Assembly (NCBI RefSeq): GCF_001425235.1
Contig: NZ_LMEA01000010.1
Span: 6,275 to 70,274, forward strand
DNA length: 64,000 bases
Reading direction: 5' to 3'
Source of the DNA: Devosia sp. Root413D1
GTDB lineage: Bacteria; Pseudomonadota; Alphaproteobacteria; Rhizobiales; Devosiaceae
Shown here piece after piece: positions 1 to 64,000 of the stretch. Within the stretch, counting starts at the first letter, position 1. Each line of letters begins with the position of its first letter. The translations under genes were made by a program, and so were the position numbers. Below the pieces are notes generated by a model. That model did not search any database. It worked only from the letters and a program-made list of their open reading frames with translations, and had not been told where the DNA came from.

Positions 1-680
1 AGCGAGCCCACCAGCTTGCTGCCGGCGCCATAGCGAAAGCCACCGACCACGCAGTCCGCCGTACGGATCCGCTTGATCTTCAGCAGCTCACGCTCACCGC
101 CCGCATAGGCCGCATCAAGACGCTTCGCCATCACCCCGTCGACGTCACCACCAGAACCAGAAAGCCACAAGGTCGCCTCGGCGCGATCAGTGGTCACCGG
201 AGACAGACGCAGACCTGGGCGTTGGATGGCGGCAAAGAAGCGCTCGAGCTCGTGACGCCGCTCGGAAAGCGGCCGCGTTGCCAATGGCTTAGCGTCCGGC
301 CCCAGCAGCAGGTCGAATAGCACGTAGACGGCGGGATGCTCCGCTGCCAGCTTGTTCACCCGGCTCGCTGCAGGATGCAGACGCTGCTGCAGCGCGTCGA
401 AACTGAGGTGCCCATTGACCGGAATGGTCAGCTCGCCATCGAGCACGAAGTCGCCGTCGGGCAGCGCTTCAAGTAACTTGACCATATCCGGAAAGTAACG
501 CCCTAGCGGCTTTCCCGATTTCGCAAACAACGCGACAGCGCCGCCTTGCTTGACGGCGATGCAGCGGAAGCCGTCCCATTTCGGTTCGAACTGCCAGCCG
601 GCGTCTTGCGGCAGCTCCTCGACCGAGCGGGCCTCCATGGCGGCGAACGGCATCTGCTGCGGAGCGGCGTCGGCGGACAT
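1..680 (-). CDS. ATP-dependent DNA ligase, 3' part beyond window edge
   Basis: Seals nicks in duplex DNA using ATP, through a covalent lysyl-AMP intermediate. Reading from the ATG at 680 leftwards, the frame stays open to base 1, giving 226 residues of the nucleotidyltransferase domain. Motif I is EPKWDGFR with the adenylated lysine at residue 34. Further on are a YVLFDLLL segment (motif III), DGVMAKR (motif IV) and LLKIKR (motif V), all in the usual order. An AAGGAG ribosome binding site lies just before the ATG. The OB-fold and C-terminus lie outside the window. It could be a stand-alone LigC-type ligase or the ligase part of a LigD-like protein; the short N-terminus before motif I argues that no polymerase or nuclease domain precedes it. 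It diverges from the ABC exporter genes at 859. Confidence 0.9.
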   Translation of the reverse strand, partial: MSADAAPQQMPFAAMEARSVEELPQDAGWQFEPKWDGFRCIAVKQGGAVALFAKSGKPLGRYFPDMVKLLEALPDGDFVLDGELTIPVNGHLSFDALQQRLHPAASRVNKLAAEHPAVYVLFDLLLGPDAKPLATRPLSERRHELERFFAAIQRPGLRLSPVTTDRAEATLWLSGSGGDVDGVMAKRLDAAYAGGERELLKIKRIRTADCVVGGFRYGAGSKLVGS

Positions 681-858
681 CTGCGTCTCCTTGCCAAGAG
701 GAAGTGGGAACGAGGCTAGCCGACCAGCCTGGCGCTGTCTCGTCCGGTCAGAACGCCTCGCCTGCCCATAAGGGCAGGTCGAAGTTACCTCACGGTTCGT
801 TGAACTCAGCTGCGGTGCGTCGCATATGGTGGGCCTAACGGAGTTCGGGAGGGCGAAC

Positions 859-1788
859 ATGCCGGATGCAGTCATTACCATTGCCGACCTGTCCAAGACC
901 TATGCGTCGGGGTTCGCGGCGCTGAAGCATGTCAGCCTCGAGATCGAGCGCGGCGAGATCCTGGCGCTGCTCGGACCGAACGGGGCGGGCAAGACCACTT
1001 TGATCTCGATTATCTGCGGGATCGTGACGCCATCTGATGGTACGGTGACGGTCGATGGCCACGACATCGTGCGTGACTATCGCGACTCGCGCAAAATGAT
1101 CGGGCTGGTGCCGCAGGAGCTCACCACCGACGCCTTCGAAACGGTGTGGGCCACGGTCAGCCACAGCCGCGGGCTGTTCGGCAAGAAGCCGAACCCCGAG
1201 CATCTCGAAAAGGTGCTGCGCGAGCTCAGCCTGTGGGACAAGAAGGACAGCAAGATCATGCAGTTGTCCGGCGGCATGAAGCGCCGGGTGATGATCGCCA
1301 AGGCGCTGAGCCACGAGCCGGAGGTGCTGTTCCTCGACGAGCCGACCGCCGGCGTCGATGTCGAACTGCGCAAGGACATGTGGGCGATGATCCGCCGGCT
1401 GCGCGCCGCCGGCACGACGATCATCCTCACCACGCATTACATCGCCGAAGCCGAAGAGATGGCCGACCGCATCGGCATCATCCAGCATGGCGAGCTGGTG
1501 CTGGTCGAGGAGAAAGCCGAGCTGATGCGCAAGCTCGGCAAGAAGCAGCTGACCCTGACGCTGCAGGAGCGGCTCGATGCCTTGCCCGAGGCGCTGCAGC
1601 CCTATGCGCTGGAGCTCGCCGCCGACGGCGAAAGCCTCGTTTACACCTATGACGCGCAGGGCGAGCGGAGCGGCATCAGCGGACTGCTCGCCGATCTCGG
1701 CAGCGCCGGCGTCCGTTTCCGCGATTTGAGGACCAGCGAAAGCTCGCTCGAGGATATTTTCGTCAGCCTGGTGAGGGACGCGCCATGA
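859..1788 (+). CDS. ABC-2 type exporter, ATP-binding protein
   Basis: ATPase subunit of an ABC exporter, expected at the inner face of the cytoplasmic membrane. The Walker A motif GPNGAGKTT is at residues 39-47, the signature LSGGMKRR near residue 145 and the Walker B VLFLDEP just after it, followed by the H-loop [15 protein letters not shown]. The C-terminal third is the short extension typical of DrrA/NodI/CcmA-like exporters of drugs, lipids or polysaccharide. An ATG at 826 is in the same frame, but 859 is preceded by GGGAGGG at good spacing and begins with a normal N-terminus, so I start there. The next gene overlaps its end by four bases (ATGA), so the two are translationally coupled. 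The substrate cannot be read from sequence. Confidence 0.93.
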
Positions 1789-2546
1789 ATGTCGAAGCGA
1801 TCAAGGCCATCTACAAGTTTGAGATGGCGCGGACCTTCCGCACGCCGCTGCAGTCGCTGATCTCGCCGGTGATCTCGACTTCGCTCTATTTCGTGGTGTT
1901 CGGCGCTGCCATCGGCTCGCGCATCACCGAGATCGAGGGCGTCAGCTATGGCGCATTCATCCTGCCTGGACTGATCATGCTGATGATCCTCACCCAGTCG
2001 GTGGCCAACGGCTCGTTCGGCATCTACTTCCCGAAATTCCTCGGCACCATCTACGAGCTGCTTTCGGCGCCGGTGTCGTCGTTCGAGACGGTGGTCGGCT
2101 ATGTCGGCGCCGCGGCGACGAAGTCGATCATCCTTGGGGTGCTGGTGCTGGCGACGGCATGGTTCTTCGTTCCCATCCGCATCGATCATCCGTTCTGGAT
2201 GCTGGCATTCCTGGTGCTGACCGCCATCACCTTCAGTCTTGTCGGCTTCATTATCGGCATCTGGGCCAAGGGGATGGAGCAGCTGCAGACGGTGCCGCTG
2301 TTAATCATCACGCCGCTGACCTTTCTGGGCGGCACGTTCTATTCGCTCAGCGTGCTGCCGCCATTCTGGCAGGCGGTGTCGCTGTTCAATCCGGTGGTCT
2401 ACCTGATCAGCGGTTTCCGCTGGGCCTTCTACGGTATCGCCGATGTCGACATTTCCATCAGCGTTGCCGCGACGCTCGGCTTTCTCGCCATCTGCCTTGG
2501 CATCGTCAGCTGGATGTTCCGGACCGGCTATCGGCTGAAGTCGTAA
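1785..2546 (+). CDS. ABC-2 type exporter, permease protein
   Basis: Membrane subunit of the exporter whose ATPase is encoded immediately upstream. The 253-residue product has about six hydrophobic segments, with a cytoplasmic N-terminus and the conserved late region of ABC-2 permeases ([12 protein letters not shown] followed by [18 protein letters not shown]). Length and topology fit the NodJ/DrrB-like family, where one permease and one ATPase form a 2+2 complex. The start overlaps the stop of the ATPase gene by four bases. Family membership is firm; the exported compound is unknown. Confidence 0.92.
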
Positions 2547-2609
2547 GGGATGCCGGCTTTCATTGCCGGTTCATCCGCCACGGGCTAGCCTCGTGAGCGG
2601 AGGTCGATC

Positions 2610-3176
2610 ATGCGCGCCATCTCTGTCGCCCTGAGTCTCGTTCTCGCGTCAGGTCCGGTGCTTGCCGCCGGGGCGCAGAACGATCAGCTGTTGTTCGGCC
2701 GCGATCCGGGGAAGGATCGGGTGTTTGCCTGCTTTACCCGCCAGTACGACGCCAAGCATCTGAGCCAGCACGAGGCGCAGAACGTCACTGCGATGACGCT
2801 CCTGGTCGACAGCAGCGAGGATGCCGATTACGGGCGGCAATATGTGCTGTCGATCGGCGTCAATTTCCGCGGCGTCGACGAGCAGTTCCAGGTGTCGGGC
2901 TCGTGCGGGCTCGACGAGGAGGGCAACAAGTTGCTCGGCTGCGGTATCGACTGCGACGGCGGGCAGATCGACGTGAAGCTGCGCGACAAGGACTCGATCG
3001 CCGTCGAGATCCCCTATGGGGCCCGCACCTGGGATCCGGAATCGGAAGGCGAGCCACCGGCCGAGGCGGCTTTCGGCACCGATGACAAGGTGTTCTGGCT
3101 CTATCGCACCGATCTCAGGAACTGCCTGCCGCTGGAGTATGATGATGCCGGCAAAGCCCTCCTCGCCGCCCAGTGA
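2610..3176 (+). CDS. Secreted protein of unknown function
   Basis: A 188-residue product with a clear Sec signal peptide: MRAISVALSLVLASGPVLA, cleavage predicted near AGAQ. The mature part is acidic, has five cysteines (in CFTR, GSCG, LLGCGIDC and RNC contexts) that could form periplasmic disulfides, and has no domain I recognise. A GGAGG ribosome binding site precedes the ATG. The last 32 bases overlap the start of the next gene, a Tat-exported DsrE-like protein, so the two are probably co-transcribed and both act outside the cytoplasm. I see no catalytic motif and give no function. Confidence 0.8.
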   Translation: MRAISVALSLVLASGPVLAAGAQNDQLLFGRDPGKDRVFACFTRQYDAKHLSQHEAQNVTAMTLLVDSSEDADYGRQYVLSIGVNFRGVDEQFQVSGSCGLDEEGNKLLGCGIDCDGGQIDVKLRDKDSIAVEIPYGARTWDPESEGEPPAEAAFGTDDKVFWLYRTDLRNCLPLEYDDAGKALLAAQ

Positions 3177-3624
3177 GCCGGTCAGCCGGCGTGGCCTCGT
3201 GGCGCGTCTCGTCGCGGCGGCAGCTGCGGGCGCCGCCGTGTTCAACGGTGAAGCGCGCGCCGCGTCGCCGGCCGTGCCGCGCGTCGCCTACCACCTCAGC
3301 GACATGGACAAAGTGGGCTTCGTCCTCGGCAACATCGCCAACCATATCGAGGGCATGGGTGGGCCGGACAAGGTCGCCATCGTGCTCGTCGTGCATGGGC
3401 CGGCGCTCAATGCGTTCCGGCACGCCTCGGCCAACCCGGATCTCACCCGCAAGCTTTCGAAGGCCAATGCGCAGGGCGTCGGCCTTGAAGCCTGCGGCAA
3501 CACGCTCGAGGCCCAGAAGCTGGAGCTGGCTGACCTGTTGCCCGGTTTCGTCCGGGTCGATCAGGGCGGGGTCACCCGTCTCGCGCAGCTGCAGGCTGAA
3601 GGCTATGCCTATCTCAGGCCGTGA
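3145..3624 (+). CDS. DsrE/DsrF-like protein with Tat signal peptide
   Basis: A DsrE-family protein of about 159 residues; the family includes sulfur-relay and related small alpha/beta proteins. The N-terminus carries a twin-arginine signal, VSRRGLVARLVAAAAAG, ending in EARA, which suggests export of a folded protein. The mature part runs through DKVGFVLGNIANHI, VAIVLVVHGPAL and EACGNTLEAQKL, where the Cys is the position usually conserved in exported DsrE proteins, and ends in GVTRLAQLQAEGYAYL, a typical family ending. Three consecutive ATG codons lie at 3139, 3142 and 3145; a GGAG at 3134-3137 best fits 3145. The start lies inside the preceding gene. A role in periplasmic sulfur or thiol chemistry is inference only. 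Confidence 0.85.
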   Translation: MPAKPSSPPSEPVSRRGLVARLVAAAAAGAAVFNGEARAASPAVPRVAYHLSDMDKVGFVLGNIANHIEGMGGPDKVAIVLVVHGPALNAFRHASANPDLTRKLSKANAQGVGLEACGNTLEAQKLELADLLPGFVRVDQGGVTRLAQLQAEGYAYLRP

Positions 3625-3700
3625 TCGCTAAACTGGTCACAAAATCTTCAGGTTCCTCGGCCATCAGTCGGCGCGACTCCCGAACTGACCAGGCCCCCGA

Positions 3701-4705
3701 ATGACCAGGATTTTCAGCACCGCCCTGCGGTTCGCCCTTGCTTTGTCGCTCCTCGCTGCCTCGGTGCTGCCGACGCTGGCGCAGGTAACGATCTTTTCGC
3801 CGTTCAACATCGCCGAGGCGATGGACCAGGGCGTCAAGAAGGTTGCCGACATTCCCTATGCGGATGGGCAGCGCAAGAAGCTCGACATCTATCGCCCCGA
3901 AAAGATCGAGGGCACGGCGCCGGTGGTAATGTTCATCTATGGCGGCAGCTGGCGCGCCGGCGACAAGTTCGAATACGAGTTCGCCGGCCGGGCCCTGGCC
4001 GCTGCCGGGTTCGTTGCGGTGATCGCCGACTACCGGCTGTGGCCGGAGGTCAAGTATCCGGATTTCCTCGAGGATTGCGCGCAGGCAATGCGCTGGATCC
4101 AGGACAATATCGCGCTCTATGACGGCGATCCGAACCGCTTCTTCGTCGCCGGCCATTCGGCGGGCGCCTATAACGCGGTGATGCTGGGGCTCGATTCCTC
4201 GTTCCGCCGCGACTACGACGTCACCATGCCGATCCGGGCGATCGCCGGCATTTCCGGGCCCTACAACTTCTACCCGTTCGAGTACGACCAGGTGCGCGAC
4301 ACCTTCGGGCCGGCGCCGAGCCCTGAGGGTACGCAGCCGATCAACCTCGTCACCAGCGACGCGCCGCCGATCTTCCTCGCCAGCGGCACCTCCGACCCGA
4401 TCGTCCGGGTGCAGAACTCCGAGGCGCTGGCCAAGAAGCTGCGCGAGCAGGGCATCTGGGTCACCGAGAAATACTACCCGGGCTTCGGCCACCTCGAGCC
4501 GGTGATTGCGCTGGGCGCGATGATGCGGTTCCGCATGCCGATCCTCAACGACATGGTCGAGTTCTTCCAGACCTTCGGCGCCTTCCCTTCGGGCACGCCG
4601 CGTCCGGTGTTCACGCCCGATCCGCCCGAGAGCAACATGACGGCGGTGATCAAGAAGATGGACGACGTGCTGGCGCCGATCGATGGCGGGCGGCGCAACG
4701 AGTAG
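3701..4705 (+). CDS. Alpha/beta hydrolase (carboxylesterase-like), exported
   Basis: Serine hydrolase of the esterase/BD-FAE type, 334 residues. It begins with a Sec signal (LRFALALSLLAASVLPTLA), so it is likely periplasmic. The oxyanion-hole loop reads IYGGSWRAGD, where most esterases have HGG. The nucleophile elbow is GHSAGAYN, the catalytic Asp is in GTSDPIV and the His in GFGHLEP. A paralogue without an obvious signal peptide is at 9661 with nearly the same loops (IYGGAWNEGD, GHSAGAYN), so the YGG variant is shared by the pair. The substrate is unknown; family members hydrolyse short acyl esters or formamides. Confidence 0.9.
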   Translation: MTRIFSTALRFALALSLLAASVLPTLAQVTIFSPFNIAEAMDQGVKKVADIPYADGQRKKLDIYRPEKIEGTAPVVMFIYGGSWRAGDKFEYEFAGRALAAAGFVAVIADYRLWPEVKYPDFLEDCAQAMRWIQDNIALYDGDPNRFFVAGHSAGAYNAVMLGLDSSFRRDYDVTMPIRAIAGISGPYNFYPFEYDQVRDTFGPAPSPEGTQPINLVTSDAPPIFLASGTSDPIVRVQNSEALAKKLREQGIWVTEKYYPGFGHLEPVIALGAMMRFRMPILNDMVEFFQTFGAFPSGTPRPVFTPDPPESNMTAVIKKMDDVLAPIDGGRRNE

Positions 4706-4796
4706 CAGCCAAGAGGCCGGCGCGTGCTGGCCCCCACCCCTGTCCCCTCCCCACAAGGGGGAGGGAGACCCTCACGCTGGCATTTCGGCACCAGGT

Positions 4797-5642
4797 CTAG
4801 ACGTTGACGCTCTGCATGCGCGCTGCAAACGCTTCGCCGAAGGCCGACATGCCGTCGGCGACGATGCGGCCCACGGCGTAGGCGGCGACGGCGTAGAATT
4901 TCTGCGCCGCCGGGGTGCGGAGGAACTCGATGTAGCGGTCGAGGTCGGCATCGGTCAGGTCGCGATAGACATAGGCCATCATGGCGCGCTGGGTGCGGCC
5001 GACATCGGCCAGCAGCCCCGGCATCATCGCCTCGACCTGCGTGTCGATCTCCTGCCAGGGCACCGTGACCTCGCCCTGCTGGTGCGAGACCGAAAGCCCG
5101 AGCAGCAGCGCCCGCACCGACTGGCCGACCATGGCGGCAGATATCTCGGCCGAGACCAGCTCCATCAGCGCTTCGATCTGGGTCTGGCGGATCACCGACG
5201 CGGTCGTGACCAGCTTCTGGCCTTCGGCGATCGCGGCGATCTGCGCCTCAGGCCCGAGCCGCGCCGCGTCACGCTCGAGGACAGTCATCCGCTGGCCGAA
5301 GCTGGAGTGAAAGAACGTCCCCAGCACGGCCTGCTCGTCGGCCGAGAACTTGCCTTCGAGCGCCTTGCGCAAGCGGCGATGCAGGTCGCCAGCATCGAAC
5401 ACCGCTTTCGCGGTGGCCTCCCAATGCTTCAGAAAGATCTCGTCACTGGAGATTTCCTCGGCCCGGGCCGAGGCTGCGATGGTGGCGCCGAACTGGGTGA
5501 AGACCTCGTCCAGCGCCGTCGCCCGCATCAGTTCGGCGACAGCGATCTGCTGGCTCTGCGCCAGGGCGGGGCGGATGGCGGCGAGCGGTGAAGCGACTGG
5601 CGTCAGCAGCAGCGCGAGCACGGCGAGCGATCGGATCAGCAT
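4797..5642 (-). CDS. DUF2059-like exported protein
   Basis: A 281-residue protein with an N-terminal signal sequence (LAVLALLLTPVASPLAA, with cleavage near ALAQ). The mature part is almost entirely helical and resembles DUF2059: a region of repeated helices with YIEFLRTPAAQKFY near the end, which is the best conserved stretch of that family. No catalytic residues are known for DUF2059. It is transcribed against the flanking hydrolase and aldo/keto reductase genes and appears monocistronic. A short GC-rich palindromic repeat follows its 3' end. Confidence 0.82.
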   Translation of the reverse strand: MLIRSLAVLALLLTPVASPLAAIRPALAQSQQIAVAELMRATALDEVFTQFGATIAASARAEEISSDEIFLKHWEATAKAVFDAGDLHRRLRKALEGKFSADEQAVLGTFFHSSFGQRMTVLERDAARLGPEAQIAAIAEGQKLVTTASVIRQTQIEALMELVSAEISAAMVGQSVRALLLGLSVSHQQGEVTVPWQEIDTQVEAMMPGLLADVGRTQRAMMAYVYRDLTDADLDRYIEFLRTPAAQKFYAVAAYAVGRIVADGMSAFGEAFAARMQSVNV

Positions 5643-5780
5643 TCTTGCGCGTCCCCCAGTTCACTGAGACTAGCGCAGCAGTCCGCTTTGCGCCAATGCG
5701 CGCCACGGATTTCCGCACAGGACTTGCCCGTAGCCCCTTGAGGACTGCTAAACTCGTGTACAAACAACGGAGTGCCCACC

Positions 5781-6761
5781 ATGCAATATACCCGGCTCGG
5801 TCATACCGGCCTCGAAGTCAGCCGGATCTGTCTTGGCTGCATGTCGTTCGGCGAGCCGAAACGGGGCTCGCATGAGTGGACGCTCGATGAGGCGGCGAGC
5901 CGGCCGATCCTGCGCGCCGCATGGGAAGCCGGGATCAACTTCTACGATACCGCCAACGTCTATTCGCTCGGCTCGAGCGAGGAGATCGTCGGCAAGGTGC
6001 TGCTCGAAATGGCGCCGCGAGACGAACTGGTGATCGCCACCAAGGTCAATGGCGAGATGCGCCAGGGGGCGAACGGCAAGGGGCTGAGCCGCAAGGCGAT
6101 CCTCGCCGAGATCGACAACTCGCTGCGCCGGCTCGGCACCGACTATGTCGACCTCTATCAGATCCACCGGTTCGATCCGGCGACGCCGATCGAGGAGACG
6201 CTGGAGGCGCTCAACGACGTCGTCCGAGCCGGCAAGGCCCGTTACATCGGAGCCTCGTCGATGGCGGCGTGGCAGTTTTTGAAGATGCTGATGACCTCGG
6301 ACAAGCACGGCTGGGCGCGTTTCGTTTCGATGCAGAACCAGCTCAACCTGATCGAGCGCGAGGAGGAGCGCGAGATGCTACCGCTCTGTATCGACCAGGG
6401 TATCGGCGTCATCCCGTGGTCGCCGCTGGCGCGCGGCCGGCTGGCCCGCCCATGGGGCGAGAGCACCGAGCGGATGGAAACCGACATCTACGGCAAGACC
6501 CTGTATCTCAGGGATGAAGCGGCCAACCAGGCGATCAATGCAGTGGTCGGCGAGATCGCCGGGGCGCGTGGGGTGAAGATGGCGCAGGTGGCGCTGGCCT
6601 GGGTGCTGCAGAAGCAGCCGGTGAGCGCGCCGATCGTCGGCGTCACCAAACTCGCGCAGCTCGAGGATGCCGTGGGGGCGCTCGAGGTGGTTCTGGGCGC
6701 CGACGAGGTGGCGCGGCTCGAGGCGCCGCATCACTCGACGACGACGGCGAGCTTCCGCTAG
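5781..6761 (+). CDS. Aldo/keto reductase
   Basis: NADPH-dependent oxidoreductase of the aldo/keto reductase superfamily, 326 residues, TIM-barrel fold. Visible landmarks are the N-terminal RLGHTGLEVSRICLG, the catalytic Asp and Tyr in FYDTANVYSLGSSEE, the Lys in ATKVNGEM and the His in LYQIHRFDP, then GASSMAAWQF and the cofactor-binding end near IVGVTKLAQLEDAVGALEV. It resembles the YdhF/YghZ-like group. A GTG at 5772 is in frame, but the ATG at 5781 has GGAG eight bases upstream and gives the usual short N-terminus. Substrate unknown. Confidence 0.93.
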   Translation: MQYTRLGHTGLEVSRICLGCMSFGEPKRGSHEWTLDEAASRPILRAAWEAGINFYDTANVYSLGSSEEIVGKVLLEMAPRDELVIATKVNGEMRQGANGKGLSRKAILAEIDNSLRRLGTDYVDLYQIHRFDPATPIEETLEALNDVVRAGKARYIGASSMAAWQFLKMLMTSDKHGWARFVSMQNQLNLIEREEEREMLPLCIDQGIGVIPWSPLARGRLARPWGESTERMETDIYGKTLYLRDEAANQAINAVVGEIAGARGVKMAQVALAWVLQKQPVSAPIVGVTKLAQLEDAVGALEVVLGADEVARLEAPHHSTTTASFR

Positions 6762-6794
6762 GCTCAATGGACGGCAAGGGACAGGGGGTTGGTC

Positions 6795-8573
6795 GTGGCA
6801 TTGTGCAGCAAGAACAGCGTCGTAGGTCATGTCGTTCTGTCCGCACTGGCATTGGCGGGCCCCCTGCTGCCGGCGAGTGCCAGCGCGGAGGATGCGGCGA
6901 CCGCATCGATCTGCGGCATGGCCGCGGCGTCGCAGTACGAATCCGGCTATGCGGGGTTCGGCCGCGAGCTCAGCCGGATCGATCCGGCCATTGCCATCCC
7001 GGCCTGCGAGGAGGCGGTGAAGGCGGCGCCTGACGCGGTGGCCAGTCAGGCGTGGCTGGCGCGGGCCCTGCTGGCCGATGGACAGACCGAAGCGGCTTTG
7101 CCGGTACTGGAGACGGCGGTGGCCGGCGACAGCCCGCTGGGGCGGCAATTGCTGGCCGATGTGCTGTTCGGCGATCTCGGCTATGTCGCAACGACCGACG
7201 ATGTGCGGGCGCTCGAAGTGCTGCGCCCGGCGGCCGAGGCCGGCTTCGCGCCGGCTCAGCTCAGCCTCGGCTTTGCTTACGACATGGGACGCGGCGTGGC
7301 GGAGGACGACGCGATCGCCGCCTCCTGGTACATGCGGGCCGCCCAGCAGGGCGAGGCCCGGTCCGCCAGCAACCTTGGCTATCTCTACCATGGCGGCGCC
7401 GGGGTCGAGCTCGACTACGCGCAGGCGATGTTCTGGTACCAGAAGGGTGCCGACAAGGGCGACGTGGTCGGCATCTACGGCGTCGGCCAGCTCTACGAAT
7501 TCGGCCAGGGCGTCGAGCTCGACTACGTCAAGGCGGCCGAGCAGTTCCAGCGCGGCGCCGAGATGGGCGATTCCTATTCGCAGAACGATCTCGGCTATCT
7601 CTACGAGACCGGGCAGGGGGTCAGCGAGGACGCGGTCGAGGCTGCGCGCTACTACCAGATGGCCGCCGACCAGGGCTATGCGCTGGCGAGCGCCAACCTC
7701 GGGCAGCTCTACAGCACCGGGCGCGGGGTGGAGCGGGATTTCGACCGCGCCTTCGAGCTCTATTCCTATGCGCATGACCAGGGCGAAGTTGGCGGCACAG
7801 TCGGGCTGGCGCAGGCCTATCTCTATGGCGAAGGCGTGCCGGTCGATCTCGAGACGGCGCGCAGCTTTGCCGAGCAGGCGGCCGATGCCGGCGCGAGCTA
7901 TGGGCAGTCGACGCTCGGCGCGATCTATGCCGATGGCACCGGCGTGGCGCGCGACTTCAACCGCGCCATCGAGCTGTTCGACCTCGCCGCGGCGCAGGGC
8001 AACGATTATGCCGCCGGCCGGGCGGCGGAAGTACGGGCCGAGCAGACCTGCGGGCTGATCGCCGCGACCCGCTACGAGACGGGTTTTGAGGTGTCGGGCG
8101 TCGAGCTCGAGCGGATCGACGCCGACACCGCCATCCCGGTCTGCGAGAAGGCGGTGGCGCTGGATGCGGCGTCGCTCGAGAACAAGGCCTGGTATGCCCG
8201 CACCTTGATCGCTGATGGACGACAGTCGGAAGCGGTGCCGCTGCTCGAAGAAGCGGCCGATGGTGAGTTCATCCCGGCCAAGGCGCTGCTTGCCGACCTG
8301 CTGCTCTGGGGGCATGGGGTGGACGAGAACCCCGCGCGCGCCGTGACGCTCTATCGGTCGGCCGTGGAACACGATTTTCCGCCGGCCGAGTTCGGGCTGG
8401 GTGTCGCCTACCAGAACGGCCGGGGCGTTCCCGCCGATCCGGTGCTGGCGGCGAAATGGTATGGGCTGGCGGCAAAGCATGGGATCGCGATGGCGGCGGA
8501 CCGGTTGGCCGATCTCGACCGCGGGACCGTGGAGCCGCAGAGCGGGCCGATGCGGGCGGGGCCGCGGAGTTAG
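6795..8573 (+). CDS. Sel1-repeat (TPR-like) exported protein, long form
   Basis: A scaffold-type protein of about 592 residues made of roughly ten Sel1-like repeats (pattern A..LG.LY..G.GV..D...A..WY..AA..G). A hydrophobic segment near the N-terminus (VVLSALALAGPLLPASASA) suggests export. The N-terminal cap (ICGMAAASQYESGYAG to ALLADGQTEAALPVLE) is repeated almost intact from residue 415 on (TCGLIAATRYETGFEV to TLIADGRQSEAVPLLE), so the protein arose by internal duplication. The same cap starts the shorter paralogue at 10596. I chose the GTG at 6795, seven bases after AGGGGG; the frame also opens with TTG at 6789. Sel1 proteins mediate protein contacts in signalling or envelope processes; the partner is unknown. 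Confidence 0.88.
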   Translation: MALCSKNSVVGHVVLSALALAGPLLPASASAEDAATASICGMAAASQYESGYAGFGRELSRIDPAIAIPACEEAVKAAPDAVASQAWLARALLADGQTEAALPVLETAVAGDSPLGRQLLADVLFGDLGYVATTDDVRALEVLRPAAEAGFAPAQLSLGFAYDMGRGVAEDDAIAASWYMRAAQQGEARSASNLGYLYHGGAGVELDYAQAMFWYQKGADKGDVVGIYGVGQLYEFGQGVELDYVKAAEQFQRGAEMGDSYSQNDLGYLYETGQGVSEDAVEAARYYQMAADQGYALASANLGQLYSTGRGVERDFDRAFELYSYAHDQGEVGGTVGLAQAYLYGEGVPVDLETARSFAEQAADAGASYGQSTLGAIYADGTGVARDFNRAIELFDLAAAQGNDYAAGRAAEVRAEQTCGLIAATRYETGFEVSGVELERIDADTAIPVCEKAVALDAASLENKAWYARTLIADGRQSEAVPLLEEAADGEFIPAKALLADLLLWGHGVDENPARAVTLYRSAVEHDFPPAEFGLGVAYQNGRGVPADPVLAAKWYGLAAKHGIAMAADRLADLDRGTVEPQSGPMRAGPRS

Positions 8574-8591
8574 CTCGACTGCTCAGTCCGC

Positions 8592-8764
8592 GTGCTTGGC
8601 TACCCCTCACCCTGGCCCTCTCCCCAGAGGGGAGAGGGGACGCACTTTGCACCGTCGGTGCCACAACGCCCCCTCGCCCCTCCAAGGGGCGCAATAAGCG
8701 CTCCCGGGGGAGAGGGCGGCGATAAGGCCGGAGGCCTTATCGCGAGGTGAGGGGCGCCAAGCAC
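8592..8764. repeat. GC-rich palindromic intergenic repeat, family A
   Basis: A 173-base element whose ends are inverted copies of GTGCTTGG (8592-8599 and 8757-8764). Inside are nested palindromes of the type CCCTCACCCTGGCCCTC and its complement. It separates a plus-strand from a minus-strand gene. Related copies occur at 39731-39872 and 47121-47240. Confidence 0.8.
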
Positions 8765-8776
8765 TCCGAACTCCCA

Positions 8777-8809
8777 ACAAAAAAGCCGGCCGCCACAGGC
8801 AGCCGGCTT
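8777..8809 (-). terminator. Rho-independent terminator after bfr
   Basis: On the minus strand the eight-base stem AAGCCGGC/GCCGGCTT (8783-8790 with 8802-8809) is followed by a run of T. It lies 22 bases past the bacterioferritin stop codon and is the expected end of the bfd-bfr transcript. Confidence 0.8.
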
Positions 8810-8831
8810 CGAAATGTCAGCGACAGCAGCC

Positions 8832-9317
8832 TTATTCGGCCTTGTCGGCGCTGTCGGAGTTGAGCTGGCCGTACTTCTCGACGCCGATCGCGTTGAGCAG
8901 CTGCAGCTGGCTCTCGAGGAAATCGATGTGGCCTTCTTCGTCGGCCAGCAGTTCCTCGAACAGGTTCTTACTCACATAGTCGCCCAGCGACTCGCAGAGC
9001 TCGCGCGAGGCCTTGTAGGCCTTGCGGGCGTCATACTCGCCGGCGAGATCGCACTCGAGCACTTCCTTGATGGTCTGGCCGATGCGCAGCGGCGCCACGC
9101 GCTGCAGGTTCGGGTGACCTTCGAGGAAGATGATGCGCTCGATCAGCTTGTCGGCGTGATGCATCTCTTCGATGGATTCGGCACGTTCCTTGGCCGCCAG
9201 CTTGGTGTAGCCCCAGTCGCTCAGGATGCGAAAATGCACCCAGTACTGGTTCACGGCCCCGAGTTCGAGGAACAAAGCCTCGTTAAGCCGCTCGATGACC
9301 TGTGCTTCGCCTTTCAT
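8832..9317 (-). CDS. bfr: Bacterioferritin
   Basis: Iron-storage ferritin of 161 residues that assembles into a 24-subunit shell, oxidises Fe(II) at a di-iron ferroxidase site and binds haem between subunits. The N-terminus [15 protein letters not shown] is typical. Ferroxidase ligands are visible as E18 ([10 protein letters not shown]), E51-M52-H54 in SIEEMHHAD (M52 being the haem ligand), E94 in LAGEYDARK and E127/H130 in ADEEGHIDF. The gene lies downstream of, and overlaps by 35 bases, a gene for a bacterioferritin-associated ferredoxin. Both are read leftwards and a terminator follows. Regulation by iron is expected, but I see no confident Irr or Fur box. Confidence 0.97.
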
Positions 9318-9594
9318 TACGACCTCCTTGGCGCTTACGACGCATGGCCGAAAGCCGCGCGTGCACCACGGGTGCGTCGGCGGGTTTTTCGGCCAATTGG
9401 AGGTGGTACTCTTCCGTCACCGTGATGATAATGTCCACCACATTCGGAACGCAGCCGGCGCATTTGCAGCGCTTCGCCAGCTCCCGGTAAACCATCGCAG
9501 GCACGATGATTTGCCAGGGATCCTCACGCAAAAGCCCGACGATAACCTGCTTGATCTCCCTGTCGGTGATCACATTGCACTGGCAGACAAGCAT
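9283..9594 (-). CDS. bfd: Bacterioferritin-associated [2Fe-2S] ferredoxin
   Basis: Small redox protein that delivers electrons to bacterioferritin for release of stored iron. Four cluster cysteines fit the Bfd pattern: C4 and C6 in MLVCQCN, and C45 and C48 in CAGCVPNVV; an extra Cys is at 43. At 103 residues it is about 35 longer than the usual Bfd; the basic C-terminal tail ([12 protein letters not shown]) is encoded in the region that overlaps the bfr start by 35 bases and may be incidental. Co-transcription with bfr is clear from the overlap. Confidence 0.9.
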
Positions 9595-9660
9595 GGGCAG
9601 AAAAACGGCGTCGGCTGTGAGGTTCGGGCGGCATAGAGCGCCGACGAAACCTGATTGTCA

Positions 9661-10599
9661 ATGTCAGATAATGCCGCACGCCGAATCACGAAACCATCGC
9701 CGGCCCCATCCGTATCTATCCGGGCGCTTTCTCAGGTTCCTTTGATGTCCTTCTCCCTCGTTGGTCTGCTCAACTTCGCCAGCCCCGGGGATCGCCGGTC
9801 ACGACGGCTGGCCTCGGGGCTGAACTATGGCGCGCGGCCGAAGCAGAGGCTCGATGTCTATGGCCCGCGCCAGGCGAGCGGACCGGTGCCTGTCGTCATC
9901 TACATCTATGGTGGCGCCTGGAACGAGGGAGACCGGCGCGATTTCGCCTTCGTGGCGCGCTGGCTCGCCGGGCTCGGTTATCTGGTCGTCGTGCCGGATT
10001 ACCGGGTGCTGCCCGAGGTGGAATATCCGGTGTTCCTCGAGGATTGCGCCGAGGCCGTACGCTGGACACTGCAGCATGCTGCCGGGTTCGGCGGCGATGC
10101 GTCGCGGCTGGCGCTGGCGGGCCATTCGGCCGGCGCTTACAACGCGGTGATGCTGGCGCTGCAGCCGAGCTATGGCGTGGCCGATGCCATCGACGCGGTG
10201 GTCGGGCTCTCCGGCCCCTACAACTTCTATCCGTTCGACGTGCCGATCAGCATCCGCACCTTCAGCGGCGCCGCCGACCCGCTGGCGACGCAGCCGGTGA
10301 ACCTCGTCAGCAGCGCCGCCCCACCGATGTTCCTCGCCAGCGCCGATGGCGATACGGTGGTCGGGCCGCAGAATACCGTGGCGCTGGCCCACCGGCTGCG
10401 CGAGCACGGCGTCGCCGTCATCGAACGGCATTTCCCCGGCTTCACTCATCCCTCGACACTGCTTGAACTGGGGAGCCTGCTCAGCCGCCGCTCCAGCCTC
10501 GCCGGCGAGGTGGCCGAGTTCCTCGCGCACACATTGCGGCTGGCGCCACCCGACAGCGACGCTATGATCGGCGCGCGCAAAGAGGGAGCAGGGCGATGA
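9661..10599 (+). CDS. Alpha/beta hydrolase, paralogue of the 3701 gene
   Basis: Serine hydrolase of the same subgroup as the product of 3701-4705. The loop IYGGAWNEGD, the elbow GHSAGAYN, the SADGDTV segment and the His in FPGFTHPS all correspond. About 312 residues from the ATG at 9661; no good ribosome binding site is seen there, and an alternative ATG at 9745 (MSFSLVGLLNF) would give a 284-residue protein closer to the paralogue's core. The stop overlaps the start of the next Sel1-repeat gene by four bases (ATGA), so the hydrolase and Sel1 protein are made together. Substrate unknown. Confidence 0.87.
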   Translation: MSDNAARRITKPSPAPSVSIRALSQVPLMSFSLVGLLNFASPGDRRSRRLASGLNYGARPKQRLDVYGPRQASGPVPVVIYIYGGAWNEGDRRDFAFVARWLAGLGYLVVVPDYRVLPEVEYPVFLEDCAEAVRWTLQHAAGFGGDASRLALAGHSAGAYNAVMLALQPSYGVADAIDAVVGLSGPYNFYPFDVPISIRTFSGAADPLATQPVNLVSSAAPPMFLASADGDTVVGPQNTVALAHRLREHGVAVIERHFPGFTHPSTLLELGSLLSRRSSLAGEVAEFLAHTLRLAPPDSDAMIGARKEGAGR

Positions 10600-11873
10600 G
10601 GTTGCGACAGACGCTGGCGGCAGGCGCCGTGTTGGCCCTCGGATTCGGGATCGCTCCGACATTGGCCAGCGAGCTGTTCGATGCCTGTGCCGCGAAGGCC
10701 GCGAGTTCCTGGGAAGCGGGCTACGCCGAAATTGGCCTCGATGGCAGCGCCATGGATACCGCGGCCGCCATCGACGCCTGCACCGCGGCGCTGGCCGAGG
10801 ACCCGGAATCGGCAGTGCTCAAGGCCTGGCTCGGCCGTGCCTATGACGTCGCTGGCGACTCGGCGCAGGCGGCCACCTATCTCGAGCCGGCAGCGACAGC
10901 CGGCAACGCGCTGGCGCAGACCAGTTTCGGCGACATGCTGATCGTCGGGCAAGGCATCGCGCAGGACATGACGCGTGGCGCGGAGCTGTTGAAGCTCGCC
11001 GCCGATGCCGGCTTCGCCCCGGCACAGGATAGCCTCGGACTCTCCTATGATTACGGCGAAGGCGTCGGGCAGGATTACCTCGAGGCATCGCGCTGGTACC
11101 GCAAGGCGGCGGAGCAGGGCCTGCCGCGGGCGATGGCCAATCTCGGCTCGCTCTATGCCGAGGGGCTGGGGCTCGACCGGGACCTGGTTGCCGCGGCAGC
11201 CTGGTACCAGCGCGCCGCCGACAAGGGCGATAGCCGCGCCCAGTACAACCTCGGCAGCCTGTTTGAAACCGGGGCGCTGGGCGAGCCGGATTATGCTCGC
11301 GCCGCTGCCCTCTACCAGGCGGCGGCCGACCAGAACCATGGGCTGGCGCTCAATGCGCTCGGCTATTTCAAGCAGCATGGCTACGGCCTCGCCCCCGACC
11401 TCGAAGGCGCCGCGGCGCTCTATCAGCAGGCGGCCGACCAGGGGATCGCGCAGGCGCAAGGCAACCTGGCGCTGCTGTATGAAGACGGGACCGGAGTCGC
11501 GCAGGATTTCGCACTGGCGCGCCAGCTCTATCGGCAGGCTTCGCAAAGCGGCAACACCGACGCGGCGGTCAATCTGGGGCTGATGTATCTCAACGGCGCC
11601 GGCGGGGTGCGCGACCTCGACAAGGCGCTGAGCTTCACCCAGCAGGCAGCCGACCAGGGCAACCCGATCGGGCTCAACAACCTCGGCCATCTCTATGAGA
11701 ACGGCCTCGCGGTGGCGCAGAACCCCGCTACGGCGCTGGCGCTTTACCAGCAGTCGGCCGGCCTCGGCTATCAGCCCGCGGCGGACAACCACAAGCGGCT
11801 GGAGGCGTCGCTGCAGGCGCCCACCGAGACGCCGACAGTGAAGACATATCCGAAGAGCAAGATCGACAACTGA
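10596..11873 (+). CDS. Sel1-repeat exported protein, short form
   Basis: A 425-residue protein with a signal peptide (LAAGAVLALGFGIAPTLAS) and about eight Sel1 repeats. It begins with the same cap module as the long paralogue at 6795: a Cys, then SSWEAGY, a DTAAAIDAC segment and a short TPR-like part. It is coupled to the upstream alpha/beta hydrolase gene by an ATGA overlap and has a GGGAG ribosome binding site. The coupling suggests that the Sel1 protein works with, or organises, the hydrolase, but that is inference. Confidence 0.9.
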   Translation: MRLRQTLAAGAVLALGFGIAPTLASELFDACAAKAASSWEAGYAEIGLDGSAMDTAAAIDACTAALAEDPESAVLKAWLGRAYDVAGDSAQAATYLEPAATAGNALAQTSFGDMLIVGQGIAQDMTRGAELLKLAADAGFAPAQDSLGLSYDYGEGVGQDYLEASRWYRKAAEQGLPRAMANLGSLYAEGLGLDRDLVAAAAWYQRAADKGDSRAQYNLGSLFETGALGEPDYARAAALYQAAADQNHGLALNALGYFKQHGYGLAPDLEGAAALYQQAADQGIAQAQGNLALLYEDGTGVAQDFALARQLYRQASQSGNTDAAVNLGLMYLNGAGGVRDLDKALSFTQQAADQGNPIGLNNLGHLYENGLAVAQNPATALALYQQSAGLGYQPAADNHKRLEASLQAPTETPTVKTYPKSKIDN

Positions 11874-11908
11874 CTTTCGATAGGCACCCAAACCGGCTCT
11901 AAACTCGG

Positions 11909-12011
11909 TGTCATCCCAGCGAAAGCTGGGACCCATTTCGAGCCCGCGTCGAGGGACAGACGGACGAGGGCAAGGCCCTCGCCGTGGGGGGCAGTTTTCG
12001 TTGGGATGACA
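11909..12011. repeat. Intergenic palindromic element with TGTCATCCCA ends
   Basis: A 103-base element bounded by inverted copies TGTCATCCCA (11909-11918) and TGGGATGACA (12002-12011), with an inner hairpin CCCAGC-GAAA-GCTGGG. Elements of this kind are common between genes in alphaproteobacteria. Only one copy is seen in this window. Confidence 0.7.
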
Positions 12012-12078
12012 TCGAGCATGAATAGGCGACTGTGCGCCGTCGCCGGCGGTAGCACATCGTCGAAAAACCTCCGGACAG

Positions 12079-12105
12079 TGTCCTTTTGCGAAAGCCCCGT
12101 TCGTC
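12079..12105 (+). promoter_or_regulatory. Possible ECF-type promoter for the yciI-sigma pair
   Basis: TGTCCT at 12079-12084 and CGTC at 12102-12105 are separated by 17 bases, about 45 bases before the YciI-like gene. This resembles the TGTC/CGTC pattern reported for ECF42-type promoters. The match is short and unproven. Confidence 0.3.
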
Positions 12106-12151
12106 GTTGTGGCACCAGCTCGATGCGAGCGGTCACTCAAGGAGATAGACG

Positions 12152-12571
12152 ATGCGTGTGATGGTGTTGGGAAAAGCCACCGAGGGCAATAACGGCGAGC
12201 CGCCGACCAAAGAGGCGTTCGCGGCGATGGACCGCTTCATCGAGGAGCTGGTCAAGGCAGGCGTGCTGGTGGCGGGCGCCGGACTCAAGGCCGGAGCCGA
12301 GGCCAAGCGGATCACCATCGATGGGGACAAGCGCACCATCATCGATGGGCCATTTGCCGAAACGCGCGAACTGGTGGCCGGCTTCCAGATCTGGGAGGTC
12401 AAGGACATGGACGAGGCGCTGGCCTGGCTCAAGCGCTACCCCGCCATGCCCGGCAAGAACGAGATCGAGCTCAGGCCGTTCATGGAAGCGGCGGACCTTG
12501 CCGACTACGTGACGCCCGAAGAGCTCGCCACCCCGCGCGAGGGCGAACGCGGCAAGCTAGGGGTCGCGTAA
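12152..12571 (+). CDS. YciI-like DGPF-domain protein
   Basis: A 139-residue member of the YCII/DGPF family, with the name-giving motif in IIDGPFAETRELVAGF and the conserved continuation IWEVKDMDEALAWLKRYP. The family fold is a ferredoxin-like dimer with no settled enzyme function. Genes for such proteins are typically next to ECF42 sigma factors and are often their regulon, and the next gene here is just such a factor, 42 bases downstream. An AAGGAG ribosome binding site precedes the ATG. Confidence 0.9.
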   Translation: MRVMVLGKATEGNNGEPPTKEAFAAMDRFIEELVKAGVLVAGAGLKAGAEAKRITIDGDKRTIIDGPFAETRELVAGFQIWEVKDMDEALAWLKRYPAMPGKNEIELRPFMEAADLADYVTPEELATPREGERGKLGVA

Positions 12572-12613
12572 AACCCGCCTTGCCCGTCTCACCGGTCTGG
12601 CCGAAAAGACGGT

Positions 12614-13870
12614 ATGAGCAGGGACGAGACGCAGCGGGCGATCGAGGCCAGTTTCCGCATCGAACGGGCGAGGCTCATCGCGGGTCTCGCCCGCATGGTG
12701 CAGAGCATCGATCGGGCCGAGGAGCTGGCGCAGGAGGCGCTGCTGGTTGCGCTCAACGAATGGCCGAAGACGGGGGTTCCGGCCAATCCCGGCGCCTGGC
12801 TGATGACCGCCGCCAAGCGCCGCGCCATCGACGCCATCCGGCACGAGCGGATGCGGGAGCGCAAGCACGGCGAGATCGCCCAGACGCTGGAGGAGGCGTC
12901 CGATGACGCGGCCATGGCGATCGAGGCAGCGCTCGACGACGAGGTCGGCGATGAGCTGCTGGGGCTGATCTTTGTTGCCTGCCACCCGATGCTCACGGCC
13001 GAAGCGCGCGCCGCGCTGACGCTGCGGGTGATCGGCGGGCTGACGACAGACGAGATCGCCCGGGCCTTTCTCTCCACCGAGGCGGCGATCGCCAAGCGCA
13101 TCGTCCGGGCCAAACAGGCGATAGCTGCGGCGGAGCTGAGCTTCGAGGTACCGCGCGGCGGCGAGCGGGCAGCACGGCTGCCCTCGGTGCTGGAAGTGAT
13201 CTACCTGATCTTCAATGAGGGCTATGCCGCGACCTCGGGCGATGATCCGGTCCGTCCGGGACTCTGCCTCGAAGGGCAGCGGCTGGGGCGTATGCTGGCC
13301 GGGTTGATGCCCGACGACGCCGAAGTGTTCGGGCTCCTGGCATTGATGGAGATCCAGGCCTCGCGCCTTGCGGCGCGCCTCGGCCCGGAGGGGGCGCTGG
13401 TGCCGCTGACGGCGCAGGATCGGACGCGGTGGGACCAGTTGCTGATCCGCCGCGGCCTCGAGGCGCTGGCGCGGGCTGAGGCGCTCGATGGGGGTGGACC
13501 CTATGTGCTGCAGGCGGCGCTCGCCGCCTGCCACGCCCGCGCCCGCAGCGCCGCCGACACCGACTGGGGGCGCATCGCGGCGCTCTATGACCGCTTGCGC
13601 GTGGCGGCGCCGTCGCCGGTGGTCGATCTCAACCGCGCCATTGCCCACAGCATGGCCTTTGGACCCGAGGCAGGGCTCAGGCTGCTCGATGCGATCGCCG
13701 ATGATCCGGCGCTTCGCAGCTACGCACCGCTGCCGGCGGCGCGGGGCGATTTTCTGTTCCGAGCCGGGCGGTTCAGTGAAGCGCGTGGGCAATTCGAGGC
13801 AGCCGCGAAGCTGACCCGCAATGCCGGGGAAGCGGCGTTTCTGCGCGCCCGCGCCGCGGCGTGCCGGTGA
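12614..13870 (+). CDS. ECF42-type RNA polymerase sigma factor with C-terminal TPR-like domain
   Basis: Alternative sigma factor, 418 residues. Sigma region 2 is in the first 80 residues (IERARLIAGLARMVQSIDRAEELAQEA, then NPGAWLMTAAKRRAID), and region 4 is near residues 130-175 (ALTLRVIGGLTTDEIARAFL, ending in AIAKRIVRAKQAI). The remaining 240 residues form the DUF6596/TPR-like extension that defines ECF42; it starts with LEVIYLIFNEGYAAT and includes LCLEGQRLGRML and VVDLNRAIAHSMAFGPEAG. In this group the extension controls activity in place of an anti-sigma factor, and none is encoded nearby. It most likely activates itself and the DGPF gene upstream. Confidence 0.93.
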   Translation: MSRDETQRAIEASFRIERARLIAGLARMVQSIDRAEELAQEALLVALNEWPKTGVPANPGAWLMTAAKRRAIDAIRHERMRERKHGEIAQTLEEASDDAAMAIEAALDDEVGDELLGLIFVACHPMLTAEARAALTLRVIGGLTTDEIARAFLSTEAAIAKRIVRAKQAIAAAELSFEVPRGGERAARLPSVLEVIYLIFNEGYAATSGDDPVRPGLCLEGQRLGRMLAGLMPDDAEVFGLLALMEIQASRLAARLGPEGALVPLTAQDRTRWDQLLIRRGLEALARAEALDGGGPYVLQAALAACHARARSAADTDWGRIAALYDRLRVAAPSPVVDLNRAIAHSMAFGPEAGLRLLDAIADDPALRSYAPLPAARGDFLFRAGRFSEARGQFEAAAKLTRNAGEAAFLRARAAACR

Positions 13871-13883
13871 CGGCACATAACCG

Positions 13884-14543
13884 TCAGGTCACGGCGGGCT
13901 CGCCCGCAGTCTGCTTGGCTCGGCGAGCTTCGAGTGCAGCTGCGGCCAGCGTGTCCCAGGCGGCCATGGCGCAACTGATCACCACTTCCAGTTCGGCCCG
14001 GCTGGCGCCGTCCCGGGCTTCGATCGACAGGCCGTGCATCACGGTGGTGTAGTAGCGGGCAATGCCGGTCAATTGAGTGTCGCCGACCGCAAGATCGCCG
14101 TCGGCAACGCCACGCGCCAGCCGCTCGCGGATCTCGCGGTATTGCGCGTGGCGCACGCTGGCGAGGAATTCGCGGACCGGGTGGTTCTCCACTGCGCCGG
14201 TCGGCGCGGCGAGCACCAGCATGCAGCCGCGCGGCGAATTCGGGATGGTAATGGTGTCGGCGACGGCGCGCAGCATGGCGTGGATCGCCTCGCGGGCGGT
14301 CGGCTGCTCGCGCAGTGCGATTCTTGGCGGCTGTCCCTGCGTTGCGGCATTGAGCGCGACCGCCTCGCGAAACAGCTCTTCCTTGCTGCCGAACGAGGCG
14401 TAGATGCTGGCCGACGCGATCCCCATGACCTCGGTCAGGTCCTTCATCGACGTTCCCTCGTAACCACGCTCCCAGAACAGATCCATGGCGCTGCGAAGCG
14501 CGACGTCTCGGTCGAATGTGCGTGGCCTGCCGCGCGCTGCCAT
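13884..14543 (-). CDS. TetR family transcriptional repressor
   Basis: A 219-residue repressor. The helix-turn-helix is in the first 55 residues ([20 protein letters not shown], then [21 protein letters not shown]), and the rest is the ligand-binding and dimer domain. The frame is open further upstream, but the ATG at 14543 gives the standard [13 protein letters not shown] start and has an AGGA before it. It diverges from the quinone oxidoreductase gene at 14665, with two matching palindromes between them, so it probably represses both genes and is released by an electrophile or quinone-like ligand. The arrangement is typical; the ligand is inferred. Confidence 0.93.
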
Positions 14544-14556
14544 GAGGTTTCCTTTT

Positions 14557-14630
14557 TTGGTCGATCGACAAACTATAGCTTGACGGAGCTGCGGACGCCA
14601 TGCAGTTATTTGTTTGTCGATCAACAAACA
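14557..14630. promoter_or_regulatory. Paired TetR operator candidates
   Basis: Two related palindromes in the 121-base divergent region: one centred on GTCGATCGAC (14560-14569) and GTTTGTCGATCAACAAAC (14612-14629), which is nearly self-complementary. The shared core is TTGTYGATCGACAAAC, followed by ATAG or a variant. Their place between the repressor and the oxidoreductase gene fits operators for the TetR protein. Confidence 0.7.
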
Positions 14631-14664
14631 ATAGACATCGGCGCTTCCAGCAAGGACCAGTTCA

Positions 14665-15657
14665 ATGAGCATCCCCGCCAGCATGCGTGCCCTGCAGCAA
14701 ACATCCCTGAACGGTCCGCAGGACCTGAGGATGATCACCGACGCGCCGGTGCCGGCGCCAGGCCCCGGGCAGGTTCTCGTCCGGGTCAACGCTGCCGGCG
14801 TCAACATCGCCGATCTTTCGCAGGCGCATGGCACGTTTCGCGGTGGGCCCCGGCCACCCTATCTCGCCGGCTTTGAGGCGACAGGCGAGGTGGTCGCCTT
14901 GGGCGAAGGCGTAACCAACCCGGTGCTCGGGGCGGAAGTCATCGGCGTCGGTCACGGCGCATTCGCCGAGTACATGGTGCTGCCGGCAGTTGCCGCGGTG
15001 CCGATCCCCCCGGGGTGGAGCGGCGAGCAGGCGCTCGGGCTGGTGGTCAACCTGCCGACGGCGATCGCGGCGCTCAAGCCGATGGGGCAACTGGCCGAGG
15101 GCCAGACGGTGCTGATCCATGCCGCCGCCGGGGCGACCGGCCAGGCTGCAGTGAAGATCGCCAAGCACTACGGCGCGATAGTGATCGGCACGGCTTCACC
15201 GGAAAAGCATGAGGTGGTGCGATCGCTGGGGGCCGACCATGTGCTCGACTCGCGCAGCGACAACCTTGCCGCCCAGGTGCTGGCGCTTACCGGTGGTATC
15301 GGCGCCGACCTCGTCATCGAGTCGGTCGGCGGCGAGACTTTTGCCGCCAGCCTCGCGGCGACGCGACGGGTTACCGGCCGGGTCGTGGTGACCGGGCTGC
15401 CGGCCGGCGAGGCGTCGCTCAGCAACTGGGACCTCGTCTACGAGCACCAGGTCCAGATCATCGGCTTCAACATGGGCAAGCTGATCCAGGCGGCGCCGCG
15501 GATCTTCGGCGAAGTCATGGGCGAGTTGTTCAGCCTCATCGGCGCCGGTGTCCTCACCCCGGTGCAGCCGACGATCTACAAGCTTGACGATGGGCCGCGA
15601 GCCCTCGCCGCCCTTGAAGGTCGCGCCAGCATCGGCAAGTTGGCGCTGCGGGTCTGA
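14665..15657 (+). CDS. NADPH:quinone oxidoreductase (MDR superfamily, zinc-free)
   Basis: Medium-chain reductase of 330 residues, lacking the zinc ligands of alcohol dehydrogenases. The substrate domain starts with [17 protein letters not shown]. The nucleotide-binding part has [22 protein letters not shown] followed by GADHVLDSR and [12 protein letters not shown], typical of QOR proteins that reduce quinones or enones with NADPH. An AAGGA lies before the ATG. Regulation by the divergent TetR repressor is likely. Confidence 0.92.
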
Positions 15658-15674
15658 CGCGATCCCATCCCCGC

Positions 15675-17081
15675 CTAGCCGTCGAGCAGGCCGACCAGGG
15701 TGCGGAAGGCGGTGCGCAGCACCGCCTCGGGCATGTTGGCGTAGCTGAGCAGCAATGTGCTCGCCTCGGGCGCCACGCTGAGATAGAGCCGCCGCATGAA
15801 CGCCACCCCCATGTCGCGCTTCACGGCGCTCTCACGGATCGCGGCTTCGTTGAGGCGCCGACGGAAGCGGACGGTGGCGTGGAGGCCCGCCGAGATGCCG
15901 CTGACTTCGCCCTCGGGCAGGTCCGTGCTGATGGCGGCCAGCAGCGCCTCGCGGCGGTCACGGTAGACGCCGCGCATCTTGCGCAGGTGCCGGTCGTAGT
16001 TGCCGGACGAGATGAAATGGGCGAGCGCGAACTGGTCGATGCGGCTGCGGCCGTAATCCATTAGCAGCAATTCGCGCTCGAGCCCGGGCAGAAGATCGGC
16101 CGGCACCACCAGCCAGCCGAGGCGCAGCGCCGGAGCGAGGGTTTTGCTGGCGGTTCCAGCATATACGACGACGTCCGGGGCGAGCCCCTGCAACGCGCCG
16201 ACCGGCGCCCGGTCGTAGCGGAACTCGCCGTCATAATCGTCCTCGATGGCGATGGCATTGTTGCTGCGCAGCCAGCTGGCGAGCGCCAAGCGGCGGGCGC
16301 CGCTCAGCACCACGCCAGTCGGGGATTGGTGCGCCGGCGTCAGCAGCACCGCTTGCGCCGCACTGCGGCTGAGGGCTGCAACGTCGATGCCATCTTCATC
16401 CACCCGGATCGGGATCAGGCTCAGCCCCGCCTCGAGCCAGGCGTCATAGCTGGCATAGCCTGGCTCTTCGACGGCCAGCTGGGTGACGCCGCGCCGCCGT
16501 AGGGCCCGGGCGAGGAAACCACGGGCCTGCTCGAAGCCGCCGGTCACGAGGATCTGGCGCGGATCGGCACTGACGCCGCGGGCCCGGCCGAGATAGTCGG
16601 CCAGCGCCTGGCGCAGTGGCCAGACGCCGAAGCGCTGGGCATAGCCGAAATTGCTCGATGTCATGGTCTTGAGCGCAGCTTCGACCGCCTTGAGCCAGAG
16701 CTGCGAGGGAAAAGTCGAGAGGTCAGGGATACCGGGGCGGAAATCGTACCGAAAGATCGCGGTGGTGAAGAGCTCGGGCGGAAACTCCCGCCGCTCGTGT
16801 CGTGGGGCGGTGTCAGCCACGCGGGGCACTGCCCCCTGTCGCAGCGCCAGATAGCCCTCGGCGGCGAGCTGGGAGTAGGCCTCCATCACCAGCGGTCGCG
16901 AGATCCCCAGATGCAGGGCGAGGTCGCGGGTCGATGGCAGTTCGCCTCCCGGCCGCAAGGTCCCGTTACGGATGGCATCGCGCAGCTGCCGCTCGAGCTG
17001 GGCGCGCATCGGCTCGCCCGCGTCTCGGTCGACCGCGATCAGCAGTTCGATGTGGCGACTGGACAACTCAATCGGCTCCAA
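15675..17081 (-). CDS. MocR family regulator (GntR wing-helix fused to aminotransferase domain)
   Basis: A 468-residue PLP-dependent transcription factor. The GntR-type winged helix covers about residues 20-85 (QLERQLRDAIRNGTLRPGGELPS and DLALHLGISRPLVMEAYSQL). The rest is a class I aminotransferase-like domain, with the PLP lysine in GTASKTLAPALRLGW, the Asp/Tyr pocket in AIEDDYDGEFRYDR and FGYAQRFGVWPLRQAL upstream. MocR proteins usually regulate a neighbouring PLP or amino acid gene; here the divergent neighbours are a DUF1127 protein and a monooxygenase. The start is a TTG at 17081, lying inside an inverted repeat, which points to autoregulation. Confidence 0.93.
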   Translation of the reverse strand: MEPIELSSRHIELLIAVDRDAGEPMRAQLERQLRDAIRNGTLRPGGELPSTRDLALHLGISRPLVMEAYSQLAAEGYLALRQGAVPRVADTAPRHERREFPPELFTTAIFRYDFRPGIPDLSTFPSQLWLKAVEAALKTMTSSNFGYAQRFGVWPLRQALADYLGRARGVSADPRQILVTGGFEQARGFLARALRRRGVTQLAVEEPGYASYDAWLEAGLSLIPIRVDEDGIDVAALSRSAAQAVLLTPAHQSPTGVVLSGARRLALASWLRSNNAIAIEDDYDGEFRYDRAPVGALQGLAPDVVVYAGTASKTLAPALRLGWLVVPADLLPGLERELLLMDYGRSRIDQFALAHFISSGNYDRHLRKMRGVYRDRREALLAAISTDLPEGEVSGISAGLHATVRFRRRLNEAAIRESAVKRDMGVAFMRRLYLSVAPEASTLLLSYANMPEAVLRTAFRTLVGLLDG

Positions 17082-17143
17082 CTGGTCATTACTCGCCTAA
17101 CCAGTTTGCCCTAATTTCCTGACTGTCCGCTAGTCGAACAGTC
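17080..17143. promoter_or_regulatory. Inverted repeats in the mocR-DUF1127 divergent region
   Basis: Two inverted repeats: AACTGGT (17080-17086) with ACCAGTT (17100-17106), centres 20 bases apart, and GACTGT (17121-17126) with ACAGTC (17138-17143). Two-helical-turn spacing is what MocR dimers use. The first covers the regulator's own start codon. Confidence 0.5.
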
Positions 17144-17154
17144 GGAGAAGCCAA

Positions 17155-17364
17155 ATGGGCCTCGTTGACGTTATCCACGATCATGTCGTTCCGCCGTCCT
17201 GTGCCGGCTTGTTGCGAGCCGTCGACAGCTGGCTGGCGGATCGTCGGGCGGCGCGGCAGCGGCGCATGGCGCTGCAGAGCCTGCTGTTCACTCCCGAACA
17301 CCGGCTGCGCGATCTGGGGATCAGCCACGACGTGCTGATCGAGGCGTTCGGGCAGCACCGCTGA
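17155..17364 (+). CDS. DUF1127-like small protein
   Basis: A 69-residue basic protein. The C-terminal half (RQRRMALQSLLFTPEHRLRD then LGISHDVLIEAF) resembles the DUF1127 motif, in which an arginine-rich helix is followed by L.D.RLLRDIG. In other alphaproteobacteria DUF1127 proteins bind RNA and affect phosphate and carbon metabolism. A GGAGAAG ribosome binding site supports the ATG. It diverges from the mocR gene and is followed by a monooxygenase-like gene 66 bases downstream. Confidence 0.7.
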   Translation: MGLVDVIHDHVVPPSCAGLLRAVDSWLADRRAARQRRMALQSLLFTPEHRLRDLGISHDVLIEAFGQHR

Positions 17365-17390
17365 AGCAGCACTGCCTACCACATTTCAAA

Positions 17391-17405
17391 CCCCGCCCGG
17401 CGGGG
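17391..17405 (+). other. Short hairpin between small genes
   Basis: CCCCGC-CCG-GCGGGG forms a six-pair hairpin without a T run, so it may be a weak terminator or an RNA-stabilising stem. Confidence 0.4.
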
Positions 17406-17430
17406 CAGTCATTTCGAAAAGGAAAACATC

Positions 17431-17778
17431 ATGGAAGAGATCAAGGGCGTCGCCCGTGCAGTCATTCGGCCCGGCAAGCTGGCGGAATACAAGGCGCTGT
17501 GCGAACAGGCGATGGAGATCGTCCGCACCCAGGACACCGGCACGCTGCAATACGAGATCTTCTTCAACGAGGATGAGAGCGAGGCGATCGTCTACGAGCG
17601 TTATCGCGATATCGATGCAGCGCTGGAGCACTTCGCCCATATCGGGCATCTGATGGCGCCACTGATGGCGACGGCTGATGTCAGCGGCGAGTTGCTGGGC
17701 AAATGGAGCGAGAAAATGCAGCTGGGTGGCGGCGGCCCCAAGCTCTATCAGCCGTGGCGGGTGTTCCAGGACCTCTAG
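17431..17778 (+). CDS. Antibiotic biosynthesis monooxygenase (ABM) domain protein
   Basis: A 115-residue protein of the dimeric alpha/beta barrel superfamily. The ABM pattern is seen in VIRPGKLAEYKALCEQAM, TLQYEIFFNEDESEAIVYERY and ALEHFAHIGHL. Family members include cofactor-free quinol monooxygenases such as YgiN. A C-terminal tail of about 25 residues extends beyond the domain. The enzymatic role is a guess from the family; some members only bind ligands. Confidence 0.85.
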   Translation: MEEIKGVARAVIRPGKLAEYKALCEQAMEIVRTQDTGTLQYEIFFNEDESEAIVYERYRDIDAALEHFAHIGHLMAPLMATADVSGELLGKWSEKMQLGGGGPKLYQPWRVFQDL

Positions 17779-17807
17779 CCTCGCACCTCCAGGTTTTTTG
17801 ACTCGTC

Positions 17808-17850
17808 GCGCTTTCGAACCGGAAAAGTCTGCAACTTTTCCTGAAAGCGC
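17808..17850. repeat. Palindromic intergenic repeat, family C
   Basis: A hairpin with outer arms GCGCTTTC/GAAAGCGC and an inner stem GGAAAAGT/ACTTTTCC. Two related copies are at 27173-27215 and 42946-42988. Confidence 0.75.
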
Positions 17851-17859
17851 TCCAACGCG

Positions 17860-18546
17860 TCAGCCGTGTTCCTTCTCGCGCCGGCTGGCGAGGACGGCGA
17901 TGGACGCGGCGACGCGGTGGGCGGTGGAGAAGAACTCGCGGTGGATCAGGAAAGCCACCGTGACGAGGCTCGCCCCTACCGCCAGCCATTCATTGGCGAA
18001 CCAGGCGACCATCGGCACGGCGAAATAGTAGGCGCGAATGCCGTTGTTGAAGTTCTTGGCCGCCAGCGTGTTGAGCTGGGCGATGCCGTCGATCTCGTCG
18101 CGGGCGACGTGCTCGGAATGCTCGATGGCGCCGAGCAGGATGCAGAAGTGGTTGAACTGGCGTAGTGCCAGGGTGAACGAGAAAAAGCTCAGAACGAAGA
18201 TGGCGAGCGTCGCGAACAGATGGATCTGTACGTCCTGCGTGGTGTAACTCGCCTTCAGCCCGACGGTGGTCAGCGTGTCGGTCAGCGCGGTGAGATTGCC
18301 GAAGGCGGTGAACACCGCCAGCACCAGCAGCACCGAAGTCGAAGCGAGAAAGCTCACCGAACCCATCAGGTTGCCAGCGAGGATGGCATCGAGCGGCGTG
18401 TCGCGTTTCACCGCATTGGCCACCCAGCGGCGGCGCTGCATCGACATGATTACCGACAGCGACGGCCGCTTCCGCTCCAGCAACGGCACGCCATAGTTGT
18501 AGGCGAACCAGCAGATCAGCGGGAAAAGTGTCGCGAACAGCGTCAT
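17860..18546 (-). CDS. DUF599 membrane protein
   Basis: A 228-residue integral membrane protein with four or five hydrophobic segments. It shows the DUF599 pattern: an N-terminal segment ending RRRWVANAVKRDTPLDAILAG, a central FFSFTLALRQFNHFCILLGA, then NFNNGIRAYYFAVPMVAWF. Function unknown. I start at the ATG at 18546, which gives the usual hydrophobic N-terminus; an upstream extension in the same frame looks unconvincing. Confidence 0.88.
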   Translation of the reverse strand: MTLFATLFPLICWFAYNYGVPLLERKRPSLSVIMSMQRRRWVANAVKRDTPLDAILAGNLMGSVSFLASTSVLLVLAVFTAFGNLTALTDTLTTVGLKASYTTQDVQIHLFATLAIFVLSFFSFTLALRQFNHFCILLGAIEHSEHVARDEIDGIAQLNTLAAKNFNNGIRAYYFAVPMVAWFANEWLAVGASLVTVAFLIHREFFSTAHRVAASIAVLASRREKEHG

Positions 18547-18611
18547 GGCGCCCGGAGTCCCTCGGGGAATCGATGGCTCCTTTATAGCGCCGTGACGCTG
18601 CCTGGAAACGC

Positions 18612-18824
18612 TCAGATAAAGGGTGGCGACAGCAGGGAAACGAAGCGCATGCCTTCGGCGGGGTCGCGCTGCTCTTCCGCCGGGGCCGGCCACTTGCCGT
18701 CGAGCACCGCGGCATCGCGCTCGCTGCGGGTCAGGCGCCATTCGGGCCCGAAGAACGGCTTCTGCCGGTCGTCGCCCGGCGGCAGGTCATCGCGCGGGGT
18801 CAGGATTCCAACAAAGTGCAGCAC
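18612..18824 (-). CDS. Small hypothetical protein
   Basis: A 70-residue reading frame starting from a GTG at 18824, seven bases after a strong GAGGAG. The product is polar and contains two PP-rich turns and FGPEWRLTRSERDAAVL. No family is recognised. The ribosome binding site and its position directly upstream of the DUF599 gene on the same strand are the only support. Confidence 0.5.
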   Translation of the reverse strand: MLHFVGILTPRDDLPPGDDRQKPFFGPEWRLTRSERDAAVLDGKWPAPAEEQRDPAEGMRFVSLLSPPFI

Positions 18825-19184
18825 GGCATAACTCCTCGGTTGGGTCGGCCCCGCCACCTACAGGGGGAAGCAGCGGGGCCGCGTTGCCGCCGGGAAGGGA
18901 GGAGGGAACCCGGCGTATGCAAAGAGAATGACAAACCCTATCGGATTGGTCGAGAATTGAGATGCCAAATCGGGAGTGCAAGGGGGAAGCGATTTGCGCG
19001 GGGTTCGGGAGCGGTGGAAAGGGAGGGGGGTCGACTGAGAGAGACGGCCCCCTCCCGGCCTCCCCCATGAAGGGGGAGGTGAAGAGTCGAGGCTCTGTCT
19101 TCGATCGTGCCACAAGCACCAGCGGGGCACCTCCCCCTTCATGGGGGAGGATGGGAGGGGGCCGTCTGCCAGCAGTCTGATCGC
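18825..19184. other. Gene-free stretch holding a family B repeat
   Basis: About 360 bases without a convincing gene. The right half is a long palindromic repeat (next entry); the left half is GC-rich and may contain the promoter of the small gene at 18824. Confidence 0.6.
19043..19166. repeat. GC-rich palindromic intergenic repeat, family B
   Basis: Ends GACGGCC and GGCCGTC are inverted. Each arm holds a CCTCCCCCATGAAGGGGGAGG hairpin, interrupted by a nearly unique middle. Close copies lie at 56919-57042 (opposite orientation of the middle) and 49286-49408, with a partial one at 35133-35210. Confidence 0.85.
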
Positions 19185-20222
19185 CTACAGCGTCCGCGCG
19201 TAGCGCATGAAAATCTGCTGGATCTCGTTCAGCACCGCCTCCGACAGCTCGACATCGGCTGCGCCGATATTGGTTTTGAGCTGTTCCATGGTCGTCGCGC
19301 CGATGATCACCGAGGTCATGAACGGCTTGGTGAGGCAGAAGGCGATGGCCATCTGGCAGACGTCGAGACCGTGCTTGTCGGCCAGCTCGATATAGGCCCG
19401 GATCGCCGGCTCGGTGTACTGGTTGTTGCGATAGGCGGAGCCGGCCACGGCGCCGCGCGTCCCCTCAGGCAGCACACCGCCAAGGTATTTGCCGGAGATG
19501 GCGCCTGCCGCCAGCGGCGAATAGGCCAGGAGCCCGACATCCTCATGGAAGGCCAGTTCGGCCAGATCCATGTCGTAGTAGCGGCGCAGGAAATTGTATT
19601 CGTTCTGAATGGTCTGCACCCGCGGCAGGCCGAGCTCCATGGAGAGCTTCAGATACTGCATGGTGCCCCAGGCGCTCTCATTGGAGAGGCCGAAATGGCG
19701 GATCTTGCCCTCCCGCACCAGCTCGCCCATCACCTGCAGCACTTCGAGCATGTTGGGCAACACGCTTTCCTTATGCTGCAGGTAGGGGTTGTAGTCCCAC
19801 GAGCCCTCGAAATGGTAGTGCCCGCGGCGGGGCCAGTGGATCTGGTACAGATCGATGCGGTCGGTCTGCAGGCGCCTGAGGCTGCCTTCCACCGCTTCGC
19901 GCACGCTCGGCCCATCGATGCCGCGGCCGCCGCGCACCCATGGCCGCCCGCCGCCCGCGACCTTCGATGCCAACACAATGTCGTTACGCTTGCCGGTCTG
20001 CTTGAACCAGCTGCCGATGATTTCCTCGGTCTTGCCGTAGGTCGAGGCGTCGGGCGGCACGGCGTACATCTCGGCGGTATCGAAGAAGTTGATACCCTGC
20101 TCGACGGCATAATCCATCTGCTGATGGCCTTCGGCCTCGGTGTTCTGCTTGCCCCAGGTCATGGTGCCCAGGCAGATCTCGGACACCGGGATATCGGTGC
20201 GGCCAAGCGTCTTCATCTTCAT
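19185..20222 (-). CDS. Tas-like NADP(H)-dependent aldo/keto reductase
   Basis: A 345-residue aldo/keto reductase of the E. coli Tas type, by length and landmarks: LGRTDIPVSEICLGTMTWGKQN at the N-terminus, catalytic Asp/Tyr in FFDTAEMYAVPP, Lys in LASKVAGGG, and His in LYQIHWPRR. The C-terminal cofactor segment is SVIIGATTMEQLKTNI. Tas in E. coli was found as a suppressor of tyrosine auxotrophy; the physiological substrate is not settled. It is divergent from the secreted protein gene at 20356. Confidence 0.92.
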   Translation of the reverse strand: MKMKTLGRTDIPVSEICLGTMTWGKQNTEAEGHQQMDYAVEQGINFFDTAEMYAVPPDASTYGKTEEIIGSWFKQTGKRNDIVLASKVAGGGRPWVRGGRGIDGPSVREAVEGSLRRLQTDRIDLYQIHWPRRGHYHFEGSWDYNPYLQHKESVLPNMLEVLQVMGELVREGKIRHFGLSNESAWGTMQYLKLSMELGLPRVQTIQNEYNFLRRYYDMDLAELAFHEDVGLLAYSPLAAGAISGKYLGGVLPEGTRGAVAGSAYRNNQYTEPAIRAYIELADKHGLDVCQMAIAFCLTKPFMTSVIIGATTMEQLKTNIGAADVELSEAVLNEIQQIFMRYARTL

Positions 20223-20355
20223 GGAAATGCCCCTTCAGTTCGGCGCGCACCGTATGAGGCGAGGCTGGCCCAGACAATCCCCCGAAGGTCGGGCCGAGGT
20301 TGCGCGGGCGAGCCGGATCGGAGAGATTGTCCGCGCCATTTCAAGGATATCGCCG

Positions 20356-21153
20356 TTGCGCAAATTTCTGTTGCCGCTCGCCGTCTTCGCCTTCACCGTC
20401 GCGACAGTCGTGGCGGGGCCGGCCGTGGCACAGGACGAATCAGACCTGAGCCGGATCGGTCAGATGAACCTCAAGGAGCTGGCGGCACTGGTCGGCGCCG
20501 TGACCCAGTCGGTGGGGCGGGACACGCTGAAGCTGCAGCCCGCGGCGCAGCGCAGCGATTGCGCCGAACTGACCCGCGCCTCCAACTCGTTTGCACTCGG
20601 CTATCGGCTGCTCGCCGAGGCGCGGGGCTCGCTGCAGGGCAAGCCCGCCAAGGACATCGCGGCGCTGCAGACCCATATCGTCCAGTCGCGCGTCATCACC
20701 TTTGCGGCGCGGGTCAGAGCCGAGGAATGGTTCAGTCGGCTCTGCGCCAGCTTTGCGATGCCGGCCGACAAGGCGAACCAGCCGCGCTACGCCAAACCGG
20801 TGAAGCTGCAGACTGCAGAATTCACCCAGGCGGTGATCGAGGCACGCCAGGCGGCCGAGGCGAACCTGACGCTGGCCGTGGCGGCGGGGATCGGCAAGAG
20901 GTGTCCCGAGGTGATCTCGGCCATGCAGTCGATCCAGCTGTTCGTGCCCTATCTCGAAAAGCTCTCCAAGGATGTGGCCAAGCGCCCGGAGGCGCTCGGC
21001 CCGCGTGCCAGCCGCCGCGGGCTCGAAGTGGCGCGGGGCCAGCTGATCAATGCCGGCAACAAGCTTTATCGCGAGCTCGGCATCGGCTGCCGGGCCAAGC
21101 CGCCGGTCGAGGCGGAAGCCCCGGCAGAGGGGACTCCGGCCCCGGCGCAGTAA
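20356..21153 (+). CDS. Exported helical protein of unknown function
   Basis: From a TTG at 20356, seven bases after AAGGAT, the frame gives 265 residues with a clear signal peptide (LLPLAVFAFTVATVVAGPAVA, cut before QDES). The mature protein is helical, has three or four cysteines (SDCAEL, SRLCASF, KRCPEV and the late GCRAK) and a Pro/Glu/Ala-rich tail. No family is recognised. The frame is open upstream but without a fitting start. A gene for an initiator tRNA follows 140 bases later. Confidence 0.75.
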   Translation: MRKFLLPLAVFAFTVATVVAGPAVAQDESDLSRIGQMNLKELAALVGAVTQSVGRDTLKLQPAAQRSDCAELTRASNSFALGYRLLAEARGSLQGKPAKDIAALQTHIVQSRVITFAARVRAEEWFSRLCASFAMPADKANQPRYAKPVKLQTAEFTQAVIEARQAAEANLTLAVAAGIGKRCPEVISAMQSIQLFVPYLEKLSKDVAKRPEALGPRASRRGLEVARGQLINAGNKLYRELGIGCRAKPPVEAEAPAEGTPAPAQ

Positions 21154-21203
21154 GGGGTTCGGGGCCTCAGGTCAAAAAACTGTCACGCAACGCGCTTTTT
21201 GCC

Positions 21204-21232
21204 TTGAGGTGGCGGAGATCACCCCCTATATA
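21204..21232 (+). promoter_or_regulatory. Promoter of the initiator tRNA gene
   Basis: TTGAGG (21204-21209) and TATATA (21227-21232) are separated by 17 bases. The tRNA begins 64 bases downstream, allowing for a 5' leader trimmed by RNase P. Confidence 0.6.
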
Positions 21233-21295
21233 CCCCCTGCGTCGGCGGCGATGGCCGCACACGAAGGCGCAAAAAGCCAAGGCTTTGATATCTGA

Positions 21296-21372
<77 letters not shown>

Positions 21373-21386
21373 AAGCTTGGATTGCA

Positions 21387-21411
21387 AAAGCCCCGCGAAA
21401 GCGGGGTTTTT
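21387..21411 (+). terminator. Rho-independent terminator after tRNA-fMet
   Basis: CCCCGC-GAAA-GCGGGG (21391-21406) followed by five T, 18 bases past the tRNA CCA end. The four bases AAAG before the stem extend the pairing with the T run. Confidence 0.9.
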
Positions 21412-21764
21412 CGTTTTCCGGCCTGGCGGAGCAAGAGGCTCGACGGAAAACGGCTTGTGCGCCACCCGTGCTCCACTGCGCGCAGATCGGTTGGCCCGCA
21501 TTGTTCGTCATCGATGCGGCTCATAGCTCAATCGCCGCGACCCCGCAGGCATTGATCAGGCTGGGGCCTCCGAGCTTCGAGCTTGCGCTTAAGCAACCGA
21601 AGTGACGTCAGGGAGTTCACAGCTTCGATCTGTTACGGACGATCCCTCCTTGTCCGCCTGAAATGGGTCTCCGCGGCCGATGGCCCGGCGCCGGGTGGCG
21701 CGCCGGCGTCGGTACGCCGTCGACCAGTTGATGAGAACAAGGCGGGCCACCGTCGGGAGTATCT
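21412..21764. other. Gene-free stretch upstream of the AI-2E gene
   Basis: About 350 bases with no supported gene, repeat or hairpin beyond the tRNA terminator. It probably contains the promoter of the AI-2E family gene at 21765. Confidence 0.5.
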
Positions 21765-24026
21765 ATGGCGACACCGGACAATGCTCCGCTTCCCCACAAG
21801 GGCAGCCTGCCGCTCGAAACGGCGGCAGCTGCCGGCTTCGTTCTGACGCTGATTGTCGGGCTCTATCTGGGGCAGGGGATCTTTGTGCCCCTGGTGCTGG
21901 CGGTGCTGCTCGCCTTCGCCCTGTCGCCGGTGGTGGCGGGGCTGCGTCGCGTCGGATTACCCAACGTCGTCGCAACGCTTGTGGCGGTCCTCGGTGCCGG
22001 CGTGGTGCTCGCACTGGTTGGGTACCTCGTGGTGACCCAGTTGCTGAAGCTGGCGGGAGACCTGCCGCAGTATCAATCGACCATCGCCGCCAAGATCCGG
22101 TCTTTCCAGATGACCGCAGGCTCCGAGGACGTGTTCGAGCGCCTGGCGCAGGCGGCCGAGCGGCTGGGCGAACAGACTGGTCTCTCCGGCAACAAGCCCG
22201 GCACCGAGGGCAACCCCCTGCCGGTGACCATCGCCAATGTTCCGCCCTCGCCGCTGGCCTCGGTCCAAGGCCTGCTCGGCTCACTGCTCGGCCCGCTGGC
22301 GACCGGCGCGATCGTCACGGTCCTCGTCATCTTCCTGCTGCTCGAACGCGAGGACCTGCGCGATCGCTTCCTCAGGCTGGTCAGCCGCGGCGACCTCAGG
22401 ACCAGCACCAAGGTGCTCAACGAGTCGGCGCAGCGGGTAAGCCGCTACCTGCTGGTGCAGTTCCTGGTGAACGCCGGCTACGGCGTGGTGTTCGGCGCCG
22501 GGCTGGTGCTGCTGGGGGTGCCCAACGCGGTGCTCTGGGGGCTGTTCGCCACGCTGTTTCGGTACATACCTTTCGTCGGCACGCTCATTGCTGTGACCAT
22601 TCCGCTCACCCTGGCATTCGCGGTGGATCCGGGCTGGACCATGCTGGCCGGGGTGATCCTGCTCTACCTGGTGGTCGAACTGACGACGACCAATGCCATC
22701 GAGCCCCGCCTTTACGGCTCGAGCACCGGGCTTTCGGCCCTCGCGGTCCTCGTCGCCGCAATCTTCTGGGCGACGTTGTGGGGTCCGATCGGACTGCTGC
22801 TGGCGACGCCACTGACGGTCTGCCTCGTGGTGATCGGGCGCTATGTCCCCAACCTGGCTTTCCTCGAGATCCTGCTCGGCAGCGAGCCGGTGCTGACCGG
22901 CGAGCAGCGCTTCTACCAGCGGCTGTTGGCGCGTAACACCGAGGAAGCTATCGACATGGCGAGTTCCGAGGTGGCCGAGACTGATCTGCCTCAATTCATC
23001 GACAGCATAGCGCTGCCGGCGCTGCGACTCGCAGAAGCCGACCTGCAACTCGATGGGTCCGACATGGGGCCGCGCCGCGCCATCGTCGAGACGCTCAGCG
23101 ACGTCATGGACGAACTGGCGCCCTCTGAGACCATGCAGAGCGAACTGCCGGGCGCCGGCAAAGTCCTCGTCATCGGTGGCAGGACCGAGCTCGATGCCGC
23201 GGCCGCCGAGATGCTCGGTGCGCTGCTGAAGCAGGCCGGGGTGGAGGTCAGCCAGTTGCCGCCAATGTCGGCCCGGCGCGAAGGGCTGGGGCAGATCGAC
23301 CTGAGCGGCGTCAACGCCGTGTGCCTGTGCTATCTGGGCAGCAGCCCAAAGAGCTTCGTGCGCTACGCTGCGCGACGGCTGAAGGGGAGGAGCGCGGAGA
23401 CCGCAATTCTTGCCTGCCTGTTCAACGTCGCCAGTTCCGACGCAGATTTCATGCCCGCCGACCTCGGGGTCGATGCTATCGCCCGGAGCATGAAGGGGGC
23501 CCTGGCACAGGCGCTCACCCTCCTGGGTGGGGCTGATGGCGCCGGCAGTGAGGCCGAGCCGCCGAGCGGTGTCGGACAGCTCGAGGCGTTGCGCCGGCTG
23601 CAGCGCGACACCCGCTATGGCGGCTGGCTCGACGACTTCCTGGCCAGGGTCGCCGCGACCTTCGAGGTTCCGCTCGCCACCGCCAGCATCATCGAGCGAG
23701 CCGACAGTTCCGCAGAGGAGCCGCCGCCGCCGGCAAATCTCGATGCCAGTTCGCTGTACGAGCAGGTTGGCAAGCAGGGCAGCCCGCTGGTGATAGAGGA
23801 TGTTGCCGCCCACGAGCATTTTAGCGAGAACCCGTTCCTGCTCGAAAATGGCATTCGCTTTTATGCCGGCGTGCCGCTGTTGCCCGAGTCTGGACAGCCG
23901 GTCGGCACGCTGAGCATCTTCGACGTTGCGCCGCGCCAGTTCAGCGCCGCCCAGACCGAGAGCTTGCAGGCCCTCGCCGTCGAGCTGATGAGCAGGGTAC
24001 AAACCTCGGCTCCTGCAGAACGCTGA
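21765..24026 (+). CDS. AI-2E family transporter with C-terminal sensory-like extension
   Basis: A 753-residue protein. The first 380 residues form an AI-2E family (TqsA/PerM-like) permease with about eight membrane segments and the family landmarks FVPLVLAVLLAFALSPVV, FRYIPFVGTL and NAIEPRLYGSSTGLS. The remaining 370 residues are soluble: residues 470-580 look like a Rossmann-type, possibly B12-binding-like fold (KVLVIGGRTELDAAAAEML), and residues 620-740 resemble a GAF domain (FEVPLATASIIERA, GIRFYAGVPLLPESGQPVGTLSIFD). Typical family proteins are about 350 residues, so the extension is notable. An export or sensing role is inferred; the domain calls are from reading only. A GGGAG site supports the ATG. 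Confidence 0.85.
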   Translation: MATPDNAPLPHKGSLPLETAAAAGFVLTLIVGLYLGQGIFVPLVLAVLLAFALSPVVAGLRRVGLPNVVATLVAVLGAGVVLALVGYLVVTQLLKLAGDLPQYQSTIAAKIRSFQMTAGSEDVFERLAQAAERLGEQTGLSGNKPGTEGNPLPVTIANVPPSPLASVQGLLGSLLGPLATGAIVTVLVIFLLLEREDLRDRFLRLVSRGDLRTSTKVLNESAQRVSRYLLVQFLVNAGYGVVFGAGLVLLGVPNAVLWGLFATLFRYIPFVGTLIAVTIPLTLAFAVDPGWTMLAGVILLYLVVELTTTNAIEPRLYGSSTGLSALAVLVAAIFWATLWGPIGLLLATPLTVCLVVIGRYVPNLAFLEILLGSEPVLTGEQRFYQRLLARNTEEAIDMASSEVAETDLPQFIDSIALPALRLAEADLQLDGSDMGPRRAIVETLSDVMDELAPSETMQSELPGAGKVLVIGGRTELDAAAAEMLGALLKQAGVEVSQLPPMSARREGLGQIDLSGVNAVCLCYLGSSPKSFVRYAARRLKGRSAETAILACLFNVASSDADFMPADLGVDAIARSMKGALAQALTLLGGADGAGSEAEPPSGVGQLEALRRLQRDTRYGGWLDDFLARVAATFEVPLATASIIERADSSAEEPPPPANLDASSLYEQVGKQGSPLVIEDVAAHEHFSENPFLLENGIRFYAGVPLLPESGQPVGTLSIFDVAPRQFSAAQTESLQALAVELMSRVQTSAPAER

Positions 24027-24314
24027 GCCTGGACGAGAGCAGCGACGCGTCGGCCTCGACGGGCCGGCGGCAAGGCGCCGGTTCAGCGATCGCATTGCTT
24101 GGGCGACCAGCCGAAGTGGCAATCATACGAGAGCGGCAGCCGGCGAGTCCAAGGTTGAAGGGGATCCTTCGCCAGCCACCGCTCTCTTCGGAATCAACTC
24201 CTCTCCCGGGGACGGGTTCCCACCAGACAGCATGAAGCCCCGCACGACCTCGAGGGTGGCCGGGCTTTGCGCATGGGCGGAATGGAGCCCTCGGCCCCAC
24301 CGCCAGGCCGCGGC
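24027..24314. other. Intergenic stretch, no feature seen
   Basis: About 290 bases between convergent genes. A weak inverted repeat AAGCCC/GGGCTT is seen around 24236-24268, without a T run. Nothing else stands out. Confidence 0.4.
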
Positions 24315-24635
24315 TTACTTCACGAAGCCGGCCGTCTTGCAGGCGTCGAGTGTCAGCGTCGCCAGGTCGATCTTGGTGGTACCCTCGGCGGTTTCGGCCG
24401 GGGTATCGGGCTCATCGCTCGACTCGTCGTTGCTGGCGTCGGCCTTGGTCTCGTCGGTGTTGGTGGCGCCGTCCGCCTTGGCGGCTTCTGCCGCGAGATC
24501 ATCACACTGCGCCTGGACCTTGGGCAGATCCTCGGCGGAAATCTCGACGCCGTTGATCGAGGTCTGCGCCAGGGCGCCCGATGCCAGCATGGCCAGCGAG
24601 AGGGCGGCGGCGGAAACGAGGCTGCGGATCATCAT
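24315..24635 (-). CDS. Small exported acidic protein
   Basis: A 106-residue product with a standard signal peptide (LVSAAALSLAMLASGALA, cut before QTSI). The mature part has two cysteines (QAQCDDL and LDACKTAG) around a low-complexity Asp/Glu/Ser/Thr stretch of about 35 residues, which is probably disordered. No family is recognised. The two cysteines could form a disulfide. Function not assigned. Confidence 0.75.
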   Translation of the reverse strand: MMIRSLVSAAALSLAMLASGALAQTSINGVEISAEDLPKVQAQCDDLAAEAAKADGATNTDETKADASNDESSDEPDTPAETAEGTTKIDLATLTLDACKTAGFVK

Positions 24636-24756
24636 GATTTGTCTCCACTATTGTTTTCGTTGAGGCGTGCCGGGCCTGGCGACGAAACGTGGAGCAGCGG
24701 AAATGGTTTCCCCCCCGCGACCCGAACCGGTGGTCGCAGGGAAATGCGGTTCGGCC

Positions 24757-26445
24757 TCAGCCCGCGGCTTTCGCTGCGGCCTCCAGCCAGAGGGCGATAG
24801 CGACGGCGCCGGGGTCGGGGTGGCCGAGGGCGCGGTCGCCGATATAGCTGGAGCGGCCGCGGCGGGGGTGCATCGCGGCGGTGCGTTCGGCGCCGGAGCG
24901 GGCGGCCGCGGCAGCCAAGCTCAACTGCCCGGCGGTGGTGCCGGCAGTCATCGCTGCGGCGGCGGGGATGAGGGCGTCGAGCATGGTGCGGTCGCCGGCG
25001 TCGGCGCCCCCCAGCCGCTTGATGGCGTCGGCTCCGGCGGCGAAGGCACGGGCCAGCGTGGCGCTGTCGGCCCCGCCGTCTGCGACCGCCTGGGCGGCGG
25101 CGATGGCGAAGGCGGCGTAGAGCGGGCCGGAGGTGCCGCCGATGCTTTTGCGCAGGGCAAGGCCGATCTCGCGCAGCACCGCATCGAGCGGCCGGCCGGT
25201 CCAGGCGGGCGCCAGCTGCAGCAAGGCGTTGGCGCCGCTGGCCAGCGAGTGACCGATATCGCCGTCGCCGACGATACGGTCCATCTCGGTCAGTTCGGCT
25301 TCGGCGGCGATGATGGCGTGGCAGGCCGAGGTGAGCACAGCAACGAGCTCGGCCGGGGTGGCCGGGCCGGAACCGGCGGTGGGGTCGCTGCCGATGGCCG
25401 GAGCGGGCAGGGTGGTGAGCTCGGTAAGCGGCAGCCGGCCATGCGTGCCGGGCCAGGCCGGGGCGGTGGTGGGGGCATCGAGCGCTGCGAGGAGTGCGTC
25501 GTCGGTGTGGAGCAGGCTCAGCGAGATGCCGGTCATCTCGATGGCGGTGAGGAAGGTGCCGGCAAAGCCGCGATCGACGGTGATGCCGCGCGCCTGCAGC
25601 ACCTGAAGCGCGTCGCGCGCCACGATGCTCATTTCCATCTGCGCGGTGCCGCCGAGATTGTTGACCAGCAGCGCAACGTGGTCGCCGCGCTCGAGGCCGC
25701 GATCGGCGAGGATGGTGTCGATGAGAGTCTCGACCACCTGGCGGGCCGGCTGCATAATGACGCGCTGTACCCCGGCTTCGCCGTGGATGCCGAGACCCAG
25801 CTCCATCTCGTCGTCGCCGAGCGAGAAGTTGGGTTTGCCGGCGGCGGGCACGGTGCAGGGGGAGAGTGCGACACCCATCGAGGCGACGGCACCGATGGCG
25901 GCAAGCGCCCGGGCTTTCACCTCGCTCAGCGACAGGCCGGCTTCGGCAGCGGCGCCGGCGACCTTGTGGACAAACACCGTGCCGGCGATGCCGCGGCGGC
26001 CGGCGGTGCGCTCGGCCTTGCCGAGCGCCGCATCGTCATCGACGATCACCAGCTCGACCGGGATGCCGTCGGCGCGGGCCATCTCGGCGGCGAGGCCGAA
26101 ATTCAGCCGGTCGCCGGTGTAGTTCTTGACGATCACCAGGATGCCGGCCGGATTGGCGACGGCACGGAGCGCCGCGTAGACCGCGTCGGTCGAGGGGGAG
26201 GCAAAGACGTCGCCGCTGACCGCGGCGGTCAGCATGCCCTTGCCGACATAGCCGGCATGGGCCGGCTCATGACCGGCGCCACCGCCGGTGACGATCGCTA
26301 CCTTTCCGCTGTTGCGGAAAGCCTCGAGGTCGGAGCGGACCAGGGTGTTCTCGCTGCCGAGCAGCGCCAGCCCGGGATGGAGCATCGCGAGGCCTTCGAG
26401 CGACTGACGGACGAGCGACGGAATGTCGTTGATGAGTTTCTTCAT
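24757..26445 (-). CDS. Dihydroxyacetone kinase family protein (DhaK-DhaL fusion)
   Basis: A 562-residue ATP-dependent glycerone (or ketose/erythrulose-type) kinase. The DhaK part covers residues 1-330 (GGGAGHEPAHAGYVGKGMLTAAV, VKNYTGDRLNFGLAAEM, VDDDAAL), with the substrate-binding His in GLGIHGEAG. The DhaL part follows from residue 365, with the nucleotide-Mg aspartates in DRIVGDGDIGHSLASGA and GGTSGPLYAAF later. The fusion means it uses ATP and not the phosphotransferase system. A GGGAGAGAGG site precedes the ATG. It sits alone between small genes, so the pathway is not shown by context. Confidence 0.93.
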   Translation of the reverse strand: MKKLINDIPSLVRQSLEGLAMLHPGLALLGSENTLVRSDLEAFRNSGKVAIVTGGGAGHEPAHAGYVGKGMLTAAVSGDVFASPSTDAVYAALRAVANPAGILVIVKNYTGDRLNFGLAAEMARADGIPVELVIVDDDAALGKAERTAGRRGIAGTVFVHKVAGAAAEAGLSLSEVKARALAAIGAVASMGVALSPCTVPAAGKPNFSLGDDEMELGLGIHGEAGVQRVIMQPARQVVETLIDTILADRGLERGDHVALLVNNLGGTAQMEMSIVARDALQVLQARGITVDRGFAGTFLTAIEMTGISLSLLHTDDALLAALDAPTTAPAWPGTHGRLPLTELTTLPAPAIGSDPTAGSGPATPAELVAVLTSACHAIIAAEAELTEMDRIVGDGDIGHSLASGANALLQLAPAWTGRPLDAVLREIGLALRKSIGGTSGPLYAAFAIAAAQAVADGGADSATLARAFAAGADAIKRLGGADAGDRTMLDALIPAAAAMTAGTTAGQLSLAAAAARSGAERTAAMHPRRGRSSYIGDRALGHPDPGAVAIALWLEAAAKAAG

Positions 26446-26536
26446 GGCCTCTCTCCCCTGACCCCACGTAGGGGTGCCGATTCATGCGGGCACAAGATGT
26501 CTGCACGAACTCAGCCAGGGAAGAAAGGCTTGAGGA

Positions 26537-26791
26537 TCAGGCGGCGGCCGCCTGCTGACGCTGCAGCGGGTAGCCGTCGGCTTCGTAAAGGGCGCGGATA
26601 GCGGCGCCATCGAAGCGCCGTCCATCGACCTCGAGGAAGGTTCCGATCAGCCAGGCAGCTGGGCGGTCCTCGACGATATACTGGATGGCCTCGGCTGCCG
26701 TCTTGAAGCGGCGATACTGCTCGCGCGGCGACTTGGCGTAGCGGCGGCTGGGATAGAGTTCGGCGGAGGCGGTGTAGCTGAAGTTGTCCAT
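26537..26791 (-). CDS. Small protein of unknown function, downstream paralogue
   Basis: An 84-residue product (MDNFSYTASAELYPSRRYAK at the start, ending in GYPLQRQQAAAA). It is a clear paralogue of the upstream gene (26647-27072): both share the order Y.A.AELY, a central AA.A.....E, an LEV/LRV GDR segment and LY..DGYPLQRK/Q. No known domain. The pair lies upstream of the fused DHA kinase gene and downstream of a cold-shock gene, on the same strand. Confidence 0.75.
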   Translation of the reverse strand: MDNFSYTASAELYPSRRYAKSPREQYRRFKTAAEAIQYIVEDRPAAWLIGTFLEVDGRRFDGAAIRALYEADGYPLQRQQAAAA

Positions 26792-27072
26792 GTCGGGTCC
26801 TTTCGGGCTGTTGAGCCGCGGGCGCGGCCGGTGGATTTGCGCTGCAGCGGATAGTCGCCGCTCTGGTAGAGGCGCTTGAGGGCGCTGCCGGCATAGACGC
26901 GGTCACCGACCCGGAGGCGGGCGCCGTGCAGACTGACGGGCGCAACTTCCTCGAAGGCGAAGCGCAAGGCGTGTGCCGCGACCCGGAAAGCCCGAGGGCC
27001 CTGGGCTGTGGCAGTTTGCCAGTCGCGACCGAGATAGAGCTCGGCGCGAGCCTGGTAGTTCAGATGTGTCAT
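26647..27072 (-). CDS. Small protein, upstream paralogue with out-of-frame run-on
   Basis: Starts MTHLNYQARAELYLG and matches the 26537 gene along about 75 residues, ending SGDYPLQRK. After this the frame has no stop and runs 145 bases into the neighbouring gene in a different frame, adding about 55 Ser/Pro/Arg-rich residues. The paralogue shows that the true domain ends near residue 80, so the tail is either a run-on after loss of the stop codon or the result of a sequencing indel. I accept the domain; the tail is doubtful. Confidence 0.65.
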   Translation of the reverse strand: MTHLNYQARAELYLGRDWQTATAQGPRAFRVAAHALRFAFEEVAPVSLHGARLRVGDRVYAGSALKRLYQSGDYPLQRKSTGRARGSTARKDPTWTTSATPPPPNSIPAAATPSRRASSIAASRRQPRPSSISSRTAQLPG

Positions 27073-27172
27073 GTGTTCTCTTGTGGGCCCGTCATCGGAA
27101 GATGCGGGGCCTCTCGTTGAAACGCCTCGACCGCGAAGCGGGAGGCGTATGCCGGGCCTGTCCTGTTTAGTC

Positions 27173-27215
27173 GCGCTTCCGAACCGGAAAAGTCTGCAAC
27201 TTTTCCTGGGAACGC
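27173..27215. repeat. Palindromic intergenic repeat, family C
   Basis: A second copy of the element at 17808, with the same inner stem GGAAAAGT/ACTTTTCC. It lies 27 bases after the cspA-like stop codon and may help end that transcript. Confidence 0.75.
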
Positions 27216-27241
27216 TCTAGTTGACGGGCCCGGCAGATCGA

Positions 27242-27448
27242 TCAGGCGAGCTGCAGGTTGGTCGCCGACAGCTTGCCGTCGCGGCCGCTCTGCAGGTCAT
27301 AGGTGACCTGCTGGCCTTCGGCGAGGCCGGAGATGCCAGATGCTTCCAGCGCGGTGGCATGGACGAAAGCGTCCTTGCTGCCGTCGGCCGGGGAGATGAA
27401 GCCAAAGCCCTTGGTGGAGTTGTAGAATTTCACGGTGCCATTGATCAT
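27242..27448 (-). CDS. Cold-shock domain protein
   Basis: A 68-residue single-domain OB-fold protein that binds single-stranded nucleic acid. RNP1 is KGFGFI and RNP2 is DAFVHAT, preceded by the usual NGTVKFYN. It is one of the CspA family; the paralogue letter cannot be told. The 200-base upstream stretch is long enough for the structured 5' untranslated region usual in this family. Confidence 0.96.
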   Translation of the reverse strand: MINGTVKFYNSTKGFGFISPADGSKDAFVHATALEASGISGLAEGQQVTYDLQSGRDGKLSATNLQLA

Positions 27449-27648
27449 GACGGTACTTTCGATTGTGAGGGGACGCCCAGTGGCGAACGCACTCGTTCCT
27501 CCGGCGCAACACGCGGCGGAGGTCTAGACGTTCGCAATTCAGGGGAACCAAACAACCGGCAAGCCGGCAGATCAGAAGCCAAAGATGGCCGTAACGTATG
27601 GAAGGTATATAGGCATGAAATGCGCCGATAACAAGGTGGGCTTCAGAA

Positions 27649-28365
27649 CTAGAAGGTAACCGCGCGCAGCCGGGCGTTGTGGATATGGGTTTCCATCGCC
27701 AGTTCTGCCTTGGCGCGGTCGCGTTTCAGCAGTGCGTCGATAATGTCGAGGTGATCGGCCAGCGCCGGGGCGAGCACCACCGGGTTCAGCCGGATGCGGT
27801 CGAGCTGGATCATGCGGACGCGGATGGCGTTGATCGAATAGGCCTGGATCAGCACCTCGTTGCCGGTGGCGCCGATGAGGAAATCGTGGAAATCGGAATC
27901 GATCTTCTGCGCCTCATCGAGCAGCGCGCCGCTGATGCCACCGCTGCTGGCGCGTTCGAGGATCGAGGCGTGCAGCGCCCGCTGCTGCTGCAGCGCCGCG
28001 TCGCTCACATGCTCGATGGCGTAGATGGTCGCCTCGCGCTCATAGGCGAGGCGCATCTGGTAGGATTCGCGGATCATCCTCAGATCGACGGTGGTGATCT
28101 GGATGCCGCGCTGCGGCAGCACGGCAAGCAGGCTTTCCGCCTCGAGCCGCGGCAGCAGCTCGCGCAGGGCGCCGAGCGAAATGCCGAGCTTCGACACCAA
28201 ATCGCGCTGCGACAGGTTCTGGCCGGGCTGAATCTGGCCGGCCAGCAGCAGGCGTTGGAAGCGCTGGTAAGCCGTCTGCCGGTTCAGCGTGTTGTCGGCG
28301 CCGGCCGTGCTCCGCTGGCGACGCACCGCGCGTCGGGTCGGGGCCGTCAGGACCTTGGTCGACAT
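27649..28365 (-). CDS. GntR family regulator (FCD type)
   Basis: A 238-residue repressor. The winged helix is near residues 30-90 (AYQRFQRLLLAGQIQPGQNL and DLVSKLGISLGALRELLPRLE), followed by an all-helical FCD ligand domain with the metal-binding pattern seen in DFHDFL and HIHNARL. The ATG at 28365 follows AAGGAGGG; the frame is open further upstream. It is 37 bases downstream of, and co-oriented with, the DapA-family aldolase gene, and the sugar importer diverges from that gene. It likely controls both units in response to the sugar acid or its breakdown product. Confidence 0.92.
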   Translation of the reverse strand: MSTKVLTAPTRRAVRRQRSTAGADNTLNRQTAYQRFQRLLLAGQIQPGQNLSQRDLVSKLGISLGALRELLPRLEAESLLAVLPQRGIQITTVDLRMIRESYQMRLAYEREATIYAIEHVSDAALQQQRALHASILERASSGGISGALLDEAQKIDSDFHDFLIGATGNEVLIQAYSINAIRVRMIQLDRIRLNPVVLAPALADHLDIIDALLKRDRAKAELAMETHIHNARLRAVTF

Positions 28366-28402
28366 ACGCGTTTCCCTCCTTCGCGCTCGCCTGAGCGTTA
28401 AC

Positions 28403-29368
28403 TCAATCCTGTTCGCCTGGGAATTGGAATTGGCTCTGCCGGAAACTCTGGAGCAGCGCGGTGACGCCGGCCGGCGAGAGCGGCAATAACGGCTCAAGGG
28501 GCCGCATCCAGGCAGCGTCGCCGCTGATCCGCGCCTTCACCGCTTTCAGCGCGATGATGCCGCCATGGTCGTCGACGGCGACGATGCGTTTCGCGGCGCG
28601 GTCGCGCAGACCCTGGGCTGCCGGGCCGTTGGGGTCGGCGAAGAACTGGCAGAGCTCGATGGCATTGACGTTGGGTAGGCCGCCGATCATCCCGGCGCCT
28701 CCGGCAGCCAGCAGGTCGGGCAGCACGCGGTCGTCACCGGTGAAGATCCTGAGGTTCGGGAAGGTCCTGGCCAGCATCAGCGTATGGGTGCGGTCGCCGG
28801 TCGAATCCTTGATGCCGACGATGCGCTTGCCATGCCGGGCAATGAGGCGCTCGACCAGCTCGACGCCGTAGCCGACCTTGGTCATGGCGGGGATATGGTA
28901 GAGCACCACATCGAGGGGGAAGCTGCCGCCGAAGCGGTTGGCAGCAGCCTCGAAGAAGGCGGCGATGCCGTCCTGGCTGGTCGCGCCATAATAGAAGGGT
29001 GGGGCGATCAGCACGGCGCGGCAGCCGAGATCGGCGGCAGCGGCGATGGTCGCCACGGCATCATCGAGCGCGGCGCTCATCGAGGCCGGGATCAGCCGGT
29101 CCATCGCTACGCCCGCCTGCTGTAGTGCGGCCAGCGCCGCCCGCTTTTCCCGCACCGAGAACGAAGCCCCCTCACCGGTCGAACCGAAGGGCGAAACGTA
29201 GCTGCAGCCGGCGGCGAACAGCCAGTCGATATGCGACTTCAGTCGCACAATGTCGATGCTTCCGGTGTCTGTGACAGGGGTCAGGGAGGCGGCGACAATG
29301 CCGCCGAGAGCCTTGGAATTGCTGGCTTCAGAGGCGGCTGCAAGTTCTTGTGTCACTGATACAATCAC
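28403..29368 (-). CDS. DapA/NanA family aldolase or lyase
   Basis: A class I aldolase of the dihydrodipicolinate synthase/N-acetylneuraminate lyase family, 321 residues. The Schiff-base lysine is in GIKDSTGD and the catalytic tyrosine in VLYHIPAM; the carboxylate-binding loop is PFGSTGEGASF, where DapA and NanA have G(S/T)TGE. The frame starts with a GTG at 29368 without a clear ribosome binding site, so the exact start is uncertain. Linkage to a sugar importer and a sialidase-like protein favours a carbohydrate lyase such as a sialic acid or keto-sugar-acid aldolase over lysine biosynthesis. Confidence 0.9.
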   Translation of the reverse strand: MIVSVTQELAAASEASNSKALGGIVAASLTPVTDTGSIDIVRLKSHIDWLFAAGCSYVSPFGSTGEGASFSVREKRAALAALQQAGVAMDRLIPASMSAALDDAVATIAAAADLGCRAVLIAPPFYYGATSQDGIAAFFEAAANRFGGSFPLDVVLYHIPAMTKVGYGVELVERLIARHGKRIVGIKDSTGDRTHTLMLARTFPNLRIFTGDDRVLPDLLAAGGAGMIGGLPNVNAIELCQFFADPNGPAAQGLRDRAAKRIVAVDDHGGIIALKAVKARISGDAAWMRPLEPLLPLSPAGVTALLQSFRQSQFQFPGEQD

Positions 29369-29504
29369 CAGATGGAGTAGTTGTTCAATCTATGTGTTTA
29401 CACGAGCCGGATTCTGTTGCAAGGTCAATCCATCGGCGAGGGGATCTGACGGCGCGCAAACGCCGCCATCACGCTGGTAGGACGTGCATGCTGGGAGGGC
29501 GCCG

Positions 29505-30599
29505 TTGGCCGAACTGCAACTTCAGAATGTCTCGAAGACCTACGGGACGTTCGAGGCGGTAAAGGATGTGTCGCTGGCCATCGAGGATGGCGAGTTCGCG
29601 GTGTTTGTCGGCCCGTCGGGTTGCGGCAAGTCGACGTTGTTGCGGCTGATTGCCGGGCTCGATCCGGTCAGCGCCGGCACGGTGGCGATCGGCGACAAGG
29701 ACATGACCGCGCGGCAGGCGGGCGAACGGCCGGTGGCCATGGTGTTCCAGTCCTATGCGCTCTACCCGCATATGAGCGTGTTCGAAAACATCGCCTTTCC
29801 GCTGCAGATGGAGAAGCGCTCGAAGGCCGATATCCGCGAACAGGTGGCCAAGGCCGCTGCGACGGTACAGCTGACGACGCGGTTGCAGGACAAGCCGAAC
29901 AAGCTCTCGGGCGGGCAGCGGCAGCGCGTGGCGATCGCCCGGGCCATTGTGCGGAAGCCCGAGATATTCCTGATGGACGAGCCGCTGTCTAACCTCGACG
30001 CGGCCTTGCGCATGGAGATGCGCTCCGAGCTGACCCAGCTGCATAAGCGGCTCGGCTCGACCATGGTCTATGTGACGCACGACCAGCTTGAAGCCATGAC
30101 CATGGCCGACCGCATCGTGGTGCTGAATGCCGGCAAGGTCGAGCAGGTCGGCAAGCCGATGGATCTCTATCACCGGCCGGCGAACCTGTTCGTCGCCGGC
30201 TTCATCGGCAGCCCACCGATGAACTTTCTTTCCGCCAAGGTGGTCGGCCTCGAGGGCGGCAACGTGCTGCTCGAGGTGCCCGAGGTCGGGCGGCTGGCGT
30301 TGCCGGGCGATGCTTCCGGCTTCACCGTCGGCGGCGACGCGACCATCGGCATCCGGCCCGAGGCGATCACCACAACCGCGCCAGGTGAGCCGGCGCTGAC
30401 CCTCAGCATCGCCCCGCGCACCGTCGAGCGGCTGGGGCTCCACACCATCGTTTATGGCGAGCAGGGCGGCCGGACGCTGACCGCCTTGTTCAACGGCGAT
30501 CCGGCGATTGCTGCCGATGCGCCGCTCGGCGTCCACGTGCCGCTGAAGCAGATCCACCTCTTCGATGCCGCGGGCCAGGCTCGCGGACACCGCGACTGA
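29505..30599 (+). CDS. Sugar ABC importer ATPase (UgpC/MalK type)
   Basis: ATP-binding subunit of a CUT1 carbohydrate importer, 364 residues. Walker A is GPSGCGKST, the signature LSGGQRQRVAIAR, Walker B IFLMDEPLSNLDA and the switch His VYVTHDQLEAMT. The C-terminal 110 residues form the TOBE-type regulatory domain (IGIRPEAI). The frame starts earlier with GTG at 29484, but the TTG at 29505 follows GGGAGGG and gives the standard MAELQLQNVSKTYG. It is the first gene of a complete importer operon and diverges from the aldolase gene. Confidence 0.94.
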   Translation: MAELQLQNVSKTYGTFEAVKDVSLAIEDGEFAVFVGPSGCGKSTLLRLIAGLDPVSAGTVAIGDKDMTARQAGERPVAMVFQSYALYPHMSVFENIAFPLQMEKRSKADIREQVAKAAATVQLTTRLQDKPNKLSGGQRQRVAIARAIVRKPEIFLMDEPLSNLDAALRMEMRSELTQLHKRLGSTMVYVTHDQLEAMTMADRIVVLNAGKVEQVGKPMDLYHRPANLFVAGFIGSPPMNFLSAKVVGLEGGNVLLEVPEVGRLALPGDASGFTVGGDATIGIRPEAITTTAPGEPALTLSIAPRTVERLGLHTIVYGEQGGRTLTALFNGDPAIAADAPLGVHVPLKQIHLFDAAGQARGHRD

Positions 30600-30672
30600 C
30601 GCGTTTTCATCGCCCGCGACCTGGGGGAGGAGGACCATGCCTCCGGTCGCGCGCTCACAAGGGAGTAACGAG

Positions 30673-31950
30673 ATGACCTTCAAATCCAACCGCCGGCAGT
30701 TCCTCTTCGGCGCCGCCGCCAGCAGCCTTGCCATCACCGCCGCCGGCGGTATCGGCCGGGCCTTCGCCCAGGACCAGCAACTGGTGTTCTGGTCGCAGCT
30801 CGCCGGCAGCAAGAAGGCGGCGGGCGAAGCGCTCGAAGCGGCGTTCAAGACGGCGCATCCGGGGATCGCGCTCAACTCGAGCCTGTTCGCCGAGCCGAGC
30901 CAGCTCAACGAAAAGATCCTCACCGCCATCAACGGCAATACCGCGCCGGACCTGTTCATCCAGCACTGGGATTACACCCTGACCTATTCGACCGGCGACA
31001 AGCTGGCCGACCTCAAGGCCGGGCTCGCCAATGTCGATTTCGCCGGGCTCGATGCCTCGCTCCTCGCCTATGGCAATATCGGTGGCCAGCAGGTCTCGGT
31101 GCCGCTCTACGGCACGTCGCGCGGCCTCGGCATCAACCGCAAATACGTCACCGAAGCCGGGCTCGATGCCGACAAAGGCCCGCAGGATTGGGCCGAGCTG
31201 CGCGAGTGGGCCAAGGCGCTCACCAAGCGGCAGGACAATGGCCTGCTCGAAGTGGCCGGCCTCAGCATGTTCCACAACGATCTCGAGACCTGGGAGATCT
31301 TCACCCTGCTGCTGCAGGGCGCCGGCGGCACGCTGTTCAACGACGACCTGACGGCGCCGGCCTTTGGCGGTCCCGAAGGCCTTGCGGCGATCAACTTCAT
31401 GTTCGAGCTCTTACATACCGACAAGGTCACCGATCTCGGCTTCGGCCTCGGGCCAGGCGGTTCGGCGAGCCCGATCAACCAGGGTCGCGCCGCGATGATC
31501 ATCGCCGGCAACTACTCGACCAACAACGCGCTGAAGGCGGGCATCGAGTTCGACGTGCTGCCGATCCCGATGGAGAAGGGCGGCTTCACCTCGCTGGTCG
31601 ACCCGTTCAGCTTCGCCGTGACCAAGGCGTCGCCGAACCAGGCGGCAGCGGTGAGCTTCGTCGAGTTCGCGCTGTCGCAGGAGCAGCAGGTGGCGTTCGC
31701 TCTGGCCTCGAAGAACGTGCCGGTGCTGAAGGCGGCACAGCAGGATCCGACGGTGCAGGCCGATCCGTTCCTTTCGAAGTTCATCAAGACCGCCAGCTTC
31801 GCGCCGCCCAAGGCCGCGGCCATCCCGGCCTTCTCGCGCATGGTGACGATCATCGCCCGCGCCGTGCAGGAGACGCTGTTCAAGCGCGTCACCGCCGAGG
31901 AAGCGCTGAAGGCCGCCGAGGCCGAGGTCATCGCGGTTCTCGGCCGCTAA
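30673..31950 (+). CDS. Sugar ABC importer substrate-binding protein (Tat signal)
   Basis: Periplasmic sugar-binding protein of the CUT1 (SBP type 1) family, about 425 residues. It has a twin-arginine leader, SNRRQFLFGAAASS, with cleavage after FAQ. The body has the usual AFKTAHPGIAL, NGNTAPDLFIQHWDYT, YKLVSDS-like hinge parts and IARAVQETLFKRVTAEEALKAAEAEV at the C-terminus. I start at the ATG at 30673, eight bases after GGGAG. It is the second gene of the operon. Confidence 0.93.
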   Translation: MTFKSNRRQFLFGAAASSLAITAAGGIGRAFAQDQQLVFWSQLAGSKKAAGEALEAAFKTAHPGIALNSSLFAEPSQLNEKILTAINGNTAPDLFIQHWDYTLTYSTGDKLADLKAGLANVDFAGLDASLLAYGNIGGQQVSVPLYGTSRGLGINRKYVTEAGLDADKGPQDWAELREWAKALTKRQDNGLLEVAGLSMFHNDLETWEIFTLLLQGAGGTLFNDDLTAPAFGGPEGLAAINFMFELLHTDKVTDLGFGLGPGGSASPINQGRAAMIIAGNYSTNNALKAGIEFDVLPIPMEKGGFTSLVDPFSFAVTKASPNQAAAVSFVEFALSQEQQVAFALASKNVPVLKAAQQDPTVQADPFLSKFIKTASFAPPKAAAIPAFSRMVTIIARAVQETLFKRVTAEEALKAAEAEVIAVLGR

Positions 31951-31963
31951 GGAAGGCGACGAC

Positions 31964-32866
31964 ATGGCGCTGCAATCGAGCACAGCTCTGGCCCGACGGC
32001 CACAAAGCTTCACGCAGAACTGGAGCGCCTACGCCTTCCTGACGCCTGCCCTGATCATCCTGTTCCTGTCGCTGCTGCTTCCGGCAGCAGCGACAGTGGT
32101 GATGAGCCTCACCGACATCTCGTTCCTCAGGCCAACCAACTTCGTCTGGTTCGACAACTATATCAAACTGGTGTCGGACAGCCGGTTTCGGCAGGCGGTG
32201 GGCAACACCGCCTATTACACTGTCGGCGTGACCCTTCCGACCATGGCGCTGGGGCTGCTGGCAGCGGTGGCGCTCAACGGCAAGCTGCGCGGCCGCATCG
32301 TCTTTCGCACCATCTTCTACCTGCCGGTGCTGACCTCGCTGATCGCCGCGGCGGTGGTGTGGATGTATGTCTACGAGCCCTATTCGGGCCCGATCAACGG
32401 CACCCTGACGCAGCTCGGCCTGCCGCCGCAGCCGTGGCTGCAGAGCCCCAACCTCGCAATGACCTCGCTGATCGTCATGGCGATCTGGCGCGATTTCGGC
32501 ACCGCGATGATCATCTACCTGGCCGGGCTGCAGGATATCCCCAAGGACATCTACGAGGCAGCGCGGCTCGATGGCGCCAAGACCAAGGACATCTTCTTCC
32601 GCATCACCGTGCCGATGCTCAGCAACGTCACCTTCTACCTGATGATCATCCTGATCGTGCAGACCTTCCAGGTGTTCGGCGCGATCTACGTGATGACCAA
32701 TGGCGGGCCGCTCGGTTCCACCGAAACCATTGTGTTCCAGATGTACCAGACCGCCTTCGGCTATACCGAGTTCGGCTATGCGGCGGCGATGTCGACCGTG
32801 CTGTTCCTCGCCATCCTCCTGTTCTCGATCATCGGCACCAAGCTCATGCGCCGGGGTGAATCATGA
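31964..32866 (+). CDS. Sugar ABC importer permease (MalF/UgpA type)
   Basis: Inner-membrane permease of 300 residues with six membrane segments. The cytoplasmic EAA loop that docks on the ATPase reads EAARLDGAKTKDIFFRITVPM. A short N-terminus places it with UgpA/LacF-like members. Overlaps the next permease by four bases (ATGA). Confidence 0.94.
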   Translation: MALQSSTALARRPQSFTQNWSAYAFLTPALIILFLSLLLPAAATVVMSLTDISFLRPTNFVWFDNYIKLVSDSRFRQAVGNTAYYTVGVTLPTMALGLLAAVALNGKLRGRIVFRTIFYLPVLTSLIAAAVVWMYVYEPYSGPINGTLTQLGLPPQPWLQSPNLAMTSLIVMAIWRDFGTAMIIYLAGLQDIPKDIYEAARLDGAKTKDIFFRITVPMLSNVTFYLMIILIVQTFQVFGAIYVMTNGGPLGSTETIVFQMYQTAFGYTEFGYAAAMSTVLFLAILLFSIIGTKLMRRGES

Positions 32867-33786
32867 GCGACATCGCGCAAACCGCTGCTCCGGCAGTCCC
32901 GACCGTGTCGTTCCAGCAGCGCTGGTGGCCGGTGGCCGAGCGGGCGATCGGCTACGGGCTGCTGATCTTCGCGGCGCTGGCGACGATCACCCCGTTCCTG
33001 TGGATGGTGTCGACCTCGTTCAAGACCGACGCCGAGACCTTCCAGTTTCCGCCCAACTTCATCCCCAACAGCCTCGTCTGGCAGAACTATATCGACGCCA
33101 TCGCCGGGCCCGATACCGGGCGGCAGCTGATCAACAGCCTGGTGTTCGCGCTCGGCTCGACTGCCTCGAACATGGTGTTCTGCGCGCTGGCCGGCTACGC
33201 GCTGGCGCGGATGCAGTTCAAGGGCAAGAACCTGATCTTCGCGCTGGTGGTTGGCCTCTTGATGGTGCCGGCGCAGAGCCAGATCGTGCCGGTCTTCCTG
33301 ATCGTGCAGCGCATCCCGTTCGCCGGCGGCAATGACTGGCTGGGCAATGGCGGCACCGGGCTGCTCAACACCTATTGGGGGATGATCCTCCCCACCGCGG
33401 CGACGCCGTTCGGCATCTTCATGATGCGGCAGTTCTTCTCGCGCATCCCGATCGAGTATGAGGAATCGGCGCGGCTCGACGGCGCCAAGACCTTCACCAT
33501 CTTCTGGCGCATCCTGCTGCCGCTGGCGCGGCCGGCGATGGCAGTGCTGGGGGTGCTGAGCTTCCAGAGCGCCTGGAACGATTTCATCTGGCCGCTGATC
33601 CTCACCTCGCAACGCGAGATGGCGACGCTGCAGATCGGGCTGCAGCTCTTACAGAGCGGACCCGATGCACGCTGGAACGTGGTGATGGCGATGGCGACGC
33701 TGATCACCCTGCCGGTGATCGTCGTGTTCCTGTTCGCGCAGCGCTACGTCATCGACGGCGCGGTCACCAGCGGCGTCAAGGGCTGA
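32863..33786 (+). CDS. Sugar ABC importer permease (MalG/UgpE type)
   Basis: Second permease, 307 residues, six membrane segments. The EAA loop is EESARLDGAKTFTIFWRILLPL, and the C-terminus ends in the FLFAQRYVIDGAVTSGVKG pattern that defines MalG-type subunits. Start overlaps the previous stop. It completes an ATPase-SBP-two-permease set. Confidence 0.94.
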   Translation: MSDIAQTAAPAVPTVSFQQRWWPVAERAIGYGLLIFAALATITPFLWMVSTSFKTDAETFQFPPNFIPNSLVWQNYIDAIAGPDTGRQLINSLVFALGSTASNMVFCALAGYALARMQFKGKNLIFALVVGLLMVPAQSQIVPVFLIVQRIPFAGGNDWLGNGGTGLLNTYWGMILPTAATPFGIFMMRQFFSRIPIEYEESARLDGAKTFTIFWRILLPLARPAMAVLGVLSFQSAWNDFIWPLILTSQREMATLQIGLQLLQSGPDARWNVVMAMATLITLPVIVVFLFAQRYVIDGAVTSGVKG

Positions 33787-33843
33787 CGCCTCCCAGTTCG
33801 ATTATTGCCACCCGGCCCTCGCGGGCCCGACGGAGATTTGACC

Positions 33844-34932
33844 ATGACGCAGCACCTCGAAATCTACCGCAAGGAGGGCGAGTTCGTTGCCTGGCCGGCC
33901 AATTACGGCATGTGGATCTGGGGCGACGAAGTCGTGGTGGTGTTTTCGCAAGGGTTTCGAGGGGAACAGGAGAGCCTGCACGCCCGCGACAAGACGCGGC
34001 CGTTCATCGGCCGGCAGGCGCGCAGCTTCGATGGCGGGTTGAGCTGGAGCGACGAGTTGTTCACCGGCACCATCCCCGGCGGTACGTCGCTGTCGGGCGA
34101 CGAGCACGTCGTCGAGGCGCTGCAGAGCCAGCCCAATATCGTGGTCGAACGCGATATCCCGGTGCTCGACCAGCCGATCGATTTCACCGACCCCGAGACC
34201 ATCGTGATGTGCGCCCGCACCGGGCTCGATGCCGGTTCGATCAGCTGGTTCTACGTCAGCCGCGACCGGGCGAGGAGCTGGCAAGGCCCGTACCGGCTCG
34301 GCGATTTCGGCCTGCCCGGGGTTTCGGCGCGCACCGACATCGTGCCGCTCGGCCAGCACGACGCGCTGTTCCTCCTCACCGCGGTGAAAGCCAATGGCGA
34401 CGAGGGGCGGATCTTTGCGGCGCGGACCCGCGATGGCGGCCGGAGCTTTACGTTCGAGAGCTTTGTCGGCGACGAGCCGGAGGGCTTTGCCATCATGCCG
34501 GCGTCGCTGCTTCTGCCCGGTGGCGACATTCTCACCTTCGTCCGTTGCGCGGCGCCGCGCGGACCGGAGCGGGGAGCCTGGATCGACCTCTATCGCTCGA
34601 GCGACGCGGGCAAGAGCTGGCGGCAGGTCGGCACGCCCGTGCCGCAGGTCGGCCATAACAGCAATCCGCCCACCATCAACCGGCTGGCCGATGGACGGCT
34701 GGTGCTGGTCTATGGCTATCGCGACGCGCCCTATGGCATGCGCGCCAGGGTCAGCAGCGATGAGGGCGCGACCTGGAGTGACGATATCGTCTTGCGCGAC
34801 GACGGCGGCGTGGCCGACCTCGGCTACCCGCGCACTGTGGTGCGGGCCGATGGCAAGCTCTTGACCGCGTACTATTACAACTATGGCGCCGACACCGATC
34901 GGTTCATCGGGGCGACGCTGTTTTCGGTGTAG
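33844..34932 (+). CDS. Sialidase-like BNR-repeat protein, no signal peptide
   Basis: A 362-residue six-bladed propeller protein of the sialidase superfamily. Four Asp-box repeats are visible: SFDGGLSWSD (about residue 60), TRDGGRSFTF (195), SSDAGKSWRQ (252) and SSDEGATWSD (304). I do not find the FRIP arginine motif of true sialidases, nor a signal peptide, so it would act in the cytoplasm on an imported sugar. As the last gene of the importer operon, opposite a NanA-type lyase, it may be a glycosidase or lyase on sialic acid-like or other acidic sugars; the substrate is unproven. The ATG at 33844 follows GGAG. Confidence 0.83.
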   Translation: MTQHLEIYRKEGEFVAWPANYGMWIWGDEVVVVFSQGFRGEQESLHARDKTRPFIGRQARSFDGGLSWSDELFTGTIPGGTSLSGDEHVVEALQSQPNIVVERDIPVLDQPIDFTDPETIVMCARTGLDAGSISWFYVSRDRARSWQGPYRLGDFGLPGVSARTDIVPLGQHDALFLLTAVKANGDEGRIFAARTRDGGRSFTFESFVGDEPEGFAIMPASLLLPGGDILTFVRCAAPRGPERGAWIDLYRSSDAGKSWRQVGTPVPQVGHNSNPPTINRLADGRLVLVYGYRDAPYGMRARVSSDEGATWSDDIVLRDDGGVADLGYPRTVVRADGKLLTAYYYNYGADTDRFIGATLFSV

Positions 34933-35029
34933 CGACAGCTTCGCCGGTCCGTTCCAACGACCATCGAGTACGCTGCACACCCCACCCCATCCCGGCCATT
35001 CGAGCATAGCTCTCATGGCCTTCTCCCCT

Positions 35030-35054
35030 AAAATCGCTCCACTGGAGCGATTTT
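35030..35054 (+). terminator. Likely bidirectional terminator hairpin
   Basis: A perfect 11-pair stem AAAATCGCTCC/GGAGCGATTTT with a three-base loop, about 100 bases after the sialidase-like gene. Confidence 0.6.
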
Positions 35055-35132
35055 GCCTTCGGCCGGCTCGAAGCCCGTCAAGGGGAGGATGTCCGCCGGT
35101 GGTTGTGGTGAGACCCAGCCAAACACTCGATG

Positions 35133-35210
35133 CCCACCTCCCCCTAGACGGGGGAGGCAAGCGAAGCTTGGGAGCGTAGCGACCTAGCGTAGCTCGGAGG
35201 GGGTGTGCGG
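35133..35210. repeat. Partial GC-rich palindromic repeat, family B
   Basis: CCACCTCCCCC-TAGAC-GGGGGAGG hairpin followed by a GAAGCTTGGGAGCGTAGCGA stretch. Similar to one arm of the element at 19043. Confidence 0.6.
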
Positions 35211-35238
35211 GCGGTCGGATGCAACCCCCAAGCACAAT

Positions 35239-35347
35239 AATGACATCCGCCTGTCATTGTAATAAACTGCAATAATAAATGTTCATTCGCGCCGCACGAA
35301 GCGGCATCTAAGCTTTTGTATGAGCAGTATATGTACGAAATCGTACA
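35239..35347 (+). promoter_or_regulatory. Inverted repeats upstream of arcD
   Basis: Two perfect inverted repeats in AT-rich DNA: AATGACA (35239-35245) with TGTCATT (35252-35258), and TGTACGA-AA-TCGTACA (35332-35347). The second is 27 bases before the arcD start, so it could be an operator covering the promoter or leader. Confidence 0.5.
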
Positions 35348-35373
35348 GTGATACTTGAGATCTGGAGGCTTTC

Positions 35374-36774
35374 GTGGCGACGAAAGACGGGAAGCTCTCA
35401 CTTAATGCGCTGATTGCCATGGTCGTGGGATCAATGGTGGGCGCCGGGATATTCAATCTTCCCGGCCGCTTCGGCGCGGCCACCGGGCCGTTTGGCGCCA
35501 TCATCGCTTGGGCCATAGCCGGCACCGGCATGTACATGCTGGCGCGGGTGTTCCAGACGCTGGCGGCGAAGCGGCCGGACATCGATTCCGGCGTATTCGC
35601 TTACGCCAAGGCCGGCTTCGGCGACTATATGGGGTTCCTCTCGGCCTTCGGTTACTGGCTCGGCAGCTGCCTCGGCAACGTCTTCTACTGGGTGCTGATG
35701 ATCTTCGGCGACGGCAGCTCGGTCATCGCCATCATCGTGTCGCTCTGCGGCATCTGGGCCTTCCACTTCCTGATCCTGCGCGGCGTGCAGCAGGCCGCCT
35801 TCATCAACACCATCGTCACCATCGCCAAGCTGGTGCCGCTGTTCGTGGCGCTGCTGATCATGATCTTCGTGTTCAACTACCAGCAGTTCGCCGAGAACTT
35901 CTTCGGCGGGGTCGGCATGCCGGAGAAATCGCTGGTCAACCAGGTGCGCGACACCATGCTCATCACGGTGTTCGTGTTTCTCGGCATCGAGGGCGCCAGC
36001 GTCTATTCGCGCTTCGCCAAGAAGCGCGCCGATGTCGGCACCGCGACGATCCTCGGCTTTCTCGGCGTCACCGGGCTGATGGTGGCGATTACGCTGCTGC
36101 CCTATGCCGCCATGCCGCAAGCGACGATGGCCGGACTGCAGCAGCCGTCGCTGGCCGGGGTGCTGGAAGAGATCGTCGGGCATTGGGGCGCGGTGTTCAT
36201 TTCGATCGGCGTGCTGATCTCGGTGCTCGGCGCCTACCTCGCCTGGTCGCTGATCTGCGCCGAGGTGCTGTTCGCCGCAGCGAAGTCGAAAGACATGCCC
36301 AGGCTGTTCGCCGCCGAGAACGCCAACGGCGTTCCTGCCAACGCCCTGTGGCTGACCAATATCGTCGTCTCGCTGTTCGTCATCTCGACCTATTTCTCGC
36401 AGGACGCCTTCAACTTCATGCTCGATATGACCAGCGTCACGGCGCTGCTGCCCTACCTGCTGGTGGCGGGGTATGGGGTGCTGATCGCACAGCGCGGCGA
36501 GGGGTATGAGGCGACGCCTGGCGAGCGCACCGGCGACCTGATCGTTGCCGCCATCGCGGCGCTCTATACCCTCGTGATGTTCGTCGCGGCGGGGCTGCAA
36601 TATGTGCTGCTGCTCGCCGTGCTGCTGGTGCCGGGCACCATCCTCTACTTCTGGGCTCGCCGCGAGCAAAAGCTCCGCCTGTTCAGCCCCGCCGAGCTCA
36701 TCGTCTTCGCCGTCGCCCTCGTCGCCGGTCTTGCCGGCGCGTGGGGGCTGATCAGCGGCGCCATCGTCCCATGA
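35374..36774 (+). CDS. arcD: Arginine/ornithine-type amino acid antiporter
   Basis: A 466-residue membrane transporter of the APA (basic amino acid/polyamine antiporter) family with about twelve membrane segments. The N-terminal [20 protein letters not shown] is the family substrate-binding loop; [18 protein letters not shown] is the usual region after TM6. Directly followed by arginine deiminase, so exchange of arginine for ornithine or citrulline is the likely role. The GTG start has a GGAGG eight bases upstream. First gene of a five-gene operon. Confidence 0.9.
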
Positions 36775-36793
36775 TCCCCTGGAGATCCATGCC

Positions 36794-38035
36794 ATGAGCA
36801 CGGCAACTGCGTTCGGAGTGCACTCGGAAGTTGGCCAGTTGCGCAAAGTGCTGGTGTGCGCGCCGGGGCGGGCGCACCAGCGGCTCACCCCCTCGAACTG
36901 CGACGACCTGCTGTTCGACGATGTGATGTGGGTCGATGTGGCCAAGCGCGACCATTTCGATTTCATGCAGAAGCTCAGGGATCGCGGCGTCGACGTGGTC
37001 GAGATGCACAGCGCACTGGCGGAGACTGTCGCCGTACCCGAGGCCAAGAAGTGGATCCTCGACAACCAGGTGGTCGCCAACCAGGTCGGCCCCGACCTCG
37101 TCGACGACGTCCGCTCCTATCTCGAGGGCCTCGACAACCGGCAATTGGCGGAAACGCTGATCGGCGGGCTTTCCACCTACGAGTTTCCCGATAGCCATGG
37201 CGCCGGGCTGATGGAGCTGGTCCGCGATGCGGCGGGGGTCAACGAGTACCTGCTGCCGCCGCTGCCCAATACGCTCTATACCCGCGACACCACCTGCTGG
37301 ATTTATGGCGGTGTAACGCTCAACCCGCTGTACTGGCCGGCGCGGCACGAGGAGACCATCCTCACCACCTCGATCTACAAGTTCCACCCGGACTTCGCCG
37401 GCAAGGTGAATGTCTGGTGGGGCGATCCGACCAGGGACTGGGGCATGGCAACGCTCGAGGGCGGCGACGTGATGCCGATCGGCAAGGGTAATGTGCTGAT
37501 CGGGATGAGCGAGCGCACCTCGCGCCAGGGCATCGCGCAACTGGCGCAGTCGCTGTTCGAGCAGGGCGCCGTGGAGCGCGTCATCATCGCCGCGATGCCG
37601 AAACTGCGCGCCGCGATGCATCTCGACACGGTGTTCACCTTCGCCGATCGCGACTGCGTGCTGCTCTACCCCGATATCGTCAACAAGATCGAATGCTTCT
37701 CCTACCGTCCGGACGGTAAGGGCGGCATCGTGCTCAGCAAGGACAAGGGGCTGGTGGAGACGGTTACCGAGGCGCTGGGCTTGAAGCAGCTGCGCGTCGT
37801 CGAGACCGGCGGCAACGCCTATATGCGCGAGCGCACGCAGTGGGATTCAGGCGCTAACCTCGTCTGCGTGTCACCCGGCGTGGTCTTCGCCTATGACCGC
37901 AACACCTACACCAACACGCTGCTGCGCCGCGAAGGCATCGAGGTGATCACCATCTCGGGGTCCGAGCTCGGCCGCGGGCGCGGCGGCGGGCACTGCATGA
38001 CCTGCCCGATCAGCCGCGACGCGGTGGATTATTAG
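36794..38035 (+). CDS. arcA: Arginine deiminase
   Basis: Hydrolyses arginine to citrulline and ammonia. The 413-residue protein carries the expected catalytic set: Cys401 in [10 protein letters not shown], His in [11 protein letters not shown], Glu in TLEGGDVM and Asp in [10 protein letters not shown]. Start [25 protein letters not shown] is typical. It follows the antiporter gene by 19 bases. No ornithine carbamoyltransferase or carbamate kinase gene is in the operon, so ATP production by the full pathway is not encoded here; ammonia release for pH defence is a reasonable alternative. Confidence 0.97.
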
Positions 38036-38045
38036 CGAGGCCGAG

Positions 38046-38651
38046 ATGGAGAGCATCACGCTCGAGCAGGCAGCCGAAGCGTATCGCACAGCGATGCACC
38101 AGGCGGTGCGCAAATACGCGCTGGTCTACATCGCCGAAGCGATACTGCTGATCGTCGCCGGGCTCCTCGCCATGCTCTATCCGCTGCTGAGCGGCGCGGC
38201 GATTGCGGTGCCGCTCGGCTGGCTGCTGATCGCCACCGCGGCGCTGCAGGGGGTCGCGCTGTTCGGCACGAGGCAGATGCCGCATTCGAGCCTGCAGCTG
38301 TTGTCGATCGTCATTGCGCTGCTGGTCGGCATCCTGCTGCTGCGCAACCCGGCCCAGGCGCGCGAGGTGATCACCATGCTGGTGATCGTCTATCTGATGG
38401 TGCAGGGCGTGGCGCGGCTGACCTTCGGCTTCACCATCCGGCCGTTCGAGAACTGGTTGTGGGTGGTGCTCAGCGGTGTCCTGGGAGTTGCCCTGTCGCT
38501 GCTGCTGATCGCCAGCCTGCCGGAGCCGCCGGTCTGGGTGATCGCATTGTTCGTGGGGCTGGAATTGATTGGGGAAGGAGGCGCCATGCTGGCGCTCGCC
38601 TGGAAAGTCGTCGTGCCGCGGGGCGCTCAACCCGCACCCCCTTCACCCTGA
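38046..38651 (+). CDS. hdeD: HdeD-like (DUF308) membrane protein
   Basis: A 201-residue protein with six hydrophobic segments arranged as in HdeD, a membrane protein tied to acid resistance at high cell density in E. coli. The region ALVYIAEAILLIVAGLLAMLYP is the first segment and the middle reads LLRNPAQAREVITML. It is ten bases after arcA and 13 bases before the next gene, so it is part of the operon. The HdeD name rests on topology and family resemblance; mechanism is unknown. Confidence 0.85.
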   Translation: MESITLEQAAEAYRTAMHQAVRKYALVYIAEAILLIVAGLLAMLYPLLSGAAIAVPLGWLLIATAALQGVALFGTRQMPHSSLQLLSIVIALLVGILLLRNPAQAREVITMLVIVYLMVQGVARLTFGFTIRPFENWLWVVLSGVLGVALSLLLIASLPEPPVWVIALFVGLELIGEGGAMLALAWKVVVPRGAQPAPPSP

Positions 38652-38664
38652 ACTGGAGATAGAG

Positions 38665-39048
38665 ATGACCTCGAACTTCTGGGAATTCCTGTGGCTGATC
38701 GCCATCAGCTTCTTCCTTCTGTCCTACCTGATGGTGCTGGTGCGCATCGTGGTCGATGTGTTCCGCGACAATTCCATGGGCGGCTTTGCCAAGGCGCTGT
38801 GGATCATTGCGCTCTTGCTGGTGCCGCTGCTGACGGCGCTGGTCTACATCATCGCGCGCGGCCAGGGCATGGCGCAGCGGCAGCTGGCCGATGAGCGGAA
38901 ATTCAAGTCGCAGACCGACGCTTATATCCGCGAAGTGGCGCAGGCGACGCCGGCCGACCAGATCGCCCGGGCAAAAACGCTGCTGCACGAGGGCGCGATC
39001 ACCGAAGCCGAGTATGCCGAGATCAAGGCGGCGGCGCTGGCGCACTGA
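38665..39048 (+). CDS. Small membrane protein with PLD-N-like and SHOCT parts
   Basis: A 127-residue protein with two membrane segments at the N-terminus (WEFLWLIAISFFLLSYLMVL and ALWIIALLLVPLLTALVYII), similar to the phospholipase D N-terminal region, and a C-terminal SHOCT motif (IARAKTLLHEGAITEAEYAEIKA). SHOCT domains mediate oligomer formation. The ATG at 38665 follows GGAG. Function unknown; co-transcription with arcA and exoD suggests an envelope stress role. Confidence 0.85.
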   Translation: MTSNFWEFLWLIAISFFLLSYLMVLVRIVVDVFRDNSMGGFAKALWIIALLLVPLLTALVYIIARGQGMAQRQLADERKFKSQTDAYIREVAQATPADQIARAKTLLHEGAITEAEYAEIKAAALAH

Positions 39049-39050
39049 CG

Positions 39051-39719
39051 GTGATCGAAACGACACCAGGGGCGGAGGACACCTCCGCCCTGCCGCCCGA
39101 CAGCGAGAACGATCCGATCCAGGCGACACTCGCCGAGATGATCGCCAAGCTGCGAAAGGTGGCGGAAGAGCCGGATGCGCGGTTGACCTGCAATGGGCTG
39201 ATCGAGCTGATCGGCATCCACTCGCATGCGCTGGCGCTGCTGGTGTTCGCGCTGCTCAACCTGTTGCCCGGGCCGCCCGGCTACAATTTCGTCGTCTCGC
39301 TGGTGATCCTGGCATTCGCCATCCTGATGCTGTTCCATCGGCCGATCCACCTGTGGCGGTGGGTCGGCGAGCGGCGGCTGCCGCTGAAGCCGCTGATGAA
39401 GCTCATGGACATTTTGGCGCGGATTGCCGAGGGGCTGACCCGGGTCTCGTCGCCGCGGCTGTTCGCGCTGTCGAGCCGGCCCGCCCTGCCGCTGCTCGGG
39501 CTGTTCAACATCGGCATGGCGCTGGTGATGCTGCCGCCGATCCCGTTCTGCAACATGCTGCCCTCGCTGGCGGTGGCGATGATCAGCGCCGGCATCCTCA
39601 ACCGCGACGGGCTGCTGATCCTCAGCGGGGTGCTGGTCGGGGTGCTGGGGGTGATCGCGGTGCTGATCGCGATCTTCGCGATCATCGCGGTGCTGTGGGC
39701 GATCGATACGGTGGTTTAG
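39051..39719 (+). CDS. exoD: ExoD-like membrane protein
   Basis: A 222-residue protein of the ExoD family, with the landmarks LALLVFALLNLLPGPPGYNF, SRPALPLLGLFNIGMALVML and PFCNMLPSLAVAMIS. In Sinorhizobium, exoD mutants make less exopolysaccharide and are sensitive to alkali. The GTG start is three bases after the previous stop. It closes the arcD-arcA-hdeD-SHOCT-exoD operon, and a family A repeat follows. Confidence 0.9.
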   Translation: MIETTPGAEDTSALPPDSENDPIQATLAEMIAKLRKVAEEPDARLTCNGLIELIGIHSHALALLVFALLNLLPGPPGYNFVVSLVILAFAILMLFHRPIHLWRWVGERRLPLKPLMKLMDILARIAEGLTRVSSPRLFALSSRPALPLLGLFNIGMALVMLPPIPFCNMLPSLAVAMISAGILNRDGLLILSGVLVGVLGVIAVLIAIFAIIAVLWAIDTVV

Positions 39720-39730
39720 GGTGCCGGTGT

Positions 39731-39872
39731 GCTTGGCGCCCCTCACCCCGGCCCTCTCCCCCGGGAGCGCAATTGCGCCCCTAGGAGGGGCGAGGGGGCG
39801 TTGTGGCACTGGCGGTTCAACTCGCGCCCCCTCGCCCCTCTGGGGAGAGGGCCGGGGTGAGGGGGCCAAGCG
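39731..39872. repeat. GC-rich palindromic intergenic repeat, family A
   Basis: 142 bases bounded by GCTTGG and CCAAGC, with long complementary arms of the CCTCACCCCGGCCCTCTCCC type. It separates convergent operons. Confidence 0.85.
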
Positions 39873-39883
39873 CGCTGAGCTAG

Positions 39884-40573
39884 CTACCGACCCGGGATCG
39901 CCGCCACCAGCCGTTCGGTGATGATATCCGGAGCGGTGATGGCCGAGCCGCAGACTACGGCGAAGGCGCCGCGTTCGAACGAGGCGGCGACGTGCTCGGG
40001 GGTCCAGATGCCGCCTTCGACCACCAGCGGCACGTCGAGTGCCGCGACGATCTCGGACACCAGATCGAATGGCGGGCGGGCCACGCCCTCGGTCAGCGCG
40101 GTGTGGCCGACCATAGTGGTGGCGATGAGGTCGGCGCCTTCGGCGGCGGCCTGCCGCGCTTCGTCGAGGGTCGCGATATCGGCCATCACCAGTCTGCCGA
40201 GGCGGTGGGTGGTGGCGGCGATTTCGGCAAAGCTCTCGCCCGGCCGGGTGCCCGATGTGGCCTGGATAGCGACGATATCGGCGCCGGCGGCTGAGAGGGC
40301 CTCGGCGTCGGCGCTGGAGGTGGTGATGTAGTTGTCGAAGCCTTCGCGGGTGTCCTTGACGATGCCGATGATCGGCAGGCTGGTGCGCGGCCGCAGCAAG
40401 CCGACGACATCGGCGCCGTTGAGGCGGAAGCCGCCGGCGCCACCGAGTTCGGCCGCTTCGGCAAGCAGCGCCAGGATATCGGGGCGCTGGCGCAGCGGGC
40501 TTTTCGGGTTCATCGCCTGCGAGGAAACGATCAGCTGGCGCTCGAGGCGCTTGAGCAGAGTAGGGCCAGTCAC
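39884..40573 (-). CDS. nanE: N-acetylmannosamine-6-phosphate 2-epimerase
   Basis: TIM-barrel epimerase converting ManNAc-6-phosphate to GlcNAc-6-phosphate. The 229-residue product shows QRLIVSSQAM-like start, the lysine in GIVKDTREG, AGADIVAIQAT, LVMADIATLDEARQAAAEGADLIATTM and VVEGGIWTPEH, all normal for NanE. Its start overlaps the stop of the DUF4127 gene by four bases. Together with the ROK kinase at 46208 it forms the pathway ManNAc to GlcNAc-6-phosphate. Confidence 0.93.
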   Translation of the reverse strand: MTGPTLLKRLERQLIVSSQAMNPKSPLRQRPDILALLAEAAELGGAGGFRLNGADVVGLLRPRTSLPIIGIVKDTREGFDNYITTSSADAEALSAAGADIVAIQATSGTRPGESFAEIAATTHRLGRLVMADIATLDEARQAAAEGADLIATTMVGHTALTEGVARPPFDLVSEIVAALDVPLVVEGGIWTPEHVAASFERGAFAVVCGSAITAPDIITERLVAAIPGR

Positions 40574-42129
40574 GAGAGATCCCCGGCGATGGTGAAGTCG
40601 ACTTCGAAGCTGCGGTGCCAGGGGAAGCGGACGGCGGTGATGCCGAGGTCGTCCCGCCCGGTGAGGCGCTTCAGGGTGGCGTCGAGGCCGGCGCCGATTG
40701 CGGTCTCGGCTGCCACCTCCTCAGTTCGGTCGGGAAAGCTGTAGACACCGGCGTTCAGCGGCCGGCGCGCCTCGGTCATGTAGGCGAAATCCTCGATCAG
40801 TCGGTGCAGCAGCACGCGACGGGCGGCGGCGGCATCGAAGGTGCCGGCGGCGCGGCCGATCTGGATTGCCGTGGCAGCGGCGACCACTGAGCCGAGCGCA
40901 TTGCCGGCGGTATTCCAGCCGCCATAGGCGACGAGCTCAAGCAGGATGCCGCGGCGGTGCAGCTCCTCGATCAGCAGCGGATCGGCGCCGTTGGAATAGC
41001 GGAGGTCAGCAAGCGCCACCTCGCGGCCGGCGGCCAGCAAGCGGGCGATGAGGTCGGCGGTCTTCTTGGCCTCGACCGCGTCGTCGTCATCGAAGATCGA
41101 CTGGGTGCCGTCATGTCCGGCGCCGGACCTCTCTACCACCATGCCGCAATGGTCGCGGCGCTTCGGGTCGGGGGCATGCACGACGAGGGCCATGGCCTCG
41201 GGGTCGGTGACGGTCACCGAGCCGCTGGCGCGGAGCTGGCGGTCGACCGCCTCGTGCATCGGGCTGTTCTCGTATTTGGCGATACGCTGCATGCCCGGCG
41301 GATCGGCGCATTCGACGGTGAAGCGCGGGGCGACGCCGAAGCGGGCGCCGAGCTGGCGCGCCACCAGTACCGCGGCCACCTCGTCGGCGCCGGGATACAT
41401 CAGCACTTCGCCTGATATGGGGAGGACGTGGCTCCACTGCTTCAGCCACACCTGCTCGGCTGAGCCGGCCGAGTGTTCGGCGGTATCGTCGGCGGTGATC
41501 AGCAGCGGATCGATGACGCCTTCGGAGGCCAGCGCGATGGCTTCGAGATTGACGTGATGGTTGCGCAGCCGCCGGCGCTCGAAATCGGCGACGATCTCAC
41601 CGGGGAGCGCAGCGCGAAGCGCGACGAGCGCCTCGGCATTGCCGGCATGGCTGGCGCCGAGGGTTTCGAGCAGGTCGCGGTGGTGCAGCGCGCCGAGCTG
41701 GTGCAATTCCATGCCGTGCCGGGCCCAGTAATCGGGCTCTTCCTGCGGGTTGTAGGAGTTGGAGGCGCGCATCACCAGCGACACGGCGCAGAGCGGCAGC
41801 GCCGGGTGCACGGCGTGGAGGCGGCGCAGCACGTCGAGGCGGGTGAGGGCGCTGAGCGTCGTATCGGCGGTGGTGCGGGCGGCGATCAGGCCGCCATAGC
41901 AGAGCATATCGAGCGAGGCGATCACCGCGTCGGTCGAGGGCGCCGTGCGCTCGAGCCAGCGGCCGAGGCCGTCGGCATCGCCGGGCTGGCGGAGTTGAGG
42001 CAACAGTTCGGCCGGCGGCAGCACCAGGGTGGCGCCGGCTATGGCGGCGATACCGGCGGGCAGGCCGATATTGACCGGGCGCTCATCGAGGGGAAGGAAG
42101 GCGAGGGAAAGGGCACGTGTGGACGTCAA
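40570..42129 (-). CDS. DUF4127 family protein
   Basis: A 519-residue protein with the DUF4127 opening ALSLAFLPLDERPVNIGLP and the family features SLDMLCYGGLIAAR and VMRASNSYNPQEEPDYW, then VYGGWNTAGNALGS-type endings. No experimentally settled activity is known to me. The start is a TTG at 42129 that overlaps the stop of the upstream GntR gene by four bases, and its own stop overlaps nanE by four, so all three are translated in series. Its place between a regulator and NanE suggests action on an amino sugar or its conjugate. Confidence 0.9.
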   Translation of the reverse strand: MTSTRALSLAFLPLDERPVNIGLPAGIAAIAGATLVLPPAELLPQLRQPGDADGLGRWLERTAPSTDAVIASLDMLCYGGLIAARTTADTTLSALTRLDVLRRLHAVHPALPLCAVSLVMRASNSYNPQEEPDYWARHGMELHQLGALHHRDLLETLGASHAGNAEALVALRAALPGEIVADFERRRLRNHHVNLEAIALASEGVIDPLLITADDTAEHSAGSAEQVWLKQWSHVLPISGEVLMYPGADEVAAVLVARQLGARFGVAPRFTVECADPPGMQRIAKYENSPMHEAVDRQLRASGSVTVTDPEAMALVVHAPDPKRRDHCGMVVERSGAGHDGTQSIFDDDDAVEAKKTADLIARLLAAGREVALADLRYSNGADPLLIEELHRRGILLELVAYGGWNTAGNALGSVVAAATAIQIGRAAGTFDAAAARRVLLHRLIEDFAYMTEARRPLNAGVYSFPDRTEEVAAETAIGAGLDATLKRLTGRDDLGITAVRFPWHRSFEVDFTIAGDLS

Positions 42130-42872
42130 TTCGTATTGTCTCTGCTCGTGCGGAAAATGACGAAATCGTAGGAGTAGCGGTCGGCGCGATAGACGCTTTC
42201 GGCATATTCGATGCGCTGATTCTTGGCATCGTAAGCGACGCGCAGCACCTTGAAGGCCGGCGAGAACTCGGGGACGCCGAGCAGCTTGGCCAAGGGCGGA
42301 TCGAGCACCGTGGCGTGGATCGACTGCTCGGCCTTCTCGATCTTCAGGTGATAGGTCTCGGTGAGCATCTGGTAGAGCGAACCGGTGATGCCGCGCGCCG
42401 CGAGGCCGGGCGCGAGCTTGGCCGGAACATAAGTGTTCTCGATGCACATCGGCTCGCCATCGGCGGTGCGGACGCGCGAGATATGGGCGACCAGATCACG
42501 CGGGCTGAGCGCCAGCCGGGCGCCGATCTCGGCGCCGGCCGGGATTTCTTCCACCACCGTATCGAGCGAGCCGGGAACGAGCCCGCGGGCCCGCATGTCC
42601 TGGGTGAATGAGGTCAGTTCCACTGATTTGGCGATGCGCGGCTCGGAGACGAAGGTGCCGGCCCCCTGGGTGCGGTAGACGCGGCCCTCATAGCCCAATT
42701 GATCGAGGGCGCGCCTTACGGTCAGGCGGGTGACGCCGAAGGTTTCGGCGAGATCACGCTCGGTGGGGAGCTTTTCATGCGGCTTCAGCTCGCCCTCGAT
42801 GAGGCCGAGCAGATAGCTCCGCAACTGGGCGCCCTTGGTGCCCGTGCGACCGTTTCCGGCGGTCTCAGCCAT
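42126..42872 (-). CDS. GntR family regulator (HutC/UTRA type)
   Basis: A 248-residue repressor. The winged helix spans residues 15-80 (LLGLIEGELKPHEKLPTERDLAETF and VTRLTVRRALDQL), followed by a UTRA ligand domain (LTSFTQDMRARGL, ISRVRTADGEPMCIENTYVP, Q-rich end RIEYAESVYRADRYSYDF). GGGAGGG lies before the ATG at 42872. It heads the DUF4127-nanE operon and is divergent from the sugar importer, and in this family the effector is often a sugar phosphate such as GlcNAc-6-phosphate. Confidence 0.93.
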   Translation of the reverse strand: MAETAGNGRTGTKGAQLRSYLLGLIEGELKPHEKLPTERDLAETFGVTRLTVRRALDQLGYEGRVYRTQGAGTFVSEPRIAKSVELTSFTQDMRARGLVPGSLDTVVEEIPAGAEIGARLALSPRDLVAHISRVRTADGEPMCIENTYVPAKLAPGLAARGITGSLYQMLTETYHLKIEKAEQSIHATVLDPPLAKLLGVPEFSPAFKVLRVAYDAKNQRIEYAESVYRADRYSYDFVIFRTSRDNTN

Positions 42873-42890
42873 GATCGGATTCCCTCCCAC

Positions 42891-42988
42891 TGGAGCACGA
42901 TTGCGCTTCGTTGAATCGCACTCCTGCTCCAAGTCCTTGTTTTTCGCGAGATCGAACCGGAAAGGCTTGCAACCTTTCCTGATCTCGC
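42891..42988. repeat. Composite palindromic repeat (family E and family C units)
   Basis: Two hairpins side by side: TGGAGCACGATTGCG with its near complement (42891-42931), and the family C unit GCGAGATC/GATCTCGC (42946-42988) with inner GGAAAGG/CCTTTCC. It lies in the divergent region upstream of the GntR gene. Confidence 0.75.
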
Positions 42989-43031
42989 TTTGGCGCACAT
43001 CAAAGCACAATTCGTCGTTGCCGGGCAAGTG

Positions 43032-43050
43032 AGTGGTATACTCCAATTGC
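43032..43050. promoter_or_regulatory. Possible HutC-type operator
   Basis: GGTATACT around 43035-43042 contains the core GTATAC at 43036-43041, close to the GT.TA.AC type core bound by HutC/UTRA regulators. It sits about 110 bases upstream of the importer. The match is short. Confidence 0.25.
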
Positions 43051-43152
43051 ACCAATATCCGCCTGTTCTATGCAGAATGTGACGCCATGTTGACGCGCTT
43101 CGAAAAATTGGGCTACACCATTTGACGGCATGTAGCCAAGGGAGAATTCAGG

Positions 43153-44412
43153 ATGGAGCGGAAAGCTCAAGCTGGTGCGGCGCATGCCGCGATGTCGACG
43201 GCGCTGGGCGCGGTCATGCTGCTGGGTGGGGCGCTCGGCGCTTCCGCGCAGGACAAGACCGAGGTCACCTTCTCGTATCTGTGGGGCGGCGCGGAGGGCG
43301 CGGCGCTCGAGCAGATCATCACCGATTTCAACGCCAGCCAGGACAAGATCGTGGTCAAGGGCGTGTCGAGCCCCGACATGACCAAACAGCTGGCGTCGAT
43401 GTCGAGCGCCAAGGGCGCCTTCGACATCTCGGACAATTTTGCCTCCAACATCGCCTCGTGGGCGAACCAGGGCATTCTGCTGCCGCTCGACGAGTTCGGT
43501 CTCGATACCGCCGATTTCCCCGAGAGCGCCATGAAGCAGCTGGTGGTCGACGGCGTGCTCTACTCGGTGCCGATCGCCACCCACAATTTCCAGCTGGTCT
43601 ATAACAAGAAGCTGCTCGATGAAGCCGGCGTCACCCCGCCGACCTCGATGGCCGAGCTCGCCGACGCCATCAAGAAGCTGACCAAGGTGGATGCCGAGGG
43701 CAACGTCACCCAGCTCGGCCTCGGGCTCACCGACATCTCGGCCGGCCTCAAGACGCTGGGCTACGCGCATGGCGGCGACTGGAACCGCGACGGCAAGCCG
43801 ACCCCGACCGATCCGGGGTTCGTCGAGGGCGTGCAGTTCTACTTCGACAACGTGGTGGCGCCGGTGACTCCTGCGTCCTACAACAAGTTCGTCGCTGGCT
43901 TCGGCCCCTATATGTCGGACCAGGACTCGTTCAAGCAGGGCAAGATTGCCATGGTGTTTGAGGGCGAGTGGCGCGCCAAGTTCAATACCGAAGCCGGTAT
44001 GGATTGGGGCGTGGTGCAGGTGCCGGGCAAGACCCCCGAGCTCAACGGCTCGACCTGGGCTGATGTGTCGACGATCTTCATCCCGACCAACACCCAGAAC
44101 AAGGAAGCCGCGGGCGAGTTCCTGAAATACCTGATCAGCCCGCCGGCGATGGAAAAGTTCAGCCACGTGCTGGCGAACCTGCCGGGCCGCCTGTCGCTGG
44201 TCGACAGCGCCACCTATGACGACCTGCCGAACTTCAAGGTCTGGCTCGACGCGCTGAAGAACCCAAACACGCACGGCCTGCCGCCGGCGCTGTACATGGC
44301 CGAATACAATGCCGACCTCGCGTCCGCATTCGACTCGGTGCTGCAGGGCGCCCAGACTGCCGAAGCGGCGCTCCAGGGCGTTGCCGATCGTACCGGCTCG
44401 TACTCGCAGTAA
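43153..44412 (+). CDS. Sugar ABC importer substrate-binding protein
   Basis: A 419-residue CUT1-type binding protein with a Sec signal (AMSTALGAVMLLGGALGASA, cut before QDKT). Landmarks are EQIITDFNASQDKIVV, FDISDNFASNIASWANQGI and YNKKLLDEAGVTPPTSMAEL, typical of periplasmic sugar-binding proteins. An AAGGGAG lies upstream of the ATG. First gene of an operon whose next genes are two permeases and a ROK kinase; no ATPase gene is present. Confidence 0.94.
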   Translation: MERKAQAGAAHAAMSTALGAVMLLGGALGASAQDKTEVTFSYLWGGAEGAALEQIITDFNASQDKIVVKGVSSPDMTKQLASMSSAKGAFDISDNFASNIASWANQGILLPLDEFGLDTADFPESAMKQLVVDGVLYSVPIATHNFQLVYNKKLLDEAGVTPPTSMAELADAIKKLTKVDAEGNVTQLGLGLTDISAGLKTLGYAHGGDWNRDGKPTPTDPGFVEGVQFYFDNVVAPVTPASYNKFVAGFGPYMSDQDSFKQGKIAMVFEGEWRAKFNTEAGMDWGVVQVPGKTPELNGSTWADVSTIFIPTNTQNKEAAGEFLKYLISPPAMEKFSHVLANLPGRLSLVDSATYDDLPNFKVWLDALKNPNTHGLPPALYMAEYNADLASAFDSVLQGAQTAEAALQGVADRTGSYSQ

Positions 44413-44416
44413 GCTG

Positions 44417-45346
44417 TTGCAGAGCGCGCGTCCGACACCGAGCGAACCGACAGGCCGGGCCCTTCTCAAGGGCCTGGCCTTCGCCTCGCCGTTTATCATC
44501 GGCTTCCTGGTGCTCTACCTGTGGCCGATCCTCGCCTCGGGCTATTACAGCCTCACCGATTTCAGCCTGTTCAAGGCGCCCAAATGGGTCGGGCTGGCCA
44601 ACTACGAGCGTATGATCTCGGACGCCAAGTTCTGGAAGAGCCTCTACAACACGCTGTTCTTCACCTTTGTCGGCGTGCCGGTGGATATTGCGATCTCGAT
44701 CGCCGGCGCCCACATCCTCAACCAGAAGCTGAAGGGCCAGCCGCTGTGGCGGGCGCTGGTCTACCTGCCCTCGATCGTGCCGGCAGTGGCGGCGGGCTTT
44801 CTGTGGCGCTGGCTGCTCAACGCCCAGTACGGCTTCGTCAACGAGATCCTGCGCTGGTTCCGCATCCCGCAGCCGAACTGGCTGCTCGACGCCAGCTGGG
44901 GCGGTATCTCGGTGATCGTCCTGATGCTGTGGACGGTGGGCGGCACCATGCTGATCTACCTCGCGGCGCTGAAGAACGTGCCGCAGGAGCTCTACGAGGC
45001 CGCCGAGCTCGACGGGGCCGGGCCGCTGCGCCGCTTCTGGCACATCACCTGGCCGATGATCTCGCCGGTGACGCTGTTCCAGGTGATCGTGCTGATCATC
45101 GCGTTCCTCCAGGTGTTCACCCAGCCGTTCGTCCTCTCGAAGGATCCGGGGCTCGGCACGCAGACCGCGACCGGGCCGGGCGACTCGATGCTGAGCTACT
45201 CGATCTACCTGTTCCAGAACGGCTTCACTTTCCTCAAGATGGGCTACGCCTCGGCGATGGCCTGGGTGCTGCTGTTCGTGACGCTGGCCATCACCTTGCT
45301 GATCCTGTGGTCGGCCAAGAAGTGGGTGTTCTATGACAACCGCTGA
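44417..45346 (+). CDS. Sugar ABC importer permease (MalF/UgpA type)
   Basis: A 309-residue six-segment permease with the EAA loop YEAAELDGAGPLRRFWHITWPMI. The frame is open further upstream inside the previous gene; the first start codon after its stop is the TTG at 44417, giving MQSARPTPSEPTGRALLKGLA. No strong ribosome binding site, so translational coupling is likely. Confidence 0.92.
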   Translation: MQSARPTPSEPTGRALLKGLAFASPFIIGFLVLYLWPILASGYYSLTDFSLFKAPKWVGLANYERMISDAKFWKSLYNTLFFTFVGVPVDIAISIAGAHILNQKLKGQPLWRALVYLPSIVPAVAAGFLWRWLLNAQYGFVNEILRWFRIPQPNWLLDASWGGISVIVLMLWTVGGTMLIYLAALKNVPQELYEAAELDGAGPLRRFWHITWPMISPVTLFQVIVLIIAFLQVFTQPFVLSKDPGLGTQTATGPGDSMLSYSIYLFQNGFTFLKMGYASAMAWVLLFVTLAITLLILWSAKKWVFYDNR

Positions 45347-46211
45347 GTATCAAGGCGCGGCGCTCGGCGAGCGCGTGCCGGTCGGCGGCCGCTTCGGCTG
45401 GCTGATGACCATCTACCGCTACGCCTTGGTGATCCTCCTCGCCCTGGTGTTCGTCTTCCCGTTCATCGTCATGCTGACGACGGCGTTCAAGGTCTCCGAC
45501 GAGATCTTCATGGCGCCGCCCGAGTTGCTGCCACGCAGCTGGACGCTCGACCATTTCGTCGGGGCGTTGACGCAGATCCCGTTCTTCCGGTTCCTGCTCA
45601 ATACGGTGGTGATCGCGGGCCTCAGCGTCCTCGGCACCGTGCTGGTGTCGCCGCTGGTCGCCTATTCGCTGAGTAAGCTGCGCTGGAAGGGGCGGAACCT
45701 GCTCTTCATCATGGTGCTCGCCACCATGATGCTGCCGCCGCAGGTGACGCTGATCCCGATCTATATGATGTGGAACAAGGTCGGCGCCACCGGCACCATC
45801 CTGCCGCTCATTGTTCCGGCCTTCCTCGGCACGCCGTTCTTCATCTTCCTGATCCGGCAGTTCCTGCTGAGCGTGCCGGACGAGCTGATCGAAGCGGCCA
45901 AGGTCGATGGCGCCTCGGAGTTCCGCATCTACTGGTCGATCGTGCTGCCGATCGCTCGCCCGGCGCTGATCACCTCGGCGGTTTTCCAGTTCGTCTGGGC
46001 GTGGACGGATTTCCTCTATCCGCTGATCTACCTCAATGACGAGGAGAGCTACACGCTCTCCATCGGGCTCTACTCGTTCCTCGGCGAGCACGGGGTGCAA
46101 TGGGGGCCGCTGATGGCATCCTGCGTGCTGTTCACCCTGCCGGCCTTCCTGATCTTCCTGGTGTTCCAGCGCTACTTCATCGGCGGCATCGCCACGGGTG
46201 CGCTGAAGTGA
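45333..46211 (+). CDS. Sugar ABC importer permease (MalG/UgpE type)
   Basis: A 292-residue permease with six membrane segments. The EAA loop is IEAAKVDGASEFRIYWSIVLPI, and it ends in VFQRYFIGGIATGALK, the MalG-type C-terminus. It starts 14 bases before the previous stop. The last four bases overlap the start of the ROK kinase gene. Confidence 0.94.
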   Translation: MTTAEYQGAALGERVPVGGRFGWLMTIYRYALVILLALVFVFPFIVMLTTAFKVSDEIFMAPPELLPRSWTLDHFVGALTQIPFFRFLLNTVVIAGLSVLGTVLVSPLVAYSLSKLRWKGRNLLFIMVLATMMLPPQVTLIPIYMMWNKVGATGTILPLIVPAFLGTPFFIFLIRQFLLSVPDELIEAAKVDGASEFRIYWSIVLPIARPALITSAVFQFVWAWTDFLYPLIYLNDEESYTLSIGLYSFLGEHGVQWGPLMASCVLFTLPAFLIFLVFQRYFIGGIATGALK

Positions 46212-47113
46212 GCGAGGTTGCCCTCGCCGTCGATATCGGCGGCACCAAGATCCTGGTCGGCCTGGTCGATGCGGCGGGCACTATCGTCATGAGCCGGCAG
46301 GTCGCGACGCCGGCCCGCGACGGGGCGGAGGCGATCATCGCCGCTGTCGCTGCGCTGGCGAAAGACGTCCTCTTGGGCGCACCATCGCCGGTCGGCCGCT
46401 GTGGCGTCGGCACGGCCGGCGTCGTCGGCGAACATGGCGAGATCACCTCGGCGACCGATCATTTGAGCGGCTGGGCCGGCACGCAGTTGCAGCAGCGGCT
46501 CATCGAAGAGCTCGGTATGCCGGTGATGGTGCTCAACGATGTGCAGGCGTCAGGGCTCTGCGAGGGCGTGCTCGGCGCCGCCAGCGGCAAGCGCTCGGCG
46601 CTGATCGTCGCCTTGGGAACTGGCGTCGGCGGTTCGCTGGTGCGCAATGGCCAGGTCGAGCGCGGCGCCTATGGCATTGCCGGCAGCGTCGGACACCACC
46701 TGTCGCCGCTGCGGCAGGGCCGGCCGTGTCCCTGCGGTGGCACCGACCATCTCGAAGCCTATGCCAGCGGCACGGCGATGGAGATCGAATACGCGCGGCG
46801 GACCGGGCACGAGCGGAACCTCCGCGAGATCGCGGCGCTGGCCGAGACCGACGATGCCGAGGCCCAGGCGGTGATCGCCGAGGCGGCGGAGGTGCTGGGC
46901 GCGGTGCTGGGCAGCGCCAATAATGTGGTCGATGCCGAGATCATCGTGGTGGCCGGGGGCGTCTTGGCACTGGGCGACCGGCTGCTCGCACCGGCCCGCG
47001 CCGCGGCGAAGCGCGAGGCGCTGGGGCTGTCGAAGGCAGTCGAGATCGTGCCGGCAAAGTTCGGGCCGACCGCGTGTTTGATCGGCGCGGCGCTGGCGGC
47101 GTTTGGGACCTAG
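46208..47113 (+). CDS. ROK family sugar kinase, probable N-acetylmannosamine kinase
   Basis: A 301-residue kinase. The ATP motif DIGGTK is at residues 9-14, the catalytic Asp in MVLNDVQASG, and the phosphate loop is ALGTGVGG. The zinc site that in most ROK kinases is CxCGxxGCxE reads CPCGGTDHLEAY, with a His replacing the last Cys. GTG start overlaps the previous permease stop. NanE in the divergent operon suggests that the phosphorylated substrate is N-acetylmannosamine (NanK role), though glucose or N-acetylglucosamine cannot be ruled out from sequence. Confidence 0.85.
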   Translation: MSEVALAVDIGGTKILVGLVDAAGTIVMSRQVATPARDGAEAIIAAVAALAKDVLLGAPSPVGRCGVGTAGVVGEHGEITSATDHLSGWAGTQLQQRLIEELGMPVMVLNDVQASGLCEGVLGAASGKRSALIVALGTGVGGSLVRNGQVERGAYGIAGSVGHHLSPLRQGRPCPCGGTDHLEAYASGTAMEIEYARRTGHERNLREIAALAETDDAEAQAVIAEAAEVLGAVLGSANNVVDAEIIVVAGGVLALGDRLLAPARAAAKREALGLSKAVEIVPAKFGPTACLIGAALAAFGT

Positions 47114-47120
47114 CACCGGA

Positions 47121-47240
47121 TCACCTCTCCCTCGGGGGAGAGGTCGGCCCGCAGGGCCGGGTGAGGGGGCCTTTCCCACGCTCGGTGTTTGTGGCAAGGC
47201 CCCCTCACCCCGACCCTCTCCCCCAAGGGAGAGGGGGCGC
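47121..47240. repeat. GC-rich palindromic intergenic repeat, family A
   Basis: CACCTCTCCC-TC-GGGGGAGAGG hairpin with further arms GGTGAGGGGGCC and its complement. A third copy of the family at 8592 and 39731, lying between convergent genes. Confidence 0.8.
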
Positions 47241-47267
47241 AAGAGCCCCGCCTGATGGTGAAACGAG

Positions 47268-48038
47268 CTACCGCCGCTTGAACACCGGCGCGCGCTTCTC
47301 CCTGAACGCCGCCCGGCCTTCGCTCGCATCTTCGGTGGCAAAGCAGATCGCCTGCAGGTCGCGCTCGTAGTTGATGGCGTTGGCGATCGACTGTTCCCAG
47401 GCGGCGCGGAGGTTCAGCTTCGCCGTCTCGGCGGCAATCGGGGCGCGCGAGGCGATGGTGGCGGCGAGGCGCTTGGCTTCGGCCAATAGCTCGGTGCGCG
47501 GCACGATGCGGGAGACGAGCCCCCAGCGCTCGGCGGTCGCGGCATCGATCGGATCGCCGGTCATGATCATCAGCGCGGCATTGGACGGACCCACCGCATG
47601 GGCGAGGTTCACCGCCATGCCGCCGCCGCCGATCCAGCCGAGCTTGATCTCCGGCGCCGCGAAGCTGGCATTGTCCGAGGCGATGCGGATGTCGCAGGCC
47701 ATGGCGGTTTCGAGCCCGCCGCCGAAGGCATAGCCGTTCACCGCGGCAATCGAAGGTTTCAGCAGCGCTCGGATGGCGTCGCAATAGTCGGGCCGGTTGC
47801 GGAAATTCCAGGCGCTGTCGTAGTCGTCGAGGGTGCGGATGTCGGAGCCGGCGGAAAACGCCTTCTCGCCGGCTCCCGTCAGGACCACTGCCCGGATGGC
47901 GTCGTCGCCATTGAACTCGGTGACTGCGGCAACCAGCGCCGCCGCCATTTCCGGCGTCATGGCGTTGAGCTTTTCCGGCCGGTTGATGGTGATGATGCCG
48001 ACGAAGCCGTCGCGCTCGACGAGGATGTTGTCGCTCAT
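47268..48038 (-). CDS. Enoyl-CoA hydratase/isomerase family protein
   Basis: A 256-residue crotonase-fold protein. The oxyanion holes read AGEKAFSAGSDIRTLDDY and GYAFGGGLETAMACDIR. The usual catalytic Glu pair of hydratases is not clearly preserved: the second position is in PEIKLGWIGGGGMAVN. It is downstream of a class III CoA-transferase gene, with overlapping ends (48035-48038), so a hydration or isomerisation of the CoA ester made by that enzyme is likely. Confidence 0.9.
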   Translation of the reverse strand: MSDNILVERDGFVGIITINRPEKLNAMTPEMAAALVAAVTEFNGDDAIRAVVLTGAGEKAFSAGSDIRTLDDYDSAWNFRNRPDYCDAIRALLKPSIAAVNGYAFGGGLETAMACDIRIASDNASFAAPEIKLGWIGGGGMAVNLAHAVGPSNAALMIMTGDPIDAATAERWGLVSRIVPRTELLAEAKRLAATIASRAPIAAETAKLNLRAAWEQSIANAINYERDLQAICFATEDASEGRAAFREKRAPVFKRR

Positions 48039-49228
48039 ATCTCGTTCTCCGCCACTGCGCCTTTGGCCAGCAATTGTTCGATCGCTGCGTCGTCGAACCC
48101 GGCTTCGCGCAGCACGTCGCGGCTGTGCTGGCCGACCACCGGGGCGCCGCGCTCGACTGTCGATGGGGTTTTCGAGAACCGGATCGGGAAGCCCGGGGTT
48201 TTTACGTGACCCTCGGTCGGGTGGTCGTACTCGACGAAGGTGCCGTTGTGCTTGATCTGCTCATCCTCGACCAGGTCGGCATAGCCATAGACCGGGCCGC
48301 ACCAGATATCGGCAGCGCGCAGCAGTTCCAGCCATTCGGCGGTGGTCTTGGTCTTCAGCCGGTCGCGGGTCTTCGAAAAGATCTCGTCGCGCTTCGTCCA
48401 GGTGTCGACCTCGTCGTCCATCGTAAGGAAGCTCGGCTCGCCGATGGTCTGGCCGAGATTGGCGAGCTTGGGGAAGGCGACGATGATGAAGCCATCGGAG
48501 GTGGCGAAGGCGCCATAGGGGGCACGGATATAGACATGGGCATGCGGCTCGGCGGAGCGCACCTGCGGCTTATGGCCGACGGTGAACACCGAGAGTTCCT
48601 GCATCTGGATGGTGGTGATGGCGTCGAGCATGTTCACCTGCACCAGCTGGCCCTCGCCGGTGCGCTCGCGATGCAGCAGCGCCGCTAGGGCGCCCTCGAA
48701 GGCAGTGTAGGCGGTGATGCCGTCGACCAGGTATTGGCCCGCCGCATTGGGCGGCTCGCCCTCGCGGCCGGCCGACAGCATGGCGCCGGACATGCCCTGC
48801 AGCACCAGGTCCTGGCCGGGGCGGTTGAGATAGGGGCCGTCCTCGCCGTAGCCGGAGATCGACACATAGACGAGGCGCGGATTGATCTTCGACAGCGTCT
48901 CGTAGTCGACCCCGAGGCGCTTGGCGACGCCCGGCCGGTAGTTCTGCAGGAACACGTCGGCGGTCTTCACCAACTCGAGCAGCACGGCTTTGCCGTCGGG
49001 ATCCTTGAGGTCGACCGCCAGCGAGCGCTTGTTGCGGTTGAGCGACAGGAACGAGACGTTGACCTTGTTGCCGCGCGCCCCGCCCGCCGCGGTGTGGCGC
49101 TGCCACTCGCCGGTCACCGGCTCGACCTTCACCACATCGGCGCCCAGATCCCCCAGCCGCTGCGCCGCGAACGGGCCCGCCATGGCGATGGAGCAATCGA
49201 GGACGCGATAGCCGGAGAGAATACCCAT
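48035..49228 (-). CDS. CaiB/BaiF (class III) CoA-transferase
   Basis: A 397-residue CoA-transferase. The catalytic Asp is residue 169 in QYLVDGITAY, exactly where formyl-CoA transferase has it. LNRNKRSLAVDLKDPDG and LGADVVKVEP are family landmarks. It transfers CoA between carboxylic acids by way of an aspartyl-CoA intermediate. It is the penultimate gene of the long minus-strand unit and is separated from the SDR gene upstream by a palindromic repeat, so it may form its own transcript with the hydratase gene. Confidence 0.93.
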   Translation of the reverse strand: MGILSGYRVLDCSIAMAGPFAAQRLGDLGADVVKVEPVTGEWQRHTAAGGARGNKVNVSFLSLNRNKRSLAVDLKDPDGKAVLLELVKTADVFLQNYRPGVAKRLGVDYETLSKINPRLVYVSISGYGEDGPYLNRPGQDLVLQGMSGAMLSAGREGEPPNAAGQYLVDGITAYTAFEGALAALLHRERTGEGQLVQVNMLDAITTIQMQELSVFTVGHKPQVRSAEPHAHVYIRAPYGAFATSDGFIIVAFPKLANLGQTIGEPSFLTMDDEVDTWTKRDEIFSKTRDRLKTKTTAEWLELLRAADIWCGPVYGYADLVEDEQIKHNGTFVEYDHPTEGHVKTPGFPIRFSKTPSTVERGAPVVGQHSRDVLREAGFDDAAIEQLLAKGAVAENEI

Positions 49229-49285
49229 GGGTCAGTGCCTTGTACGTTGAATCTGCTGGTGCTTGTCGTTGGGTATGAGCGCGTG

Positions 49286-49408
49286 GCGCACCCCCTCCCA
49301 ACCTCCCCCGTCGAGGGGGAGGTGCTGTTCCGTGCTGGAAGCTCGATCGTGCCAAAGCCACCGGCCGAACACCTCCCCCGTGACGGGGGAGGTTGGGAGG
49401 GGGTGCGC
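49286..49408. repeat. GC-rich palindromic intergenic repeat, family B
   Basis: Ends GCGCACCCCCTCCC and its complement frame two AACCTCCCCCGT-type hairpins. Third full copy of family B, between the SDR and the CoA-transferase genes. Confidence 0.85.
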
Positions 49409-49451
49409 CGCCCGCTTGAGACCTCCAGTCAGCACTGCAACACCTTGCATC

Positions 49452-50216
49452 TCAATGCATGTACCAGCCGCCATCCACGTGGATGGTCTGGCCGGTGATG
49501 AAGGAAGCTGCGTCGGAGGCGAGGAACATCAGGATGTTGGCGATATCGGCCGGCGCGCCGCGGCGTTGCAGCGCCTGCGCTTCGTAGATGCGCTTCTCGT
49601 AGGCCGCGAGGTCCGGATGGATCTTTTCGGCATCGGTGGGGAAGGCGCCCGGCGCTACCGCGTTGACGGTAATGCCGTGCTTGCCGAACTCGCGGGCCCA
49701 TGAGCGGGTGAGGCCGACCAGCGCCATCTTCGATTGCACATAGGGCGTCAGGTCCGACCAGCCGCCCGAGATGGTCACCGACGAGATATTGATGATGCGG
49801 CCGCGCTTTGCCGCCTTCATATGCGGCAGCGCCACCTGGACGCAGACGATGCCGGCATCGACATTGATGCGCTGCACCAGCTGCATCTCTTCGATGGTGT
49901 AGTCCTCGAAGGGCTTTGAGGGATAGATCGCCGCATTGTTGATGACGACGTCGAAGCCGCCGACCTCAGCCGAGAGTTTCTGCAGCCCGGCGCGCAGCCC
50001 GGTGAGATCGGCGAGATCGAGCTTGGCGACAGTAAGCCCCCGGAGGCCTGCCGCCGCCTGGAGCAGCGCCGCAACCTTGTTGGCGTCGTTGTCGATGGCG
50101 ACGACTTTCGCGCCCGAGCGCAGCATGTCGAGCGTTGTCTCGAGCCCCAGCCCGCCGGCGGCACCGGTATAGAGGATGGCCCTATTCTCGAGCGAGCCGA
50201 AGCGATCCACGCCCAT
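49452..50216 (-). CDS. Short-chain dehydrogenase/reductase
   Basis: A 254-residue NAD(P)-dependent SDR. The nucleotide motif TGAAGGLGLE is at about residue 18, INNAAIYP near 90, the catalytic Ser in INISSV and Tyr/Lys in PYVQSK. Ends in GQTIHVDGGWYMH. It starts at an ATG at 50216 that overlaps the DUF4432 stop. In the sequence of mutarotase, DUF4432 and enolase-superfamily enzyme it would suit a sugar dehydrogenase (for example L-rhamnose or L-fucose 1-dehydrogenase), but the substrate is inferred. Confidence 0.93.
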   Translation of the reverse strand: MGVDRFGSLENRAILYTGAAGGLGLETTLDMLRSGAKVVAIDNDANKVAALLQAAAGLRGLTVAKLDLADLTGLRAGLQKLSAEVGGFDVVINNAAIYPSKPFEDYTIEEMQLVQRINVDAGIVCVQVALPHMKAAKRGRIINISSVTISGGWSDLTPYVQSKMALVGLTRSWAREFGKHGITVNAVAPGAFPTDAEKIHPDLAAYEKRIYEAQALQRRGAPADIANILMFLASDAASFITGQTIHVDGGWYMH

Positions 50217-51394
50217 CAGCGTCCCACAATCTTCAGGTGGTTGCCGGAGGGGGCAGGGTACTCGTCCTCGGGCTGGCCGGAGATGGCACGAATGCGCGCT
50301 TCGCTGGCGGCGATCTCGGTTGCGCCATCGAGGATACGGAAGGTGCTGTCGTAGCGCTTCTCCTCGCCATGCTGCAGCCAGATCATCTCGCCGCGCTCCC
50401 GCGCTGCGTTGTTGCCGAGCACGTGGTTGGTCGAGGGCTCGATGCCCAGCGCATATTGCCCGGCCTGCAGGTTCTGCCATTCGTAGAGGCAGGGGAACTG
50501 CGCCTTGTCGGTTGCGACCTCGAAGCCCAGGCCGAGGCGATCATTGACCAGGGCAACGAATTGCTTGCCCTGATCATCGGTGCCGAGTTCGTGCTGCCAG
50601 ACCTGCTCGTGGAAATCGAGCTTTGGCGCGGTCAGGGTGCGATAGCCGACGCCCTGCTTTTTGTAGGCCTCGCCGACATGGGCAGCCCAGACCACGTCGC
50701 GGATCGGCGCGAGGTAGCGCGAGCCTTCGTCGAGCACCGGGTGGCCGACATTGATGTGGTAGCAGTACATGTGCGGCGTCTTGTAGAAGCCGTGGTTGAC
50801 CACCCGATCGCTGATCCGGATGTCCTTGCCGCCGACATCGGCTTCGATGCGGCGGACGAGGTGCAAGTCCTCGCCGAACACCGCCGATTGCTGCACGATA
50901 CCCTCGGCCCACAGCACGCACTCGTCGCCGCGCCACTCTTCGCCATAGCCGGTGAGCTTTGCCGGGATAGTGCCGATGCGGCCGTGCAGCGAGTGGCTGA
51001 CGGTCGGCTTGGGGCCATAGACGTAGCTGTCAGCCGGCACCTCGTTCATGAACAGGATGTGATCGAGCCCGCAGGTGACGAGCAATCCCGAGAACGAGCG
51101 GGCCCAGGCGAGGCCGCCCTCGCCTTCGTATTCATGCAGACCCGGATGGCGGAAGCCGGCCGGGGAGTTCCAGCCGATCGCCTGGCCCTTGAACTCGCAA
51201 TCGGCGATGTCGAGGGCGCGGTCGACCAAAGCGGTGAAGCGGAGGCCCGAGCCGGTGCGAAATTCGAGCATGCGGATGCCGCGCTCGACCCCATCGCTCA
51301 GTTCCATCAACCGCACGCCGGCGAACTGGCTCAGCATGCCCGCCCGCTCGGCGATCTCGCGACGGGTATAGGTCCGGCCGTTGAGCGCAACCAT
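50216..51394 (-). CDS. DUF4432 family protein (aldose 1-epimerase-like fold)
   Basis: A 392-residue protein with the DUF4432 landmarks: ALVDRALDIADCEFKGQAIGWNSPAG, the SHSLHGRIG stretch, HINVGHPVLDEG and GIEPSTNHVLG. The fold is of the galactose mutarotase type. Some relatives are thought to open or isomerise sugars or sugar lactones; none is firmly characterised to my knowledge. The ATG at 51394 follows GAGGAG. It lies next to a rhamnose mutarotase gene. Confidence 0.9.
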   Translation of the reverse strand: MVALNGRTYTRREIAERAGMLSQFAGVRLMELSDGVERGIRMLEFRTGSGLRFTALVDRALDIADCEFKGQAIGWNSPAGFRHPGLHEYEGEGGLAWARSFSGLLVTCGLDHILFMNEVPADSYVYGPKPTVSHSLHGRIGTIPAKLTGYGEEWRGDECVLWAEGIVQQSAVFGEDLHLVRRIEADVGGKDIRISDRVVNHGFYKTPHMYCYHINVGHPVLDEGSRYLAPIRDVVWAAHVGEAYKKQGVGYRTLTAPKLDFHEQVWQHELGTDDQGKQFVALVNDRLGLGFEVATDKAQFPCLYEWQNLQAGQYALGIEPSTNHVLGNNAARERGEMIWLQHGEEKRYDSTFRILDGATEIAASEARIRAISGQPEDEYPAPSGNHLKIVGR

Positions 51395-51405
51395 CGGGCG
51401 TCTCC

Positions 51406-51738
51406 TCAGTCGAGATGGTAGATTTCGGGGATCATGCTCCACCACTCGCCGGGAGCGGCGGTTTTCAGCGGCGCCTGGCAAGGGTCGGTGAGCGCCAGCC
51501 ATTGTTTGGTGATGGCGACCTCGCCGAGCGCCTTCATATCGGCCTCGTAGTCCGACCCGGCATATTCCCAGTAGCCGAACAGCAGCATTTCGGGCTCGCG
51601 CAGGTAGATCGAGTAGTTGCGGATATTGGCGGCGCTCAGCGCTGCGTTCATCTCCGGCCACGGCTCGGCGTGCAGGCGCTTGTATTCTTCGAGCTTTTCC
51701 GGCTTCACGCCGATCACCATGCCCATGCGCTGGACCAT
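51406..51738 (-). CDS. rhaM: L-rhamnose mutarotase
   Basis: A 110-residue dimeric alpha/beta barrel mutarotase that interconverts the alpha and beta anomers of L-rhamnose. Typical features are QRMGMVIGVKPEKLEEYKRLH, IRNYSIYLREPEMLLFGYWEY, and the C-terminal PGEWWSMIPEIYHLD, which carries the conserved Trp pair. Located between the importer permeases and the DUF4432 gene. The product of an L-fucose version would look alike, so L-rhamnose versus another 6-deoxysugar is not certain. Confidence 0.9.
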   Translation of the reverse strand: MVQRMGMVIGVKPEKLEEYKRLHAEPWPEMNAALSAANIRNYSIYLREPEMLLFGYWEYAGSDYEADMKALGEVAITKQWLALTDPCQAPLKTAAPGEWWSMIPEIYHLD

Positions 51739-51741
51739 AAA

Positions 51742-52656
51742 CTACTCCTTGGTGCCGCCGGCGGTCATGCCGGAAACGAGGTAGCGCTGCGCGAACAGGA
51801 AGACGAGCAGCACCGGGGCGATGGCGAGCAGCGTCGCCAGTGCCAGCGCCGACAGCGTGATGGTGGTCGAAGCCGCATTGGTGGGGTTGAAGGCGGGGAC
51901 GTTCGAGAGCAGCTCGGCAAGCCCGACCTGGATCGGCGCCTTTCGACCGGGCAGCGTCACATAGGGCAGGAAGTAGTTGTTCCAGTTGCCGGTGAAGCTG
52001 AAGAAGCCGACCAGTGCGATCACCGGGGTGGAGAGCGGCATGGCGATCTTCATGAAGACCTGCCACTCGCTCGCCCCGTCAAGGCGCGCCGCCGACAAGA
52101 GGTCGCGCGACACCGCGGTCGAGAAGTAGATGTAGGTGAGGTAGACGCCGAACGGATAGAACGAGAAGGGCAGGATGGCTGAAAGCGGGTTGCCGATCAG
52201 CCGCACCGCGCTTAGTTCGAGAAAGATTGGCAGCACCAGGGCGGTCGAGGGGATCAGCATGACGATCAGCGTCACCACCAGGAGGAGCTTCCGGCCGCGG
52301 AACTCGGTCATCGCCAGGGCGTAGCCGGCGGGGATCGAGATGCAGAGCGTGATCACCAGCGCGGCGACGCAGTAGAACACCGAGTTGCCGATCCAGGTCC
52401 AGATCAGCCCGCCCTGGAAGGTCATGAGACTCTGCCAGTTGCTCAGCAGCGTGCCGATATCGCCAAGGGCGAACGGGGCTTCGAGCAGCAGCTGGCGATC
52501 GGTCTTGGTCGGTGCGATCAGCAGCCAGAGCAGCGGCACGACGAAGAACAGCGCGAAGACGATGAGGATCAGCACGCCGAAGGCGCGGCCGAGCCAGGCG
52601 CCGGGCGTGAGGTCGCGCATGCGGGTGCCGACGATTTCGGAGTTAGGCGCGCTCAA
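51742..52656 (-). CDS. Sugar ABC importer permease (MalG/UgpE type)
   Basis: A six-segment permease with the EAA-type loop SAARLDGASEWQVFMKIAMPL and a C-terminal LFAQRYLVSGMTAGGTKE. The likely start is a TTG at 52656, preceded by AAGGGTGG and overlapping the previous stop; a GTG at 52665 and an ATG at 52620 are alternatives in the same frame. Confidence 0.92.
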   Translation of the reverse strand: MSAPNSEIVGTRMRDLTPGAWLGRAFGVLILIVFALFFVVPLLWLLIAPTKTDRQLLLEAPFALGDIGTLLSNWQSLMTFQGGLIWTWIGNSVFYCVAALVITLCISIPAGYALAMTEFRGRKLLLVVTLIVMLIPSTALVLPIFLELSAVRLIGNPLSAILPFSFYPFGVYLTYIYFSTAVSRDLLSAARLDGASEWQVFMKIAMPLSTPVIALVGFFSFTGNWNNYFLPYVTLPGRKAPIQVGLAELLSNVPAFNPTNAASTTITLSALALATLLAIAPVLLVFLFAQRYLVSGMTAGGTKE

Positions 52657-53575
52657 ACAGGCCACCCTTGAAGACGAAGTAGATGGAGAGAGCGACGGCG
52701 ACGGCCAGCAGCACCAGCGAGATCGCCGCCGAACCGTTGAAATCGTTCTGTTTGAAGGCGTAGAGGAAGGCGAGCTGGTTCAGCGAATAGTCCTGCCCGA
52801 CCACGCCACGACTGGCCTGCGCTAGGACGCGCGGCTCGACGAAGAGCTGGGTGCCGCCGGCAAAGCTCATGATCACCATGTAGGCGATCCACTTGCGCAT
52901 CAGCGGGATCTGGATCGACCAGGCAATCCGCACCGGCCCGGCGCCATCGACGCGGGCGGCCTCGATGACGTCCTTCGAGATGTTGTTGAGCGCGCCATAC
53001 ATGATGACGATCCAGCCGCCGGCGCCGGTCCAGAAGGCGATCACCGCGAGGACGACCGGCAGGCGGCTGGCGTCAACGGCGCCGACGAAGCTCTCGATGC
53101 CCAATGCCTGCAGCAGCCACGACACCGGGCTGACCGTGGGGTCGAGGACGAACAGCCAGAGCATGACGCTCGAGGCGCCGGCCAGCGCGCCCGGGATGTA
53201 ATAGACGAAGCGCATGGTGCCGGAGAACCAGCGCAAGCCAATCGAGTGGACGAGGATGGCGAGGGTCACCACCAGCACGACCAGCAGCACCAGCCAGACG
53301 ATGATGAAGATGCCGACATGCTCGACCGCCGGCCAGAACCGGTAGTCCTTGAACACTTTGAGGAAGTTGTCGAAGCCGACAAAGGCGCCCTTCTTGGTGA
53401 AGGCGAGATAGATGGCGTAGAGCGCCGGCAGGATGCCGAAGGCGATGAGGAACAGCGTGTAGGGGGTGGCGAACAGCACGCCGATACGTCCCTGCGCGCG
53501 CTCGACGCTCATGCCCTTTTTCGGGCGCTCGAGGGCGACAGCAGCAGTGGCAGCGCTATTGTCGATCGTGCTCAC
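52643..53575 (-). CDS. Sugar ABC importer permease (MalF/UgpA type)
   Basis: A 310-residue permease, six segments, with the loop IEAARVDGAGPVRIAWSIQIPL. Start GTG at 53575. Its end overlaps the start of the MalG-type gene by 14 bases. Downstream of the binding-protein gene, separated by a strong hairpin. Confidence 0.93.
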   Translation of the reverse strand: MSTIDNSAATAAVALERPKKGMSVERAQGRIGVLFATPYTLFLIAFGILPALYAIYLAFTKKGAFVGFDNFLKVFKDYRFWPAVEHVGIFIIVWLVLLVVLVVTLAILVHSIGLRWFSGTMRFVYYIPGALAGASSVMLWLFVLDPTVSPVSWLLQALGIESFVGAVDASRLPVVLAVIAFWTGAGGWIVIMYGALNNISKDVIEAARVDGAGPVRIAWSIQIPLMRKWIAYMVIMSFAGGTQLFVEPRVLAQASRGVVGQDYSLNQLAFLYAFKQNDFNGSAAISLVLLAVAVALSIYFVFKGGLFERA

Positions 53576-53604
53576 TTGGCGGCTCCAGGCACTAGACGGA
53601 CAAG

Positions 53605-53631
53605 GCCGGGGGCACTTTACGCGCCCCCGGC
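53605..53631 (-). other. Hairpin between binding-protein and permease genes
   Basis: A perfect nine-pair stem GCCGGGGGC/GCCCCCGGC, right after the binding-protein stop and without a T run. Such stems commonly protect the 3' end of the binding-protein mRNA, giving more binding protein than permease. Confidence 0.6.
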
Positions 53632-53648
53632 GAACTCAGGTTTCAGGA

Positions 53649-54920
53649 TCACTCGACGGTGTAGCCGACGACCTGCGCTTCGTTCTTCATTTCCTGCTGC
53701 CAGTCGGCCGACAGGTCGGTCATGGTCTTGCCGGCCGCGAGGCCGGGGGTGACGATCTTGGCCCAGGCGGTTTCGGGCGAGAAGTTGGGGTAGCCCCAGC
53801 CGTTCCAGACGCTCGAGGCGGCAGCCTGGATGGCGGCCTTGAAGTCGCCGGCATAAAAGCCGCTCGCCGCCTGCGCATCGAGCCAGGCATCGGCCGCCGC
53901 CTGGTAGGCCGGCAGGCCGCCGGTCCCCGCGACCTTGGTGTCAGAAGTGACGAACTTGAGGAAGGTCTTCACCGCCTCGGGGTTCTGGGTGTGGCTCGAG
54001 GCGTACCAGACGCCGCCACCAACGTTACCGGTGACCGCGGCGCCGTCGGCCCATTTCAGCGGCGGCGCGGCGACCCAGTCGCCGGCCTTGGCGTTGACGC
54101 CACCCGGGTTCTGAAACAGCGCGCCCGAGTACCAGGCCGGGCCAGGGATGGCGACGAGGTTGGCGGCGCTGGCGACGAAGCTGGCGCCGAACACGCTGTC
54201 GAGCGTCAGGGTCTTGTTGGCCACCATGTGGTCGATGAGGTTGGAGACCTTCACCGCATTCGGCGCTGAGGTGTCGGACTTGAAGGTCTCGCCCTCGAGC
54301 TGGAAGATCGGCGCCTCGCCGCTCCAATAGTAGATATAGGGACCCTGGAAGGCGTCGCCGAAGCCGCCGAGGAAATAGCCCGGATGCTCGGCGGCGAGCT
54401 TGTCGCCCAGCGCCTGGTACTCTTCCCAGGTGGTGGGGGCGGCGTAGCCGAACTGGTCCAGGAGGGTCTTGTTGTACCAGAACAGCACCGGCGCGAGGTC
54501 GTTACGGAGGCCATAGACCTTGCCGTCGACGGTCACCGGGTCGAGCGCGCCGGGGGTGAAGCCATCGAGGAAGGCCTGGTCGAGGAAGCCCTCGTTCAGC
54601 ACCTGGGCGAAGGCCTGCGCGCCGTTGTTCTCGCGGGCGGCCCAGGCGGCATCGTTGTTCTGGGTCGAGAAGACCACGTCCGGCCAGCCTTCATTGGCCT
54701 GGTCGGCGAGGCTGATCTTGGTCTGGAAGGTGCCCGAGGCGCCCGACGAGCCGTCGTCGAGCACCAGATTGACCGGCACTTCCGGATGGGCGGCGATGAA
54801 CGCCTCGACCGCCGGCTGGCGGGTGGCGTCGGCCCAGACGGTGATGGCACCGTCCTGGGCAAGGGCAGCGCCGGCGACGAGGATCGCCGAGAGCGCCACA
54901 GTGGTGCGCAGAAGATTCAT
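53649..54920 (-). CDS. Sugar ABC importer substrate-binding protein
   Basis: A 423-residue binding protein with a signal peptide (LLRTTVALSAILVAGAALA, cut before QDGA). CUT1 features are ITVWADATRQPAVEAFIAAHPEV, YNKTLLDQFGYAAPTTWEEYQALGDKL and the aromatic-rich IYYWSGEAPIF. The ATG at 54920 follows a GGAGGAG site. Part of an operon with two permeases but no ATPase. Confidence 0.94.
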   Translation of the reverse strand: MNLLRTTVALSAILVAGAALAQDGAITVWADATRQPAVEAFIAAHPEVPVNLVLDDGSSGASGTFQTKISLADQANEGWPDVVFSTQNNDAAWAARENNGAQAFAQVLNEGFLDQAFLDGFTPGALDPVTVDGKVYGLRNDLAPVLFWYNKTLLDQFGYAAPTTWEEYQALGDKLAAEHPGYFLGGFGDAFQGPYIYYWSGEAPIFQLEGETFKSDTSAPNAVKVSNLIDHMVANKTLTLDSVFGASFVASAANLVAIPGPAWYSGALFQNPGGVNAKAGDWVAAPPLKWADGAAVTGNVGGGVWYASSHTQNPEAVKTFLKFVTSDTKVAGTGGLPAYQAAADAWLDAQAASGFYAGDFKAAIQAAASSVWNGWGYPNFSPETAWAKIVTPGLAAGKTMTDLSADWQQEMKNEAQVVGYTVE

Positions 54921-54967
54921 AACGAGGTCTCCTCCCTGGATGACTTTGGGGTCGTTAGCTGTTGGCT

Positions 54968-56119
54968 TCAGGCCGCGCGCTGCGCCTTGGCGACGCGCGG
55001 ATTGAACGGGGCTTCGCCGAGCTCGGAGCGCGGCAACAGGTTGGGGCGGGCCCACTCGCGGCGGGCGGTTTCGTTCAGCACCAGGCCATGGCCGGGGCGA
55101 TCCGGGGCGTAGGCCCAACCGTCCTTGATCTCGACCGGCTGGTCGACCAGGTGGTCGAAATTCTGGAACGAGTATTCGAGCCACTGCACTTCGGGCAGGG
55201 CGCAGGCGGCATGGATGCCGACCTCGAGGAAGGTGTTGCCGAGGCTGACCGGAATGCCGCGGTCGGCGGCGAGCCAGCCGATGCGCATCACGTCGGTGAC
55301 CTGGCCGTGCACGTTGAGGATGTCGGTGGCGTCCTGTTCCATCAGCAGGCGCTTGCCGTGGGCATCGAGATATTCGCCCGAGTTGATCAGCGTCCAGTTG
55401 GCCGCGTCCTTCAGCATCCTGAGGCCGGCATAATCGTTGCGCAGGATCGGATCCTCGACCCAGAGCAGCTCGTGGCCGGCATCGCGGATGGCGGTGAGCT
55501 TGACCAAGGCTTCCTTGGCGCCCCAGGCCTCGTTGCTATCGATCATCACCAGGGCGTCCTTGCGGACCACCTGCTTGAGGATCTTCAGGCGGTTGAGGTC
55601 CCAGTCGAAATCCGGGTTGCCGACCTTGATCTTGAAGGCGCGGTAGCCAATCGCGTCGGCATGGGCGAAGAAACGGGCGAACTCGTCGTCCGAAAGGTGG
55701 TAGTCGAGGCCCGAGGCATAGGCCTCGACCTTGTCGCGCCGGCTGCCGAGCAGCTGGTGCAATGGCAGGTTCACCTGTTTGGCCGTGAGATCCCACAGCG
55801 CGACCTGCAGCGCCTCATGGAAGGGCAGGGTGTAGGCACGCTGGTTGCCGCCACGCGGCCGGCCGACACGATGCACCAGCCCAGCCGGCGGCTGGCCTTC
55901 GAGACCGGGCCAGGCTTCCGAGCGGAACACCCGCTCGATCTCGGCCTGATCCGGCAGCGGATAAAACAATGTCTGGATAAACCCCAGCCCGACCGCGCCG
56001 GTATCGGCAATCAGTTCGAGCGCCGCTATGTTCACATCGTCGGCGCGGACCTGGCTGTCGCCGATAACGCGGTCGCGGGCAAACTGGAAACGGGTGATGC
56101 GGAATTCGGAAATGCGCAT
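54968..56119 (-). CDS. Enolase-superfamily (MR/MLE) dehydratase or racemase
   Basis: A 383-residue mandelate racemase/muconate-lactonising type protein. The active-site lysine pair is FKIKVG, metal ligands lie in VMIDSNEAW, LWVEDP and INSGEYL, and the barrel closes with LSLGNTFLEVGIH-like strand 7. The usual catalytic His of the racemase subgroup in strand 7 is not seen where expected, so the activity may be an acid-sugar dehydratase with a single base. First gene of the minus-strand sugar operon, with the operator palindrome just upstream. Confidence 0.9.
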   Translation of the reverse strand: MRISEFRITRFQFARDRVIGDSQVRADDVNIAALELIADTGAVGLGFIQTLFYPLPDQAEIERVFRSEAWPGLEGQPPAGLVHRVGRPRGGNQRAYTLPFHEALQVALWDLTAKQVNLPLHQLLGSRRDKVEAYASGLDYHLSDDEFARFFAHADAIGYRAFKIKVGNPDFDWDLNRLKILKQVVRKDALVMIDSNEAWGAKEALVKLTAIRDAGHELLWVEDPILRNDYAGLRMLKDAANWTLINSGEYLDAHGKRLLMEQDATDILNVHGQVTDVMRIGWLAADRGIPVSLGNTFLEVGIHAACALPEVQWLEYSFQNFDHLVDQPVEIKDGWAYAPDRPGHGLVLNETARREWARPNLLPRSELGEAPFNPRVAKAQRAA

Positions 56120-56152
56120 AGGCTGGCGATCTCTGATCGACTAACATGAACA

Positions 56153-56166
56153 TCTGATATATCAGA
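56153..56166. promoter_or_regulatory. Palindromic operator candidate TGATATATCA
   Basis: A perfect 14-base palindrome TCTGATATATCAGA in the 66-base region between the divergent enolase-superfamily operon and a GntR gene. The same core occurs at 63479-63490 and, with changes, near 57749 and 57882. Confidence 0.75.
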
Positions 56167-56185
56167 CGGTGACGCTAATAGACCA

Positions 56186-56899
56186 ATGAAAGCGGGCGCA
56201 CAAGTGGCTGTGAATGAGGGTGCCGATATCGGCCTGGCCGAGGCGCAGCCGGGCGGACGGCTGAGCGATCTGGCCTATACGCGGATCCTGGAAAACCTGT
56301 TCGACCGGCGGTTGCCGGCTGGGGCCTTCGTGTCGCAGAACGATCTGGTGAAGCTGCTCGGCATCCCGGTGGCGCCGCTGCGCGATGCGCTGAGGACCCT
56401 CGAGGTCGAGGGCATCCTCACCATCCACCCGCGCTCCGGCATCCAGTTCGTCAAGCCCGGGCTCGAGCTCACCAAATCGACCTATCAGTTCCGCACCATC
56501 ATCGAGCGGGCGGCGGTGCGAGCCTTCGCCGAGCAGGGCGACGAGGACCTGATCCGCGAACTGGGCGACCGGCACCGCACCGTGTCCCGCCACATCGAGA
56601 CGTCAGGCCTCACGGCGGAGACGATGGAGGAGCTCGAGGCGCTGGAGACGCTGCTCCACAACTCGATCATCGCGATCCTCAGGAACGCGCTGATCGAGAC
56701 CAGCTACCGACGAATGCACACCTATCTCAAGCTGGTGCGGCTCGACCGCAAACTCACCGCGCCGCTGGCGCAGCGCTCGATCCGCGAGCATCTCGAGATC
56801 ATCGAAGCGTCCGAAGCGCGCGACCCCGACCGCGCCGAAGCGGCGCTGGTGGCGCATTTCAACGCGGCACTGCAGCGGCATCTCGGGATGTTTGTTTAG
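56186..56899 (+). CDS. GntR family regulator (FCD type)
   Basis: A 237-residue repressor with a winged helix near residues 30-95 (AYTRILENLFDRRLPAGAFVSQNDLVKLLG and PLRDALRTLE) and an FCD domain (TIIERAAVRAFAEQ, LHNSIIAIL, HLEIIEASEARD). Divergent from the long minus-strand sugar operon, with a palindromic operator candidate 20 bases upstream of its start, so it likely controls that operon and itself. The ligand may be the sugar acid made by the pathway. Confidence 0.92.
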   Translation: MKAGAQVAVNEGADIGLAEAQPGGRLSDLAYTRILENLFDRRLPAGAFVSQNDLVKLLGIPVAPLRDALRTLEVEGILTIHPRSGIQFVKPGLELTKSTYQFRTIIERAAVRAFAEQGDEDLIRELGDRHRTVSRHIETSGLTAETMEELEALETLLHNSIIAILRNALIETSYRRMHTYLKLVRLDRKLTAPLAQRSIREHLEIIEASEARDPDRAEAALVAHFNAALQRHLGMFV

Positions 56900-56918
56900 G
56901 GGTGGCTTAGCCGCGACA

Positions 56919-57042
56919 GACGGCCCCCTCCCATCCTCCCCCATGAAGGGGGAGGTGCCCCGCCGGTGTGTTTTGCATGATCTAAGACAGAGCCTCGACT
57001 CTTCACCTCCCCCTTCATGGGGGAGGCCGGGAGGGGGCCGTC
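56919..57042. repeat. GC-rich palindromic intergenic repeat, family B
   Basis: Same ends GACGGCC/GGCCGTC and same hairpins as the 19043 copy, with the middle (CGACTCTTCACCTC) in the opposite orientation. It lies between two convergent GntR genes. Confidence 0.85.
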
Positions 57043-57056
57043 CCTATCAGTCGGGT

Positions 57057-57710
57057 TCAGGCCGCAAACGTCCTATGCGTCGAGCCCTGGAAATGCGCTT
57101 CCATCGCCGCTATGGCGCCGGCGACGTCGCGCTGCTCGAGCGCGGTGATGACGCGCATGTGCTCGTCGACGGTATCGACCAGGTAGCCGCGGAAGCCGGG
57201 GCGGCGGTGGACGCGTTGCGCCATGCGGATGTTTTCCTGCAGGCGCTCGTGCGTATCGAGGATAGCGCGGTTACCGAGCGAGGCGACGATCTCGCGGTGC
57301 ATGCGGCCGTCGAGTTCGAGGAACGGGGTCTGTGCCGCCTCGAACGGGCTGCCATCGGTGAGGCTGATGCGGCACTTCTCGTGGTTGAGGCGCATGCCGG
57401 CGAGCCAGGCGTCGGAGACGGTGTCGCCGAAGCTTTTGAGCGCGAAAATCTCGATCATGATGCGGAACTGGTAGTTCTCGCGGATGAACGCCACCTCCGG
57501 GTAGACGATCTTGATGCCGGCGCGCGGCTTGATCTCGACCAGCCCGAATTCCTCCAGCAGCACCAGCGTTTCGCGCAGCGGCGACAGCGACAGCCCGAGC
57601 AGCTCGCAGAGTTCGGATTGGGTCACCACCATGCCGGCTTCGAGCGTGCCGTCATTCATCGCCTTGCGGAAGCGGCGGTACCCTTCGTTGTCGTTTCGGA
57701 CGTCAGACAT
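57057..57710 (-). CDS. GntR family regulator (FCD type), second
   Basis: A 217-residue repressor related to the one at 56186. Winged helix: YRRFRKAMNDGTLEAGMVVT, CELLGLSLSPLRETLVLLEE; FCD domain: IMIEIFALKSFGDTV, HREIVASLGNRAILDTHERL, HMRVITALEQRDVAGA. I use the ATG at 57710; the frame is open a little further upstream. Its promoter side carries a degenerate copy of the palindrome, and it diverges from the importer operon at 57971, so it is the nearest candidate regulator of that operon. Confidence 0.92.
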   Translation of the reverse strand: MSDVRNDNEGYRRFRKAMNDGTLEAGMVVTQSELCELLGLSLSPLRETLVLLEEFGLVEIKPRAGIKIVYPEVAFIRENYQFRIMIEIFALKSFGDTVSDAWLAGMRLNHEKCRISLTDGSPFEAAQTPFLELDGRMHREIVASLGNRAILDTHERLQENIRMAQRVHRRPGFRGYLVDTVDEHMRVITALEQRDVAGAIAAMEAHFQGSTHRTFAA

Positions 57711-57748
57711 GTTCACCGGTGAATTGGTCGAGAGGCGTGTTCGCACTT

Positions 57749-57758
57749 TAGTATATCA
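57749..57758. promoter_or_regulatory. Degenerate operator half, TAGTATATCA
   Basis: Shares the last seven bases, TATATCA, with the TGATATATCA palindrome. Located 39 bases upstream of the second GntR gene. Confidence 0.35.
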
Positions 57759-57880
57759 ACAGGCGATTTGGAAATCTCAGCAAAACGCCAGAGAACACAG
57801 GTTTCTGCGGAGCTTGCAAGCTACCAGATCACGCCTACGGGGCGTGTTGGAGGGCGTTCTGGACGAGTCGGTACCTTGAC

Positions 57881-57913
57881 TTGAGATATCATTGCCGCTC
57901 AATAATATCTCAA
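57881..57913. promoter_or_regulatory. Long inverted repeat upstream of importer operon
   Basis: TTGAGATATCATTG (57881-57894) and CAATAATATCTCAA (57900-57913) pair with one mismatch around a five-base spacer. Each arm holds a TGAGATATCA-like site, one or two bases from TGATATATCA. It ends just before the ribosome binding site of the short leader frame. Confidence 0.65.
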
Positions 57914-57925
57914 CGGAGGGGTCGC

Positions 57926-57970
57926 ATGAAGCTGGTGATGGTGTCGCGGTCGACGGGCAGGGGCTGCTAG
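57926..57970 (+). CDS. Possible 14-residue leader peptide
   Basis: ATG at 57926 sits five bases after a strong GGAGGGG and runs 14 codons (MKLVMVSRSTGRGC) to a TAG directly adjoining the GTG of the ATPase gene. It may couple translation into the ATPase gene or be the remnant of a lost gene start. Not proven as a protein. Confidence 0.35.
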   Translation: MKLVMVSRSTGRGC

Positions 57971-59086
57971 GTGGCCGCGGTCGAGCTCAAAAACGTGCGC
58001 AAGTCGTTCGGAACGGTCGACGTCATCAAGGGCGTGGACCTGACCATCGACAAGGGCGAGTTCGTGGTGTTCGTCGGCGCCTCGGGCTCGGGCAAATCGA
58101 CGCTGCTCAGGATGATCGCCGGGCTCGAGACGGTGAGCGATGGCGATATCCTGATCGACGGCAAGGACGTCACCTTTGCCGAGCCGTCGGAGCGGGGCAT
58201 CGCCATGGTGTTCCAGTCCTACGCGCTCTACCCGCACATGAACGTCTACGACAACATCGCCTTCAACCTGAAGCTGGCGCGCTTCGGCAAGGACGAGATC
58301 GACAAGCGGGTCAAGGAAGCCGCGCGGATTTTGCGGCTCAATGAGCTGCTCAGCCGTTCGCCGGCGCAGCTGTCGGGCGGCCAACGCCAGCGTGTCGCCA
58401 TCGGCCGCGCCATCGTGCGCAACCCCAAGGTGTTCCTGTTCGACGAGCCACTGTCGAACCTCGATGCGGCGTTGCGCGTGCAGATGCGGCTCGAGATCGA
58501 GCGGCTGCACCGCGAGCTCGGCACCACGATGATCTACGTGACGCATGACCAGGTGGAGGCGATGACCCTCGCCGACCGGATCGTGGCGCTCGATAATGGC
58601 CGTATCCAGCAGGTCGGGCCGCCGCTCGATCTCTATGCACGCCCCAACAACCTGTTCGTTGCCGGCTTTATCGGCTCGCCCAAGATGAACCTGTTGCCGG
58701 CCAAGGTGCTGAGCGCCGCCGACGGCAAGGCGACGATGGGGCTCGACACCAGCAGCGGAACCAAGGTCGACCTTACGACCCGCGGCGCCAGCATCGGTGA
58801 CGCGGTGACGCTCGGGGTGCGGCCGGAGACGCTGGAAGTGGTGGCCGCCGGGGCCGCGGTGCCCGCCGGGCTGACCGCGCTGCCGGCGCGGGTCGAGTCG
58901 GTCGAGCGGCTCGGCAACATCACATACGCCTATCTCGATGGAGGAACGCCGGAGGTGATCACCGTGCAGGTGATGGGCCATTCCGATCTCCAGCCGGGGC
59001 AGGAGGTCCAGGTCGGGCTGCGGTCCGACCAGGTGCACGTGTTCGACGCAGCGGGCGCCGTCATGGCGTCGGCCGTCGGCAGATAA
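57971..59086 (+). CDS. Sugar ABC importer ATPase (UgpC/MalK type)
   Basis: A 371-residue ATPase with Walker A GASGSGKST, signature LSGGQRQRVAIGR, Walker B VFLFDEPLSNLDA, H-loop IYVTHDQVEAMT and a C-terminal TOBE domain (LGVRPETLEVV). The first in its operon, starting with GTG right after the stop of a short leader frame. ATPases of this type often serve several importers, and two binding-protein/permease operons nearby have none of their own. Confidence 0.95.
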   Translation: MAAVELKNVRKSFGTVDVIKGVDLTIDKGEFVVFVGASGSGKSTLLRMIAGLETVSDGDILIDGKDVTFAEPSERGIAMVFQSYALYPHMNVYDNIAFNLKLARFGKDEIDKRVKEAARILRLNELLSRSPAQLSGGQRQRVAIGRAIVRNPKVFLFDEPLSNLDAALRVQMRLEIERLHRELGTTMIYVTHDQVEAMTLADRIVALDNGRIQQVGPPLDLYARPNNLFVAGFIGSPKMNLLPAKVLSAADGKATMGLDTSSGTKVDLTTRGASIGDAVTLGVRPETLEVVAAGAAVPAGLTALPARVESVERLGNITYAYLDGGTPEVITVQVMGHSDLQPGQEVQVGLRSDQVHVFDAAGAVMASAVGR

Positions 59087-59087
59087 A

Positions 59088-59105
59088 TCCGGCGCGAAAG
59101 CCGGA
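59088..59105 (+). other. Hairpin between ATPase and binding-protein genes
   Basis: TCCGGC-GCGAAA-GCCGGA, a six-pair stem with a stable loop, starting just after the ATPase stop. No T run follows. Confidence 0.5.
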
Positions 59106-59124
59106 CTATACAGGAGGAGAGACT

Positions 59125-60390
59125 ATGCTTCGTATAAGGACCGCCGCGCTTGCCGGCGGCGTCGCGTTGAGCCTGATGGCCGGCGCCGCGATGGCCCAGG
59201 ATGCGGTGACGCTGAACGTCTGGTCGGACACGCCGCGCCTCACCATGTTCGATCTCTATGACAAGACGCACGACAACGTGATGCTCAACGTCACCACCGT
59301 GGCGCCGGCCGACCTGATCGCCAAGATCCAGCTGGCTTTGCAGGCGAAGAGCGAAATCCCCGACGTGATCTTCATGTCGGATATCGGGTACACCGCGCAG
59401 CTCTCGACCCGCCGCTCGAACTACCTGCTCGATCTCACCGACAAGGTGCCGCAGGCGCTGCAGGACGAGTTCTACCCGAACGGCAACTCGCCCTGCCATG
59501 TGAACGGCAAGCTGCTCTGCATGCGCAACGACCTGGCGCACATGATCGTCTGGTACGACAAGCCGGCGATGGAAGCGCTCGGCAAGGCCGTGCCGACCAC
59601 CTGGGAAGAATTCCAGAAGCTCGGTGAAGAGCTGGCGCCGCAGGGCCTCAGCCTCGGCACCGGCGTCGAGGCGTTTCCGCTCTACTCCATGCTGGTCTCC
59701 GATGGCTGCGACATGGTGATGCCGGTCGAAGGCAAGGAAGACACCGTCAAGATCGATCTCACCACCGACAAGTGCCTGAAGCCGGCGCGCATGGTCGATG
59801 CGATGCTGGCCAATGGCAGCCTGACCAAGGTCGGGCCGTTCGAGCCGGATTTCGTGGCGCTCGCCAAGGGCGGCAAGATTCCGCTGATGATCGGGCCGAC
59901 CTGGTTCGGCGAATACGTGATCAAGCCGACCTATGAATGGCCGGCCGGCAAGCTCGCCGCGGCGCTGCCGCTGAAGTGGGACGACCAGAGCCAGCCGCTG
60001 ACCTGGAGCTGGGGCGGTGGCACCTATGGCGCCTGGAAGGACACGGCGCATCCGGCCGAGGCGGTCGACCTCGTCACCTGGATGTCGACCGACATCGCCA
60101 ACCAGACCGCCGCGGTGACGCTGCCGGGGCACCGGCCGTCGGCCGAAGCCTGGGGCGCGCGCCTCGCCGCTGACGCGTATTACGCCGATCCGAACGTCTT
60201 CAAGGTGGAAGCCGATGCGGCGGCGTTCAGCCATCCCGGCTATGTGAGCCTCCGCTTCTCGGTCAGCGACGCGATCGCCAAGGTGGTGGTGCAGCCGCTT
60301 TCGAGCGGCGGCACGGTGGAAGGCGCCCTGCCGGCGCTGCAGACCGAGCTGACCAACCTCGCCAAGCTCAACGGCTACCAGGTCGAATAA
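59125..60390 (+). CDS. Sugar ABC importer substrate-binding protein
   Basis: A 421-residue binding protein with a signal peptide (AALAGGVALSLMAGAAMA, cut before QDAV). CUT1 landmarks: VTLNVWSDTPRLTMFDLYDK, IPDVIFMSDIGY, LAHMIVWYDKPAMEALGKAVPTTWEEFQKL. Start ATG with GGAGGAGAG. Two cysteines occur in SPCHVNGKLLCM and SDGCDMVM/TDKCLKP contexts, likely disulfides. Confidence 0.95.
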   Translation: MLRIRTAALAGGVALSLMAGAAMAQDAVTLNVWSDTPRLTMFDLYDKTHDNVMLNVTTVAPADLIAKIQLALQAKSEIPDVIFMSDIGYTAQLSTRRSNYLLDLTDKVPQALQDEFYPNGNSPCHVNGKLLCMRNDLAHMIVWYDKPAMEALGKAVPTTWEEFQKLGEELAPQGLSLGTGVEAFPLYSMLVSDGCDMVMPVEGKEDTVKIDLTTDKCLKPARMVDAMLANGSLTKVGPFEPDFVALAKGGKIPLMIGPTWFGEYVIKPTYEWPAGKLAAALPLKWDDQSQPLTWSWGGGTYGAWKDTAHPAEAVDLVTWMSTDIANQTAAVTLPGHRPSAEAWGARLAADAYYADPNVFKVEADAAAFSHPGYVSLRFSVSDAIAKVVVQPLSSGGTVEGALPALQTELTNLAKLNGYQVE

Positions 60391-60397
60391 CGAACAG

Positions 60398-60427
60398 ACC
60401 GGACGCGTCCTGACGGGCGCGTCCGGT
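60398..60427 (+). other. Strong hairpin after the binding-protein gene
   Basis: A perfect ten-pair stem ACCGGACGCG/CGCGTCCGGT with a ten-base loop, eight bases after the stop and before the permease genes. No T run, so mRNA protection or partial attenuation is likely. Confidence 0.65.
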
Positions 60428-60445
60428 TCATGACGCGGGGCAGCA

Positions 60446-61381
60446 ATGAGCGCTACGGCAATGGCATCGGATGTGAGGGCGGCGACGAGCGATCGCGCCC
60501 GCAAGGAAAAGCAGAAGGCACGGCGCGATACGCGCATGTCGTATCTGCTGCTGGCGCCTTACCTGCTGCTGCTGATGATGTTCGGGCTGTTTCCCATCGC
60601 CTATGCCTTCGGGCTCAGCTTCTTTGACACCATCGAAATGGTGTTCTGGGGCGTCACCAACTACCAGTTCGTGTTCGACGATTTCCGCGTGCCGGCGAGC
60701 GTCGTCAATGTGCTGGCCTTCGTCGCCATCTGGGTGACCATCACCATGATCGGCGTCGCGGCGCTGTCGCTGATGCTGGACAGCATCAATCGCAAGACCG
60801 CCAATACGCTCAGGACCATCTACTTCCTCCCCGGCGCCGTCACTTCATCGGCCATCGTGGTGCTGTGGCTGTTCGTGCTCGACCCCTCGGTCAGCCCGTT
60901 CCAGCCGGTGCTGCACAGCTTGGGCTGGGGCACGCGCGCCGACGTGATCTCGGGCATCGGGCTCGCCGGGGTGTTCGCCGTGATGGCGTATTTCTCGGCT
61001 TCGGGCGGCTGGATCGTGGTGTTCGGCGGGGCGCTGTCGAGCCTCCCCACCGAGGTGATGGAGGCGGCGCGCATCGATGGCGCCAACCGCTTCCAGCTCG
61101 CCACCCGCATCAAGCTGCCGATGATCTGGCGCTCCCTGGTGCTGATGGGAATCCTGAGTTTTGCCGGCGGCCTGCAGCTCTTCGTCGAGCCGCAACTGAT
61201 GGGGCTGGCCGGGCCGCAATTCGCGCAGAACGACTGGTCGCTGAACCAGATGGCATTCCAGTACGCCTTCCGGATGGGCGATTTCGGCGCCTCGGCGGCG
61301 CTCAGTTCGCTGCTGGTCGGCTCGTCCATCGTCATCGCGCTGGTGATCGTTTTCGCCACCAAATTCTACAAGATCGATTGA
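60446..61381 (+). CDS. Sugar ABC importer permease (MalF/UgpA type)
   Basis: A 311-residue permease with six segments and the loop MEAARIDGANRFQLATRIKLPM. The cytoplasmic N-terminus is basic (RARKEKQKARRDTR). Seven bases separate it from the next permease. Confidence 0.94.
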   Translation: MSATAMASDVRAATSDRARKEKQKARRDTRMSYLLLAPYLLLLMMFGLFPIAYAFGLSFFDTIEMVFWGVTNYQFVFDDFRVPASVVNVLAFVAIWVTITMIGVAALSLMLDSINRKTANTLRTIYFLPGAVTSSAIVVLWLFVLDPSVSPFQPVLHSLGWGTRADVISGIGLAGVFAVMAYFSASGGWIVVFGGALSSLPTEVMEAARIDGANRFQLATRIKLPMIWRSLVLMGILSFAGGLQLFVEPQLMGLAGPQFAQNDWSLNQMAFQYAFRMGDFGASAALSSLLVGSSIVIALVIVFATKFYKID

Positions 61382-61388
61382 GGGCGGA

Positions 61389-62276
61389 ATGAGCAGCAGA
61401 ACCGCACCGATGCGCCTCAACCTCGGCCGTTTCGTCGTCTTTGCAACGCTGGCCTTCGCGGTGTGCTTTTACGGCATTCCGCTGCTCTGGCTGTTCATCG
61501 CCGGCACCCGCTCGGAAGCGTCGCTGCTCACCGATCCGCCGTTTGCGCTGGGCACCTGGGAAGCGTTCAGCCGCACCTGGACCAATCTCACCACCTACAA
61601 CAACTTCCAGATCCTGACCTGGGCCGGCAATTCGCTGATCTATTCGGTGGGCGGCGTGCTGCTGTCGCTGATCGCCTCGATCCCCGGCGGCTATGCGCTG
61701 GCGCAGTCGGAGTTCCCGGGCCGCAAGCTCATCCTGACGCTGACGCTGATCGCCATGATCACGCCGTCGACCGCCGTGGTGCTGCCGATCTTTCTCGAGC
61801 TGAACCTCCTCGGCCTCAGCAACACCTATGCCGGGCTGATCCTCGCGAGCGGCTTTTTCCCGTTCGGCGTCTATCTCACCTATGTCTACTTCTCGACCTC
61901 GCTGCCCAAAGGCGTGATGGATTCCGCCCGGGTCGATGGCGCCAACCGGTTCCAGCTGTTCACCCGCATCGCGCTGCCGCTGGCCCGGCCGATCATCGCG
62001 CTGGTGGCGTTCTTCAGCTTCCTCGCCATCTGGTCGAACTACTTCCTCGCCTTCGTGCTGCTCAGCGACGACAAGCTCTACAACCTGCCGGTGGGGCTGA
62101 CGGCGCTGGTGAGCGGCTCAGGCGCGCTCAGCAACCTGCCGTCCAACGATGTGCCGATCAAGAAGCCGGAGGTGGTGCTCGCCGCCATCCTCGTGGTGCT
62201 GCCGGTGCTGCTGATTTTCATGGCCGCGCAGCGGTTCGTACGCTCCGGCATGCTGTCGGGCGCGGAAAAGGGTTAG
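61389..62276 (+). CDS. Sugar ABC importer permease (MalG/UgpE type)
   Basis: A 295-residue permease, six segments, loop MDSARVDGANRFQLFTRIALPL, ending MAAQRFVRSGMLSGAEKG. The ATG follows GGCGGA. It completes the second full importer in the window. Confidence 0.94.
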   Translation: MSSRTAPMRLNLGRFVVFATLAFAVCFYGIPLLWLFIAGTRSEASLLTDPPFALGTWEAFSRTWTNLTTYNNFQILTWAGNSLIYSVGGVLLSLIASIPGGYALAQSEFPGRKLILTLTLIAMITPSTAVVLPIFLELNLLGLSNTYAGLILASGFFPFGVYLTYVYFSTSLPKGVMDSARVDGANRFQLFTRIALPLARPIIALVAFFSFLAIWSNYFLAFVLLSDDKLYNLPVGLTALVSGSGALSNLPSNDVPIKKPEVVLAAILVVLPVLLIFMAAQRFVRSGMLSGAEKG

Positions 62277-62327
62277 CGGCCAGGTCCTGCCTGGGCTGGC
62301 CGCCAAGCATCTATTTAGGAGGATTGA

Positions 62328-63482
62328 ATGAAGATCACGGGGTTCACGGCATGGCTGGTCGAGCACGAGCCGGGACCGAAATTCATCTGGCGCGACGGCA
62401 TTCCCGGTTCGCACGGTGACATTCCGCGTGGCTCCAAGCCGCATAAGGCGGTGATCCGCATGGAGACCGATGCCGGAATCGACGGCGTCATCGAGATGGG
62501 CCGCGGCGAGGCGGTGATCGACCTAGTGCGCCGCCGCTACCACGAGTTCATCGGCGAGAACCCGCTGCTCACCGAACGGATGTGGCGGCTGATCTGGGAG
62601 ATCGACCGGATCGAGGAGATCCACATGCGGCACCTCGGCATGCTCGACATGCTGTGCTGGGACGTCAAATCGCAGCACGCCAAGATGCCGATCTACCAGA
62701 TGCTGGGCGGCGACAACCGGGTGGTGCCGGCCTACGCCTCGACAGTCACCTGGCCGACGATGGACGAGTACGAGCGCTACATCAAAATGAGCCGCGATGT
62801 CGGCTTCAAGGCGTTCAAGCTGCATGCCTGGGGCGGCCCGGTGAAGCGCGACATTGAGCTCTGCAAGAACCTTCGCAAGTGGGTCGGGCCCGATGCGGAC
62901 CTGATGTTCGACGGCTCGGCCGGCTGGGACTATGTCAACGCGCTGGAGTTCGGCAAGGCGATCCAGGATCTCGGCTTCCTCTGGTACGAGGAGCCGATGC
63001 GCGAGTTCCATCTCGGGGCCTACACCAAGCTCTGCGAGAAGCTCGATATCCCGATCCTCGCCGCCGAAACCTCGGACGGCGTACATGGCAACATGGCGAC
63101 CTGGATCGAGAACAAGGCGCTCGACATGACGCGCGTCTCGACCTTCTACAAGGGCGGTTACACCGGCTCGATGAAGGTGGCGCATCTGAGCGAAAGCCAC
63201 GGCATGCGGGCCCAGGTGCATGGCATGGGGCTGGAGAACGCGCAGATCTGCGCCGCCATCTCGAACAACGACTATTATGAGCAGCTCGTGATGAACGAGG
63301 AGCAGATCAAGGGCCTCGACAAGCTCGGGCCGCTCGCGATCGTCGATGGCGACCTGACGGTCAGCGACGAGCCGGGCATCGGTTACGAGTTCGACTTCAA
63401 GAAACTCGACGAGACGGCCCTGACGAAGGTCTCAGTCAGCGAACGGTTGACGCCGCGTGGGGCTGAGGTACCATGGCACTGA
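62328..63482 (+). CDS. Enolase-superfamily (MR/MLE) enzyme, second
   Basis: A 384-residue member of the mandelate racemase/muconate-lactonising group. Metal ligands lie in LMFDGSAGW, LWYEEPM and LAAETSDG. The first active-site lysine motif reads FKLHAWG, so KxH instead of the common KxK, which usually marks a subgroup with its own substrate. HGMRAQVHGMG provides a His in strand 7. A GGAGG site precedes the ATG. Last gene of the importer operon, and its stop overlaps the operator palindrome of the next unit. An acid-sugar dehydratase is the likely role. Confidence 0.9.
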   Translation: MKITGFTAWLVEHEPGPKFIWRDGIPGSHGDIPRGSKPHKAVIRMETDAGIDGVIEMGRGEAVIDLVRRRYHEFIGENPLLTERMWRLIWEIDRIEEIHMRHLGMLDMLCWDVKSQHAKMPIYQMLGGDNRVVPAYASTVTWPTMDEYERYIKMSRDVGFKAFKLHAWGGPVKRDIELCKNLRKWVGPDADLMFDGSAGWDYVNALEFGKAIQDLGFLWYEEPMREFHLGAYTKLCEKLDIPILAAETSDGVHGNMATWIENKALDMTRVSTFYKGGYTGSMKVAHLSESHGMRAQVHGMGLENAQICAAISNNDYYEQLVMNEEQIKGLDKLGPLAIVDGDLTVSDEPGIGYEFDFKKLDETALTKVSVSERLTPRGAEVPWH

Positions 63483-63490
63483 TATATCAG
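63479..63490. promoter_or_regulatory. Palindromic operator candidate TGATATATCA, second copy
   Basis: CTGATATATCAG, identical to the core at 56154-56165, overlaps the stop codon of the enolase-superfamily gene and lies 37 bases before the next binding-protein gene. Confidence 0.7.
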
Positions 63491-63526
63491 ATTACGTAAC
63501 TGAGCTATCATTGGGAGGAGAGACTT

Positions 63527-64000
63527 ATGACGGCCAAGTTCGATAGACGATCAGTCCTGAAGCTGGGCGGCGGTATGCTGGCCGCTTCGGCGCTGCTGCC
63601 GCACCAGGCGTTCGCCCAGCAGACGGCGATCAACTACTGGCACACCTTCACCAGCCAGTCGGAAGCTGCAGGGTTGCAGGCGGTGCTCGACCTGTTCAAG
63701 GCCGCGCATCCCGACGTTGCAGTGACGCCCGAGAACATCCCCAATCCCGAGTTCATGGCCAAGATCACCGCGGCCGTGGTCGGCGGCAGCCGCCCGAACG
63801 TGACGATGGTTTCGTCCGAGCGCTTCGAGGACCTGCTCGCCATGGGCGCGCTCAGCGACATGACCGACCGCATTGCCGGCTGGGAGCGGCGTGGCGACTT
63901 CGACGACAAGCGTTTCGCCTCGATCACCAAGGACGGCAAGACCTATGGCGTGCCGGGCTTCACGTTCGTGGACTGGGGCTACTATCGCAAGGACTGGTTC
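63527..64000 (+). CDS. Sugar ABC importer substrate-binding protein, 3' part outside window
   Basis: The first 158 residues of a CUT1 binding protein. It opens with a twin-arginine leader (FDRRSVLKLGGGMLAAS, cleavage after FAQ) and continues INYWHTFTSQSEAAGLQAVLDLF, KITAAVVGGSRPNVTMVSSERFEDLLAMGAL, YGVPGFTFVDWGYYRKDWF, all typical. GGGAGGAG precedes the ATG. The operator palindrome upstream suggests control together with the other sugar operons. Permeases probably follow outside the window. Confidence 0.92.
   Translation, partial: MTAKFDRRSVLKLGGGMLAASALLPHQAFAQQTAINYWHTFTSQSEAAGLQAVLDLFKAAHPDVAVTPENIPNPEFMAKITAAVVGGSRPNVTMVSSERFEDLLAMGALSDMTDRIAGWERRGDFDDKRFASITKDGKTYGVPGFTFVDWGYYRKDWF

What the first reader, a model, noticed from the sequence alone, without database searches (positions are those of the whole stretch)
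56153..63490. Shared palindrome TGATATATCA in front of four sugar-uptake units
The exact palindrome CTGATATATCAG occurs at 56154-56165 (between the minus-strand sugar operon and a GntR gene) and at 63479-63490 (before the last binding-protein gene). Near copies are at 57882-57891 (TGAGATATCA, as part of a 33-base inverted repeat before the ATPase gene) and 57749-57758 (before the second GntR gene). Two GntR/FCD regulators lie in the same 2 kb. This looks like one small regulon, linking two enolase-superfamily enzymes and three importers to a common sugar-acid signal.
Basis: partly seen in the sequence, partly recalled or inferred. Interest (0 to 1): 0.6.

Follow-up and report, generated by a model that had tools for sequence, protein, structure and literature searches.

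The report
Two sugar-acid regulators, two operators
A short mirror-image DNA word marks the likely switch sites of one sugar-acid gene regulator in a Devosia-type soil bacterium, and a neighbouring look-alike site belongs to a second, related regulator; both kinds of site tend to come in copies two DNA turns (21 bases) apart, which suggests that regulator pairs bind side by side.

Summary
The palindrome is real, but it marks two regulators, not one. CTGATATATCAG occurs only three times in the 5.85-Mb genome, all within about 18 kb: window 56154, window 63479, and 10.3 kb beyond the window. It is most likely the operator of GntR1 (56186-56899). A match of 11 or 12 of 12 lies upstream of 25 of 33 GntR1 orthologues, against 0.8% of random windows. 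In the genus the exact word occurs in the 9 of 19 genomes with GntR1 plus one incomplete assembly. Weaker second copies lie exactly 21 bp away in 16 of 21 non-redundant gntR1 promoters and at the 63479-type site in 8 of 8 aligned, partly near-identical loci. The near copy at 57882 is something else: half of a 31-bp dyad, TGAGATAT-N15-ATATCTCA, most likely the operator of GntR2. The dyad occurs once in each of 11 of 19 genomes, all GntR2 carriers, 4 of them without GntR1. The 57749 near copy is not conserved as a palindrome and looks like the gntR2 -10 box. Binding, effector and cooperativity are inferred.

The parts
56154..56165 (.). S1: exact palindrome CTGATATATCAG, GntR1 operator between the divergent MLE1 operon and gntR1
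   Evidence: 11 or 12 of 12 match upstream of 25 of 33 GntR1 orthologues; MLE1 divergent and adjacent in 29 of 33
56133..56144 (.). S1 weaker flanking copy at -21 bp (CTGATCGACTAA)
   Evidence: 21 is by far the preferred distance (16 of 21 promoters at +21 or -21)
56175..56186 (.). S1 weaker flanking copy at +21 bp (CTAATAGACCAA), reaching the gntR1 start codon
63479..63490 (.). S3: exact palindrome CTGATATATCAG, GntR1 operator before the third importer operon; contains the TGA stop of MLE2 (63480-63482)
63500..63511 (.). S3 partner copy at +21 bp (CTGAGCTATCAT)
   Evidence: TGARCKATCA at the same spacing in 8 of 8 aligned loci, four of them near-identical
57882..57912 (.).
   Evidence: both arms exact in 12 of 13 GntR2 loci of 65-100% identity and one substitution in the 13th, L121; once per genome in 11 of 19 genomes, all GntR2 carriers; TTGAC in 11 of 11 aligned
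57749..57758 (.). TAGTATATCA: not conserved as a palindrome; on the minus strand it holds TATACT, a likely -10 of gntR2 (inference)
56186..56899 (+). GntR1: GntR/FCD regulator, predicted to bind CTGATATATCAG
   Evidence: Pfam GntR and FCD over cut-off
57057..57710 (-). GntR2: GntR/FCD regulator (start 57710 or 57746), predicted to bind S2
   Evidence: Pfam GntR and FCD over cut-off; 31% identical to GntR1
54968..56119 (-). MLE1: enolase-superfamily enzyme, first gene of the GntR1-controlled minus-strand operon
   Evidence: Pfam MR_MLE_C; closest solved chain 2oz8, Mll7089
53649..54899 (-). probable solute-binding protein of importer 1 (assigned by place and look; no Pfam match)
51742..53575 (-). 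two permease genes of importer 1 (51742-52665 and 52643-53575)
   Evidence: Pfam BPD_transp_1
47268..51738 (-). rest of the MLE1 operon: rhaM-type mutarotase 51406-51738, DUF4432 50216-51391, SDR 49452-50195, CoA transferase 48035-49228, enoyl-CoA hydratase 47268-48038
   Evidence: same order in L011, L012, L013, L015, L042
57971..63482 (+). GntR2-controlled operon: importer ATPase, binding protein, two permeases, MLE2 (62328-63482)
   Evidence: GntR2 lies next to the ATPase or MLE2 gene in 13 of 13 loci
63527..64000 (+). importer 3 operon (binding protein; continues beyond the window), GntR1-controlled through S3

Best explanation
The locus holds two neighbouring regulons, each run by its own GntR/FCD regulator. 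GntR1 dimers bind CTGATATATCAG at S1, S3 and S4. S1 is the promoter region shared by gntR1 and the MLE1 importer/catabolic operon. S3 precedes the third importer operon. S4 lies beyond the window, between an amidohydrolase gene and a Gfo/Idh/MocA, MaoC, CoA-transferase operon. GntR2 binds S2, a 31-bp dyad that starts just behind the -35-like box of the operon for importer 2 and MLE2. At S1, S2 and S3 recognition boxes lie 21 bp apart, two helical turns, so that two or more dimers would sit side by side on one face of the DNA. A sugar acid or its lactone from the substrate pathway, bound in the metal-binding FCD domain, would release repression. Shown: rarity, positions, conservation, co-occurrence of each operator with its regulator gene, and the preferred 21-bp spacing. 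Inferred: actual binding, repression rather than activation, cooperativity, effector.
For: Genome rarity: 3 exact sites, all in about 18 kb; TGADATATCA at 4 places, all here. Four one-mismatch sites lie elsewhere: three inside genes, and one 22 bp into a predicted ORF of uncertain start and 100 bp upstream of another GntR/FCD gene. GntR1 link: best match 12/12 in 8, 11/12 in 17, 10/12 in 3, 9/12 in 3, 8/12 in 1 and 7/12 in 1 of 33 orthologue promoters; 11 or more occurs in 0.8% of random windows and 0.06% of shuffles. Genus co-occurrence: 9 of 9 carriers and 1 of 10 others, the exception being an 82%-complete assembly with its two sites at the S3 and S4 places. GntR2 link: the dyad occurs once in each of 11 of 12 carriers and in 0 of 7 others. 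Spacing: 16 of 21 promoters have a second site above 3 bits at +21 or -21 and 5 of 21 at +42 or -42; the mean over the 72 distances other than 21 is 0.2. Control: 12 exact sites in loci of other GntR subfamilies have no partner at 21. The metal-ligand pattern E/D-x3-H, H, H is kept in 34 of 34 GntR1 rows (pattern recalled).
Against: No binding or expression data. S4 has no partner at 21 bp. L039 and L041 have no good site (7 and 8 of 12), and a 9 of 12 match (L019, L022, L040) is near chance level, 4-5%. L018, L019, L023, L035 and L040 lack a 21-bp partner above 3 bits. Two more distant GntR2 relatives (45%, L109 and L110) do not show the S2 dyad. The exact word also stands before other GntR/FCD genes in other families, so the motif alone does not identify GntR1; outside the genus only 2 of 14 GntR1 carriers have the exact word, on other contigs. 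The genome holds 42 FCD matches. The counts are not phylogenetically independent, and at least six of the 19 genus genomes are the same assemblies as loci in the 33 (equal contig lengths).
Confidence: 0.83

Rival explanations
1. One common regulon: all sites, S2 and 57749 included, are variants of one operator read by one or both GntR proteins.
For: S2's left half in this genome is one mismatch from the palindrome. The two regulators are 31% identical and lie side by side. In L014 and L021 MLE2 has a GntR1-type site.
Against: S2 keeps its own arms TGAGATAT/ATATCTCA while its inner bases vary. It persists in 4 genomes lacking both GntR1 and the palindrome (G001, G011, G014, G015). The 57749 word is not conserved as a palindrome.
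Confidence: 0.12
2. Generic FCD-family operator: CTGATATATCAG is bound by another of the FCD paralogues, not by GntR1.
For: Other GntR/FCD subfamilies have the exact word at their own genes. The genome has 42 FCD matches.
Against: In the genus the word follows GntR1 gene content. In this genome it is absent outside this locus. It or a one- to three-mismatch form stands at gntR1 out to Sphingomonadales and Azospirillaceae.
Confidence: 0.05
3. The 21-bp partners are promoter or other conserved elements, and single dimers act alone at each palindrome. (Not exclusive of the two-regulon reading.)
For: S4 stands alone. The partner copies are weaker. Five of 21 promoters have none.
Against: Partners share the palindrome's sequence pattern. 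Distance 21 stands out against 72 other distances, in the Devosia-like (7 of 8) and the other (9 of 13) promoters. S2 has the same 21-bp box spacing in a different sequence.
Confidence: 0.3

Closest known systems
FadR/FCD subfamily of GntR regulators and their divergons (Suvorova et al. 2015, PMC4494728; abstract, passages and sections 10, 16, 17 seen)
   Same: GntR HTH plus FCD domain; palindromic operator in a divergent promoter with the regulator gene; double sites with constant distance are reported there as probably cooperative.
   Different: The operator core is TGAT..ATCA, not the TKGT/ACMA type. Their extra half-sites are 7-12 nt from the site centre; here whole weaker copies lie at 21 bp. 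I did not see the distances of their double sites.
E. coli NanR (PMC8012715; abstract and passages seen)
   Same: GntR-type repressor of sugar-acid uptake and breakdown; several dimers on a repeated operator.
   Different: NanR uses (GGTATA)3 direct repeats and an N-terminal extension, and is described there as unique among reported GntR mechanisms. Here near-palindromic boxes are 21 bp apart; no such extension was tested.
Mll7089 of Mesorhizobium loti (2oz8)
   Same: Clear homologue of MLE1 (632 bits).
   Different: One paper holding 2oz8 was listed and not read; no function is known to me.
Sugar-acid GntR regulons of Halomonas (PMC5507952; passages seen)
   Same: GntR regulators tied to galactarate/glucarate and uronate operons by comparative genomics.
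   Different: Other organisms and regulators; no motif sequence was seen in the passages.

Membership tests
GntR family, FadR/FCD subfamily | N-terminal GntR winged HTH | tested here: met
   PF00392 over cut-off in both regulators
GntR family, FadR/FCD subfamily | C-terminal FCD domain | tested here: met
   PF07729 over cut-off in both
GntR family, FadR/FCD subfamily | FCD metal-ligand residues (D/E, H, H, H; recalled) | tested here: met
   GntR1 rows 34 of 34 (E 29, D 5; H at all three); GntR2 rows 11 of 13 with D at the acidic position, two of the 13 rows having a wrong reading frame
GntR family, FadR/FCD subfamily | Operator with TKGT/ACMA boxes (common consensus, not a strict requirement) | tested here: not met
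   Operator core is TGAT/ATCA (GntR1) or TGAG/CTCA (GntR2); the source paper names members with other motifs, such as NanR and BioR
NanR-type cooperative operator | Direct GGTATA repeats | tested here: not met
   Boxes are near-palindromes 21 bp apart
NanR-type cooperative operator | Several dimers bind cooperatively | not testable with these tools
   Only the spacing is shown
L-fucose/L-rhamnose oxidative pathway genes | Pathway enzymes at curated family cut-offs | tested here: not met
   Best matches stay below cut-off: L025 hydrolase 408.9 of 500, L025 lactonase 123.2 of 400, amidohydrolase beside S4 96.9 of 400 bits

The most novel reading that the evidence does not exclude
GntR1 and GntR2 are a class of FCD regulators that assemble two or three dimers on operators phased at 21 bp (two helical turns), a cooperative mode distinct from NanR's, on TGAT/ATCA and TGAG/CTCA cores instead of the usual GT/AC core.
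Probability: 0.5. Interest if true: 0.5.

Novelty: new member of a known kind. Interest (0 to 1): 0.38.

Why it matters
It gives testable operators for two regulators on which I found no paper, in a sugar-acid locus of unassigned substrate. It shows how a look-alike site can merge two regulons by eye. The preferred 21-bp operator spacing is a possible further case of multi-dimer assembly in GntR/FCD regulators.

Tried and rejected
Residue-operator covariation: residue 39 of the HTH (A or Q; numbering is my own fit to PMC4494728) follows the central operator bases almost fully. The tree puts all Q rows in one clade (one change), and L021 has A39 with the Q-type operator, so it is a single event and no proof. 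Loss of Arg at position 28 was considered as the reason for the TGAT core; only 4 of 30 FCD paralogues looked at (of 42 matches) have Arg there, so it does not discriminate.

Searching the motif in print: TGATATATCA occurs in 30 papers, and none of the 20 listed titles names a GntR regulator; CTGATATATCAG in one paper, where it is part of a PCR primer. Searches for Devosia GntR regulons, for an enolase/GntR/CoA-transferase locus, and for 2oz8/Mll7089 gave nothing on this locus by title or abstract. A six-term search on tandem cooperative operators returned nothing.

At order level the exact word is in 59 of 347 genomes and GntR1 in 15 of 347. Of the 14 carriers other than this genome only 2 have the exact word (G139, G327), each on another contig; named loci of such genera show changed forms such as CTGATAGATCAG or CTGAAATATCAG. 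So the exact word is a marker only within the genus. A class-level search for GntR2 found it in 1 of 385 genomes, this one.

Known errors in my scripts, not used: SBP_L8_16621 was translated with a wrong start (8 stops); one search printed translations of the wrong strand; two GntR2 rows (L118, L119) had a wrong frame; my simple gene finder makes some over-long or overlapping calls. No structure prediction was run.
Full report
Setting. The window lies on contig C10 (window 1 = C10:6275) of a 5.85-Mb genome. Its nearest named relatives by GntR1 are Devosia sp. 66-14 and Devosia insulae, at 97 and 96% identity.

Sites. S1 (56154-56165) and S3 (63479-63490) are exact CTGATATATCAG. A third exact copy, S4, lies at C10:80578 beyond the window. 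It sits between an amidohydrolase gene, whose TGA stop is inside the palindrome, and a Gfo/Idh/MocA gene followed by MaoC and CoA-transferase genes. S3 likewise contains the TGA stop of MLE2. No other exact copy exists in the genome. Four one-mismatch copies exist elsewhere. My gene finder puts all four inside predicted ORFs; for one of them (C12:3020) the ORF start is uncertain, the site being 22 bp into it and 100 bp upstream of another GntR/FCD gene.

GntR1 and the palindrome. One search gave 54 loci. I used the 33 with 45-97% identity (L011-L043) and left out the 21 more distant ones (L044-L064). The best match within 200 bp upstream (to 20 bp inside) is 12/12 in 8, 11/12 in 17, 10/12 in 3, 9/12 in 3, 8/12 in 1 and 7/12 in 1. 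Random windows of the same loci reach 11 or more in 0.8% and shuffles in 0.06%; 9 of 12 alone occurs in 4-5% and says little. MLE1 is the divergent neighbour in 29 of 33. In 19 genomes of the genus GntR1 is present in 9. The exact word is present in those 9 and in G010, an 82%-complete assembly in which both copies lie at the S3 and S4 places. Of the 21 exact sites in the genus, 8 are S1-type, 7 S3-type and 5 S4-type, those of G004 other than S1 and the S4-type one of G007 assigned by spacing alone; the remaining one lies 114 bp upstream of a chemotaxis-receptor gene in G013. Fisher p is 1.2e-4, without correction for kinship.

The motif is not private to GntR1. In the wider order the word occurs in 59 of 347 genomes. 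I looked at 14 stretches from the 58 genomes other than this one. In 9 a GntR homologue lies at the word: 26-80 bp upstream in 7 (L087, L088, L089, L093, L094, L095, L097), 243 bp in L092, and within an over-long predicted ORF in L096. In 5 none was found (L090, L091, L098, L099, L100).

GntR2 and S2. The site at 57882 is half of TGAGATAT-N15-ATATCTCA. In 13 GntR2 loci of 65-100% identity (12 of the genus, 1 of another genus of the family) both arms are exact in 12, and one arm has one substitution in the 13th (L121); the dyad is 31 bp long in each. A genus-wide search found the dyad once in each of 11 of 19 genomes. All 11 are among the 12 genomes with a GntR2 of 69% identity or more; the 12th is G016 with the variant arm. 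itself counts 13 of 19 because a 32%-identical paralogue in G006 passes its threshold. Four of the 11 (G001, G011, G014, G015) have neither GntR1 nor the palindrome; G001 is 87% complete. Two relatives at 45% identity in another family (L109, L110) lack the dyad. In 11 aligned promoters TTGAC stands one base before the dyad, the place expected for a repressor (inference). Inside the dyad the bases after TGAGATAT vary (CA, TA, TT), so the resemblance to TGATATATCA in this genome is probably incidental.

The 57749 word. Aligned GntR2 promoters keep CTTTAGT-like letters in part but not a palindrome. On the minus strand the word holds TATACT, a likely -10 box of gntR2 (inference).

The 21-bp grammar. 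In 21 non-redundant GntR1 promoters (of 31 with a site of 9/12 or more) a second site above 3 bits lies at +21 or -21 in 16 and at +42 or -42 in 5; the mean over the 72 distances other than 21 is 0.2. It holds in 7 of 8 Devosia-like and 9 of 13 other promoters. S3-type sites have a partner at +21 in 8 of 8 aligned loci, of which this genome, L011, L012 and L102 are near-identical. The two boxes of S2 are also 21 bp apart, centre to centre. S4 has no partner. Twelve exact sites in loci of other GntR subfamilies have none either, the best having 5 of 12 matches at that distance. Two helical turns place dimers on one face of the DNA, so cooperative binding is likely but not shown. In the literature read, constant-distance double sites and extra half-sites at 7-12 nt are described for the subfamily (PMC4494728, sections 16 and 17), and multi-dimer cooperative assembly for NanR (PMC8012715, passages). 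The subfamily paper took its control pseudoboxes at -20 and -21 nt (section 17).

Genes. S1 serves MLE1 (MR_MLE), a probable binding protein without Pfam match, two permeases, a rhaM-type mutarotase, DUF4432, SDR, CoA transferase and enoyl-CoA hydratase, and divergently gntR1. S2 serves an ATPase, binding protein, two permeases and MLE2. S3 serves a third binding protein, two permeases, an ATPase and a 631-aa protein without Pfam match. S4 serves Gfo/Idh/MocA, MaoC, CoA transferase and a binding-protein-like protein. Operon membership is by order and strand only. In Sphingomonas and Azospirillaceae relatives the word or a one- to two-mismatch form stands before DUF4432, aldo/keto-reductase or FAA-hydrolase genes, and a lactonase homologue is nearby. 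This points to an oxidative deoxy-sugar or sugar-acid route; family scores stay under the curated cut-offs, so the substrate is open.

Rewiring. In L014 and L021 MLE2 has GntR1-type sites upstream (L021 with two, 21 bp apart) and no gntR2 was matched in the fetched stretch, whereas in this genome MLE2 lies in the GntR2 operon.

Verdict. The interpretation needs splitting into a GntR1 regulon and a GntR2 regulon. Both are ordinary in kind; the operator spacing is the unusual part.

Noticed in passing
L008:16621-17685 (C10, beyond the window) and L035:5354-6490: A binding-protein-like gene (SBP_bac_8 match) that by eye seems to lack a signal peptide sits beside CoA-transferase genes, also in a Sphingomonas locus, which suggests a cytosolic role.
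   Followed up: partly
window 47268-49228 and L008:17730-19450: Two CoA transferases (CoA_transf_3), an enoyl-CoA hydratase and a MaoC protein lie in a sugar-acid regulon; CoA chemistry is unexpected in such a pathway.
   Followed up: partly
L008:14077-15972: A 631-aa protein in the importer 3 operon has no Pfam match and no NCBIfam match at E 1e-20; four relatives hold it at 81-96% identity.
   Followed up: partly
L009:2540-2558: Upstream of the S4 operon a second inverted repeat (TGTGAAT..ATTTCACA) is kept in L104, nearly so in L101 and in a changed form in L013.
   Followed up: no
L110:1289-1321: Near a GntR2-like gene (45%) of another family the words TTGATATTTCAG and TAGATATATCTA also stand 21 bp apart.
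   Followed up: no
L092, L093, L094: A GntR/FCD locus in another family of the order has two exact palindromes about 9-11 kb apart plus a near copy at 55 bp, apparently an unrelated regulon using the same word.
   Followed up: partly
window 57771-57779: GAAATCTCA, or its last eight letters, is kept in 7 of 11 aligned gntR2 promoters and may be a GntR2 half-site for autoregulation.
   Followed up: no
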